From Nautilus pompilius (lineage: Eukaryota; Mollusca; Cephalopoda; Nautilida; Nautilidae), in assembly GCA_018389105.1 (NCBI GenBank), contig JACATO010000591.1, positions 854,501-918,500 of the forward strand: DNA of 64,000 nucleotides, written 5' to 3'. Shown in pieces: positions 1 through 64,000 of the stretch. The notes below the pieces were generated by a model. It worked only from the letters and a program-made list of their open reading frames with translations, had not been told where the DNA came from and did not search any database. Position numbers and translations under genes: made by a program. Each line of letters begins with the position of its first letter. The first letter of the stretch is position 1.

Positions 1-202
1 TCTTAGCAGGTAAAAATAATATTATACATCATTCTGATTATTTTGACCTTGTGGACCAGCTGCATATCTTCTGTATCAGGATCTTTCTTCAGAAATATGT
101 TGAAATAAATTGGTATTTATTGTTTGTCCCTCCATATAAAAACTAAAAGTAGTAAACTCTAACTGAGATATGCTAGAACTCAAATATAGGATTAAGATTG
201 TA
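1..202 (+). other. Left edge, probably intron of the ADP-ribosylglycohydrolase gene
   Basis: AT-rich sequence directly before the Tigger element. The first nine bases followed by GTAAAA could be the end of an upstream coding exon: read in the phase needed by the exon at 2626 they give an open L-S-S junction. Nine bases are too few to prove this. Nothing else is seen here. Confidence 0.2.
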
Positions 203-2525
203 CAGTCAAACCTCGGTTATCCGAACAAGATCTCAAGGTCCCGTGAATATTTAATAAGCCATACTGTGTGTAACCTGAACTCGAGAATAATACTGATACT
301 ACCATTTCGTCTTTTGTTTACAGTCACCAAAAGTACCACATGTCGGTTGGTCCGCCATTTTGATCTCAGTCAGCCACTTTAAACACTGGCAAAACCACTG
401 GTGTCTTCATTCACTTGTGGCCTCCGTTTTCTTCATACCAGATTTCTGTGTGTTCTGTGTGCGTTTAAAGCGTTCAAATTCAAATTTTGTTGTGGAATAT
501 TCCAAGCGTTCGAATTCAAGTCAATTCGAATTTTCTTGTAAGCTGGGTTTGAGATATACTTTACTCACTCTCCCTCTCATAGTGTGGCATTCTACACACT
601 CTATGACTTTGTTCAGAGTACGTATCTGTTACCAGTGATTGAGTTTGTTGCTGTTACCATGTCTGTGAAGAGAAAGCGAACAGCATTGACAATTGAACAG
701 AAAAGCGATATTTTACAGCATCTGAATCATGATGAAAAGGCATCAAAGATTGCACAAGAGTACAACATTGCAAAAGCAACAGTCTCTGACATCAAGAAAG
801 CAAGACCGGTGATTGAGAAATTTATCAACCAAACTGACACTTTGTATGCATTAAAAAGGAAATCCATGAAGCCAGCGAAAGATTAACAACTCAACCAAGC
901 CGTATTTTTGTGGTTTCCACAGCAGCATGAAAAGGGGATTCCTGTCTCTGGCCTGATGTTACATGAGAAAGCTGCCAGTTTCCTTGAACGAATCCACGCC
1001 AGTGAAGCACGACAAGAGTCCAATCACAGCGTATCATCGGGTTGGTTACAGCTTTCCAAAGATTGTCACGCTATTAGGTAACTCCGCGTTCTTGGAGAGC
1101 AGAAGTCCGTGGAAGAATTCAGACAGAAACTACAATCCATCATTCATGAAGAAAACTATGAACTTGAACAATTGTACAATGCTGATGAAAGTGGATTGTT
1201 TTGGCATGCATTACCAGGCAAAACACTCGTGTCCACTAAAGAAAAGCAAGCATCAGGACATTACATTACGATTTTCCCCTGCGTCAACGCCACCAGCATT
1301 CATAAATTACCACTTGTCCGCTTCAGGTGTTATGCTAATCCACGTTACTTCAAGAACTGTGACAAAAACTCATTTTCCACGAAGTACAAATCACAAAACA
1401 AGGCATGGATGACATAACCACTATTTTCATCCTGGTTTCAAGAAGAATTTGTACCTGCCGTCCGATTACATTTAGCAAGTGTTGGACTCTAGCAACGTGC
1501 CCTTCTGCTTGTTGACAACGCGGGGTCACACAGTATGAAAGGCAGCCAATTAGAATCGCCAGATGGAGCTGCCAAGTGTTTGCTTTTACCACCAAACACC
1601 ACTTCAAAGCTACAGCCGCTTGATCAGGGAATCATCGCAACAATGAAGAAATATTATCGCCGTAACATGTTGTGTGCTGTCGTCGATGAAGACAATGCAG
1701 ACAAAGGATTGCCACAAATTATTAAATAATTCACAGTCAAGGACGCTTTGTTCATGACTGCTGATTCTTGGGACTGCATCAAGCCATGGACAGTCACAGG
1801 GTGTTGGTACAATGGGTTGCGTGTTGGTAACCGTGACAGTGAAGAGGACACCCGTCCAGATCAAAGGGTAATCACTGAAATCACCGAGAACTGCAAACAG
1901 CTGGGATTAGGAGACTTCGTAGAGGCTGAGATCGATGCTTGGGTAAACTGTGACAACGACATCGGAACAGAGACACTCAGCGATGATCGGATTATCAACA
2001 TAGCCACTGAAGAGGGAAGAGAAGAGGGAAAGTACAGACACCATGGATAATAAGGAAAATCAGATGCCCACACTTCCTCCAGTCCCCATTAACGAAGCTA
2101 TCGACGGTTTGCGACTTTTCATGGAGTGGTACGAAGCAGAAGATGAAGTCGATGCCGTTAAGTTGATGCATCTTCGTCAGATGCTATTGTTGGCAAAAAC
2201 AGAGAAGCACAAGCACCTGAAGCAACAGCGACTGGAAATTTTCTTCAAAAATAATAGCCTACCTCCACCTCAATGAATTTTATTTACATGAACTTTGCAT
2301 CTTCAATGAACTTTATGAACTTCCTGTGCACGCACGTAAAATATCATAAATTTTTTAGCAATATCAAATGTTTGTACACATTTTATCCATTGAACGAAAT
2401 AAAAACTCTGTAAACATGCTTTTTTACGTAATTATGTTCAGTATACCTCCTTTATTTACAATCAGATCAGTTATCCGAACAAAATACTCCCCACCCGCCT
2501 CGTTTGGATAATCAAGGTTGTTCTG
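203..2525 (+). mobile_element. Tigger/pogo-type DNA transposon, nearly full length
   Basis: The left end begins CAGTCAAACCTCGGTTATCC at 203. The right end, read on the minus strand from 2525, begins CAGAACAACCTTGATTATCC, so the two ends form imperfect terminal inverted repeats. Both ends are flanked by TA (201-202 and 2526-2527), the target duplication of the Tc1/mariner/pogo superfamily. A second copy of the TTATCCGAACAAAA motif near 2470 makes the right end partly self-complementary. Between the ends lies a decayed jerky/Tigger-like transposase. The element sits in the intron about 100 bp before the exon at 2626. Confidence 0.85.
659..2276 (+). pseudogene. Tigger/jerky-like DDE transposase, broken
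   Basis: The reading frame starts at the ATG at 659 (MSVKRKRTALTIEQ) with a psq-type helix-turn-helix (KIAQEYNIAKATVSDIKK). An in-frame stop at 884 follows, then a CENP-B-type DNA-binding stretch ending in a stop near 1078. The DDE catalytic core is recognisable in pieces in different frames: YNADESGLFWHALPGK (about 1177), LLLVDNAGSHS (about 1500) and LPPNTTSKLQPLDQGI (about 1580-1630). The C-terminal tail runs through 1748-2050 and 2043-2276. The three catalytic Asp motifs are still visible, but several stops and frameshifts make it non-functional. Confidence 0.85.
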
Positions 2526-2575
2526 TATTACACTTTAATATGTAATTAGGAAGAATGTAGATTATTTACAGGTGT

Positions 2576-2595
2576 TGTGTGTGTGTGTGTGTGTG
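2576..2595 (+). repeat. (TG)n microsatellite
   Basis: A short run of TG dinucleotides in the intron just before the poly-T splice acceptor at 2625. Confidence 0.9.
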
Positions 2596-2625
2596 CATAT
2601 ATATTATATTTTGTTTTTTTTTTAG

Positions 2626-3454
2626 TTTACAGACAAGAGAAAAGGGGAAGATGACGCATACATTTAAACCCGTCGGTGCAGCTGTTCTGGCTATGAAAAC
2701 TTCAAAACATTACAGGTGAGGATAGGTAGATAATTTGTTTTGGTCAGCTTCAGCCAAGAGTATTTGTTTGTTTTGTTAAAACGAGTTTTGGAAATATTCT
2801 GAAGTTATTCCTCAATCTTTGTTTTGCTACTGATGATGTGAGGGCTGTTTCCTAGATTGTGAACACATCTTTCTTGTATGCTTTGTTGCATCTTGAAAAG
2901 TTGGACACATTGTCAGCTTATGCAAGAGAGCGGTGAAAGTGTAGTAGGGCAGCTACTGAAAGAGATGTGGGTGGTGAGGGTTACAGAGTGGTGCACTTAG
3001 TTCATCCATATGTCTGTTGCCAGTCACTGGCATTCAGTTGGTGCATGGCGTAGGAAGAATAAACCAGTCATTGCCGCTTTTTCATCGAGAATTTATTTTT
3101 TCGTCAGAATATTAAAATAAAATTTCTGAAAGTGTGAAGATGCATTATTATTATTATTATTTTTTCATTTATTTAATGCTTGTTTAGCATCACGTTAATC
3201 ATTGACTCACCACTGCAAAACAACGTGGAAATTTTTGTTTTACTCATGCTGTTTTTACTAGGGATTTCATCACAGATCTTGTCCTTGAGGCAGGGGACAG
3301 CAACAGCAATTGTTGTGTGGGCGGAGCTGTCATGGGATGCAAAGTGGGTTACCACAACCTGCCACGTGACTGGATACATCAGTTAAAGGAGCCACAGCTG
3401 CAGTGCTTGAAGACTAAAGTAAACCATCTTCTGGACATGATTGGTCTTCCGTGA
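2626..3454 (+). CDS. ADP-ribosylglycohydrolase-like protein, C-terminal two exons
   Basis: Two exons encode the C-terminal end of a DraG/ARH-type ADP-ribosylglycohydrolase, a family that removes ADP-ribose from proteins or small molecules using two metal ions. Exon 2626-2715 follows a poly-T acceptor ending in AG and ends CATTACAG before GTGAGG. It encodes about 30 residues including MTHTFKPVGAAVLAMK, which matches the family's 'GYTFKCLGAA..AL' segment. Exon 3262-3454 joins in phase (AG+G = Arg) and encodes DFITDLVLEAGDSNSNCCVG, then GCKVGYHNLPRDWI, and stops at TGA 3452-3454. The family consensus here is EAGDADTNGAVAGALLG. The second metal-ligand Asp of the G-D-x-D-T motif reads Asn (G-D-S-N-S), so activity may be altered. 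Earlier exons lie left of the window. Exon joins are inferred from splice signals and family fit. Confidence 0.8.
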
Positions 3455-4894
3455 TTAGCTGCTTTGGTAGATATTTAGAAGCTTCTGCTTGAATTTCATC
3501 CAATCTCATCTTAAAAATATGGAAATTACGTAATTACCAATAAGCTTTCTAGTTATTTATTATGGAAGATGGTGATAATTCAATAAGGTACAAACCTGTA
3601 TCAACGCTAAAGAGTCAGAATGAGAAATGCTCTCATTTCTATAGATTTCCAACGTCTGCGTTTGAATGAATACATCTTTGTTGATGTTGTTTATTTTTTT
3701 ACTTTGATATTTGAAAGTAATGAAAAATGAATGTTTCAGATTACATTCAGTGAAATCAAAACACTTAACATTGTTCTCAGAAAGCTCCCTGGTAGTTCCA
3801 AGCTTCTCATACTTCTTAGCATAAATTTGTGTAGATTTTCTCGAGTAGCCATGCGTTACTATACAGATCGATTATTCTGATTGGTTAGAACTTAGCAGCG
3901 TATTGAAGCTTGCAGTGCATTATGGGGTGATTTAAAATGGTGAGCATTTATTACTGCGGACTTTGTGACTCTAAATGATTTATTCTCATTGGGAAGCTAT
4001 ATTTTGGGGGGGCGGGCCAAAAAAAAATTATTAGTTGGATATGTAAATTGCTTTTTCTAAGTAGCTACACTTTGTGGAGAATATCTTTTAAAAAAAGTGT
4101 AACTTGTAGGCCTCTAAATTATGCTTATTATTTTCTTTTTTTTTTAGAATTGTTTATTTTACTTAATTATAAAAATATTTTCTGTAGAATGGGTTGACTT
4201 TATTAAAAATAGTAAAATGTACTTCATTGAAGAAAATTAGGCAAAGGTTTAAATGTAGGGAATTTAGGATTTGCTGTCATATGTCCTTGGCTCTGTAGAC
4301 TGTCTCTTAGCCCAGACATAGGAAACCATTTTTACAATTATGGGCTGGATTGAATTTTTACAGCATGGCAACAGCTGAAGCCCTAATTACAGATTAATAA
4401 TTAAAACATCTGTCATAAAAATAACTATGAAAATTACTAAAACTCTTTATTGGGAAAATTACAATTGAAAATTCATGATTGACATATTGTCAACACAGAT
4501 ACAATTGAGACATCATTAGAAAAGAAATGGAAATTTTCTTACAATGTTAGTGTGAAACTTGGGCTTTCACTTCCTTCACCAGAATGTCAATGTTTGTAAA
4601 AATTATGAATTGTGGCTAGTCTTAAGTTATTCTGGAGGTGATAGTCTGACGTCAGCCTTGATCATTTTTTTTGACTTTGGGAATATCATTCTTGAAAATA
4701 GCTGCTCACATTTATAAGTGCTACCAAACGGAAATTTTCTTCCTGGTGAACTCCACAATCCAAGGGAAGTCCTACAGAGTTAGTTCCAATTTCAAAATTA
4801 GCAGTAATTTGATCCATTAAGTATTTATCATGAACCTACTATTTTCATTGCAGAATCTTTAAATGTATTTAAATTTTTAAAATTTAGTATACAA
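3455..4894. other. 3' flank / intergenic, no gene seen
   Basis: AT-rich sequence downstream of the glycohydrolase stop codon, presumably starting with its 3' UTR. No open frame, repeat structure or RNA gene could be supported. Confidence 0.5.
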
Positions 4895-6258
4895 CAGTAA
4901 AACCTCGATTTAATGGACTAATATGAGAGGGGGGTGTCTGTTAATGCCTCCAAAACCATCATCACTTCATTTAGAAACTTCTTCCTATAAAGCCTCTTGC
5001 AGGCTAAAATGATGCCTTGATCCATTGGTTGGACCAAAGAGATGATGCTAGGCAGAAATGCCAAGCACCTAATCTTGCTATTGTGGCTAACCAACCACCT
5101 TGTCCATGTTGGAATGTGAAGATGCATTATCCATAAGTATGTTTTCACATCCTTTGGAGAAATCTTGAGGACTTCAATTTGGTAGCTGCACATCTTTGGT
5201 ACAAAATAATTTAAAAACCAATCTGAGAAAATCTCCATGGTGAACCACGGATTCTTGGAGGATTAGTAAAGGACAGGAAGCTCATCCATGATGCTCTTTA
5301 GAACTTGTAGCTTCTGCAACTTCCCCACACCCACGGACATTAACTGATGGGTGCCATCACCACTGGAATAAAGCAATGCTGATATGTATTCCTTACTGAT
5401 CTTGTGGCCAGGAGTGGAATGTTTGTGTTTATAGGCCTGTGTATTTTAAGGTAGGGAATGCCAAAACAAGCCAGTTTCATCACCATTTTATACTTGCAAT
5501 AGCAACAAATCCTCTTTTTTCATGAGGTCATTAAAGAGTTTTTAAAATGGCTTTACACTGTCTTTTGCAACACTCAAAGATTCGCCATGGATTTTCCTAT
5601 TGGTCATGCCATGGTGTTTACGGAAACGCCATAACAAACCATCACTAGCACTAAAAGTAATATTCATACATTCCGCAAGCCTATTCGCTGCAGCACGCAG
5701 TTCTATGCCACGAACATTGACCCCATTTGAATGCTGCTGCATGTACTGTTTATAAACAGCCTCTTCCAACTGCTTATTGCCAGCAACTTCCACACGCTTC
5801 CCAGCACCAATGTTTGAGCTTTTCTTTGCTCTTTCTTACATCCAAGACAGTTTGCTTCTTGACACCGTACTTGTCACACATGTGGATAACAGACACACCA
5901 GACTCGAGCCTCTTGCTAAATCCTGATTTAAACTCAGATTTACATGCTCTCTTTTCTCATTACCCCAGGACCAATACAAATTCACTGTATGTGAGAAAGA
6001 AAGCCAAAAAACTGTTTGTAGCACAAATGGGTTGTGTGATGGCACACAAAAGAACAGCAATGCTTCTGCATGAGTGTCTGTAAACAAATTTGGTTGGTCA
6101 AGGGTCCACTACACACGTCCATTTACAGCACACGTCTTAGCCAGAAACTGGCCTAGAAGAATCAAGACATTTTGAGCTTGTTTTGACTATGCAGAGACAA
6201 ATCAGCATTGGCAGATTTGGTCTGTTGTTTCCAGGTCTGTTAAATCAAGGGTTTACTG
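4895..6258 (-). mobile_element. Second Tigger-type transposon, internally deleted
   Basis: The left end starts CAGTAAAACCTCGATTTAAT at 4895. The right end, read inward on the minus strand from 6258, starts CAGTAAACCCTTGATTTAAC, giving clear imperfect terminal inverted repeats. The right end is followed by TA; on the left the expected TA is degraded. At about 1.36 kb it is short for an autonomous Tigger. The inner sequence is a minus-strand transposase with pieces missing. Its ends differ from those of the element at 203, so it belongs to a separate family. Confidence 0.8.
4918..5900 (-). pseudogene. Tigger-like transposase remnant
   Basis: Read on the minus strand: an N-terminal helix-turn-helix stretch near 5830-5895 (MCDKYGVKKQTVLDVRKSK), then a CENP-B-type domain in the frame 5793-5542 (QLEEAVYKQYMQQHSNGVNV, then ANRLAECMNI and WRFRKHHGM). 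The end of the DDE core lies in the frame 5238-4918 (FSDWFLNYFVP, later PSIISLVQPMDQGII). The first catalytic Asp motif region is not intact and frames change between blocks, so this is a dead copy. Confidence 0.8.
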
Positions 6259-6659
6259 TAGTAGTAAAAGGTAGTGTTAGCATCATTGCCTCCTCTCAGC
6301 TCGCACTTTTGGACACTGTGCTGGAAACCCTGTATAATCCTTAGTGGTTTGGTGGAGAAGATGGAGATGTGGTCTTTGGAGATCTATCTGTATGATAGAC
6401 TGGTAGCAGTGTGTGGATCTCGTGTGTTTCAGAAGACTGTCTGACACAGTAGGTCATTACACTTAGGGATGTGCAACAGAAGTTGCATGTTTATGGGTTT
6501 TTGAGAAGAATACAACTAACCAGGAGCCAGTAATTTCACTAATTTGCTAAATTACAGATATAAAAATTAACCATTAAAACATCAAATTACTAGTGCTGTC
6601 TGGAATATTTGTTTTTTTTTTTTTTGTAGCCCTGGTCTGTGAATATCTCAGTGTGAAGA

Positions 6660-7470
6660 ACGTTATAGTTTGGTGAGTTCTCCATTGAGGATTACTTTCA
6701 CCGGGAAAGGAGTTGGTGTGTCATGCTGCAGTTCTATGATATTGTAATGGCTGCAATGCAGCAGGTGGAGATGATCTACATTCTGCTCATTACTACTGTG
6801 TGGACAGTCTGGAGTAGTTGGCAGCCTCTTGTTGAAAGATTTCTTGCTTAAGGTAGTGTGCCCCAGCCTGTTTATCATCACGAGGAATTTGTCTGTGGAA
6901 TTGCAGCAAAGCTGTTTGAAGTTTCTGATACATATGTGTAAAATTCTGTTTTGCCAAAGTTGGTGTTTGTCTGGGTAGATTTTTGGTTAGTATGCTACCT
7001 TTTTTGTTGAGTCAAGTGAAGGGCATCAAGAGTTTACTTTTCCATCACTCCTTTTCTGTTTAATTTCAACAGTACTACTTTCTCCATACCTGGCTGAAAA
7101 CCACCTTAATGTCTAGGAATACAAATGTTTTCTCTTGAAATCTGGATAACATGTTTGATAGTTTGTTGTTTTTTTTTCTGATTTAAAGCTAGGATGTTGT
7201 TTCTCATTCTACTGCTGAACATGTTGCTAGAGCTTTAAGTCTGTAGCCACTGGGTTGATTTGTTGGCTTGCCATTTTTCAGAATTGAAATGATGTGTGCT
7301 TTCTTTGCATATCTGAAACTGTTTATTTCCTCCACGAGTGGTTGAAGAATCAAAGAAGATTGGCTAGTAGAAAAGCTGTTCAGCATTTCATTTAGTATGC
7401 CATTTGGTCCAGCACATTTCCTGTTGGCATAGGAGAACAGCATGTCTTTGCTATTTCTTGTGGTTGACAC
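6660..7470 (-). pseudogene. Jockey-like LINE reverse transcriptase / RNase H relic
   Basis: Minus-strand blocks in the order of a non-LTR retrotransposon ORF2. At 7470-7204: NRKCAGPNGILNEMLNSF and later ILKNGKPTNQPSGYRLKAL, matching the 'GPDGI.NEML' and 'PKPGKP....YRPISL' finger motifs. Near 7130-7080: KTFVFLDIKVVFSQVW, matching the palm motif 'FLDI..AFD.VW' with its first catalytic Asp. At 6881-6663: LGHTTLSKKSFNKRL and PDCPHSSNEQNVDHLHLLHC, matching the C-terminal 'CP.C...E.T.EH.L..C' zinc knuckle. It has many stops and is truncated at both ends. Confidence 0.7.
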
Positions 7471-7922
7471 TAACTTAGAATTTTGGAAGTCTTTCTGTTT
7501 ACTCTATTTGTACTTGCCATATGTGGTCAGTGCTTTTCCCACTGCACCACTGTCATATTTATTCTGCTGGGACAAGCCAAGAACTTGTTGTTGAGCAATC
7601 AGAGGACCTGACTTAACTCCTGCAACACGATAGGTGGTGCTAGTAGAACGCCATCTGCCATTGCTTCTTTGTTGGGCTCCAGAAGTGATGTAAAGGTAAG
7701 GGGTCTCAAAGGGCTTTATAAGTAACATCAAGTGAAAATGGAGGTAACGGGCTGGTAATCCCATCATCACTGTTAAAAATTTTGTCAAGCAGCTGTACCT
7801 TTTTGCTTTTTCCATGGACATATGCGTACCCTTTTCCAATCAAGTTTGGCACTAAATGTTTGCCATTGGACTTGTTGGCTCTTCAGCATCATTTGACATC
7901 CACTTGCACATACGTTTTAGTA

Positions 7923-9842
7923 CAGTGTGGTCCTGTTATAACACGATCATTGAGGTTCATAAAATGTCATTGTGAAAAAGCAGGGTTCAAGAAAATCAAA
8001 CTGACCAAATGTTGACCTAACATCCTAAAACACCCCTATCTTCGCCCTATTTGACCCATTTTTTGCATGTTTAACTTTGAATTAAGGAATTCCGCAAATA
8101 AATCGTTGTTGTTACAGTAGAAATTAAAACACAAATTAATTTTTAGTAAAGCTTTTTAATAAACAAAACAGCAAATAAAAACATTCAAGAATATTAGCAA
8201 TCATCATTTACAATTTATTTCTTTAAAAAGTGATCGAGTGTTCCTTGCTTGAATGTAGCATGTCGCTGGCTGCGAGCGAAATCTAGAATGCTTCTGAGTT
8301 GGAGGATTTTTATATGGTCAACCTCCTGGGTATCCAGCCAACGGAGGCTAGCCTCTTTTGGGTGTGGGGGTGGAGGCTCTTCATTATCATCATCTTGTGG
8401 CTCGAGAACTGGTACACTTGCCTCTGCCGGTGCTCATATATTTTGGGCATTCGTCGTCCACAGAGTGCCACTGGTGTAGCTCTTCTTTGTTCCATTCAGA
8501 CAGCTTCTCTGCCTCATGCACATCTTCCTCTGTGAAGCAATACAAATCTGGCTCATTGTCATCATCTTCCGTGGTGGATTGACGTGATGAAAAGGCTGGC
8601 CCCCAGACCCTTCTCCCAGCATTTCTCTACACACGATAAGCTGACTGCTGCCCAGGCCTTCCCACCTAAGTGGCAAACTTCCTCCACGTTCAGGCTTTTC
8701 AGATAAGCTTCAAGTGTTGTTGAATCATCTACAATTCTACCAATTAATTCCCACCTGTAATTCTGCTTGAACATGGAGATGATCCCCTGATCTAGGGGCT
8801 GGATCTTCTTGGGGGGGGGGGAGTGTAAGAAACTCTGATCTTTCCATCATTGATTACTAGGTTGGCAGCTGGTGGATGAGCGAGACAGTTGTCAAGCAAA
8901 AGAAGAGCTTTGGGTTCTAGCTTTTGCTTACACAAATGAGCACGGATGTCAGGGACAAAAGTTTTATGAAACCAATCCTCAAAGATGACACTTGTCATCC
9001 AATCATTGCTGCTGTGCATGTACTTGAACGGTAATGACTTCATGTTGACATGGTGGAAACTGGGGCGAGTGAGATTTGCCAATCATGAGCGATTTTAACT
9101 TGTGTGTTCTAGTCTTGTTTACACAAAACAACAATGTCACATGATCTTTGTGTTGTTTGAACCACTCAAGTTGGTGGGTATCATCTTTACTAGCCAGTGT
9201 ATGGTCTAGGATCATCTTGTAGCAGAGGCCTGTTTCGTCACAGTTGTACACTTGTTCTTCCGCGTAGCCACCTTCTGAGCGAGTTTTTAGTTCCGCCGGG
9301 TATTCGCTGGCGGCGGTACTGTCGGCTGAGCGAATTTCTCCTGACACTAACACGTGAGAAATCCCATGACGGCGTTTAAACCGGTCTAGCCATCCATTGC
9401 TAGCTTTGAACTGTGAGGTTTCTCCATTGTTCTGCTTGTCAAACTTCTCAGCTTGAACTTTGAGAATAGGACCAGAAATTGGAAGGCCTTCTGAACGAGC
9501 TTGAATGAACCACTCATACAGGGAGTCATCAAGGCTGACATCTTTGGCTGTCTTCAGGCATTTGGCTTTTAGTCCTGCTGCTGCTTAAACTTTGCAAAGC
9601 AACGCGTGTAACTTTTCTTCTTGAGATTTCCAGCCACGAAGTGTTGATTCCGGTATCCCGAGGTCTCGTGCAACCTGAGTTTGACTTTTAGTCTTGATTG
9701 CATCAAGTGTGTGAAGCTTATCTTTCACAGAAAAAGATTTTCTAGCTGCTTGTTCCATTTTGATCTTAAAAAAAAGGAAGAGAGAGTGGAAAGAGCAAAA
9801 AAAATGTCCAATGACTCATCGCGTTAAATTGGGGTTTCACTG
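7923..9842 (-). mobile_element. Third Tigger-type transposon
   Basis: The left end is CAGTGTGGTCCTGTTATAAC at 7923. The right end, read inward from 9842, is CAGTGAAACCCCAATTTAAC. The termini are only moderately similar, but each is flanked by TA (7921-7922 and 9843-9844). At 1.92 kb it encloses a long minus-strand transposase. Its termini and protein differ from the two Tigger copies at 203 and 4895, so it is a third family within 10 kb. It lies just beyond a jockey-like LINE relic. Confidence 0.75.
8740..9758 (-). pseudogene. Tigger-like transposase, one stop and frameshifts
   Basis: The start is the minus-strand ATG at 9758 (MEQAARKSFSVKDKLHTLDA), leading into a helix-turn-helix (QVARDLGIPESTLRGWKSQE). 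An in-frame stop lies near 9585. The same frame then continues with a CENP-B-type domain (ASNGWLDRFKRRHGISH) and the first catalytic block (EQVYNCDETGLCYK). Near 9065 the frame shifts to SLPFKYMHSSNDWMTSVIFE and then LLLLDNCLAHPPAANLV, the second Asp. A run of ten G/C bases at about 8811-8820 shifts the frame again before QPLDQGIISMFKQNYRW. The DDE residues are all still readable, so decay is modest. Confidence 0.8.
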
Positions 9843-12418
9843 TACTCTACATTGAGTCTCTATTTTTCTGGGTCTTTTGTGTCCTTTAAGATCTTTCTGA
9901 CATGTATCTCTCTCTACAGGTGGTCTGCTATGGATCTTCATTCCAATAGCATCTATATTTTCTTCTGAATCTCTGGGGTGTATGGTTGGTTATTACACCA
10001 ATGATGTCTTCAGAGCTTTTACTTACGTTCTTCCATTCATTGTTGATTTCTTTAGCCTGGCTCTTGTCAGCGCTTTGTAGTGCTGCCTGTTCACCATTTT
10101 ACCTTGTGATTGTTTGGTAGCCACTCCGCCACTCCTGCCAGGGCTTATGTCATGAAGGAGATATTGGTGCAAGAGAATGGCTCATGTTTCTAGTTTGGAC
10201 GATGCACCAGTGTTTTATGGAAAATCTTCAAGTCATTTCCTTTTGGAATCCATATTTCTGTCATCCTCCTTTTTGCACACTGTGTATATTGATGATGCTT
10301 TTGGTGATGTCTTGAGCATTTTCCTCTCAGGGTGGTAGATATTTATAATATGAGGAGTCTAATTCTTTCACTTTATGTCTAAAGATTGCATTTCTGTAAT
10401 GCTGTACAGGGCTTTGGTCTTGTCTTTGCTAGCCAACAAGCATCGACAGACTTTAACTTTCATCTTGCTACTGTCTGTCAGCTCTGAGACAGGTGTAGTC
10501 TGGAATTGATAGCCATACATGAATGACTGCTAAAGGTATGTTTAATTTAAATCTCTTAGTGCATTTATAACTTCTTGGAGCAAACTCCATGTGCATTCCA
10601 TGACAAAATGTTTAGTACCCAGAAGATATTCCACAGCAAGTATGAATACTTTATACTTTGAATTCATTTAGGCTAAGAAGCTGTGGGGATTTGCCTAGGG
10701 TACAGTTAAGGGTTGGTCATAATGCTATCCATTCTGGGACAACCCTTGAAACCCACTCCACACATGCTCCTGTCAGGAGTTAACTGAACGTACTGAATGA
10801 TTCCAGAATTACTGGTTCATACATGTATAAGAATAGACATCTTGGGATCGGAATCCAAATTTAGACCACTCTCCTTATTTTTCGCTACAATTAATGGAGT
10901 TTATATCTTTGTGAGAAATTTTACACCATTAAGAAATCTATTAATGTATTTTAAACCTTTGAAATTAAATTTAAATTATTTTTTTTTACTGCTTTACAAA
11001 CAACAAGTTTTAAATGCCATTAAGTGAATCAAATTCTTTTCAGCAGTCAAAATAATTTATGCTACTTTTTAAAGTGTAAAGATGATATTGCAACTGATAG
11101 GAAGATATTTGTGGAATGTCTGTGCTTTAAGTAAGGCGTTCCAGCCACGTTTTGGCGGACGTTTCTTGCCAGAGTCCCTGATAAAGACTTTGGCTATACG
11201 AGGACTCGGAATTTTAAAGTATGTCTTCTTTTTCAAAACAGGTTTGATGAATATTTCCATTTAGATAGCACTTATAAACACAGAAGAAGGGTTGATTATA
11301 CATTTTAAATCACATTTTTATTTGTTTAAGGTGGTTACATTTTTGTTGTACCTTATTTTTTAACCTAAACTGTTCTCTCTCTTTAAATATGTTCAGGTGG
11401 TTTTGAATGTTACCCGTTAGAACTTTACAAAATATTATCAGGAGCTGATTTGAATCTTGGGATTCTTCAGTTAGGTTCATTCTCTTTACTGTGAGTTGTT
11501 GTAATGCTAACCTTCCTTTTTTTGAAGGAGAAATGTTTAACTTTATTTTAAAATAATTGAAGTAAAAATGAGAGAGCTCTTCTATTTTATTGGGTGATAT
11601 TTGTGCTTTGGACTGGAAGTCCTACTGACTAAAATTAGAAAACTGTTATTTTATCAAAATTGTTTTGTCTCCAAAACTAAATAGTTTTATATTTTATATA
11701 TTGTATTTTTCATAAGAATGTTGAATTTGTTTAATATATTCATTGTAAAGAAAATTGTGTAAATAATATTGATGTTGGGAAGCAATCACTGGTTGTAAGA
11801 AGTACTTATTATTATCTTTTGTACCATTCTTTGCCAGGACAATGATGTCTTGTCATGATGGCTAAGCAAGTTATGGAAAGGAGGAAGGTACTTATATCCT
11901 ATTTTAGTACCCAACTTTATTCATTAATTTTAATCTGTTATTGTTATTGTTATGAACACTTTGCTGCCAGCTTACGTGAGGCCTTTACGAAAATTATCCA
12001 GTTGAGTCTCTGAATAGTTTGTTGGATTTGATGGCACACAGCAAATAAAGAAACAGATCTGTACATGTTAACTAAAATGGATATAGCTGAGTTCCATGTA
12101 AATAAGTTTCTCTACACAGCATAATTATACTGTGTGTGTAATCATGCATAAATAATCACTAAGCTAAACCTCTTTTTAGCTGAGTTTTGCCATTTTTGAA
12201 TAAGTGCTAAAAAACTTAATATTTTTACAGTTTATAGGTATCATTTCAAAAAATGGTTTGTTATATTTAGTATAGCCTGTCCTTAGTTCAGTAGTCACAA
12301 GGTGGTGGGATGCCCTCTCAACTGCAGGATTATTTGCCCAACAAAAAATTTACCCCACACATCTCTTTATCAGTGTTCCGCATTGTTGATTTTATCTGCA
12401 TGGTACGGTCTTCTAAAC
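9843..12418. other. Non-coding, repeat-derived sequence
   Basis: AT-rich sequence. 9850-10500 may be further decayed LINE sequence belonging to the relic at 6660-7470 and split by the Tigger insertion, but no motif is strong enough to prove it. A 60-residue open frame on both strands near 11082-11264 is discussed under rejected items. Confidence 0.35.
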
Positions 12419-12450
12419 CAGGGGTAAGCAAACTTTTATCCTGCAGGCTA
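12419..12450 (+). repeat. hAT-like terminal repeat remnant
   Basis: CAGGGGTAAGCAAACTTTTA matches the common hAT/Charlie-type terminus (CAGGGGTCGGCAAACTTT). No partner end or 8-bp duplication was found nearby, so this may be a solo end of a decayed non-autonomous element. Confidence 0.4.
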
Positions 12451-13189
12451 CACATGCCATTACAAAAAAAAACATGAATCACGCAGCTGGCACTGGTATT
12501 AGGGTTACTATGGTTTTTGTGTGTTACATACGGTATTAAGATTTTCAGAAATAGTTTGGCTATTGATCAGCTGATCCGCAGGTGATTGTCATGAACCTGA
12601 TCAGGCGTGATCATGTAACATGCATGGTGAATAAAAAATCAGCTGTTTTTTATCGCAAGATATACGGATGACCCTGTATCCAAACATGCTGAAGTCTTAG
12701 CTAATTGTAACCTTCAATATTGGTAGCTGGTAGAATGAAAAAAATGCTTGCCGTCCACATACAAAAAACCATTAATTATTTCAAAAATTTTTTTATTCAA
12801 TAAAAATTTTAAATTGACACTTGGTGGATCTAATGCGTTTAAATGCTTAAAATCTGGAAACATCTTAGTAAATTGATGTTGAAATTTTTAATAAATTAAT
12901 ATCTGCTCTCAAAAAAGGGCTCTCCATGCCTGCTGTATTCAAGATGGAGATGATCCGAGGATTTCTACAAAAAAGCTCATGCTTTTACATTTGATACTGT
13001 CTAATTATCCCCTCTTTCTTTGTAACTGAAATGCTCTGCTCTTGTCATTTGAGATTTTGGTTAACATCTACCCTTAAATCCCTTTTTTCGAAAAACATCC
13101 CCTTTTCACTTAACCAGCTGATCTAATAATAAATTATTCAAATTTATCTGAATAGTATTTTTTCTAAATTTCAGTATTGATACAGGGCA

Positions 13190-14350
13190 TATGGTTTAGT
13201 ATCATCTGAAAACTTTAAAAATATTAATGTCTACTATACTGTCAATATCAATTTATAAATCGAAAACAAGTGGACCAAAAACCAAGCCTTCTGGACGCTC
13301 CATGAGAGACTTGTTGATGTGATGATGATGATAAACCAGCTGCACATTGTCTTCCAAGAAGTTTACCACACGTGACCTATTTTTGAAAAACTTTCTTGTT
13401 AGTTGTTTGTTTAGATCTTCATCTGATAAGCAGCATCAGTTGATTTTTACTGTCGTTCCAAAATTCTAGATTTACTAGGCAAGATCATTTACCTTGAATC
13501 CTGAATATCTCTTAAATATTATTTTTAACTGGTTGATTTTGTCAACTGTCTTTAATAAAGGATTCTAATACTACTGAAGGTAGACAGAGTGGCCTCTAAT
13601 TGCCAGAACTCCTTTTATTGTCCTGTATAAAAACTGATGTAATATTCACGTGTTTTTAATTCAATGGGAGGAAGAACTTTCTCTGATGATGAATTAAACA
13701 AACAAGCCAGAAGTTTACAAATGAACTGTGCAGTTTTTTGTAGTATTCTTGGAACAGAAAAGGTCATCATCAGGCCACGCATCCTTATCAGATTTAGCTT
13801 CAGTTTATTCTAAATCATATTTGCTGTAATGACCATTGTATTAATGTGTTCTTCACAAGTTTGCTCCAGTTCTGGAGTATTAAATTTGTCTTCTAAAGTA
13901 AAAATACATTGTCAGGGGTCCAACTTCTTCATTTCCCTTCTTGTTCCAGTTGTAAAAGTAGTAGTCCTAATATTACTGGATGACTTCTCAAAGTTAATTT
14001 CTGCATTTTTAAATTGCTCTATCACGATTTTTAAGCTTTATATGACACCCAATCCTTTCTCAAAGTCGGTACTTTTAGCTACTTTATACAATTTTTGCAT
14101 TTGTAGATGTTTGGTAATTCCACTAGTTATCTATTTTGATTTTCTTTACTATCTGTACTAAGTGACCTTTTTGAATAAACTTATAACAGCTTCAGTGAAT
14201 ATTGAGAGAAATTATTTGTTGTTCATTAGTATTATCAAGGCCTAAAACAGTTTTCCCAGCTAATGCCATTCGTGTATTCATTTAAACCTGCACAACCTCC
14301 AAATGCCTATGTATACCTGTTGGTCCCTGATTTTTTTGATTTAAAATTTA
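13190..14350 (-). pseudogene. CR1-like LINE reverse transcriptase fragment A
   Basis: On the minus strand near 13400-13230, FFKNRSRVVNFLEDNVQL is followed after about 12 residues by MERPEGLVFGPLVFDL. This matches the non-LTR reverse transcriptase run 'WL.NR.QRV.....S......GVPQGSVLGPLLF..YINDL'. Upstream (13400-14350) weaker linker and RT-like segments can be followed with frameshifts. It is heavily mutated with no intact frame. It lies beside a second LINE piece at 14560-15470 and may be part of the same insertion complex. Confidence 0.6.
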
Positions 14351-14559
14351 TGTCAATTTTCAGAGAAATGTGTGGTTACCATTACCCAGCAGTTAAAAAA
14401 TATTCACGTCATCTATCAGCTCACTGTTAGAAATAAGTGCTGAATCCCCTTTTGTATGGTGAGAAATTATTTGTGATAAAAACTTAATTCCAGAATTATG
14501 AGATAGCTGTTGCCTCGACATTGTTTGGAAAAAGTAGGGGGAGGAAGTGGCAATTTTCT

Positions 14560-15470
14560 ATATAGTATTCAAAGGAAGCAGGTGGCCTTATCTATGTAGA
14601 GACCATGTAAGCCCAAAATATCTGTCAATAGCATTCTTAGATATTTGCAGGAGATGATCTCAATATCTGCTCAGGCGATCTATCCCACATCTCTACTACC
14701 TTATTATTAAGGAAAGAAACTGTGAACATCCAGATGACTGCAAGATGTAAATAACTTGAACTGATGATCTCGTCTATCATATCACTCAGTGTCGTCAGCA
14801 GATTTTTTTAAATCTTAGAAGTAACTGCCGCCTATGTCTTGCAAACATACAAACAAAACAGACCCTAATACGGATCCCAGTAGTACACAAGGAGTAATGT
14901 GCACAATTTGATGTAATGCCAATCAAAACTACTACTATATGTCTCCTATTTTTAAATTAGTCCTCTAACTACTTTAAAAGCTTGACGTGCACACCCAAGC
15001 CTTTCACTAGCAAACATTTCTTTTGTTGTTTTATTAAAAGCTCATATCGGCTGGATGTATGCCATTTCTTTTGTCAGCCTCATCAGTCCAAAACCTTAGG
15101 ATAGATACTTTGTGAGCTATCAATACTATTGTTATTTAAAATGCAACTTTTAGACAATTTCTCCCCGCCCCCCCCCAAATAGTTCCTAATAATAATACAA
15201 TCCAGTTTACTCCAGTTATCTGGCTCATTTTATGGAAATGTATCATCCTTTTTTGTGTAAACATGCTAGAAAAGTACTTGTTTGTTTTTTTTTGCCATAT
15301 CTTTATCACCTCCATTAACTCTTCCACTGCATCTCTCACTATCCCTTTGTAGAATTTATAACACTGCATATTATTATTACTATTTTCTTTTTTTTTCTCC
15401 CTAGACTGCGTGAGTTCTCTTTGTACCTTGTCCAATTTAAAGCCATTTTGGTGATTGGTTTCATGACAGC
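14560..15470 (-). pseudogene. CR1-like LINE reverse transcriptase fragment B
   Basis: Minus-strand motifs in the expected order. Near 15310-15250, WQKKTNKYFSSMFTQKRM matches the pre-RT linker 'ka..LN.YFsSVFT.E'. Near 14890, LLGSVLGSVLF matches 'GVPQGSVLGPLLF'; shortly after, LKKSADDTE matches the catalytic 'FADDTK' box. Near 14720, HSFFLNNKVVEMWDRSPEQI matches the C-terminal 'FF..RVV..WN.LP' block of CR1/L2-type elements. A large part of the RT between the linker and the GSVLG box is missing. Confidence 0.65.
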
Positions 15471-15696
15471 TATTTAATAAAAAAATTTTTTACTTATATC
15501 ATTGGTATCTGCTAGTGAGTTATCATTAAGCATGTTACATTCATCTTTGTGAGGTCCTGAACTTTTCTATGCTTTATACTGATCTGTAAAATGCTACACC
15601 TCTTGTTGGTTCATGCACTTCTTGAGACAGTTTATTATAAACCACACCGATACATTTATTACTCATATGAACAACAACTTTATAATTCCCAGTTTA

Positions 15697-16101
15697 TATG
15701 AGGGTAGTTTAAGACGTGTGAAAAATACATCACAACTCTAACTGTGTTGTCTTTCCATCTTTTCCTAACCATTTCTGCATCATAATGCATCCTCCAAGTC
15801 TTAGTGATACCTACAATACCAGCTAGCATTGAGATGAGAATGGAAAGTTACTGGTGATCCATTACTTACAAACTCAGGCAGAGTCGATAAACTGTTGGAA
15901 GGCAGTTTAAATTGCTGCTTGGTTGGAGAAGGATCTCATACAGAGGGAACTGTTGAGGTGTTTGAAAAGATGGTAGTCTGTGGGAGGAAGGTTTGGTGAA
16001 TAGACTGAGTGAGGAGGAACCTCGTATCCTAACCTATTCAGTTTCTGAAGAGTGACTTTTGCAACATGAGGATGAGCATTGTCGTGGAGCAGGATTGGGC
16101 C
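15697..16101 (-). pseudogene. Mariner transposase 3' end, catalytic Asp lost
   Basis: Minus-strand frame from 16100: PILLHDNAHPHVAKVTLQKL, then LGYEVPPHSVYSPNLPPTDY and HLFKHLNSSL. This is the mariner core with the second catalytic Asp (LLHDNA) and the 'YSPDL.P.DYHLF' box. The third catalytic Asp reads Asn (YSPNL). A stop follows near 15905. The right terminal repeat is probably the TATGAGGGTAGTTT at 15697-15710. The N-terminal half is missing because a hAT end abuts at 16102. Confidence 0.8.
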
Positions 16102-16700
16102 CAGTGCTGAATTTAGACTTGGTGAGGCCTTAAGCTATATAAAGCTTGGAGGCCCCTTGTTAAAAAATTACACTAGGTCTCACAAAAATTGAAAACATGC
16201 CTTTTAATTATTTAATAGCAAGGCATTTACTGATTACATATTTATTATTAGTTGACTTGATTTCTATCATAGATTATAATACAGTATACCCTGGAAACAG
16301 TACTTAAATGTAATTTTTAAAATAATTTTAACATACATTAATATATATACAAAATGCTAACAAAATAAGTAATCAGGACCACTTCTGTTAATATAAGTAA
16401 AAATGAACTTGTTTGCAAAATCAGAAAAATGATATCAGATGCAGCTTAGAACATTTTCTTGATTTCCCAATTCATGAATTGTGTCCTCAGATGGTAGCCA
16501 CGCAGCTGATTGCTTTCTATGCACCTGATGCTAAGTGCAGACAGTTTTTCTTGAGACATGGCTGCTCTCTGTTCATTTTTGATTCTCTTTAGCTGTGAAA
16601 ATGACCTTTCTCCTGAACAATTTGTTACCGTCAGACATAAGAATAGCCGTAATGTTGCTTCCACATTAGACGAATAAAACATAAGACAATTAAACATAAT
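16102..16700 (-). mobile_element. ZMYM-like hAT element, C-terminal stump
   Basis: The terminus CAGTGCTGAATTTAGACTTG at 16102 resembles the hAT family with ends 'CAGTGGCGGATTTAG'. Inside, the minus-strand frame 16697-16446 encodes the hAT dimerisation block (TVTNCSGERSFSQLKRIKNE, then MSQEKLSALSIRCIE). Nothing of the catalytic core or the other terminus is present. Its terminus lies exactly where the mariner relic breaks off, so it probably inserted into the mariner. The expected second 8-bp target copy (ATTGGGCC) was not found downstream. Confidence 0.75.
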
Positions 16701-17902
16701 TACTCATTGTTATTATTATACTTAAATTATGCAATGATTGAATTAACTGAACAAAAATTATAGTATAAAATATAAGGTTATAGCCTCTAGGTTCACAGGT
16801 TTGTTCGTTACTATGATAAACTCGGAAACAGTTTATAGGTAAATAAATTATAGTAAAACACATCATGAATGAAGAGCCTGCCATCCCAAAATTCATGTAA
16901 AATATCCTATATGGATGACAAGTGTTCCATCTTTGGAACACCATTAACTATAATAAACGTTCATATTTTAGATTGTTTTGCTATCTATTCAGACAGCATT
17001 ATAAAAGAAAGCTAAACACTGAATTTAAATAATTTAATTAGTAATATATATATATATCATGTACAACGATATAAAGATAGAGAAGGTTCGTGCTCTCTGT
17101 ATACATCTCTGCCAGACCTATGGTGCTGGGTGTCCCCGATCTGTGAGGCCTGGACCCGGCTGTCGTTGGGAGAGTTTCTGGCGAACGGCGGCTAATTCGC
17201 AACAGTACCTTTCAGCTGAGGTGGCTGCTAGAGGTTATAGAGGATGACACCGGACGGTGGCCATGACTTCCTTCTGGGTTCTGGAACGCGGTTATTGCGA
17301 TTGTCGTGAAGGATCCGGTTTTTCCATCACTCGTAATGATCCGGTCAGGAAATGGATCGTTTTTTGCTTCTTGTGACGAGGTCGTCGTCGTCCATTCAGC
17401 TCGTGAGGCGCCCGACTCTCTCACCTGGCCGAGATGCCGGGAGGCAGTTGCAGCAGCCCTTACGTCGAGCTCTCCACCGATTCCTCGGATCGGCCTCAGC
17501 TGCTGTTTGGAAAATGTCTATTATTTCTTACTGTTCATTATAATTAGATTGTGTAAATGTGCTCGTCGTGGTTCATACAGACGAACCCTCCTCCTGCCGC
17601 CTCCTCCTCCGGGGCTGCAGTGAGAGGGAAGTGAAGCCGCGCACAGCTGCTGGTCGCCATGGCGACGTGAGGTATCCCGACGGACTTGTAATGGGGGGGG
17701 CCAGGACGGCCCTTCATTGACCCGACCGTTTGCCATCCCAGAGGGGCGGCACAACCAAGGAAATACCTAAAGTTACCTGCGTTCATCGGACCACAGAAAA
17801 ATGCCACAAATGCAGTCGTCCACGCATCGATGAACAGCCATTGTGACGAAAATAACCCGTCTCTCGCGGACATTTTTGTGTATCCGTCTCGAACAGGCGA
17901 CG
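16701..17902. other. AT-rich to CpG-rich transition and 5' flank of the VFT gene
   Basis: Up to about 17050 the sequence is AT-rich, ending in a short TA run (17042-17057). From there the composition changes abruptly to CpG-rich. 17100-17902 is presumed 5' flank, promoter and 5' UTR of the gene starting at 17903. No TATA box or clear promoter element was recognised. The start context is CGACGATGG. Confidence 0.35.
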
Positions 17903-20900
17903 ATGGCCGTAGCGGGGTGGACTTTCATGCTGACGGGCGCCACCCTGGCGCTTGGGTGCCTCTCTCTCCGCTACAGGGACTGCGGCCCCGGCCGCCCCGG
18001 CCTGAAGTTCGCGCTCTTCGTGAGCGCCACCCGGCCGCGGCGGTCCTTCGACTGCAAGAAGCTCGACGACAACTCGCTCCAGCTCGTCTCCGCCGTCCAG
18101 TGGGCCGTGGACAGGGTGAACACCCGGGTCGGCAGCCATACCTTCTTCCCCGACGCCAATCTGGGTAAGTCGCTCGTCAGGGGGCTTTACCACCATTACC
18201 ACGTGAGAAATCAGGCCCCACGTCTTCACCATGCGGTCCAACAGCTGCTCGTATCGGCAGAGCCGCCGCCGCCGCGTTCTGGCTAGTGATGGACGCGGTG
18301 CTAGCCTCTACTCCGGGTTCGTATCGGCAGAGCCGCCGCGTTCTGGCTAGTGTTGGCCACGTTAAAGGCGCGGTGCTAGCCTCTACTGCTGGTTCGTATC
18401 GGCAGAGCTGCTGCCGCCGCGTTCTGGCTAGTGATGGACGCGGTGCTAGCCTCTACTCCGGGTTCGTATCGGCAGAGCTGCTGCTGCTGCTGCTGCTGCG
18501 TTCTGGCTAGTGATGGCCACGTTAAAGACGCGGTGCTAGCCTCTACTCCTGGTTCGTATCCGCAGAGCTGCTGCTGCGTTCTGGCTAGTGATGGACGCGG
18601 TGCTAGCCTCTACTCCGGGTTCGTATCGGCAGAGCTGCCGCCGCGTTCTGGCTAGTGATGGCCACGTTAAAGACGCGGTGCTAGCCTCTACTCCGGGTTC
18701 GTATCAGCAGAGCTGCTGCCGCCGCGTTCTGGCTAGTGATGGACGCGGTGCTAGCCTCTACTCCGGGTTCGTATCGGCAGAGCTGCTGCTGCGTTCTGGC
18801 TAGTGTTGGCCACGTTAAAGGCGCGGTGCTAGCCTCTACTCCGGGTTCGTATCGGCAGAGCTGCTGCGTTCTGGCTAGTGATGGCCACGTTAAAGACGCG
18901 GTGCTAGCCTCTACTCCTGGTTCGTATCCGCAGAGCTGCTGCTGCGTTCTGGCTAGTGATGGACGCGGTGCTAGCCTCTACTCCGGGTTCGTATCGGCAG
19001 AGCTGCCGCCGCGTTCTGGCTAGTGATGGCCACGTTAAAGACGCGGTGCTAGCCTCTACTCCGGGTTCGTATCAGCAGAGCTGCTGCCGCCGCGTTCTGG
19101 CTAGTGATGGACGCGGTGCTAGCCTCTACTCCGGGTTCGTATCGGCAGAGCTGCTGCCGCCGCGTTCTGGCTAGTGTTGGCCACGTTAAAGGCGCGGTGC
19201 TAGCCTCTACTCCGGGTTCGTATCGGCAGAGCTGCTGCGTTCTGGCTAGTGATGGCCACGTTAAAGACGCGGTGCTAGCCTCTACTCCTGGTTCGTATCC
19301 GCAGAGCTGCTGCTGCGTTCTGGCTAGTGATGGACGCGGTGCTAGCCTCTACTCCGGGTTCGTATCGGCAGAGCTGCCGCCGCGTTCTGGCTAGTGATGG
19401 CCACGTTAAAGACGCGGTGCTAGCCTCTACTCCGGGTTCGTATCAGCAGAGCTGCTGCCGCCGCGTTCTGGCTAGTGATGGACGCGGTGCTAGCCTCTAC
19501 TCCGGGTTCGTATCGGCAGAGCTGCTGCTGCGTTCTGGCTAGTGTTGGCCACGTTAAAGGCGCGGTGCTAGCCTCTACTCCGGGTTCGTATCGGCAGAGC
19601 TGCTGCGTTCTGGCTAGTGATGGCCACGTTAAAGACGCGGTGCTAGCCTCTACTCCGGGCTCGTATCGGCAGAGCTGCTGCCGCCGCGTTCTGGCTAGTG
19701 ATGGCCACGTTAAAGACGCGGTGCTAGCCTCTACTCCGGGTTCGTATCGGCAGAGCCGCCGCGTTCTGGCTAGTGTCGGCCAGCGTGATCTAAGGACGTT
19801 TTTACTGGAGACGCAAGCAGCATAAATTGAATATAAGTGACAGGTGAGCAGTGGGAGCCTTATAAATCAGCTGCTATTTCAAAATGTCTTCGAAGGGCCG
19901 GCCTATTGTTTTGTTTTATACCATTTGTGATTTATCTGGTGTCAAATAAAATTAAAAAAAAAAACTTTTTAGTAATAATAATTATTTTGGAAGCTCACCC
20001 CTTTAGCCAGAGATGCTCTCTCTCTCTCTCTCTCCAGACTTTGAAGTGTTCGACGACTGTGGAAATCAAACTTACGCGGCCTTTCACGCTTATAACGTTC
20101 TGGGAGATCTGGAGCCAAGATTGCAGCATAACTGCCGACTGTCTAACAGCACGCAGTACGCAGGTAAGCCACCTTTTAATACGGAACACGTGTGACGGGC
20201 TCGTGGTGACAAAACTACCGAGCGGTTCTCGTCTCCTGACCGGTCTTCATCAGGGTTTGGCCAAAGGTCGCTCGTATCAACTTACTTTATATCTTTGACG
20301 TAGTTTGAAAAGCAAAGGAATTTACATTGTCTGATCTTCCAGTTTCGCGTAATTCGGAGGAACAGGTAGAGCACTTGTTTTCCAGTCTTCTCTTTACAGC
20401 TATTGTCGTCGCCAGTGACAGTTCCGTCGCTAAGGCCGTGGTAGAATCCACCCGGTATTTCCCCATACCCGTGTTGAGTCCGACCGCCGCATCCTCAGAA
20501 CTGATCGACTACCCGAACTTCGTGAGAACGACGGTTTCAGACAACGTTCAGGTAAAGGTAAGCGTGTCGTCTTCAGTTCCCTCTCCTCTCAGTTTGTCTT
20601 TGTTCTTAATCAAGAAGCCCCTTTTACCCTTGTAGCGGAGCTAGCCTCTGCGATTGGCCCCTTTTCCTTGAGGGGGCGTAAAAGTTCGCGTGCCTGGGGT
20701 TCCCCCCTCTATTTATTTGCCAAGCGCTTTTTCTAAAGGTGGTGCCATCGGCACGTAAGAAAAAACAACAACAACCCCGTCCCCCCCTTCCCGCGACAAG
20801 AGAAAGTCTGCATCCCAAGAGACTCGCCTCTGGACCCGCTTTTGTTTTTCCAGGCTGTCGTGTCACTGCTGCAGCTCCTCGGATGGACCTACCTGGCCGC

Positions 20901-23900
20901 GGTCCACACAGACGATGAGTACGGTTCCGGGGCGATGTCGATACTGAAGAAGGAAGCGGATAAAGTTGGCATTTGTTTCGACATTGTTGAAAAGATTCCC
21001 ACCAACATCTACACGGACGAGCTGGTGCGGGACCTCATCAAGAGAATCGCCAAGACTTCGACAAAAGCCAGAGGAGGCAGCATCGGTGTTGTCTACTACG
21101 GCCAGCAGTCGGCAGCCGAGCGTATATTCAGCTTAGCCCCGACGAGCGGCGTGGACATGAGTAAAATCCACTGGATTGTCTCGGATGCAGTCGGGGGAGA
21201 TGTCAAAGTGTTCTCCAGCGGGAATAGCAAGTTCAACGGGCTCATCTCTCTCTCCATAGCTGGATTAAACTTATACGATTTTCAGAGCTACTTTTCGGAT
21301 CGGATAGAGAAATACGAAGGCAAAAACAGCTCCAGCAACATTGATTTATGGATAGCGAACTTGTACAAAAATACATATGAACACACTCCTCCCAAACACC
21401 TGTTCGTGCATCTTGGATATGTAACAGCTGTGGTGGATACGGTTTATCTGATCGCAGAAGCTAAGAGGAAACAGTGTATCAAAGATGTCCGGAACTGCTA
21501 CCAGACTTCGATTGACAGCGCGCGATCCTTTCTCCAGGAAATCCTGAAGACGAACCTCAGTTACGACCGAATGGACCACGCTTTCGTCCCCCGCGAGTTC
21601 CTGAGCACCAGGAGGTCCCTTTGGATAGATGGACACCGCAGTGTGGCCTACAGTAGCAGCGCACCCGCTATTTACATCAATCAACTTTGGGAAGGCAGTT
21701 TTACCAATGTAAGTCTACCTCGCGGTTCTGTGACTGGGTCTCTCTCCATCTTTACGGACTCTCCTCAAACTTAAATCAGACGAAGCTGAGATAATTAATA
21801 AATCGCACCAGCTTTAACACACACACAATCGCCGTGAGACAGTTGAGGGTTAACAACTCCAGTATCTTATAAGTTGTCTAAAATAAACAAAAACAAACCG
21901 CTATCAGATTTAGCATATGGCCCTTTATACAAGTCGCACCTGTAACTCCGTAATTACGAGCTCTGAGAGACCCAGCTAAGGTAAGAGACGTTTCACATAC
22001 CTGCTCTTAACTTAACCTACTCTACGTATCAGCTTTATTTCCAAACCTACGTTTCAGTAGACCAGCTGTCGTCTTCATCCTCTATTTAAATTGATGCTCC
22101 GAGCTTTTACTTCACCTAACCAACCAACCTGTATTTTTTCTTTCGATTTCACGTGTGGAAGATACTGCTTTCTCCTGAATACAATTAATACATATACCGA
22201 AGTATTACAATTTGGATGAAACTCATTCATTTAGTAAACTAAGTCCCGACCAATCCGGGCCATCGGCCTCGATAGCTGCGACCGCTGTAACTAAGCCATA
22301 TGTAGGGTCTATCTCCTTAATTTTTTTAGAAATATTTGATGATGCAGAGTTTATATGAAATCTTTGAGAGGGAGGATTCAATGTCTATTAACCGCTTATC
22401 CGAATAAGACGAAAGGTTTTGAGTAGTGACGCAGCCTTGAACTTCTACGTGGCTGCCATCTTCAGTGGTACAGCAACATCCAGTTCTGTCTGCCAGCGCC
22501 TCGAACTCAATTTCCAGTTATTGGGGGTCTTGATGCAACTGATAACTGCTTGGATTCGTGCCTGGAGTTCATCTACACAGTTGGATTTGGTTATGAACCG
22601 ATGCTGTTCTCGTGAGGCCTGGCGGAGCGACTTCCACGGTCGTCTTGAGCAGCTGGAACCGTACTGGCGTCTCTCTCTCGCTCGTAGGTTCCCGGCATGT
22701 GCCCCAAACTTTCATTTCCCACTGGGAACTGACCCCGCTTATTAACCTCCTAACACGAGAAGAAATTAATAAAACTTCGAGTGCGCGGCTTTGTAATACG
22801 ATTTATGTTCTGCAGTTAAGCAGTCATTAGACGTTGAAACTCTCAGCGACTCCAGAAATACCTTGCAGTCTATAGAAAGGAGATGGAAAGTTAGACGTTG
22901 GTTATAATGGTTCTTTTCTGTTTGTTTACCACTCTAAGGTAGGGAAGTTCACCAATGGAAGAGCCCTCTACGTCAATAAGACCGACCTGCGGATGCTTGG
23001 CAGTCAGAAAGATATAGTGAGCGGATCCAGTTTACCACCGAGCGCCTGCGAGAAGACCTGCGATAGTTGCATCGACAGACTGATTAACCCTGTCCTTCAC
23101 GTCCCCGGGGACATTCTGCTGCTGGGCATCTTCTCGCTGCATGACCGCGGAAAGCAGTTTCTGTGCGGCCCGTTGCGTACCGTCTCCACAGACTCTGTCA
23201 CCGCAGAAGCGTTCGTGCACGCTGTTTACGAAGCCAGAAACAGGACGGGTCTGTCCCTGGGCGCCGTCCTCATTGATGACTGTTACAATCCACTCCAAGC
23301 CACTCGTCTACTCAGCGAGTATTTTTCCGGTCACACGACGCTGAGGGATTTTCAGACCAATGCAAATGTTTCGCTGGAGAAGGTCTTCGCCATCTTGGGG
23401 CCTCTCTCGAGCGGGGTAGCTAAGCCCCTTGCTCAGATGTTTACAAACCTGCAGAAACCGATTATTTCTTACGGGGCCTCGTCCCCCGATCTCGATGACA
23501 GGATTTCTTATCCCTATTTTCTCAGAACCGTGCCCAGCGACGTAGAGCAGGTGCGGGCTATTATTGGCATAATTAAAGAAATGAAATGGAATTACGTGGG
23601 ATTCGTCTTCGTCGACAATAACTACGGTCAGAAGGCCAAAGAGTGGTTCGTGCGGAACGCCATGGCGGACGGCATATGCGTGGCCGAGCCCGTCGAGATG
23701 TCGGGCTTGCAGAACGCGTCCGACATGGACACCATCGTGACCACACTCAGGCAGCAGCTGGTCAAAGTGGTCATCTATTTCGGAACCACCACCAGGATCG
23801 GCCAGCTGCTGGCAGCTCTAGAGAGGCACAACATGAGGAACGAGTTCGTGTTCATCGCCAGCGAGACGTGGGGGAAGACGGAGAGCGTGCTGGAAGATGG

Positions 23901-26070
23901 CGGCGGCCTGGTCGTGCCCGGATCGCTTTCCCTGGCCCTCAAGTCCAATTCCGCGGACAGCAGTTTCAAGGAATACCTGGTCAGGACGAATTTCCGCAGC
24001 ACCCCGTTCGCGAAGTTCTGGTCGAGCCGTTTCAGATGCAACCTGAAAGGAAGTTTCCGGAACATTTACGAGGCCGAGTGCCCGGACAGCCTGCGCGTCT
24101 CGGGGGCGGAGGCGCGGGAGTTCGTCTCGGACCAGCGGGTGGTGCACGCCATGAACGCCGTGTACGCTGTAGCCGAGGCGATACGGTCCGCCACCGCCTT
24201 CTGCCGCTTCTCTCCGCAGTTTCCGTGCAGCGCGCTAACCACCGGGAAGTTCGTGGAAATCCTCAAAGGAGTCGAGCTGCGCGAAGGCAATACGAAGTTC
24301 CGCGTCTTCCAGGCCGACGGGAACGGCTACAGCGGGTTCCACGTATACAGCATCCAAAAGAAGAGGTCGAGTCGGGAGTTCGAATACATCAACGTAAGTC
24401 CGCGTTACCAAAATGTAAGTTATCCTAACAAGGTTCCCTCTAAGTTAGCTTTGTTTTCAAGAATCATATCGTCGCCATCTTCTCTCCAGCCCCCAGCTGA
24501 AGGTTTAAAGTGCGTAGACCTGAAGCTGTTCAGAAGCTCTCCTGTCGGGGCGAGGTGTCATCCTTCAGATGCTGCTCTAAACAGGTCGGCAGTAGAATTA
24601 CTGCGGAGTTACCGTTTTCGGCTTGGGGCAGGCAGCCCACAGCACCGGTGCCAGTAGATAAGCGAGAAACTGCCAGCAATGCACATCAGGTCTAAAGCCA
24701 TTTATCCATTTAATTAATCACTTCCGGGAATATCGTTATCTAATCGCCCAATAGGATATTTTTATTTCCCGAATGATCAAGTGACCCTTGAAGAGCTGGG
24801 ATTGTATAAAGTCCACTCTGAGGTCGGATGTAACCAAAAATTATACCTGTCTCCATCTTCTGCATGTGTTAATTCTCTAGCAGTACAAGTTCTCTGCTCC
24901 CATCTAGATTCTTAAAACCAACTCACGCGCTCCAATCGCAGTCTTTTCGCGATTGAATTTGTCTACTTTTTTTATAAATAGCACCTTCATCTATGGCTGG
25001 GGGAGTGTGGGTTCAATCGGCAGGTTGTAGGCAGATCAAACGAGTAGCGACTTTATACAATACCAAATGACAAAGGGAGAAGAAAAACACGAACTTAGTA
25101 GGCCACAGTCACCAAGAGACAACAGGAACCGGATACTACTTATATTTCTTGAGTGCATTAAGACAACAATCAGAACAGGTTCTGAAACACTTCGGTTTTC
25201 TTTTACCGGGCACAGACAGGAGGAAATGTTATATTTTACTAGATTGATTTTGTGGAATTCGTTCAGAACATTAACTGTGACGCATTTAAGAGTATCTGGC
25301 AGGTGTTTGGATTTATCTTTAATATTCCGTACAGCTTGAATACCCCCCTCTCCTCTCTCTCTCTCTCCTCATCTCTCTCTCCTCATCTCTCTCTCCTCAT
25401 CTCTCATCTCTCTCCTCATCTCTCTCCTCATCTCATCTCCTCTCTCTCCTCATCTCTCTCTCCTCATCTTCATCTCTCTCCTCATCTTCATCTCTCTCTC
25501 TCTCTCCCCTCATCTCATCTCTCTCTCTCTCATCTCATCTCTCTCTCTCTCATTCCTGTCAGTTACGCGCAAGTGATTCTTTATTTACCTAAATATGATC
25601 GGCTACTGCATCACCAGCCACCCAAAACTCCTGGCGATGAGACTGAATTAATTACCTGTACACTTAGTCGAACTGTAACGCGCCTGACATTCTCTTGTAT
25701 ACAGCCACTGACCTGGGGCCGAAGAGCAGAGAGGATTTACTGATGTCTCTTTAGACGGTGGTCAGATAAAGTCAGCGAAAGCGGAGCGGTTATGACAAGT
25801 TCCATTTTATCTGTTTTAGAAAGTTGCACGAACGTTTGTTTAAATGACCGTATCTGACTCGCTACCGGCTCCTTTCACCGATGCCCGTCTTGGGAGCTGG
25901 GAGGGGCAGACCTGAAGGAGGATGCTGTTTGATAAGGAAGCAAGCCAGCAGAGCACGAGCTCACCTAAGCTGTTTAGATTTCAATTGCTACAAAGAACTA
26001 ACTTTTTTATCGGTCTGAGAGGATCTTCACTTTTACCTGTCTTATAATAATGATAATGATAATGATAATA

Positions 26071-26102
<32 letters not shown>

Positions 26103-29100
26103 GATAATAATAATAATGTGTAAGATTACTTCGAGAGTTTATGCTGCTTTCTTAGCTCGTCTTCGATTCGTTAAAGAAAATACTTTTTAACTCTCCTTGT
26201 ATCAGTTACCTCCCTTATACAGCCCCCTCCTCCCCTCCCAGCCTCACAGTCGTGTGGTTTGTCGTTACAACAGCCCCTATGCTGAGTAATGCTGATTTGA
26301 AGACTAGAACTTTATTGAAGTTGTGTGTGTATTCATCCGTCTATATTTTTTGGAAATGTGAGAGATGCAACAATTTTGCCAGAAGATATGTACAGACATC
26401 TCCCCCCCATCTCACAAGAACTGCCGACTACATCCTTTCCATCGATGTTTCTCTCGGCAGTTTGTAAGTATCGCTGAGCCGACCGCGTTAGTTTCTCAAC
26501 CGGTCTTTAAGTATTTTGTTTAACTTATCGTATTTCTGGCGTGAAGCCCGATCAACAAGTCAACTGAGTTATGTGACACGTTCCAAACACAGGTCCCTTT
26601 AAGCTGGGTCAAGGAGAAAAGGTTTTCCCGTGTGTCGTGGCGTGGAAGTCCGTTATCGCCGAAATGATTAGTCGTCCACGGCCAGCCTGAGTTTACGAGC
26701 GGCACAGCTTTAGTGTTCTTTCTCGTTGCTCTTCCTCTTCCCGCCGTCGTACAGCAGCCGCCCCATCGTGTACATTTCCTACCTGATAGTTTATTCACAG
26801 ACTGATTAGTTCATCTTCTGCGCGGACTACAGGTGTATATCGAGCATCAGCTGGAGCATTTTCCAGATGGTTTTGCAGTGTCTCATCTTCTGATTCAACA
26901 CGAAAATTAAACGGGCTTTGAGAATTTCCAGTTTTGCTTTCTTTACCCCGTAAAACAGCTTCATGTGTACTACATCAAAATAGAACGGTCGACCATATTG
27001 GATACAATACTTTCCGGTTGTCTGACGTCCCACTCGGAACCATTGTCCAATGTGTATTCTGTTTTTTTCCTGATGGCCAAAAATTAGTTACATACACCTG
27101 TGCATTTATGTGCCAAGCGGTAAGAATGTGACTTCCTGCGCCTCCATGAAAGCCTCTATATCTTTTAAAAGGTGGCGTGGTGAAGGGTCCCTCTGTACCT
27201 TAATGAACTGGCAGTGGGAAAATTGTACAATATTTACTAATTGCTCCTTTTAGGTGTGGGAAATAACTAAGCCACGGTGACTATTGATTTAGCTATACAC
27301 GACGGAAACTGTGCTCTGTATCTTTTCTGAAATCACAATTCTCAAGAGACGAGTCACCTTTTACAGGTAGATTGTTTAAGATTGTCCGTTACTTTTATGA
27401 ACAAATAAACATGATACAATCCAATATCATCATGGTCATCATTACAATAATTGGATTGATCACGTGTAACTGCTGCTGGATCTCGACCAGAGATAGCGCA
27501 GAGTTCTTGCCGCCGCCTTTGATGTTTCTAATTTCTGTTTTGCTAAAAACTTTTTAATATCCATTTTTGAAAAAATGAGGATTAACAAAATATCTAAAAC
27601 AAATACAACTGTAAACCATACTTGATTTGACTTAACTGGGGCATTCAGCTATTGGATAGGAAATTCTTTGCCAATTTTTATAGCCTAGTGGGATCTGAAA
27701 GTCGTTCCTAGTGTTTAGTTCAATTAACCAATGAGAAGTGCAATTAGGGTCACTAACTAACTAATCAAAAGGCAGTTATACTAACCGATTGGTGACCCCT
27801 TCATTTCTTAATTAACCTATCAGTTTGTTTGTCACAACCAGAGAGACGGTTGTTCAGCTATTTACTTTGAATACTCGCGCTCTGTCAGTGCTTATATTGC
27901 TACTCTCTTCCCGGCCTGTGACCTTTTGACCTTCGGCCGGGTGCCGTCAGACTCGTTATTTCTTGTCCGATTCACCACGCACCAGTGAACAAGACGAATC
28001 GGGCAACAACAAAAAAAGAGATGTTTACTATGAAGACCAGAATTTCGGTGACCCTAACTGCTGACTTTTCAGGTGCTTATATCCGGAAATGATAGAGCCT
28101 CGCCAGTGAACGCCTGTTTTAAAAAACACCTGCAGGGCCGCGGTAGACGTGGGTGGGGCGTCCGCTGTACGAAGTCGTCCAGTCGTCTTCACGACAAAGG
28201 GTGAATGCCAACTTTTTTGTTTTTTATTTTTCATTTGAATTTTAATTTATATCATCATAAAGCGCAAGCATATTTAGGTGATTTGTTTTATAGGGAGAGT
28301 TTATAGCAAGTTGACTTCACCAAAGATTGTAATAGATCTAGTAGATGTTTTAATAGCTGAAGACTGTTGGCAGATGCTTAAGTCGTGGTGTAGACGAATT
28401 CTATTATGTTAGGTTGTAAGTACAAGAGCTGAGACCGCCGTGACGTACCCCATGTGTGGTCGATAGTGTTCTCTAGGGCTGAGACCGCCGTGACGTACCC
28501 CATGTGTGGTCGATAGTGTTCTCTAGGGCTGAGACCGCCGTGACGTACCCCATGTGTGGTCGATAGTGTTCTCTAGGGCTGAGACCGCCGTGACGTACCC
28601 CATGTGTGGTCGATAGTGTTCTCTAGGGCTGAGACCGCCGTGACGTACCCCATGTGGGTCGATAGTGTTCTCTAGGGCTGAGACCGCCGTGACGTACCCC
28701 ATGTGTGGTCGATAGTGTTCTCTAGGGCTGAGACCGCCGTGACGTACCCCATGTGTGGTCGATAGTGTTCTCTAGGGCTGAGACCGCTTAGACGTACCTC
28801 ATGTGTGGTCGATAGTGTTCTCTATGGCTGAGACCGTTTAGACGTACCCAATGTGTGGTCGATAGTGTTCTCTAGGGCTGAGACCGCTTAGACGTACCTC
28901 ATGTGTGGTCGATAGTGTTCTCTAGGGCTGAGACCGCTTAGACGTACCTCATGTGTGGTCGATAGTGTTCTCTAGGGCTGAGACCGCCGTGACGTACCCC
29001 ATGTGTGGTCGATAGTGTTCTCTAGGGCTGAGACCGCTGTGACGTACCCCATGTGTGGTCGATAGTGTTCTCTAGGGCTGAGACCGCCGTGACGTACCCC

Positions 29101-32100
29101 ATGTGTGGTCGATAGTGTTCTCTAGGGCTGAGACCGCCGTGACGTACCCCATGTGTGGTCGATAGTGTTCTCTAGGGCTGAGACCGCCGTGACGTACCCC
29201 ATGTGTGGTCGATAGTGTTCTCTAGGGCTGAGACCGCCGTGACGTACTCCATGTGTGGTCGATAGTTGTTCTCTAGGGCTGAGACCGCCGTGACGTACCC
29301 CATGTGTGGTCGATAGTGTTCTCTAGGGCTGAGACCGCCGTGACGTACCCCATGTGTGGTCGATAGTGTTCTCTAGGGCTGAGACCGCCGTGACGTACCC
29401 CATGTGTGGTCGATAGTGTTCTCTAGGGCTGAGACCGCCGTGACGTACCCCATGTGTGGTCGATAGTGTTCTCTAGGGCTGAGACCGCCGTGACGTACCC
29501 CATGTGTGGTCGATAGTGTTCTCTAGGGCTGAGACCGCCGTGACGTACCCCATGTGTGGTCGATAGTGTTCTCTAGGGCTGAGACCGCCGTGACTTACCC
29601 CATGTGTGGTCGATAGTGTTCTCTAGGGCTGAGACCGCCGTGACGTACCCCATGTGTGGTCGATAGTGTTCTCTAGGGCTGAGACCGCCGTGACGTACCC
29701 CATGTGTGGTCGATAGTGTTCTCTAGGGCTGAGACCGCTTAGACGTACCTCATGTGTGGTCGATAGTGTTCTCTAGGGCTGAGACCGTTTAGACGTACCC
29801 AATGTGTGGTCGATAGTGTTCTCTAGGGCTGAGACCGTTTAGACGTACCCAATGTGTGGTCGTTAGTGTTCTCTAGGGCTGAAACCGTTTAGACGTACCC
29901 AATGTGTGGTCGATAGTGTTCTCTAGGGCTGAAACCGCCGTGACGTACCCCATGTGTGGTCGATAGTGTTCTCTAGGGCTGAGACCGCCGTGACGTAACC
30001 CCATGTTTGGTCGATCTATTTTCTCTAGGGCTGAGACCGCCGTGACGTACCCCATGTGTGGTCGATAGTGTTCTCTAGGGCTGAGACCGCCGTGACGTAC
30101 CCCATGTGTGGTCGATTTGTTCTCTAGGGCTGAGACCGCGCGTGACGTACCCCATGTGTGGTCGATAGTTGTTCTCTAGGGCTGAGACCGCCGTGACGTA
30201 ACCCCATGTGTGGTCGATAGTGTTCTCTAGGGCTGAAACCGCCGTGACGTACCCCATGTGTGGTCGATAGTGTTCTCTAGGGCTGAGACCGCGTGACGTA
30301 CCCCATGTGTGGTCGATAGTGTTCTCTAGGGCTGAGACCGCCGTGACGTTCCCATGTGTGGTCGATAGTGTTCTCTAGGGCTGAGACCGCCGTGACGTAC
30401 CCCATGTGTGGTCGATAGTGTTCTCTAGGGCTGAGCCGCCGTGACGTACCCCATGTGTGGTCGATAGTGTTCTCTAGGGCTAGACCGCCGTGACGTACCC
30501 CATGTGTGGTCGATAGTGTTCTCTAGGGCTGAGACCGCCGTGACGTACCCCATGTGTGGTCGATAGTGTTCTCTAGGGCTGAGACCGCCGTGACGTTACC
30601 CCATGTGTGGTCGATAGTGTTCTCTAGGGCTGAGACCGTTTAGACGTACCCAATGTTGTGGTTCGATAGTGTTCTCTAGGGCTAAGACCGCTAGACGTAC
30701 CTCATGTGTGGTCGATAGTGTTCTCTCGGGCTGAGACCGCTTAGAACGTACCTATGTGTTGGTCGATAGTGTTCTCTAGGGCTGAGACCGCCGTGACGTA
30801 CCCCATGTGTGGTCCGATAGTGTTCTCTAGGGCTGAGACCGCCGTGACGTACCCCTGTGTTGTTCGATAGTTTTCTCTAGGGCTGAGACCGCCGTGACGT
30901 ACCCCATGTGTGGTCGATAGTGTTTCTAGGGCTGAGACCGCCGTGACGTACCCCATGTGTGGTCGATAGTGTTCTCTAGGGCTGAGACCGCCGTGACGTA
31001 CCCCATGTGTGGTCGATAGTGTTCTCTAGGGCTGAGACCGCCGTGACGTACCCCATGTGTGGTCGATAGTGTTCTCTAGGGCTGAGAACCGCCGTGACGT
31101 ACCCCATGTGTGGTCGATAGTGTTCTCTAGGGCTGAGACCGCTTAGACGTAACCTCATGTTGTGGTCGATAGTGTTCTCTAGGGCTGAGACCGTTTAGAC
31201 GTACCCAATGTGTGGTCGATAGTATTCTCTAGGGCTGAAACCGTTTAGACGTACCCAATGTGTGGTCGATAGTGTTCTCTAGGGCTGAAACCGCCGTGAC
31301 GTACCCCATGTGTGGTCGATAGTGTTCTCTAGGGCTGAGACCGCCGTGACGTACCCCATGTGTGGTCGATAGTGTTCTCTAGGGCTGAGACCGCCGTGAC
31401 GTACCCCATGTGTGGTCGATAGTGTTCTCTAGGGCTGAGACCGCCGTGACGTACCCCATGTGTGGTCGATAGTGTTCTCTAGGGCTGAGACCGCCGTGAC
31501 GTACCCCATGTGTGGTCGATAGTGTTCTCTAGGGCTGAGACCGCCGTGACGTACCCCATGTGTGGTCGATAGTGTTCTCTAGGGCTGAGACCGCCGTGAC
31601 GTACCCCATGTGTGGTCGATAGTGTTCTCTAGGGCTGAGACCGCCGTGACGTACCCCATGTGTGGTCGATAGTGTTCTCTAGGGCTGAGACCGTTTAGAC
31701 GTACCCCATGTGTGGTCGATAGTGTTCTCTAGGGCTGAGACCGCTTAGACGTACCTCATGTGTGGTCGATAGTGTTCTCTATGGCTGAGACCGTTTAGAC
31801 GTACCCAATGTGTGGTCGATAGTGTTCTGTAGGGCTAAGACCGCTTAGACGTACCTCATGTGTGGTCGATAGTGTTCTCTAGGGCTGAGACCCCCGTGAC
31901 GTACCTCATGTGTGGTCGATAGTGTTCTCTGGGGCTGAGACCGCCGTGACGTACCCCATGTGTGGTCGATAGTGTTCTCTAGGGCTGAGACCGCTGTGAC
32001 GTACCCCATGTGTGGTCGATAGTGTTCTCTAGGGCTGAGACCGTTTAGACGTACCCAATGTGTGGTCGATAGTGTTCTCTAGGGCTGAAACCGTTTAGAC

Positions 32101-35100
32101 GTACCCAATGTGTGGTCGATAGTGTTCTCTAGGGCTGAAACCGTTTAGACGTACCCAATGTGTGGTCGATAGTGTTCGCTAGGGCTGAGACCGTTTAGAC
32201 GTACCCAATGTGTGGTCGATAGTGTTCTCTAGGGCTGAGACCGTTTAGACGTACCCCATGTGTGGTCGATAGTGTTCTCTAGGGCTGAGACCGCCGTGAC
32301 GTACCCCATGTGTGGTCGATAGTGTTCTCTAGGGCTGAAACCGTTTAGACGTACCCAATGTGTGGTCGATAGTGTTCTCTAGGGCTGAGACCGTTTAGAC
32401 GTACCCAATGTGTGGTCGATAGTGTTCTCTAGGGCTGAGACCGTTTAGACGTACCCAATGTGTGGTCGATAGTGTTCTCTAGGGCTGAGACCGTTTAGAC
32501 GTACCCAATGTGTGGTCGATAGTGTTCTCTAGGGCTGAGACCACTTAGACGTACCTCATGTGTGGTCGATAGTGTTCTCTAGGGCTGAGACCGCCGTGAC
32601 GTACCCCATGTGTGGTCGATAGTGTTCTCTAGGGTTGATACTGCCGTGACGTACCCCATGTGTGGTCGATAGTATTCTCTAGGGCTGAGACCGTTTAGAC
32701 GTATCCAATGTGTGGTCGATAGTGTTCTCTAGGGCTGAGACCGTTTAGACGTACCCCATGTGTGGTCGATAGTGTTCTCTAAGGCTGAGACCGCCGTGAC
32801 GTACCCCATGTGTGGTCGATAGTGTTCTCTAGGGCTGAGACCGTTTAGACGTACCCCATGTGGGTCGATAGTGTTCTCTAGGCTGAGACCGCCGTGACGT
32901 ACCCCATGTGTGGTCGATAGTGTTCTCTAGGGCTGAGACCGCCGTGACGTACCCCATGTGTGGTCGATAGTGTTCTCTAGGGCTGAGACCGCCGTGACGT
33001 ACCCCATGTGTGGTCGATAGTGTTCTCTAGGGCTGAGACCGCCGTGACGTACCCCATGTGTGGTCGATAGTGTTCTCTAGGGCTGAGACCGCCGTGACGT
33101 ACCCCATGTGTGGTCGATAGTGTTCTCTAGGGCTGAGACCGCCGTGACGTACCCCATGTGTGGTCGATAGTGTTCTCTAGGGCTGAGACCGTTTAGACGT
33201 ACCCCATGTGTGGTCGATAGTGTTCTCTAGGGCTGAGGACCGCTTAGACGTACCTCATGTGTGGTCGATAGTGTTCTCTATGGCTGAGACCGTTTAGACG
33301 TACCCAATGTGTGGTCGATAGTGTTCTGTAGGGCTAAGACCGCTTAGACGTACCTCATGTGTGGTCGATAGTGTTCTCTAGGGCTGAGACCCCCGTGACG
33401 TACCTCATGTGTGGTCGATAGTGTTCTCTGGGCTGAGACCGCCGTGACGTACCCCATGTGTGGTCGATAGTGTTCTCTAGGGCTGAGACCGCTGTGACGT
33501 ACCCCATGTGTGGTCGATAGTGTTCTCTAGGGCTGAGACCGTTTAGACGTACCCAATGTGTGGTCGATAGTGTTCTCTAGGGCTGAAACCGTTTAGACGT
33601 ACCCAATGTGTGGTCGATAGTGTTCTCTAGGGCTGAAACCGTTTAGACGTACCCAATGTGTGGTCGATAGTGTTCGCTAGGGCTGAGACCGTTTAGACGT
33701 ACCCAATGTGTGGTCGATAGTGTTCTCTAGGGCTGAGACCGTTTAGACGTACCCCATGTGTGGTCGATAGTGTTCTCTAGGGCTGAGACCGCCGTGACGT
33801 ACCCCATGTGTGGTCGATAGTGTTCTCTAGGGCTGAAACCGTTTAGACGTACCCAATGTGTGTCGATAGTGTTCTCTAGGGCTGAGACCGTTTAGACGTA
33901 CCCAATGTGTGGTCGATAGTGTTCTCTAGGGCTGAGACCGTTTAGACGTACCCAATGTGTGGTCGATAGTGTTCTCTAGGGCTGAGACCGTTTAGACGTA
34001 CCCAATGTGTGGTCGATAGTGTTCTCTAGGGCTGAGACCACTTAGACGTACCTCATGTGTGGTCGATAGTGTTCTCTAGGGCTGAGACCGCCGTGACGTA
34101 CCCCATGTGTGGTCGATAGTGTTCTCTAGGGTTGATACTGCCGTGACGTACCCCATGTGTGGTCGATAGTATTCTCTAGGGCTGAGACCGTTTAGACGTA
34201 TCCAATGTGTGGTCGATAGTGTTCTCTAGGGCTGAGACCGTTTAGACGTACCCCATGTGTGGTCGATAGTGTTCTCTAAGGCTGAGACCGCCGTGACGTA
34301 CCCCATGTGTGGTCGATAGTGTTCTCTAGGGCTGAGACCGTTTAGACGTACCCAATGTGTGGTCGATAGTGTTCTCTAGGGCTGAGACCGTTTAGACGTA
34401 CCAATGTGTGTGGTCGATAGTGTTCTCTAGGGCTGAGACCGTTAGACGTACCCAATGTGTGGTCGATAGTGTTCTCTAGGCTGAGACCGTTTAGACGTAC
34501 CCAATGTGTGGTCGATAGTGTTCTCTAGGGCTGAGACTGAGACAGTTTAGACGTACCCAATGTGTGGTCGATAGTGTTCTCTAGGGCTGAGACCGTTTAG
34601 ACGTACCCCATGTGTGGTCGATAGTGTTCTCTAGGGCTGAGACCGTTTAGACGTACCTCATGTGTGGTCGATAGTGTTCTCTAGGGCTGAGACCGCCGTG
34701 ACGTACCTCATGTGTGGTCGATAGTGTTCTCTAGGGCTGAGACCGCCGTGACGTACCCCATGTGTGGTCGATAGTGTTCTCTAGGGTTGATACCGCCGTG
34801 ACGTACCCCATGTGTGGTCGATAGTATTCTCTAGGGCTGAGACCGTTTAGACGTACCCCATGTGTGGTCGATAGTGTTCTCTAGGGCTGAGACCGTTTAG
34901 ACGTACCCCATGTGTGGTCGATAGTGTTCTCTAGGGCTGAGACCGTTTAGACGTACCCCATGTGTGGTCGATAGTGTTCTCTAGGGCTGAGACCGCCGTG
35001 ACGTACCCCATGTGTGGTCGATAGTGTTCTCTAGGGCTGAAACCGTTTAGACGTACCCAATGTGTGGTCGATAGTGTTCTCTAGGGCTGAGACCGTTTAG

Positions 35101-38100
35101 ACGTACCCAATGTGTGGTCGATAGTGTTCTCTAGGGCTGAGACCGTTTAGACGTACCCAATGTGTGGTCGATAGTGTTCTCTAGGGCTGAGACCACTTAG
35201 ACGTACCTCATGTGTGGTCGATAGTGTTCTCTAGGGCTGAGACCGCCGTGACGTACCCTATGTGTGGTCGATAGTGTTCTCTAGGGTTGATACCGCCGTG
35301 ACGTACCCCATGTGTGGTCGATAGTGTTCTCTAGGGCTGAGACCGCCGTGACGTACCCCATGTGTGGTCGATAGTGTTCTCTAGGGCTGAAACCGTTTAG
35401 ACGTACCCAATGTGTGGTCGATAGTGTTCTCTAGGGCTGAGACCGTTTAGACGTACCCAATGTGTGGTCGATAGTGTTCTCTAGGGCTGAGACCGTTTAG
35501 ACGTACCCAATGTGTGGTCGATAGTGTTCTCTAGGGCTGAGACCGTTAGACGTACCCAATGTGTGGTCGATAGTGTTCTCTAGGGCTGAGACCACTTAGA
35601 CGTACCTCATGTGTGGTCGATAGTGTTCTCTAGGGCTGAGACCGCCGTGACGTACCCCATGTGTGGTCGATAGTGTTCTCTAGGGTTGATACTGCCGTGA
35701 CGTACCCCATGTGTGGTCGATAGTATTCTCTAGGCTGAGACCGTTTAGACGTATCCAATGTGTGGTCGATAGTGTTCTCTAGGGCTGAGACCGTTTAGAC
35801 GTACCCCATGTGTGGTCGATAGTGTTCTCTAAGGCTGAGACCGCCGTGACGTACCCCATGTGTGGTCGATAGTGTTCTCTAGGGCTGAGACCGTTTAGAC
35901 GTACCCAATGTGTGGTCGATAGTGTTCTCTAGGGCTGAGACCGTTTAGACGTACCCAATGTGTGGTCGATAGTGTTCTCTAGGGCTGAGACCGTTTAGAC
36001 GTACCCAATGTGTGGTCGATAGTGTTCTCTAGGGCTGAGACAGTTTAGACGTACCCAATGTGTGGTCGATAGTGTTCTCTAGGGCTGAGACCGTTTAGAC
36101 GTACCCAATGTGTGGTCGATAGTGTTCTCTAGGGCTGAGACCGTTTAGACGTACCTCATGTGTGGTCGATAGTGTTCTCTAGGGCTGAGACCGCCGTGAC
36201 GTACCTCATGTGTGGTCGATAGTGTTCTCTAGGGCTGAGACCGCCGTGACGTACCCCATGTGTGGTCGATAGTGTTCTCTAGGGTTGATACCGCCGTGAC
36301 GTACCCCATGTGTGGTCGATAGTATTCTCTAGGGCTGAGACCGTTTAGACGTATCCAATGTGTGGTCGATAGTGTTCTCTAGGGCTGAGACCGTTTAGAC
36401 GTACCCCATGTGTGGTCGATAGTGTTCTCTAGGGCTGAGACCGTTTAGACGTACCCCATGTGTGGTCGATAGTGTTCTCTAGGGCTGAGACCGCCGTGAC
36501 GTACCCCATGTGTGGTCGATAGTGTTCTCTAGGGCTGAAACCGTTTAGACGTACCCAATGTGTGGTCGATAGTGTTCTCTAGGGCTGAGACCGTTTAGAC
36601 GTACCCAATGTGTGGTCGATAGTGTTCTCTAGGGCTGAGACCGTTTAGACGTACCCAATGTGTGGTCGATAGTGTTCTCTAGGGCTGAGACCACTTAGAC
36701 GTACCTCATGTGTGGTCGATAGTGTTCTCTAGGGCTGAGACCGCCGTGACGTACCCTATGTGTGGTCGATAGTGTTCTCTAGGGTTGATACCGCCGTGAC
36801 GTACCCCATGTGTGGTCGATAGTGTTCTCTAGGGCTGAGACCGCCGTGACGTACCCCATGTGTGGTCGATAGTGTTCTCTAGGGCTGAGACCGCCGTCAC
36901 GTATCCCATGTGTGGTCGATAGTGTTCTCTAAAGAGAAGAGTGAAGAATCCTTAATTTATAGAGTACGTACATAATTTATTACATTAAATGCATTAGAAG
37001 CAGAAGCTCATTGAATGTTAAAATATAAAACAAAAGTTGTTTCTCACATATGATTCACATCTGTTACAATCAGTAGCCAGGGTTGCAGTTACTCGCCTCT
37101 TCAGTTGTTCTAGGTTACTTTTCTACCATTGTTGATGGCGCATGTTCCACGTTTGGTTCCTTCCTTTTAAATGTTAGCGAATGTTTTGCCTCTGCACCCG
37201 GTCTTTATTTCTGATTGGAAACCCTTTCCTGCATCCCATTTCTTGTAAATTTCAACATATTTCAGGTTGGATCGTACAGTCGGGGCCAGGGTCTGCACCT
37301 GAAAAAAGAATTTATCAAATTCTACGACAAGCGATACCAAGAGATCTCCAGGGTGGCCGGAATCTGCAACAGCAAGTGTGACTGCGATCTCGGGACCACT
37401 CCCGCTACCAGGACTTCCCAGGGGGGTCGGACTGAACTCGGCTCAGTAAAGGACATCCTTTCAGCTGTTCTCGTCCTGGTCGCCCTCATCTTCCTCGCCA
37501 TTGCCGGCCTCCTCAGTCTCCTCGTCATCCGAAGATGTCTGAAGAAAAGTGAGTGTGGTGATGTGTAACGTGGTACCTTAAAAGATGCGCAGAGAACGTC
37601 GTGTCTTTAAAGGGAAACGCTCTTTTCCTTTTGAGGTGTCTGGGGACGTAGATGGTACAAGGGTGGGGGCTTGGTTTATTTCAAACGAACCATTTCCAAT
37701 ACGCGCTAGTGGGTCAGAGAGGGTTTTTTTTTTAAAGGGGTTAATAGGCACAGCGAGAACGCGAAGCGATGTTTGTCTCAAGATCGAACGCGAAGACCTC
37801 AAACGATCATTGGCAGTCGATTGTTTTCTGTTGATCAGGGAGTTCGAGTACTGGTTCTGGATACTCTCTTATCTCTATTTAAAGTTTAATATTACCGAAG
37901 GGTGGCTATACCGGGGCTATTATTACGTTACAGCAGGATGGGTACATCGGGGTTCAGTATTACGTGCTATACTCTTACTCTGGGATTACTTGTATGTAAC
38001 TTTACCTCTGTACTGGATAAAACTGCTAGCAAACTTTTAAAAAGGGGGTTTCTGTTGTAAATGAGGTCATCAAAATAAAATGTATGCAACACGAAGTCTA

Positions 38101-39013
38101 CTTTGAGCCTTTGTTTTGCGGTTATTATGGCCATCAAATAGACTTCACGCAGATGGATGTCCGTGTTCCATCCATCTATAATAAATGAACTCTATGAAGT
38201 TGGTCAGTTACACTTCACAAACCGTTTCACAATTTTTTTCGCAGGATAAAAAGTCAATTAATCAAGGAAAATTGATTGGAATGATCGATTGTTAGTCCTG
38301 TAAATGGCTCGTTGTACCAGACGGCTGAAACTTTAAATGAAAGTTATTGATTGATTCTCATTAATAATTTTAAAGAGATATAAAAAATCGATTGAATCGA
38401 TAGCAAGACTTAAGATTGAAGTCCTTTTTCCAATTTTGATATTACAGAACAAGTTCCAAAAATGCAGCAAAATGGCGGTATTCTTAAAGTGAAAACTTCC
38501 GGCTTGTCGCCAGCTTCGCCCGGGAGAGGCACGGGTACTTCCGGCTTGTCGCCAGCTTCGCCCGGGGGAGTTCTGAGTACGTCGAACCTCCGGGGGGAAT
38601 CGGTAGAATTCGTAATGTCTAGCCACCCTGATGTGCACAGTTCTGACGACGGGTACGTGACTACCTATAATCTACGACCGACCAGCGGCATCAGTCTGCC
38701 GAACACCTCTAGCGGCTCTCACCGTGTAATCAAAGACTACAGGAGAACCCAGTCTGAAGCATTGTTTCCCGCATCCTCAGCGTTTGACAACAGTGGATTT
38801 ACTGATGTTGACATTGTCCCTGTTTCACCGACCAGCTCAAGAGCCACCGGTACCTACGAAGTGGTGAATCACTGTTGGAGTGACAAGTATTCGCAATCAT
38901 CAGAAACCGATCCTAAAGAGTTAATCAACAACACGGGAAGCGCTGGAGAGAACGAAACCCAGAACGGCGAGTTGATGAGGTCGTCGCTACCGTCCAATGT
39001 AATATTTTGCTAA
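17903..39013 (+). CDS. Single-pass receptor with two tandem class-C VFT domains
   Basis: Seven exons join in frame: 17903-18164, 20038-20163, 20400-20551, 20854-21708, 22939-24393, 37266-37548, 38448-39013 (phases 1,1,0,0,0,1), giving 1232 residues. Residues 1-22 look like a signal peptide. VFT1 (about 33-465) and VFT2 (about 520-950) match the amino-acid-binding fold of mGluR-type receptors. VFT2 opens like a mature class C receptor (VPGDILLLGIFSLHD) and contains ILGPLSSGVAK, SYGASSPDLDDR and RTVPSD. VFT1 contains ASDSSVAK and TTVSDNVQ. Each VFT is followed by VG[KS][FY] and a short Cys motif (C502/506/509; C984/988/990) in place of the nine-Cys domain. One helix (1014-1038) follows, then a Ser/Pro-rich tail with two copies of SGLSPASPG and Tyr sites (YNL, YEVV). 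No 7TM or kinase domain is present. Domain calls are firm; ligand and signalling are unknown. Intron retention at 37549 would give a tail of about 10 residues. Confidence 0.8.
18239..19780 (+). repeat. Minisatellite with CTG/CCG tracts in VFT intron 1
   Basis: Tandem units of roughly 70-80 bp, each carrying GCGGTGCTAGCCTCTACTCC, then GGTTCGTATCGGCAGAGC, a variable CTG/CCG triplet run, and GCGTTCTGGCTAGTG. Two unit types exist: type A has GATGGACGCGG; type B has a longer GATGGCCACGTTAAAGACGCGG. They form a higher-order repeat of about 370 bp (for example 18589/18957/19328 and 18737/19105/19476). Triplet runs vary from one to about six repeats. The open frames across the array are repeat artefacts. 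Confidence 0.95.
25347..25557 (+). repeat. (CT)n / CTCAT-rich microsatellite
   Basis: Irregular array of TCTCTC and CTCATCTCTC blocks in intron 5 of the VFT gene. The open frame across it is a by-product of the repeat. Confidence 0.95.
26044..26117 (+). repeat. (AAT/GAT)n trinucleotide microsatellite
   Basis: Run of ATAATG and AATAAT trinucleotide blocks in intron 5 of the VFT gene. Confidence 0.95.
28427..36931 (+). repeat. 8.5 kb minisatellite, 50-bp unit, about 170 copies
   Basis: Head-to-tail 50-bp unit: GCTGAGACCGCCGTGACGTA then CCCCATGTGTGGTCGATAGT and GTTCTCTAGG. Three linked haplotypes recur: CCGTGACGTACCCC, TTTAGACGTACCCA and CTTAGACGTACCTC. A higher-order period of about 1.5 kb (30 units) is visible: the rare variants GTTCTGTAGGGCTAAG and GAGACCCCCGTGACG recur in the same order near 31825-31900 and 33325-33400, and a GGTTGATACTGCCG block recurs near 32634, 34132 and 35684. 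Units between about 29990 and 31170 carry many single-base indels. The array lies inside intron 5 of the VFT gene. Confidence 0.98.
36932..37265 (+). other. Intron 5 right end with splice acceptor
   Basis: Unique sequence between the minisatellite and the transmembrane exon. It ends in a pyrimidine-containing tract and ATATTTCAG at 37257-37265, the acceptor for the exon at 37266. Confidence 0.6.
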
Positions 39014-39480
39014 ATAAGCGACTACCACTTTACAGTTCAAACTTTCTTTTCTTGTTAAGAATTAATCCCTTATAGAACACTAAAGTTTGGTTTTTTTTAA
39101 TACAATTCTAAGTTTTATGCTGGTTTTTTTCGAGGTATTTTGTGAAGGGAAAACCCATTTTTAACTATAGGTGCTGTTGGAGCCACTACGACTTATACAG
39201 AGCCATTACGACTTATACAGAGCCATTACGACTTATACAGAGCCACTACGACTTATACAGAGCCACTACGACTTATACAGAGCCACCAGGGAAAAGATAT
39301 GCTTGATGTTTGAAACTTCCGTCATCACAGATGCTGAAGGTGGTAACCCCAACATTTCTGTCGTAAATAAAGTATCTAACGTGAAGTTTGGCAAACCCTT
39401 TAGCTAATTGATACTCCAAATACGCTTCCCACTGTTAATAAATTAACATGTTTATTAAAGTGCCAGGTCGTCTTTTTTTG
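39014..39480 (+). other. Probable 3' UTR of the VFT gene, with candidate poly(A) signals
   Basis: Sequence after the TAA stop at 39011-39013. AATAAA hexamers lie near 39366, 39437 and 39491 and are candidate polyadenylation signals. The region contains a 20-bp tandem repeat at 39181-39280. Confidence 0.4.
39181..39280 (+). repeat. Five copies of a 20-bp tandem repeat
   Basis: AGCCACTACGACTTATACAG or its C-to-T variant repeated five times exactly head to tail. It lies in the presumed 3' UTR of the VFT gene. Copies differ at one position only, so it is recent. Confidence 0.98.
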
Positions 39481-42400
39481 ACGTCTGTGAAATAAACCGA
39501 ACAAGTCTTATGGTTTTAATCTGGCTGAATAGTTTAGATTTTTAAAAAAAATAGGGAGTAGAGAAAAAATGATGGGCGACATTTAACTCTTTGCAGTTAA
39601 GATACACACGGATTCAACCACATAAGAAAAACGCTACTTGCACGCTTCAGTTCTCGTTTTAACCTACGTCATCCCACAATGCATCAGTCCTTATTAAAGA
39701 CAAAACTACGCGACATTCCACCGAAACGGTAAAACTACATAGCACCGGTTCGTCTAGCGAACAAGAACTCAGTAAATCTTGGAATTTCGATATATGGTGA
39801 AAGAAATAACCAGTTTCAGCAAGTATTGCAGTCGTTTCAACTTACCAAATAGTGGAATTAATGTTAGTCAAACAGAGTTTTGATAGCTGTATAAGAAGTC
39901 TGTGATCTTACGCTTTGATGGTTCTACAATGATATTGTTCCTTAACATTTTCTGTTGAACTTTTGCATTCGCATCCCATTTCTGTCTCTCTCTCCCCCCA
40001 TCTCTAAAGAGGTAACTGAAAACACTATACCTTTAAGTACTGACAGCCTGGCCACCCAGTTAAAATAAATGAACTTGTGTTACTCCGTAGCCATAATTGT
40101 CGACTAGAAATGTATTCTAACCTTATAAAATGTTAGTTTGTTGTGATACCTCCAACCGGACCCCGCTCTGTCAGCTGATCTCACTTGTCTTGGTTTTCTG
40201 CAGCAGCACAGTATATAAATAAATCCCATTTCTGGGCGATATTCCTAACCCCTCTTCCTGCCAGTATAACTCTGAACCCTTGATCCGCGTTATCCATCTT
40301 GAACTATTCGTCAAATCACCACGTGTATCAGATTCAGCTGTTCCGTCTATCTCTACTGCCGTTATACTCATGTTATTTCCTAATTTTATTCTCGCCAGTT
40401 CGCTTGCACACGGATTCAACCATAAACTAGGAAAGACACTACTTCGCACTTCAGCCGTCTTTACTGACCAATCCCACCCAGAGTGAAAACTAAGCATGTG
40501 GCAGTTCATTAAATCGGTAGAGTAGCACCAGACCTTCTAAAGTGAGAACTACCGTTTGTAACAGGGGCACCAGTTAAGGTGGTTTTGTTGTCGGCCCCTA
40601 AATAATAGTCTTTTTATTTGAAGGTTTCCACTTGAAATCAACAATATCTTACAACTTTCAGGAAGCATTTTCGTTTCATGTTTTTATAACTAGGTCATAT
40701 TTTCGCAAAATATTCTGTTTCCCTATGTTGAGAAATCATAAATTTCCCCCAAAATGATTTCGGTAATGGCGGATACGGCTTTGAGTCGAAAAGCACTTTC
40801 CAAACCCATGAGATGAGACAGCAGTTTGAACTCATCCAAATTTCTGCCAAACTGCCAAAATCTTCACTAAGACGGATTTCGGAACTTCATCTTGGCGTGA
40901 AGGCAACAGGAACCTTTCGATCGATAAGAAATGGGTACTATTCTTTATACGTGATTTTATGAAATCGATAACCATGTCAACAATTCGCAGAAAAAAATCC
41001 GATAGTAGCTTTTGGGGGTTCGAAATTTGTACACTTCTGATTCCTGGGAACGATATAGAGAAATTTGATTGTCGGGGCGGCTTCTGGCATCTTTGCGGCT
41101 TTTCAGAATCTAGACTTGGTTATCTCAAATAAAGTCAGTCATCTACTCTCAGACAAAAAAATTCCATAGCTGCTGCTGCCAAAAACTTCCACACTTCGCG
41201 CAAAGCTAAAACAGACGTGTGTTTGGTAATCAGTGTCATTGGTTTATGACAGGTCTAAAAATTGGTGCTGAGAATAACTAAACAATTCAATCTGTTTGGA
41301 GTCATAGCTTTTCTGTTGCTGTGACTGGTTTGAAATTATTCCGATAAATTGGTTTATTGGCCATGAGTGGGTTATTAATTTGATCGGAACTATATTATTC
41401 GGATATATTTTAATCGTATTTCTACATTAATTTCTTTTTAAAATTTTTTTAGAATAAATTACCAATGACATGCCTTCAGACTGGACAGTTTAGTGGTTCT
41501 AAAACTATTTTGAAAGATATGATAAAAATTGAATTGTTCTATCTTTTCCTAGAAGCCCGCTGCTTTTGATCTGGGGTTGATTTTGTACAATTCCCAGTCC
41601 TTCAGCTGTGATCGCGTCGCTTCTAAAGATTGGAATTCAACTGTGAAACGGGAAAAGATGCAATGGTCGTACATCTGTTTAGGACATTCAGTGGATTTTA
41701 CAAGAATTTGAATTTTGCTACAAATTTCGAGAATTTCGTTTAAAAATTGCTAATCTTGTATGAATAATAAAAAGTCACGCATGAACGAATTTCCGGGGGG
41801 GGAAGCGTTTTGAACGATATAGTCCAAACACTAACCACTTTCACATCATCTGACAGTTTGTATGTACAAGGACATTTGTTCTCTCCTGCTGGCATCAGCA
41901 AGAAGAAAGTAATAATGAGTTGTTCTGACATTTGAAGAAAACTGACAAAATTTCATGATTCATTAGCTCAGATATCTTATCTTGTACCTCTGATGAAAGC
42001 CAAATGGTTTCCTAGCTATCTCCAATCTTTGAGATCAGATTTTATTCTGGTTTTTCAGTCTGAGCAATATGCAGATTTCCGAAGATTTCATTGTGACCAT
42101 ATAGTGCAAAGTCATGACGAACGAAATGCCGCAGACTAGTGGATATTTTCATGAACATCTTCAAAGAAATCAGTTTTCTTCTAAAATGTTCGCTGTGAAT
42201 TTTTACCAAAATATTTTTGTTCTTCATCAACAGTTTGGAATGGCCGCCTGAATCGCGATGGGTTTATCATTTATTATGTTGTGAAAATCTCTCTAATGCT
42301 ATTTTTTTCCAATTATTCCACCATATTTTGGTAAACTTTTCTTCTGATTTACTGTGTCAGCTCGCACTGACTGCTTTAGCACTTGTCTACATGGATGACA

Positions 42401-45096
42401 GAAGGCGACATCATGACTTTTTGTAGTACTTCATCCATGTTTATTTATCAAACCAGGTCTACACAAATCGTTTTCCGTTTTGATCTTTTGGGAAGATATC
42501 CTCTCGAACCTGCTTTGTCTTGATTTCAGTGATATTAGTACAGACGGGTGATCACGACCGACTGGAGTAAAATACGAAGCTAAAGCAACATCGAATTTTT
42601 AAAAATTTTTGCTTTTTTGTTTTAGTTTGGGACCAGTTCATTTTGTGGCTTTTTCTAGGAAAAAATCTTCAATCCGTTTCATATCTAAAATAGTATAGTG
42701 CTGCGTTTACTAACTACGCTTGGTTCCGTGAGTATTTGCAGGTAGCGAATGAACTTTCTTGTTTCCTACAGACTGGGCTCTCAGAACAGCTTCATGGCTA
42801 GCAACAGACTTCTCCCCGCAATACGCGGTCTGAGAGAGCACCTTGCAGGAGCAGTCTTACCAGGCTGAAGACAGACGGGAAAACAATTCCCTGTCCCAGC
42901 TGATCATTTGTAACTTAGTGACCTACTCCTGAGGGTTAGGCTGGTTATGTCGTCATGGCCATCAAACAGCTTCTGCCGAACGAAGCTACACCCAACATTT
43001 TTATTTTCGGTTGTCGAATTATAATTTTTTCAGTCACGTGACCTAAAACCAGTTCGAGGCTTCGAAGGTAATAAATAAGATATTTCAGCATTGAATGCAC
43101 GTGTTACGGCTATTTTATTCAGAGAGACATCGTTTGCTGAATATATATATATATATGTACATATTTATTATTGAAATATTTTATGTATTACTTTCAAAGA
43201 TTCTAGTTAGTCTTAAGTCACGTGACTGAAGATAATACTGAATTTGATAAATCGTCATTTTGTCATCAATTTGGAAATGTGTTTGGAATATCAAGGTTTA
43301 TTCTCAGTGAATTAATTAATTATAGCCGAGAGGAGGACAAGATTGTATTCCAGAATGTGTATAGATATTATTAATACCCTGTTAGAAGTTGTATTTAGCT
43401 CTTGGCTTTGGCTTTTTTAAAAAAAAATTCTATAAGTAAGTTAAAAATTGCCGAACCGGGCGCGCCCGCCATTTTTGTTTACGCTCGCTGAGCCAATGAC
43501 GAGCGGTGTATTAGGGTTAGGGTTAGGCTTATACCGCACTGGTGTCATGTGTTTGCATGTACCCTGGTTTATTCTTTAATCAATCGCCTATGCTTGCCAC
43601 TAGCCAAATCAAGCCATCGTAGGTAAAACACAGCACTGTTAGGAACGTGTATCCAGATCAGGTTTGTTATAACGACCTGACTGCACCCTGAGCTTTCGCC
43701 AGGGTCTTGTTGCGTACGTAAATTAGAAATTATCATTAATATAATGCAATTAGTTAAAGGTGGAAATATTTATACACAAGTTTACATTCGAATGCGATAA
43801 TAAAAATGATGATAATAATAATAAGGGAATAGTATACACTGATACATTTTACATAAACGTGTAGATAACAAGTTAAAAGTCTTTCGGTTCGATTTTTAAC
43901 TCTTTTTTTCACGAATTCTTCGTCCTTCCTCTAAGACAGGCAGCGATTGGTGATGGGGGTCGGAGAAGCTCCCGAAAACCTGGGTCAGGGATTCTAAGAG
44001 AGAAGGGAAAAAAGAACAGGAAGTGCCCCTCCCCCTCCGAGTTTATTTCTAGTCGCTTATTCGATCATCGAGAATTAATCGTCATTGCCTGCGTATGGAA
44101 GGAAGTCACCCGAGGTGAGAGCTGCTGACAACAGACCGATCAACGGAAACCCGGATATCGGCTGCGTGTTTCCGGTTCAGATGGCTGCTAAACCGGGGGG
44201 CCTGTTTCCACGCTCGTGTCTTTAAGAGGGGCACAGTAAAATGGGGGAAGTGTGCATCTCTGATGAGTGAAGACATCCGACTTTTCAGAACAGTCGTCTG
44301 TTATTCACACAAACTGCAACAATACGGAGGGGGGACATTTTGCGTTTTACTTTCCCTTTCGTCGGCCGAAGTTATCCATCTCCCGCACCACTGGAGAAAG
44401 TGCGGTTGGAGTTAGCTCCCCTTAAAGCCGCGACTGTCACGCCCGGGTTTGGAATGGATGGAAGATACGAACTGTAATGGCGAGATTCTTGTTAGAACTA
44501 AGCTTGGTGTGACCACCGATAATTAGGGAAGAGAAAGGAAAACTGTCGCCACTCGGATTTGGTGAAGTGCCTGGTGGCCGGAATTCAGCAGAACAACGGC
44601 GGCGGCTCTCGAGAGAAATAACGTGTTTCCATACCAGTCCTGGCAACTCCGAGTTAAGTCATCAGAGATTAATTAGCGAGAAGAAATTTAAAAAAATGAT
44701 TTTATTTATCTTCGTCGGAATTCGTACTGAAACTTTCATTGAAGAGAGCGAAGACAACGGATTTATTATTATTTTGCTCAGTTTATTAACCGACTTCACG
44801 TGTCAGCAGCGTCACAGACCAAAGATACTTTTGTTTTTTTTTATATCAGAAAGAAGGGATACATCTTAAAAGGGTTATTACATAAAGATAACCGCATCGT
44901 TAGTAGGTTGATAAAACAAGGGAGAACATCACGATCGCTCTGAATATCCCTCACAGCTAATTGTCCACTGCCCCTGCAATTTAAAGAGATGTGGTGTTCC
45001 CACGGCTCAGATTGCTTCAAAGAAACCATTTAGAATAGTCAGCATCTTTTTCTTGATCAGAACTTTCACGAACTAACATTTTCGTTGTCACAGCTA
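39481..45096. other. Intergenic, CpG-containing, no supported gene
   Basis: No homologous protein motif was recognised on either strand. Two diverged direct copies of a segment starting CACACGGATTCAACCA lie at about 39604-39649 and 40407-40452. A 112-codon minus-strand frame overlaps the second copy (40171-40509) and is therefore suspect. A TA microsatellite lies near 43140-43157. Confidence 0.4.
43511..43527 (+). repeat. Short interstitial telomere-like repeat
   Basis: TTAGGGTTAGGGTTAGG, nearly three units of the animal telomere hexamer, inside a GC-rich stretch. It is too short to indicate a chromosome end. Confidence 0.7.
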
Positions 45097-46458
45097 TCAG
45101 TGCTGAGCACAGTAAAACCTCAACTGAAAGCTGTCTCGGCTATCTGATCTCTCTTGGGAACTGTCACTGCTGGCCGACCGTTTGTCTCGACTTTCAGAGC
45201 TGTCACTGCTGTCACTGCTGGCCGACCGATTGTCTCGACTTTCAGAGCTGTCACTGCTGTCACTGCTGTCACTGCTGGCCGACCGTTTGTCTCGACTTTC
45301 AGAGCTGTCACTGCTGTCACTGCTGGCCGACCGATTGTCTCGACTTTCAGAGCTGTCACTGCTGTCACTGCTGGCAGACCGTTTGTCTCGACTTTCAGAG
45401 CTGTCACTGCTGTCACTGCTGTCACTGCTGGCCGACTGTTTGTCTCGACTTTCAGAGCTGTCACTGCTGTCACTGCTGTCACTGTTGGCCGACCGTTTGT
45501 CTCGACTTTCAGAGCTGTCACTGCTGTCACTGCTGTCCGACCGTTTGTCTCGACTTTCAGAGCTATCACTGCTGTCACTGCTGGCCGATCGTTTGTCTCG
45601 ACTTTCAGAGCTGTCACTGATGTCACTGCTGTCACTGCTGGCCGACCGTTTGTCTCGACTTTCAGAGCTGTCACTGCTGTCGCTGCTGTCACTGCTGGCC
45701 GACCGATTGTCTCGACTTTCAGAGCTGTCACTGCTGTCACTGCTGGCCGACCGTTTGTCTCGACTTTCAGAGCTGTCACTGCTGTCACTGCTGTCACTGT
45801 TGGCCGACCGTTTGTCTCGACTTTCAGAGCTGTCACTGCTGTCACTGCTGTCCGACCGTTTGTCTCGACTTTCAGAGCTGTCACTGCTGTCACTGCTGTC
45901 CGACCGTTTGTCTCGACTTTCAGAGCTGTCACTGCTGTCACTGCTGGCCGGCCGTTTGTCTCGACTTTCAGAGCTGTCACTGCTGTCACTGCTGGCCGAT
46001 CGTTTGTCTCGACTTTCAGAGCTGTCACTGATGTCACTGCTGTCACTGCTGGCCGACCGTTTGTCTCGACTTTCAGAGCTATCACTGCTGTCACTGCTGG
46101 CCGATCGTTTGTCTCGACTTTCAGAGCTGTCACTGCTGTCACTGCTGTCACTGCTGGCCGACCGTTTGTCTCGACTTTCAGAGCTGTCACTGCTGTCACT
46201 GCTGTCACTGCTGGCCGACCGTTTGTCTCGACTTTCAGAGCTGTCACTGCTGTCACTGCTGTCACTGTTGGCCGATCGTTTGTTTCGACTTTCAGAGCTG
46301 TCACTGCTGGTTGAACGTTTTATTAAATTTGCAGATCTGTTACAGTTGCTAGATTTTCCCTCTGAACTGTGACGGTCATTTACTACTTCAATGTTTCCCT
46401 GACTGTTACCGTTCATTAACTGGTTTTCCAATATATCTGTACAGTTTTTATGGCTCTG
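45097..46458 (-). CDS. Ser/Asp-rich repeat protein with furin-type sites, last exon
   Basis: The minus-strand open frame runs from a splice acceptor to TGA at 45097-45099. The acceptor is a tandem TTAG/CAG (exon start 46458 or 46455, both in phase) after a T-rich tract. About 50 unique residues (for example [15 protein letters not shown]) come first, then 21 repeats of 16 or 19 residues: [19 protein letters not shown] or the shorter [16 protein letters not shown]. The C-terminus is [11 protein letters not shown]. Seventeen repeats end in RDKR (R-x-K-R, furin consensus), three in RDNR and one in RDKQ. S-x-E and S-D-S-S motifs suit secretory-pathway or CK2 phosphorylation. This suggests a cleaved, phospho-acidic peptide precursor, or a biomineral/adhesive-type SD protein. 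No signal peptide is visible because earlier exons were not found. Long frames also stay open on the other strand and in another frame, so coding status is not certain. Confidence 0.5.
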
Positions 46459-46713
46459 CTAATATAAGAAAAAAACATTTTTTTATAAATAAAAGCTTTG
46501 CATTATAAGGAAGTCAAAAGAAATCTAACAACTTTTAAATTTATAATGAAATCTGTTAATGGAGACCCTGCCGAATAATAATTAAAAATTGTAATAACTT
46601 ATCTATATCCAAATTTTAAAAAAATTTAGCAAACTTTAAATTTTAAATATTATAGCTCTCCTGTAAAAAAGACCACAGATAACTTCGTATGCATCATAGT
46701 TGTGCAACATTCT

Positions 46714-46753
46714 GCGTGGTGAGACGTCCGTACCAACTCTGACGTCACCACGC
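46714..46753 (-). promoter_or_regulatory. Inverted repeat containing a perfect CRE
   Basis: Nine-base arms GCGTGGTGA (46714-46722) and TCACCACGC (46745-46753) flank a 22-base loop. The right side includes TGACGTCA (46740-46747), the palindromic CREB/ATF site, and the left contains a GAGACGTC near-copy. It lies about 260-300 bp upstream, on the minus strand, of the Ser/Asp-repeat exon. Its role is inferred from the motif only; it could equally be an intronic coincidence. Confidence 0.35.
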
Positions 46754-47264
46754 TTTCCACCCAGACTCCATGAGAGCTAAAATATACGAGAAGGCAGCCT
46801 CCAAAGTACCGATGAAAGAATATTAAACTGATTTTTTTCGTATATGCAATTGGTAATTTGTGATTAATAGTGTATCATTGAAATTAAGTAATGACTAATA
46901 ATGGTAAATTATATTAAAATATTAAAACTTATTGGAATTCGGTGGTCATTTAAGTAAAGAACATATTATAAGATGATGATAATAGACATTAAAGAGTGAA
47001 CGGATTTCTACTGAAAGGTAGACTGGCATGGTGTACACGGTCACAACACCAAGACATCGACCGAAGGAGGAATATTCCTATCAACTTTGATCGCAATATT
47101 TTACAAGTGGAGCCTTCTTGTTCCAGACGACCCGATATCCTCGAGACCGCCTGCCTTGAGCAATGACGTAAGAGCTCCGGTAGGGGGAGCTAACTCGAGT
47201 CCACAGCAGAAAGGCCCAGACCCGGCGGGAGAAACAAATACCTGGACGGGCATTAAATTTTCTC

Positions 47265-47400
47265 GGGGGGGGGGGCACAGTGATTTTTTAACGCAACATA
47301 AGAAAAATCATGACAGAGAGACAGGGGCCGGGACTCGAACTGTCACCGCAGTAGGACTGACGCAATCGAGCCTCGCTCTCATTGGCTAATGCCAATGGCG
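47265..47400 (-). repeat. tRNA-derived SINE-like element
   Basis: On the minus strand the sequence carries an A-box-like TGGCATTAGCCAATGAGAG (about 47378-47396), a GCGTCAGTCCTACTGCGGTG stretch typical of tRNA anticodon and variable arms, and a perfect B box GTTCGAGTCC (47331-47340). A-to-B spacing fits a pol III promoter. The tail ends near a run of C/G at 47263-47275. It does not fold as a clean tRNA, so a SINE head or tRNA pseudogene is the best call. Confidence 0.5.
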
Positions 47401-48519
47401 GCCTGTGGTAGCCCGCCATAAGGACTGGACAGTGGCACTAGACAGCTCGGCTTTAGGCCAACTTGGGCACCAACAAATCGGCGCAGGGGGCCATAGGCCC
47501 AATGAGAGGTTTACGAAGGCGGGTCGGGCCGGCTGCTTTGCGTAAAATGAGGGGGTCGTTACATTGAGGGCAGGGGCCCGGACCCACAATGCCCGCCCAT
47601 GCCGCCGGAAGTGGAAAGGCCTAAGAGACTCGTCAGCTACAGTGTTTTAACACCTGGACATTAATGTAGTTGAAAGGAGTTCGGTTATCCTAAGTGGAAT
47701 TTTGACAGAGGTTTCTACTTATCTTTGGACACGGTGCAGACTACCCACCTTGAGTGAAGACAGGCGGGTCGCCAAACATTCGGCCGCACAGGGTCGCACA
47801 CGGAGACCGCGGCTCCCTCGGCATCTTTCCACACACTCCCAAGAAAACGGTCTGCCGTCCGTGGTTACCAGTGCTACGGCGCAGAATCCGAGGGCGGCGA
47901 GAATGATGTCCATCTATGAGGTCCTGAAAATAAGCATTACTCGGCCATCGATATGTCCAGTGGAAAATGTCTTCTCGTATTATGAACTATCCCCTCAATC
48001 TAAAACCGTGACTGTTGAGTCGTCCAACATGTCGCCTGCCTGATATCGGAAAACTGAAGAATTAAAGTCAACGAAGCCAGACAAATACTTGGGTGTACAG
48101 CGATGGACTCAACTAAATAGGAATGGTATCCTGGACTGGTGGAATCTCGTGTCTGCCGGGATCAGTAGCACGGAGTCCGAATTACACAGCTTTACGTTTA
48201 GCACATTTCCTCTCTGTTATTATCCCTATTATTTAATTCCCAAGCCTCTAATTTACACATATTTACATTTCCTCAGTTCCACCGCTGTCTTCGTGGACGG
48301 TCTCCGTTAACCAGATTCTCTTTTAGCTGCATCCGCAACGACCAAGAGCCGTCCAATCTGATCAGCAATAGAGTGAAGGTGTCTGGTTTAAATAATAACC
48401 AGATTATTCTTTGTTGTTTATTTAGAAAATTTATTACTTTTTTTAAGAAATAAAGAAAACATTTTTGACCCGAAGAGTGTGGGCAGAGAAATAAATTGTT
48501 TTCACGAGAAAGAAAGGGG

Positions 48520-49015
48520 GGGAGAGAGAGAGAGATGGCGTCAGTACAGAGGGAGGGAAGAGAGAGAGATGGCGTCAGTACAGAGGGAGGGAGAGAGAGA
48601 GATGGCGTCAGTACAGAGAGAGGGAGGGAGAGAGAGAGATGGTGTCAGTACAGAGAGAGGGAGGGGGAGAGAGAGAGAGATATGGCGTCAGTACAGAGAG
48701 AGGGAGGGAGAGAGAGAGAGAGATGGCGTCCGTCAGTACAGAGGAGAGAGAGAGAGAAAGAGATGGCGTCAGTACGGAGAGAGAGAGAGAGATATGGCGT
48801 CAGTACAGAGGGAGGGAGAGAGAGAGAGAGAGATGGCGTCAGTACAGAGGGAGGGAGAGAGAGAGAGAGATGGCGTCAGTACAGAGGGGAGAGAGAGAAA
48901 GAGATGGCGTCAGTACGGAGAGAGAGAGAGAGATATGGCGTCAGTACAGAGGGAGGGAGAGAGAGAGAGAGATGGCGTCAGTACAGAGGGAGGGAGAGAG
49001 AGAGAGGAAAGTTCT
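48520..49015 (+). repeat. (GA)n-rich minisatellite
   Basis: About 13 irregular copies of GATGGCGTCAGTACAGAG separated by (GA)n tracts of varying length. All three forward frames stay open across it, which explains the long Arg/Glu-rich frames; none is a credible gene. Confidence 0.95.
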
Positions 49016-52000
49016 GGAACATTTAGTACAATAGGTTTACTCAGCTCTGCCCCGTAGGTGAGACAAAGACAAACAGCAACCTGATCACTAATTTAGACTG
49101 ATTATGTAACAATAAAACCCAAAATAGTCGGTAAGTTAAAGGATAGACAGACTTACTGGTGTCTTGAAGGGAAGAACACAAGCGGCGGAGAATCGGTTCT
49201 CTAGCAAGCTACTTACTTCTCATCTATTGCATCTGCATGCATTTTATACGCGGAGAACATCTTCAGTAACCCTGACGGCCCCTCCTGGTTGGCCCATCTC
49301 TACATCCTGTACGGCTGACAGATGTGATCTAGAGCAGACCCACTATTTGGTGCACAAAACCCGGGAAGTATCTGATAGTGTTTGGATTGATTGATTCGTG
49401 TTCAGAGCGAGAATGGGTCCGGATGATTCCACCTACCGATCTATGGCTGGCTGCACTATCGAACCATTTTTTTTATTTCGGCTGTTATTCTGCTTACGTA
49501 CGAATCAACAATAAAACCGTACATATATCTGAAAAAGTATCGTGCTATTGTAAGGAACCAGAGAACTATTCTGAGGCACATGTCTCTTTTTTTGTCTCAG
49601 CATGGTCAGCGCCATGATTTTACCCGTGGCAGCCCGCAATAAGGACAGGTACCACAAGAGACAAATCTTTCTTCTTTACTTCCTTTGCCCGTATCTTTTA
49701 AAAACCTGCAGCTGTCAGTACTCAACCGGACCACAGCTCGGGGTAGTTTTCTGTTTTTACCTTAAGAGAGAAGCTTTCAAACCCCCGTCATCTATGTTGT
49801 TGTTGTCTGTTTTTCTATTTCCATTTTACAGATCGTGAATCTACTGAAGCGACACGTTCTCTGTCGTTCTTCTATCGTCCAAATCGGAGAAACACAAACA
49901 AAAGTCGAGTTAGTCGTAAACACGAACGTACAGCTCATCTTTGGCGATGGAATTGTGCCACGGATAATATGAATAAACTTCGGGTAAAGATGGAGACCTG
50001 CGTCTAGAAAATGTAGTTTTGTTGGCTGAGGATAACTTTTAAATCTGGAAAATCCAGAACACTTGGCATTATCTTTGAAAGAAATGTATAGACTACTACG
50101 CCTTGAGGGAAGTTCACCTCTGACTGAACCAGATGACAGGGATGTATTGTGTTTCAGAGACAGATGGTTTAATATCATACCCAGGATGTTTTTCAAAATA
50201 TCGAGACGTTAGACGTTGATTTACAGCTTTGACTTTATAAACGGCCGCTTGTGTCAAAAGATGGGCACAGGTATGTATATCTAAGGAATAGATATCCGGT
50301 AACCTAAACGTTCCCTTTCACATCAATCTTTCCGAATAACGGCTGGTGCCCGGGAGAACTTTTCTGGACCCTATTTGGTTTGTACAAGAAATCAGCTCAT
50401 TGACATTACAGCGTGAGATTGCATTTTGACGACAGCTAAAGTAAAATCCATTTAATTTATGTCAGGTGGAAACTAATTCTAAGATCCCGGTTGGTCACCT
50501 GACTCTCTTTAAGGGGGTCGGGACATCGACGGCTGCCGGTACGAGTAGAGGGGCTCCAGAAATAACACCCACGGCGACATTATAGGGAAAACAAGCACAT
50601 CCATTACAAACTACCAATAGAATTTCTAAAAGAAATAATAAACTGACGTAAATCGAAGAGGCCGAGATCCGGTCCTCGCTGATTATCCCCCCTGAGGTCG
50701 ACGGGCGCAGAGATGGCCCCCAGGAAATGGCGTTTGCGGGGCCCGGCCCCGTGGAAGAGAGCGGTGGAGCTGTTTCTAGGGTCTTCGAGGAAAACTGGGA
50801 GTGGTCCACGGCGCGGTCGGGCTGAAGACTGTTCTATGGGACCCTGTCCGAACCTTAAACCTGTTCTACCTGGGGCCCGCCCTTTATTATCGCGACCTCT
50901 AGAACCAGGGGCCCGGTTCGCGAGTGGAGGAGGGACCAACCCCCAGCCGTTCTTTCGGGCGCCCGCCTGAGGCTGTTGGTTTGAAGGTAGCTCTCTCCAT
51001 CTTCTGCACAGAACGAAAGCCCTGAACAAAGAACAGATAGTTGGACGGGTGGCTGGCTATGTAAGCCGTCTGTCCGGTCTTCTACCCGCACTGTGAACGA
51101 ACTCGTGTACCCAGGTGTTTCGCACGTAACCCTGAGCCTCTGGGCAGCCACCACCACCATTCAGGTAACTCTTGGTGGACACGTCCATCTGCGAGCTCAG
51201 ATCGACCGTACATGTGTTTTACAGTTCCGCATTCAGAAAATCTACATGAAATATGCATTTATAAAAGAAACTCTGCCCTCCTGCATAGGAAAAGAGAAGA
51301 GTTGAGTTCTAATAGGGGCTTTCTACGGTAGATGTGGGACTAACCCCTGACACCAGGAGGTGGACCCAGAGCCAAATCCTGTGGCACACCATTAAAGAAT
51401 TCACTCTGTCGCCGTCTCTTTTAAGGTCCTCCCAATTTTGTCAGCTTCTCTCCTCCTACCTGTCTGAGCCAAGCCATTATTTATGTTACTAGCCTTCCAA
51501 AAGTTAAGTTTCGTATTTCTGTTCTTTTTAGGCAAAATTTCATGATCAAGGTTAAGAAATCTATTTCTAGCTTTGCTAAATGATCTTTGTGGAATGAATA
51601 TATGGCCAGACATGGCCAGGAGTTCTGCGTCACCCTAGAAATAAGGATAACGAAATCTGCGCTTATGGCTCGACACTGTACCCACTTCAAGTCTCACTCG
51701 TCATCATGCTTCATAAAGGTCTTTTCAGAAACCATGTAGTTGCAGCGCAAAACAGTAACACTTCAGCACACTAACATAATATTATCATGTAAATGCAGTG
51801 GGTTAAATTAGAAAATTAAAGCATGATGAAAATCCTTTGGTCATGACTGTAGATCTTAAGCATTTTTTAATCTTAATTTTCTCATCGCATTAACTTAAAT
51901 TAATATCATCTTTATTTAAAACCCAATTTCTTTACGCACATTTAATGATATTTTTGAATTTAAAATTCTAGAGAACTGTGGCCCCCTATATGTCATTGGT

Positions 52001-53289
52001 TACAAAATATCTACTGTATTTATGAAGTCAATGTTTGAAACAAATGCTCTAATATTGCATGATTTTGTGTTGAACTAAAAATTATTCCTGATAAAAATGT
52101 AACACGAGTAAAGTTAGCATTTATTATTGCTAAAACTGTTTTCATCTAAATTTGTTCATTTCAAGATAGTTAAAATCCCCTCTATTTAGATCATTTTTCT
52201 CATTTAAATAATCTGAAATACAGCAAAAAATTGTTATCATTATCAAAATCTGAACCCCTGTAGATAATACCTATGGTTAGTTAAACATCTCATTCCATGA
52301 AATAAATTAACAGATAGCTGTTCAAATATAATGCAACACTTCCAGCAGTTCTCTCATTTCAAACCATCATGTATAAATATAGTCTCTGATAATTTATTAA
52401 TGTTATTTAGTACCAAAATTTCAAAGTTATATACTGTTAAGAGAACTTTCAGTGCCCAATATCTTGATGCATCCATTTTAAAGATTAAACTACTCTCAAG
52501 TATATAATAAAATTGTTTTTTTTTTCTCACTCATAAAACTTTTTAGTGATTTACTTAATTTTTTTTCACTATGGTTTCATTATAAATAATAAGCCCCTGC
52601 CTTCTTTTCTGTGAATACAAATTTAAAGGTTGTGAATACTTTAGTGAGTTGGTGTATTCTTGGTTTTACCTGATTTTGAGAGTAAAAATTCATATTTTGA
52701 AATAATTAGTTTACACGTTTTCCCAATTCTCCATGACAGATATAAGATGATGATCTAGGTAGGAGATTAGCATCCTGCTAATTCAGGTGAAATATACTTC
52801 TTGTGCTGTATACAAATCCCTAAGGATTGAAAAACTCTTTCTAATAGTCAAGGAACCTAACACTTACTTCAGCTTGGAATTTATCAAACAGACATGTGGT
52901 TTAAACTCATAATTACTCCTAAACATTGGCAGGAACCTCGAAATTTATGAAGAATAACCAAATGAGAGAGAGAGAGATTGTAGCCAATTCTTTATATCAA
53001 AGGACTCTGTAGATGCAGTTAAAAAGTGGCTCCAGAGACTTTGTGCGTTCTATCTTTCATGGCTATTAGGCCCACCAAAGCCAGAATACAGGGGCACAGA
53101 GACCAGCTAGAGAAGTTATATGGTTGAGAGAGATAACTGTGTCAAGCAGACAATGTGGTCCATCATTGAGACTATAAAAGACACGAACCGGGAACTCTGC
53201 AAACAGGTTCACCCAGTAAAATATGGGCATCCCTGATGACTCATAGGAAAGTTTAAATATTTTAAAAGTAACCCCTGATTGGGCAGGAA
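49016..53289. other. Intergenic; CpG-rich to AT-rich transition near 51.7 kb
   Basis: 49016-51700 is CpG-containing. It includes GC-rich open frames on both strands at 50500-51030 that resemble no known family, and one exon-like segment after a strong splice-acceptor tract at 49800-49831. From about 51700 rightward the sequence is AT-rich and CpG-poor, with no gene signal up to the SINE at 53290. Confidence 0.35.
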
Positions 53290-53460
53290 ACCTGGTGGCT
53301 CAGTAGGTTAAGCAGCTAGTGAAAAAAAATACAACCGACAGGTTGCAGGTTTGAGCCATTAAAAATGTCAGCTGCAACTAAAATCAACACCAGGGTTTGC
53401 AACCCAGGAATGGTGGCAGGGAACAATTTCTGAAGTAGGTAGGTTAGCTAGTTCTTTTAC
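53290..53460 (+). repeat. tRNA-derived SINE
   Basis: The head has a pol III A box TGGCTCAGTAGG (53296-53307) and a B box GGTTTGAGCC (53348-53357) about 40 bp apart, the internal promoter of tRNA genes. An A-rich insertion interrupts the anticodon arm, so it is not a functional tRNA. A body of about 100 bp follows (GGTTTGCAACCCAGGAATGG region). Neither an RT-recognition tail nor target duplications were resolved. Confidence 0.7.
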
Positions 53461-55095
53461 CATAATACAAAGATGGAAAAAATCTGGAATAACCTTATTT
53501 CTGTATTATTGTTCATTGTACAATATCTGAAAATAGTCTGCTTCTAAGCTTTTCTGACGAAAAAGAGTTACCCGCTCTTTAGTAGTCAAATGGAAAAAAA
53601 TCTGGATTCAACTGATATCTATGACACTATAATTTTCACAGTAGCAAAAATGAAATGAGGGAGGAAAAATCTTTATCTGAGTAAATTTTATTTTGGAAAA
53701 TATAAACATCTTTTTTTTTTTTGTTTTTGTTGCAGATATAAACTGATGTCTGTCAGAAAAGTGCATAACTTGGTACATAGTGCAGTATCTATAATCAAGT
53801 TGACAAGATAGATATGACTACAGAATATCAGGTATAAAGATGAGAATGTTATCCTCATTCAAAGTGAAACTGGACTGTTTAGCACTTAAGAAATAAAAAG
53901 CATTAGTAAGATGTAGGATAACACTAATTATGACAAATGTTAATAGTTATAACAGCATGCTTTATTTTTTACATCAGTTTCATGTTGATAGAAATGACAT
54001 CAAAGTTGCTTCCCTGATGCTTCTGCTGCTAGCGGGCAGTCTCTGATGCGGGACAAATGTTTCTGAAACATACAACAGTTTATCATGAAGTGCATTCTAA
54101 AGCAAATGTTCATGCATTGTTCTTGAGAGAGACAAAAATATGATTAATTGTTCAAACTATCAGCTCTCTATTTTCTTTATTTATGCATCCACAGTAATCA
54201 GTAAATTAAAATTTGTAAGCTTAAGCCCAGTAGCCATACAATATTTTGCGTAACTACCGGCCTTAACAGCAGTCTCTCTCCCACTAAAACATGCTTCCCT
54301 TCCAAGCTGGAGAAGAGGTCATTAAAAACTTATGGTTATTTGAAAACTCTACTATAAATTTTATCATCTTCAGCCATTAAAATACAAAATTAAACTATTT
54401 ATTAATATTAGAAATTGTACTAATTTTTATCTAGAAGAAAGAAAGATCTTAGTCCAGAAATTCTAATCTGTAAAGGCCACTGTACCAAATCTGTCCACAA
54501 TTTTAGGTATCCTGGGTTTTAATGGCTTTTCATTTGTAATAAACTAAACTAAAAGAAGATACAAGCAAGTATGGGAGTGATTACCAGAGGGAGCCTGAAG
54601 AAGTTGTAGAGGATACAAGGAGTGCTTTCACAAGATCTATAATGTAATGTACTTGTTGCTAAAACTAAAGGTAAAAGTTCTAATCCCACCTGACTCCATC
54701 ACCTTGTATTTTGCTTTTGTTTCTATCTGAAGGAAAATCCAAGGTTTTCATAGTCGTGTCACAATGACACAGCAATGTAGATTATAGAAGTTTCTTCAGT
54801 GTGCATAGAGAGATAATATAATACTTTTGTTTCTTTCTTTCCTCCCAAAACTTTAGAGATTTCTTATGTCAAAGATGGTTCAACACATTAAACTCACTTT
54901 AAACAGTACATTCTCGATGTCTTCAACATCAGTGTATAGCCAAACCAATAGATACTAAGTTAGCACTCTCAGACAACCTGTTCAATTTAACAGCTATTAT
55001 GTGGAAGATAACTCCCACCAAAAGCCTGACTATAGCTAGGCAGTTAAACACAGATAGCGCCTACCTCCTATATACACGCACTATGTACACAGCGT

Positions 55096-58000
55096 CTAGA
55101 ACCGTTTTAGAAATTCCTCTGCGCTCAGGCGAGCTCGTGAGTTCACCGCCAATTTCATTTCACTGATCTCTTTGTCTATCTCTTCCATAAAGTGTATTAC
55201 AAAGTCCACCAACTTGTTTTTGAACATCTGCTCTGTATGGAAATTGGTGATCAAGAAACTAATATCATAACCCTGAAAGAAACAGCAATGGGAAGAAATT
55301 TCAATAAAACTTGTCACAATGGCAGGTGTTTTCACAACACACTGGATTATTTCTTAAAACAACCGTCTCTCTTCATTTGTATGCTCAGTTTTCACGCTAG
55401 TCATCACAAGAAATCGTTATTTAAAATGACTTAGCTGAAAAAGTAAAAGGACGATTTAATCACATGCTTGTAATAAACAAACTAGCATTTGTTAACTACA
55501 AAAACGATATTAAGTGAGAACCGAAAAGATATAGCTCATGGCAAAAGATGGATAAATACAAACAATAGAAAATTATTTCCATCTAAAAAAACAAAACAAA
55601 AAAAACTGGAAAGAAAGGAAATTCCTAAGATGGTAACCCTCAGGTCAATGTATCAAACTGCTCCTGCAAAAAGTCTTGGGATTTTTATGAAGTTCAATTT
55701 CTAAACTTTCAAAAAGAAAACAAATATTTCTATGATTAGAATTAGAAGCCATGCGCCTTTAAAAACGTTAAATCTTTAAATCTTAGTCTGCTGCAAACAA
55801 ATGATTCTCACTTTTTTAGCCATATCTAAAATATTTTATAATTCAGAGAATAATGAATGTCTTTCATACAAAAGGCACCAGTAATAATAACCTATTAAAA
55901 AAAAGCCTGAAGGTTATTTGGACAACTTGAAGCCAGTGTTTGTGTTAAACGGTTAAAAAAATTATCCAATTATATTAATTATGCTCAGTCACACTGACTT
56001 TAGGTACTTCATTTAAGCTGTTGATTTACTGAACAAGTCTTTGCAGCATGGTAAGAGAAGCGAAGCCGCAGTACTACGATACCAAGGTAGTATGAATGGT
56101 TCTCATTTGATGAAATTGAAGACAAATTTTAAAAAAAATTTTCTTTTTCTTTTTTAACTGTCTGCTGAGATCCTGGCAAATTAAACTGAGAAAAAATCAG
56201 ATCTATAAAGTAGAGAAATATTCAACATTAGTAGTCCTTATACCTGATGACAAAGTATGAACAGCCCTGAATGCGATTAGATGCTAAACAGATATGAAAC
56301 TTGAATTAAATCTGCTCTCACTGAGAATATTAGGAATTGTGTGCTTTGTTGACAAGACTTAGAGAGTTAAACAACAATGGAAATGAACTATCAACAATGT
56401 TGTCTTAAGAAAAAAAGGAAATGTTTTTGACTTTCTGTTCTACCAATTTCACTTTATGGAAACAAATTTTTAAGTGGGTTTTTTCTTTGAGTAACACAGA
56501 GAAACTCAGCTTAAATTCACTCAATTTGATTTTCTAGATTTTAAAAATATTACTTAGTTTTATTAAAAGTTTTAATTTTACTAGTAGGTTGTAAAAATAA
56601 TTTAAAGGTAAACTCCTTTAAGCTATAATGGTATTTATAGTTTTATGAAGAAATTTTCAATTACCACATTTTGCATAAAAATTCCCACACATTCAAGAAT
56701 CTCTTCATTAAACAATTAGACTATTTATTCTTGAAGACAACAAAAGCTTTGGTTCCTCTTTATTTCCCATTGTTTTGTTTTCTTCTATAACTAGTGTTAT
56801 AAATACCAAGCATCATTTTCATTATTTGTGTTTTTCCTGCCCTGATTAGTTTTGTTTTTGAGTTGTTTTTTTTTTGTATTTTTATTTGAAATGCTAACTC
56901 TATAAGATGTTATTAACTTTACTTTGCGAAGTATGGCACTTAGTTCAAATTCTACTATAAACGTCTTTTTATAAATCTTTTTAAAGAAAAAAAAGGAAAA
57001 TTGTGGGGAACTCTACTCTAGTTCACACATGGCAGATGCTACTGACTGAAAATCACACCTGACTGCACCAGTGGCGTAACTAGGGGGGGGGGCACGTGCC
57101 CCTGGGCGCCGTTTTGAGGGGGGCACAAAATTGACCAAGCTCATCGGGACCAACTATCATGAATGGTGAGATATGTCGACGTTGACTTCGACAAAAGGAC
57201 TGTTCGTGTCCGAGAGTCCTTTCTTGGGTTCACCCTACTTGAAAAGAAAGATGCAGCCAGTATTGTGACATAATTTTGAAGGAATTGGAAGATGATGGCC
57301 TTGCACTGAGCGATTGCAAGGCACAATGTTACGACAATGCTGCGGTCATGGCCGGACACACCAGTGGAGTTCAGCAATGCATAGTGGACTTGAACGAAAA
57401 GGTGATATTTGTGAATTGCGGCAACCATTTGCTCAACCTTGTTGGTTTAAGTGCAGCAAAGAGCAGTTCTAAGATTATTTCATTTTTCAACGTCATCGAT
57501 TCCCCATTTGCGTTCTTTTCGCGATCAACACGGTGTTGGGAAAAGTTGAAGCAAGCCATCCCTTTTGTTCTCAAATCTCCATTGGACACCAGGTGGAGCG
57601 CAAGAGCAGATGCTGTGAAACATCTTGCAACATTCCTAAACAAAATTCTAAACCTTCTGCAAAATTTGGTAGATGATAACGATGAGACATCTGACACACG
57701 CTGTGATGCTGACCATCTTTTAAGCCAAATGCTGGTCTTCCATTTCTTTGCATTGCTTGAATTTTGGAACAGGATTCTCGCTCGAATCAACCGGGTTCAG
57801 AAACGGCTACAAGATCCAACGATGAACTTCCGGGATGCCGCAGATGATATCAAAGCCCTTCAGCAGCATTTCTTGGATAATGGAAATGCTCTTGTCCACC
57901 AATCTCTAAATGAAGGCATTGAGCTTAGTCAACAATGGAACGTTGACATCAACAAACGTTGTGGAAGACCAAAACGACAGCCTTCTGATAATTCCGAAGA

Positions 58001-61000
58001 TGAAACATCAGCACCAACCAAAGAGATAGAACAAATCATGAAGAATGTTCTTCATTGTCTTCAATCTGAAATGCAGGATACATTCGCCCGCTTACACAAT
58101 ACTGACACAAAGTTTGGTTTTCTCCTTGATGTTCGTACTCTATGTTATCCCTCACTTCCAGACAACGTTGCACTTCGATCAAAATGCGCTTCGTTGGCTA
58201 ATCATTACAGTGCTGACATTGACGGCGAGGAGCTCTTCAGAGAAATCATTGACTGCCGGGCGTTGTTGTCCATTTGCGCCAAAGTTTCAATATCAAGACC
58301 GGAACATCTCCTCAAATTTATTGTTCAATACGGAGATAACAGCGTCTTTCCTAATTTGCACATTGGTCTTCAGATTATGTTAACAATAGCCATTTCAATT
58401 GGAAGCTGCGAAAGGTCATTCAGCAAACTCAAGCTAATTTTGTCATATTTGCGGACATCGATGTCTCAAAGCCGCCTGCGTGACTTTGCCCTCCTCAGCA
58501 TCGAAAGCGAAGAAACAAACACAACCGATTTTGAAGACATAATCTATCAATTTGCATCAATGAAAGCTAGAAAAATCCCTTTGTAAATACTTTTTGTTAC
58601 TCTTTTGTTCCATTTCAATTCATAAGAGTATTTTTAGATTATGCATTCATGGTATTTTCAATAGTTAGTACTTGGGATAAAGTTAACTTTAAAAAATCCT
58701 TAGAGGGGTTAAATCGGACTACTGTCTATGAATTCTTAGTTCATAGATTTTTGAAGTAACTAACCTAACCCATTTAGCTCTAGAGGGCATAAAGTTAGGA
58801 ATATCCGTACTTCATTTCAGCAGATAAACGGAATTTGACAAGAATAATTTCTTTGCTTAACAGGTACATGACAGTATAAGCATTTTAATATGATACTTGC
58901 AAGAACAACTCATTTGTTCATTGCTTTTTCAGGTATGTCCTATAAAAAGGACGGTTTGGAATTAGTGGGTTGAATATTACGGAGCAGTAATAATATTGGG
59001 CAAAATTAGAAAAATAAAATGAAATGATTTAGTTACTTATAACTCATAAGTAATAAATAATAGGTCGATTTTTTATTTGGGGGGGGGCACAAATTTCGAG
59101 CTTGCCCCCGGGCGCCATTTACCTTAGATACGCCTCTGGACTGCACCACAGTCATATTTATAATTCAAAATTTAATAGAAAATTTTACTACTCGTCAGTG
59201 AATTTCCGCACACTCAGAATACTACCGGTGGCAACGTGCAGCACTCCTGACTTTAACCAGCCTCATCTTTTTCCAATGTCAAAGTAGCAAGTAAATAATT
59301 TTGCTAATATTTTCAGCAGTTACTCTGTATATACCACCAGAGGTGCATTTGCATCCCTCTACTCTTCAAACCTGTATTACTTACACAGACGGAATCATAG
59401 GGGCTATGACACACAGTACCTCCCTTGTTAATAGAACTCTTTGTAATGACAGACCTGAATGTCGCTTAAAACACAGGGGGTTTACTATTTCATGAATTGC
59501 GCTATAATTTCACCACAAACACATTCCCAATGACACAAACTGAATGTTACTTTAAAAATTCAATCAGTACTACAACTGCTAATATGCTAGCAAGCACACA
59601 AAAAAATAAGTACCTCAACTGGCTTTCTTCGTAGAACGATAAAATTTTCTGCTCTCATCATCATAAACCTCATAAATTTATGGCACAATATTTTCTCAAT
59701 TTCATCAGCCTGAAAATAAACAATTTTTATAGCAAGCAGCAAAGAAAAATAACAATCATAACCATTTTCTCTCAAAATCTAACTTGACAGGCACTGTCTC
59801 ACACATTTAAATTAAGATTCATAGCTAATGGATGGTAATTAGCAAGCCAATACATTTGATAGTGATCATGCAACATGCACTGTTTACAGTAAAGATACTG
59901 TATTTATAAAATATTAAAAGAATGGAATTGGAAGTAAAATCTGCTACTAAGGTGCTTCCTAACCAAGTCTAGAGAGTCTATTTTAGTGTTCAAATTTTGA
60001 TGCCCTACTTAAATAAAGATTACTGCTCAAATTGTGAATAAATTTAGTATATTTGTAAACGTCATACTAATAATGCTGTGATCATTATTCTATAGTATAT
60101 TATTTTTCAATCTCAAGAGGTAACTAATTTAAAGATATTTTGTTTGAATTTTTTGTTGTTATTCTAATACGTTTTTTCCACACTGCGTCATATGCCTGTG
60201 TACGTATGCTAATTGCTTGAAATAGTTGGATGGCTGTTCTATCAACGTCTTTTTATTTTTGGTATATTTTAGAGTCCAGTTGTTGGGTTTGTCTTTGCCA
60301 CCCATAATTGGTGCAACTTGTAACACTGACACTGCACACTAAGTGATAAAATGATGTACCAGTCAGGGATGTCGGTTTTCCCACTTTTAAAAGTTAAATA
60401 GAAAGTTACTTTTTCTAAATGGGAGCCTATGCTACTAGACAGAGTTAGGAAAACATGTTCTCGACAAAACCGTTTCTTTAAGCTGCCACACTTACCTGCT
60501 TGATTGATATGCTAATTCGCAAAGAATTTATGGATCCTTCTATCAATACTTTCTCTTTCTCATTCCGACTGATGACCACTGGTGTCAATAACAACTCTTT
60601 GCTAGTCCTGCAAATGAAAACTTCTTCTAATTTCTGTCAAGATGCAGTTCATTTTTTCAACCATCTACTAATATCAGATCATAGCCAGTCAGCTAGATGG
60701 AATGACAAATAATTTTTTTTGGAAATTTTCATGAAAAAAAAAAACTAATTACTTCTATTATTAGTAAAATAGAATTTGAATGCACAAATTCTGGGCATTT
60801 CCAATATACATATATATATATATATGTTGCTGATGAAATTTAAAAGTGAAAGCATATTTACATACACAATAAACAGTTATACTACAGTCTTTTAGATTTT
60901 TAAACTTTCTACCTAAGGTTATTGTTTAGCTGCTATAGAATGCTGTAGGAAATGCTCAATAACTTCCTATAAGATTACAAATTTTGGCCTTTATTTAAAT

Positions 61001-61147
61001 ATATCGCCATGGTGGATTTAAAACTTACTTGACTTCGACTTCTGGTTTATTGTGCCGTTCCACAACTTGGGACTCGAAGTTCTGCAGGCACATGGCAGCT
61101 GTTAGCGTGTGCTTCACAGCAGTCAGGTAAGGTCTTAAAGTGGCAGC
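55096..61147 (-). CDS. ARPC4: Actin-related protein 2/3 complex subunit 4 (ARPC4, p20)
   Basis: ARPC4 is a core scaffold subunit of the Arp2/3 complex, which nucleates branched actin. Four coding exons on the minus strand join cleanly: 61147-61029, 60607-60496, 59709-59614 and 55272-55096, all with AG/GT borders and stop TAG at 55096-55098. They encode 167 residues; with the start Met expected from a tiny upstream exon, the protein is 168 residues, the usual family length. Recognised blocks include [71 protein letters not shown] and [20 protein letters not shown]. There are no stops or frameshifts, so the gene looks functional. The first exon, which would carry the ATG right before a donor, was not located to the right of 61147. 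The last intron (4.3 kb) contains a hAT transposon. Confidence 0.97.
57069..59138 (+). mobile_element. hAT transposon with perfect 8-bp target duplication
   Basis: The left end is CAGTGGCGTAACTAGGG at 57069. The right end, read inward from 59138, is CAGAGGCGTATCTAAGG, giving imperfect terminal inverted repeats of the hAT type. GACTGCAC flanks both ends exactly (57061-57068 and 59139-59146), the 8-bp target duplication diagnostic of hAT. Subterminal G-runs and GGCGCC-containing segments are mirrored at both ends. At 2.07 kb with a 5'-truncated transposase it is probably not autonomous. It lies in the last intron of ARPC4, on the opposite strand to that gene. The intact duplication points to recent insertion. 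Confidence 0.95.
57276..58586 (+). pseudogene. ZMYM1-like hAT transposase, N-terminus lost
   Basis: One open frame of 436 codons contains [19 protein letters not shown], then [18 protein letters not shown], and the C-terminal dimerisation block [20 protein letters not shown], typical of ZMYM1/DUF4371-type hAT transposases. Upstream, [19 protein letters not shown] continues the protein in a different frame (about 57170-57270) and meets a TAA at 57271, so a frameshift lies near 57268. The N-terminal zinc finger and early catalytic part are absent. The long clean frame fits a young copy that was deleted before or during its last move. Confidence 0.85.
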
Positions 61148-62449
61148 CTGTCAACCAAAGGCAACATGCGTAATTAATGCGAGAAAAATAAGCTGCCAAA
61201 CATTTAGTACAAAAAAAAACAAACAAAAAACATCATTTATTTTAAGTAAAAAATTGTTTGAAATACAGAGAAAAAGAAGACAAAAAGAGCGGTGTGTGTG
61301 TGTGTGCTGTGCTATTGTGCATTAGCAGCGAGGGATGATGGCCAACCATGACCAACACAAACCCATCAGGGCAACTTAAGTAATGGAAGAAAACAACAGT
61401 AATGATAGCATCTTCTGAAAATAAAAAGCATTAACTAAAAAAAAAAAAAAAGGACGACGAAAGACACAAAATCCACACAATGCCATAAAATTAAAAGCAA
61501 GATTAATTTAGAGCACTTAGAAGTAAACTGCTCTGTGTTTTGTCCTGGACTCGGGCTTAAATCTACAATGTAGCCCAAATCAGCAAGTATGGAAGAAGTT
61601 GGAAAACATCTACCAGTAAAGAAAAGCAGATGGTAAAGCAACTAAAGAATCTGCAGAACAAACATGAACCTGAACCTAGTTTTCTTTATCCTTAATTTGA
61701 TGCTCTTAAATACTACATCCAGGTGACTATGCATATTCTTCCCTCTCCATATTTTTAAAAATAGCAACTAAAATGAAATGATCCTTAGATTTAGAACTCT
61801 TTAATGACAGATCTTTGGAACCTGTGATATTGGATAGAACTATAATTTTAGAAAAATCTCTGCTTAAAATACCACAATCCATGCATTCTTGGATTGCATA
61901 TACAGGAAAACTGTATTCATTCCTACAAATTGTAACAATTAATTCTATGATTTTCTGCTAAATATGTAACAAAAAATAGCAATTCTTTGCTCAAACCTCG
62001 CTTAATACATCTCAATCTTTTTGAATCAAACTAGGGAAGAAAAACTTTAAATTTTCCCCATCTGTATAATTTCATGTATTGGATTCAATCTCATTCTAAT
62101 TTTCATTTTATATTTACCTGAAATATGAACTTTTGAATTATTTTTCAGTTATTTACAAATTTCTTTGGATCTACAGTTACAAAAATATTAATATAATTTA
62201 TACAGAGCTGGAAATAAATAAATAGACATCCAAGTTTGAAAGAAGACCGGTTTATTCTGGAACAATGCATAGCAATGGAAAAATATGAATGGAGTTAATA
62301 TTTTCTGACACAGCAGTTTGCCTTTTTTTTTTCAGGCAGCAACATACTGACACTTTGTTGCATGTATAAGATCAGCCATCCTGATAAGTAAAATTGTAGT
62401 TCATTCCTGACAAAGAATGTGTATTAGCAAGTCCTGTGTATATATATAT

Positions 62450-62640
62450 GGGATCAGTTGAGGAAATCCCACATGCACTCAATGGAATTGATGTGCAGTG
62501 ACTGGCAAGGCCATGGTAGAGTTGTCATTTTGACTCTCTTCAGCTTTGCATTGCATGGAAGGTGTAAGCTAAAACAACAACTGTCTCCTTTTAAAATGAC
62601 CATTGGTCAGAAGTTAGTTCTTCCATAGGCCATCAACTGT
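62450..62640 (-). pseudogene. Tc1-like transposase C-terminal relic
   Basis: Minus-strand translation gives TTLPWPCQSLHINSIECMWD followed by FLN and a stop, matching the Tc1 family block 'V..LPWPA.SPDLNPIEHLWD.L'. About 30 residues before it, ILKGDSCC lies where Tc1 proteins have the catalytic 'QQDNAPCH'. The catalytic SPD motif reads SLH, so it is dead. A possible terminal repeat lies near 62200 (TACAGAGCTGG); the other end was not identified. Confidence 0.6.
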
Positions 62641-63379
62641 GACTGTCCAGAGGTCTGAACTGTACCCTACAACACAACAATCATATTCGTCATGGCTTGT
62701 AAATTGTTCAATGAAAATTCCTGTACTAGATGACACCACAACCACACACAACCACTGTCTAAGAACTATGAAACCTAGACTAACTGGACGAGTGGGAATG
62801 ACAGTATTTCAAAAGGCATGAGGGCATTATCTACACTGGTCATGACAAATGGTACAGCACAGGATGAGTAGTAGTTTGCATTTCACCACTCTTCCATTAT
62901 ACTCCATGCTGTGGAGATGTTTGATGATTCTCTTGAACACCTGTACATGTTATGCCACATTTGCAGTTGTCTTTTAGGGTTAGGTTTTCCACACTCCTCT
63001 TTACAGCAGTTTCCATTCTGTCAGTTCTGCGTATCCAAAATGCAAATGGACAGATGTTTTATGGCTTCTCTTAAACTGGACAAAAAACTCCTTGAACAAA
63101 AAAAACATGGATTGCTTTGGAGTTCCTGCTGACTTCTACCAACATCCCATTGCTCACCTATACACCATGCTTTTAAGTCCTTCAGTTAGCGAATACCCCA
63201 TCTGTAGCTATCTGCAGACTAAGGCTTCCCATGGCTTGTACTGGTTCTTATTATAGCTTTCAATTATTTATTTATCGCGTGACTAGAACATTTGAGACTC
63301 AAGGGATGGTATTTAGTTACTCGTGTCAAACTTCTCCAGATAAAAGTGAAACAAATGCCAAAAAGGCTACAAATATAGT

Positions 63380-63830
63380 TTCTGGTTGTCAGGGCACTAT
63401 CAGAGGGCTGCGGTTATTCCCCCTTGGACTACGCCACCCGTTAGTTCTCTAGTAGACGATCCCATATCCCGATCCTGTAACACCGGTATGGAAAAGTCTG
63501 TCAAAACCCCAGTAAAGTTTCAAGAAACCACACGCCTAATTCTAATTGCCACCTGTCTATTTCAACGTTTGGAACTCCAGATCAGACATTTTACAGAAAA
63601 TACCCAACTCTCACGTTTTAGTTTTTAATCTTAGAAAGCCCACCAGGAGAACTAAAGGGGCCCCGGTTAGCAGCAGTGAGGAACCGCAGTCTGTTGCAGA
63701 CCAGCCTTTCCATCCCCTCACCGATGACTGATGTCAGCGGAATTGGGCCGTCGTGTATTCCTCCCGGCTTTTGGGACCAGCAGCAATGGCGTGGAGTGGG
63801 CAATTACATCAACGGATACAGAGGAAGTAA
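63380..63830 (-). pseudogene. Jockey-like LINE reverse transcriptase fragment
   Basis: The minus-strand frame around 63745-63650 encodes IPLTSVIGEGMERLVCNRLR, matching 'RPI.LTS..GK.MER.V..RL' of non-LTR reverse transcriptases. Just upstream in another frame VPKAGRNTRRPNS matches the preceding 'IPKPGK....SYRP'. Frameshifts and stops follow. A (AAGT)n tract at 63818-63837 borders the fragment. Confidence 0.6.
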
Positions 63831-64000
63831 GTAAGTAACCCAATTAAACTCCTTTAACCACGCCGACCTGCTTAATGGAACCGCCTGATGAGGTGGCTAC
63901 GTTTACCCTGGAGGCGGGAGAGCAGGCGTGGGGACGACCCTATTCAGGCTGGGAGAGAGCCGGACCCCTCCCTGCCCGCTCCCCATCCAAGAAACACAAG

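Follow-up and report, generated by a model that had tools for sequence, protein, structure and literature searches.

A predicted single-helix receptor with two serial Venus flytrap domains in Nautilus pompilius and its likely relatives within the class C lineage

Class C receptors are generally described as dimers with one Venus flytrap domain (VFT) in each chain, and in the metabotropic glutamate receptors (mGluRs) the conserved 'GIC' cysteine of the VFT has its bridging partner in the cysteine-rich domain. The natriuretic clearance receptor NPR-C, which removes or buffers natriuretic peptides, consists of one ANF_receptor ectodomain, one helix and a short tail with no enzyme. In Venus kinase receptors (VKRs), a class C-like VFT is joined via a single helix to a signalling part. 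As far as titles, the beginnings of abstracts and passages of the open-access literature go, animal receptors with VFTs in tandem have no recognisable description. Here we analyse a gene of Nautilus pompilius, labelled C568, that lies on the forward strand at 17903-39013 of the window, i.e., of the whole 64-kb stretch of contig JACATO010000591.1 to which the coordinates below refer.

Seven exons with GT-AG borders and a frame of 1232 residues had been proposed for this gene by a sequence-only reading. Re-spliced at those borders, the seven exons and six GT-AG introns indeed gave an uninterrupted frame of 1232 amino acids, and the only change concerns the donor of exon 3 (Table 1). The donor at 20557 (AAG/GTAAGC) agrees with eight of the nine consensus letters and the one at 20551 (CAG/GTAAAG) with seven; the former yields VSDNVQVKAVVSLLQLLGW, equal in length to PSDAQQARAMVDIVKRYNW of mGlu5 and fitting it without a gap. 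Owing to the better consensus score and the gap-free fit, 20557 is preferred, which makes the protein 1234 amino acids long. The start codon, the first ATG in its open frame, is flanked by A (-3) and G (+4), the N-terminus resembles a signal peptide in hydropathy, and the acceptor of exon 6 is weak (10 pyrimidines out of 17). The minisatellite of intron 5 makes up 8.5 kb of its 12.9 kb, i.e., two thirds. A near-identical second copy of exon 5 was sought in the genome, and only its own place was recovered.

Table 1. Features of the C568 gene (window coordinates; cysteines in 1234-residue numbering)
Feature	Position	Strand	Content	Basis
Exon 1	17903..18164	+	Start codon, hydrophobic N-terminus, start of VFT1	Frame and donor
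Intron 1	18165..20037	+	75/148/368-bp minisatellite (18489-19782)	
Exon 2	20038..20163	+	VFT1 lobe 1	Phase 1-1, GT-AG
Exon 3	20400..20557	+	VFT1 lobe 1 to hinge	ANF_receptor match here; end previously put at 20551
Exon 4	20854..21708	+	VFT1 lobe 2	ANF_receptor, E 4.9e-16 with this exon alone; phase-0 acceptor
Exon 5	22939..24393	+	VFT1 last strand, three-Cys linker, VFT2 minus last strand	Phase 0-0
Linker VGKFTNG...	22939..23097	+	C504, C508, C511	
Intron 5	24394..37265	+	Enlarged by 50-bp minisatellite, 170 copies (28428-36931)	
Exon 6	37266..37548	+	VFT2 last strand, three-Cys stalk C986/C990/C992, membrane helix, stop-transfer RRCLKKK	
Membrane helix (in exon 6)	about 37455-37529	+		Hydropathy
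Exon 7	38448..39013	+	Cytoplasmic tail and stop codon	Pfam: no match at E of 1 or below

The domain content of the chain was also as proposed, with two VFTs, one membrane helix and a tail of 194 residues counted from RRCLKKK. The Pfam family ANF_receptor matches C568 twice, with E 1.9e-76 for the whole protein and 1.2e-43 for exon 5 alone, and the related Peripla_BP_6 matches the same part (E 3.7e-20); K1-lyase_C gives only a match below the cut-off (0.16). VFT2 matches mGlu5 with E 7.7e-39 and 27.4% identity across 361 aligned residues, and T1R3 is the solved structure that VFT1 matches best (E 3.9e-16). Chance similarity is excluded by the homology of VFT2 to mGlu5 together with an exon layout that recurs at five other loci. 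A single membrane helix stands out in hydropathy, 19-residue means reaching 3.14 at residues 1007-1043 of the 1232-residue model, and the sole other window above 1.6 (1.69) is inside VFT1. The prediction of a type-I membrane protein that carries a pair of class C-type VFTs, a three-cysteine linker after each and one helix is well supported, and the linker VGKFTNG... may be read as a reduced cysteine-rich domain.

Neither 7tm_3 nor a kinase was matched by Pfam in the C568 protein, in line with the original claim, and a kinase or other recognised domain in the tail was rejected on the same searches. The profile checks proposed for the protein and for 24394-37265 returned the two ANF_receptor matches in the former and neither a VFT nor seven helices (7TM) in the latter. 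A seven-helix exon hidden in this intron or skipped downstream was likewise rejected, as a genome-wide search for 7tm_3 (E up to 0.001) had no match on the contig and two thirds of the intron are minisatellite. The nine-cysteine domain NCD3G is absent from the locus at E up to 1, and a sub-threshold match to it lies on the same contig approximately 230 kb away, at contig position 1126541.

A COX1 numt fragment in the 727.6-Mb genome has an open frame under translation table 5 and is lophotrochozoan in appearance. The genome holds five further tandem-VFT loci, here called C875, C2044, C943, C651 and C2307. The first two have the layout of C568, i.e., two VFTs, a stalk and one helix, and in the other three a class C 7TM exon is terminal, following three VFTs in C943 and five in both C651 and C2307 (7tm_3 at E 2.3e-32 in C943 and 3.1e-30 in C2307). 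All six tandem loci share a phase-0 intron in VFT1 at the same codon, the tryptophan of 'LGW' being the 11th codon of the exon, as well as two phase-0 borders, a donor behind the first VFT (V1) and an acceptor ahead of the linker of the second (V2). In C568 as in C875, the membrane exon closes with a phase-1 donor right behind the basic residues. At a seventh place, C938, partial VFT1-like exons were detected by the genome profile search, and one of them was recovered in a search of 30 kb, in which no second VFT was found; a partial exon of this possibly non-tandem place ends near the same profile position as the shared VFT1 intron. The VFT1 intron common to the six loci may be older than the tandem family itself.

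The age of the tandem layout was addressed with trees of V1 and V2 units, from which V1 of C943 was absent. The V1s tend to group with the V1s of other genes, away from their own V2 (support for the V1 clade 94/95); V1 of C568 groups with those of C651 and C2307, and the V2s of the single-helix genes group together (81/84). Omitting four long rows lowers support for the V1 clade to 77/92 and separates C568_V2 from the other two single-helix V2s, so that the three have no supported grouping. In a full-length tree V2 support is 82/91 and C568_V1 stands weakly (51/41) beside ordinary mGluRs. Both C568 units are on long branches, and a recent internal duplication within the gene is not rejected (p-AU 0.10). 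With moderate support, the trees suggest that the tandem layout is older than the gene duplications. C568 is one branch of a tandem-VFT family inside the class C lineage. Of the sequence-only reading, which had taken it for an odd receptor, the architecture stands and the isolation does not, as there are two more loci with two VFTs and one helix and three with three to five VFTs and 7TM.

The ligand pocket was compared by means of a five-residue amino-acid signature (S165, S/T188, D208, Y236 and E at 318, in mGlu1 numbers). It is intact in five of six V2 units, including all three single-helix genes; the exception is V2 of C943, from which all five residues are gone. In VFT1 of C568, T188 is replaced by A, R78 by D and K409 by Y, and VFT1 of C2044 lacks Y236 and D318. 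The 'GIC' cysteine is present in all 22 VFTs, three of which are from ordinary class C receptors, and at least three cysteines occur in each of the 18 linkers or stalks listed. Three is the usual number in the tandem family, both linkers of C568 included, with four in two linkers of C943. One more cysteine linker was located in C2307 beyond the 18, and the C651 linker exon between V3 and V4 was not found although its C2307 counterpart was. NCD3G is present at ordinary class C loci and at none of the six tandem-VFT loci. The column of mGlu1 C140, the dimer disulphide, has no safe alignment to C568.

On these grounds C568 is probably an amino-acid-binding ectodomain on one helix, and it would most likely serve as a ligand-binding partner subunit in the tandem-VFT family, since it has no G-protein-coupling part of its own. 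VFT2 would bind a free amino acid in the manner of CaSR and mGluRs, VFT1 may bind a second one, and closure of VFT1 could be transmitted to VFT2 via the linker, one cysteine of which would form a bridge with that of 'GIC' in the VFT ahead of it, on the mGluR pattern. Dimers might form via the VFTs, either of C568 with itself or with its multi-VFT 7TM relatives.

The nearest alternative to a partner role is that of a trap or clearance receptor, which would bind amino acids at the surface and remove or buffer them with no signalling of its own. The lack of a catalytic or G-protein part fits this, as does the sequence YEVV in the tail, which is of the YxxPhi type; moreover, unless C2044 makes use of a weak donor, its open frame runs for eight residues from the basic cluster on and then stops, and a tail may thus be dispensable in the family. 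A sink, however, does not require two VFTs in series, and 194 tail residues are far more than NPR-C has, which leaves the trap possible but unlikely. The tail can also be taken as the signalling part of a stand-alone receptor, in which VFT closure would move the two helices of a dimer and the Ser/Tyr-rich tail would recruit kinases or adaptors. Five tyrosines (Y1116, Y1120, Y1144, Y1183 and Y1194), two of them within DDGYVTTY, and the precedent of VKRs speak for such a receptor. Yet the tail has no recognised domain, a stalk-plus-tail query against the genome returned only its own two places and one match at E 2.68, and the tails of C875 and C2044 were not found; we regard this reading as doubtful.

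The long branches and the large, minisatellite-filled introns would suit a former multi-VFT 7TM receptor that has lost its 7TM exon and is becoming a pseudogene. Decay is nevertheless very improbable in view of 1234 stop-free codons, six intact introns, the retained signature residues of VFT2 and the same layout at two diverged loci. Two neighbouring one-VFT genes might also have been joined wrongly in this DNA-based model. Exon 5, however, opens inside VFT1 with its last strand and the linker and has no signal peptide, the phase-0 borders between V1 and V2 are common to the six loci, and V1s tend to cluster with V1s; two separate genes were rejected on these points, and wrong joining is scarcely credible.

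We consider it an even bet that in this lineage flytraps were multiplied by duplication of phase-0 exons, to two in single-pass proteins and to three and five on class C GPCRs, that several amino acids are thereby read at once and that single-pass members partner the seven-helix ones. If so, one receptor could perform combinatorial or coincidence detection, and class C receptors would no longer be limited to a single flytrap each. Such receptors could arise simply, by the copying of a VFT unit that sits on a phase-0 exon and so leaves the frame intact. A family in which a chain holds two, three or five serial VFTs above either one or seven helices would open the question of how closure passes from VFT to VFT and would let one ask whether several ligands are combined by one receptor.

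The architecture had been said to match neither class C GPCRs, VKRs nor natriuretic clearance receptors, and the comparison bears this out. C568 has the ANF_receptor-family VFT of class C GPCRs, in two copies, and neither 7tm_3 nor NCD3G. With mGluRs it shares VFT homology, most VFT2 pocket residues, the 'GIC' cysteine and a VG.W/Y strand followed by cysteines; within the CaSR/T1R group, VFT2 resembles CaSR in having SSGV at the place of S165 and E at that of D318. From both groups it differs by two VFTs, by three-cysteine linkers instead of the nine-cysteine domain and by one helix instead of seven. As in VKRs, a class C-like VFT stands on a single helix, but VKRs combine a single VFT with a tyrosine kinase, where C568 has two VFTs and no kinase. 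NPR-C is similar in its ANF_receptor ectodomain, one helix and absence of an enzyme, but has one such domain and a short tail where C568 has two domains of the mGluR/CaSR type and 194 tail residues. C943, C651 and C2307 share with C568 the place of the VFT1 intron, VFTs on phase-0 exons and short cysteine linkers, and differ from it in having three or five VFTs together with 7tm_3.

The seven exons that the sequence-only reading had proposed for the window gene join into a single frame of 1232 residues; the six introns are of the GT-AG type, and their phases are 1, 1, 0, 0, 0 and 1. For exon 3 the donor at 20557 is preferred over 20551, being closer to the consensus and closing a gap of two residues against mGlu5; the predicted protein would then have 1234 residues. 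As had been claimed, the protein holds two ligand-binding lobes (two Pfam ANF_receptor matches, with the related Peripla_BP_6 matching the same part) and one membrane helix, the only one standing out in hydropathy, at about residues 1015-1040 of the longer model. The nearest solved structures by sequence are T1R3 for the first Venus flytrap (VFT1; E 3.9e-16) and mGlu5 for VFT2 (E 7.7e-39). K1-lyase_C gave one sub-threshold match (E 0.16), and exons 6 and 7 had no Pfam match. A TSGLSPASPG stretch in the tail is duplicated with near-identical DNA, perhaps a recent repeat within a coding exon.

In the genome, the ANF_receptor profile found at least 75 places; around six loci such places stand in tandem (table below). 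Three of these loci encode single-helix proteins (the window gene on contig C568, whose positions 854501-918500 form the window, and C875 and C2044) and three are class C genes with a seven-helix (7TM) exon (C943, C651 and C2307); the latter, with three or five tandem VFTs, may be a greater surprise than the window gene. The paralogue models are partial: they lack some VFT1 exons, the exon for the V3-V4 linker of C651 and, for C875 and C2044, the tails, none of which turned up on reading the loci. The one-VFT neighbour of the C651 gene has lost signature residues of its VFT, and no second VFT was found within 30 kb at C938. Elsewhere in the assembly there are 117 COX1 matches on C112 and many other contigs, and in-frame TGA in most of them suggests that these are probably many nuclear mitochondrial copies. 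One COX1 copy stays open when translated with the invertebrate mitochondrial code, and it looks lophotrochozoan.

Locations of the tandem-VFT loci and of other features in the window and the genome
Place	Coordinates	Strand	Feature	Remark
C568, window gene	17903-39013 of window	+	2 VFTs, stalk, one helix	
C875			2 VFTs, stalk, one helix	partial model
C2044			2 VFTs, stalk, one helix	partial model
C943	103.8-96.9 kb	minus	3 VFTs before 7TM exon, class C gene	partial model
C651	939-964 kb		5 VFTs before 7TM exon, class C gene	partial model
C2307	2695-2674 kb	minus	5 VFTs before 7TM exon, class C gene	partial model
C651	979146-982548		one-VFT+7TM gene, short three-Cys stalk	adjoins five-VFT gene
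C938	1031466-1034171		partial VFT exons	end near same place as exon 3 of window gene
C875	969958		donor AAG/GTAAGA at internal break of V2	probably one more intron
Window	542-1414, 4921-5262, 9006-9584, 16449-16703, 57243-58583		transposase remains	CENP-B/DDE_1 and Tc5-type, hAT dimerisation regions
Window, intron 1	18489-19782		minisatellite	GC-rich, periods 75/148/368 bp
Window, intron 5	28428-36931		minisatellite, 8.5 kb	50-bp unit, 170 copies, 94% matches
Window, tail	about 38497-38570		duplicated stretch	
Window	45057-46458		repeat, several reading frames of which stay open over long distances (readings include 15 protein letters, not shown)	probably a minisatellite
C112	262789		COX1 match	

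The six loci share exon marks. All have a phase-0 intron in VFT1 with the Trp of 'LGW' (or like) as the 11th exon codon, an intron place that the C938 exon may share; the three ordinary receptors checked (C1642, C662 and C1299) have no intron there, because each of their VFTs lies in one open frame. Later VFTs are mostly single exons between phase-0 splice sites, usually starting [VIAL]G. The exceptions are V4 of C651 and C2307, with no linker at its start (in C2307 the linker was found as a separate exon), and V2 of C875, which starts MA after its phase-0 acceptor and is broken internally at a good donor.

A lobe-2 tree with 22 rows unites the five V1s that it contains (94/95) and, as a separate group, the V2s from all three single-helix genes (81/84). 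It pairs C651 with C2307 for V1 (96/82), V3 (97/95), V4 (96/87) and V5 (100/99), four of their five positions; for V2 it resolves no pairing, but the full-length tree gives one at 91/91. Without four long rows the V1 group is weaker (77/92) and the grouping of the window gene's V2 with the other two has no support. The full-length tree retains the V2 group (82/91) and places V1 of the window gene weakly beside ordinary mGluRs (51/41). Forcing its two VFTs as sisters was 10.4 log units worse and was not rejected (p-AU 0.10). Taken together with the intron that all six share in VFT1, the trees suggest, with moderate confidence, that the tandem layout predates the gene duplications.

The missing 7TM part is unlikely to reflect an assembly gap. 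Among the 28 places matching the 7tm_3 model at E up to 0.001 in the genome (727.6 Mb, 2558 contigs), none is on the window contig. About two thirds of the 12.9 kb intron 5 is minisatellite; C875 and C2044 end as the window gene does, with a much shorter distance from their final VFT exon to the stalk exon, which argues against a gap.

In mGluRs, a bridge joins one Cys of the cysteine-rich domain to the conserved 'GIC' cysteine of lobe 2, which is present in all 22 VFTs, including three ordinary class C receptors. By eye, the remaining Cys expected in a VFT of the mGluR type are also there in VFT2 of the window gene: five fall in shared columns, and there are two more. All 18 listed linkers and stalks carry at least three Cys, 17 fitting C-x(2,6)-C-x(1,2)-C and the other having x3; two in C943 have a fourth Cys, and a 19th linker, in C2307, also fits. 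The profile search found a full NCD3G domain at ordinary class C loci and at none of the six tandem loci; a sub-threshold match lies on the window contig about 230 kb from the gene. Three Cys per linker would leave room for the GIC bridge and one internal pair. Such bridges would tie lobe 2 of VFT1 to VFT2 and lobe 2 of VFT2 to the stalk.

Pocket residues carry mGlu1 numbers, assigned through the aligned mGlu5 residues. The five-residue amino-acid signature (S165, S/T188, D208, Y236, E at 318) is retained in V2 of five of the six genes; none of it is left in V2 of C943. R78 is kept in all three single-helix V2s, with R at the K409 position in the window gene and W in C875 and C2044. VFT1 of the window gene retains S165, D208, Y236 and D318, with A at T188, D at R78 and Y at K409; in V1 of C2044 both Y236 and D318 are gone. 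The complete signature recurs in C651 V5 and C2307 V4, and at least one residue is lost in C651 V3 and V4, C2307 V3 and V5, and C943 V3. For class IV mGluRs, a published account takes loss of R78 and K409 to hamper glutamate binding with amino-acid backbone contacts kept (PMC6307864). On this basis the ligand of VFT2 is probably an amino acid, which may be acidic, and VFT1 perhaps binds another that is not glutamate.

Closure of VFT2 would, as the last step, lead to a putative effect in the cell. The protein may act as a trap or as a stand-alone signalling receptor. We prefer a partner of the 7TM relatives, because the single-helix and 7TM genes have a common ectodomain plan and no sequence similar to the tail was found elsewhere in the genome. 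A limited literature search found no account of tandem-VFT animal receptors, and the earlier proposal that the architecture matches none of the families it named holds for each of them: a class C GPCR requires the 7TM and nine-Cys domains, neither of which was found here; a Venus kinase receptor requires a kinase, whereas this protein has none and carries a second VFT; and NPR-C differs from it in domain number and tail.
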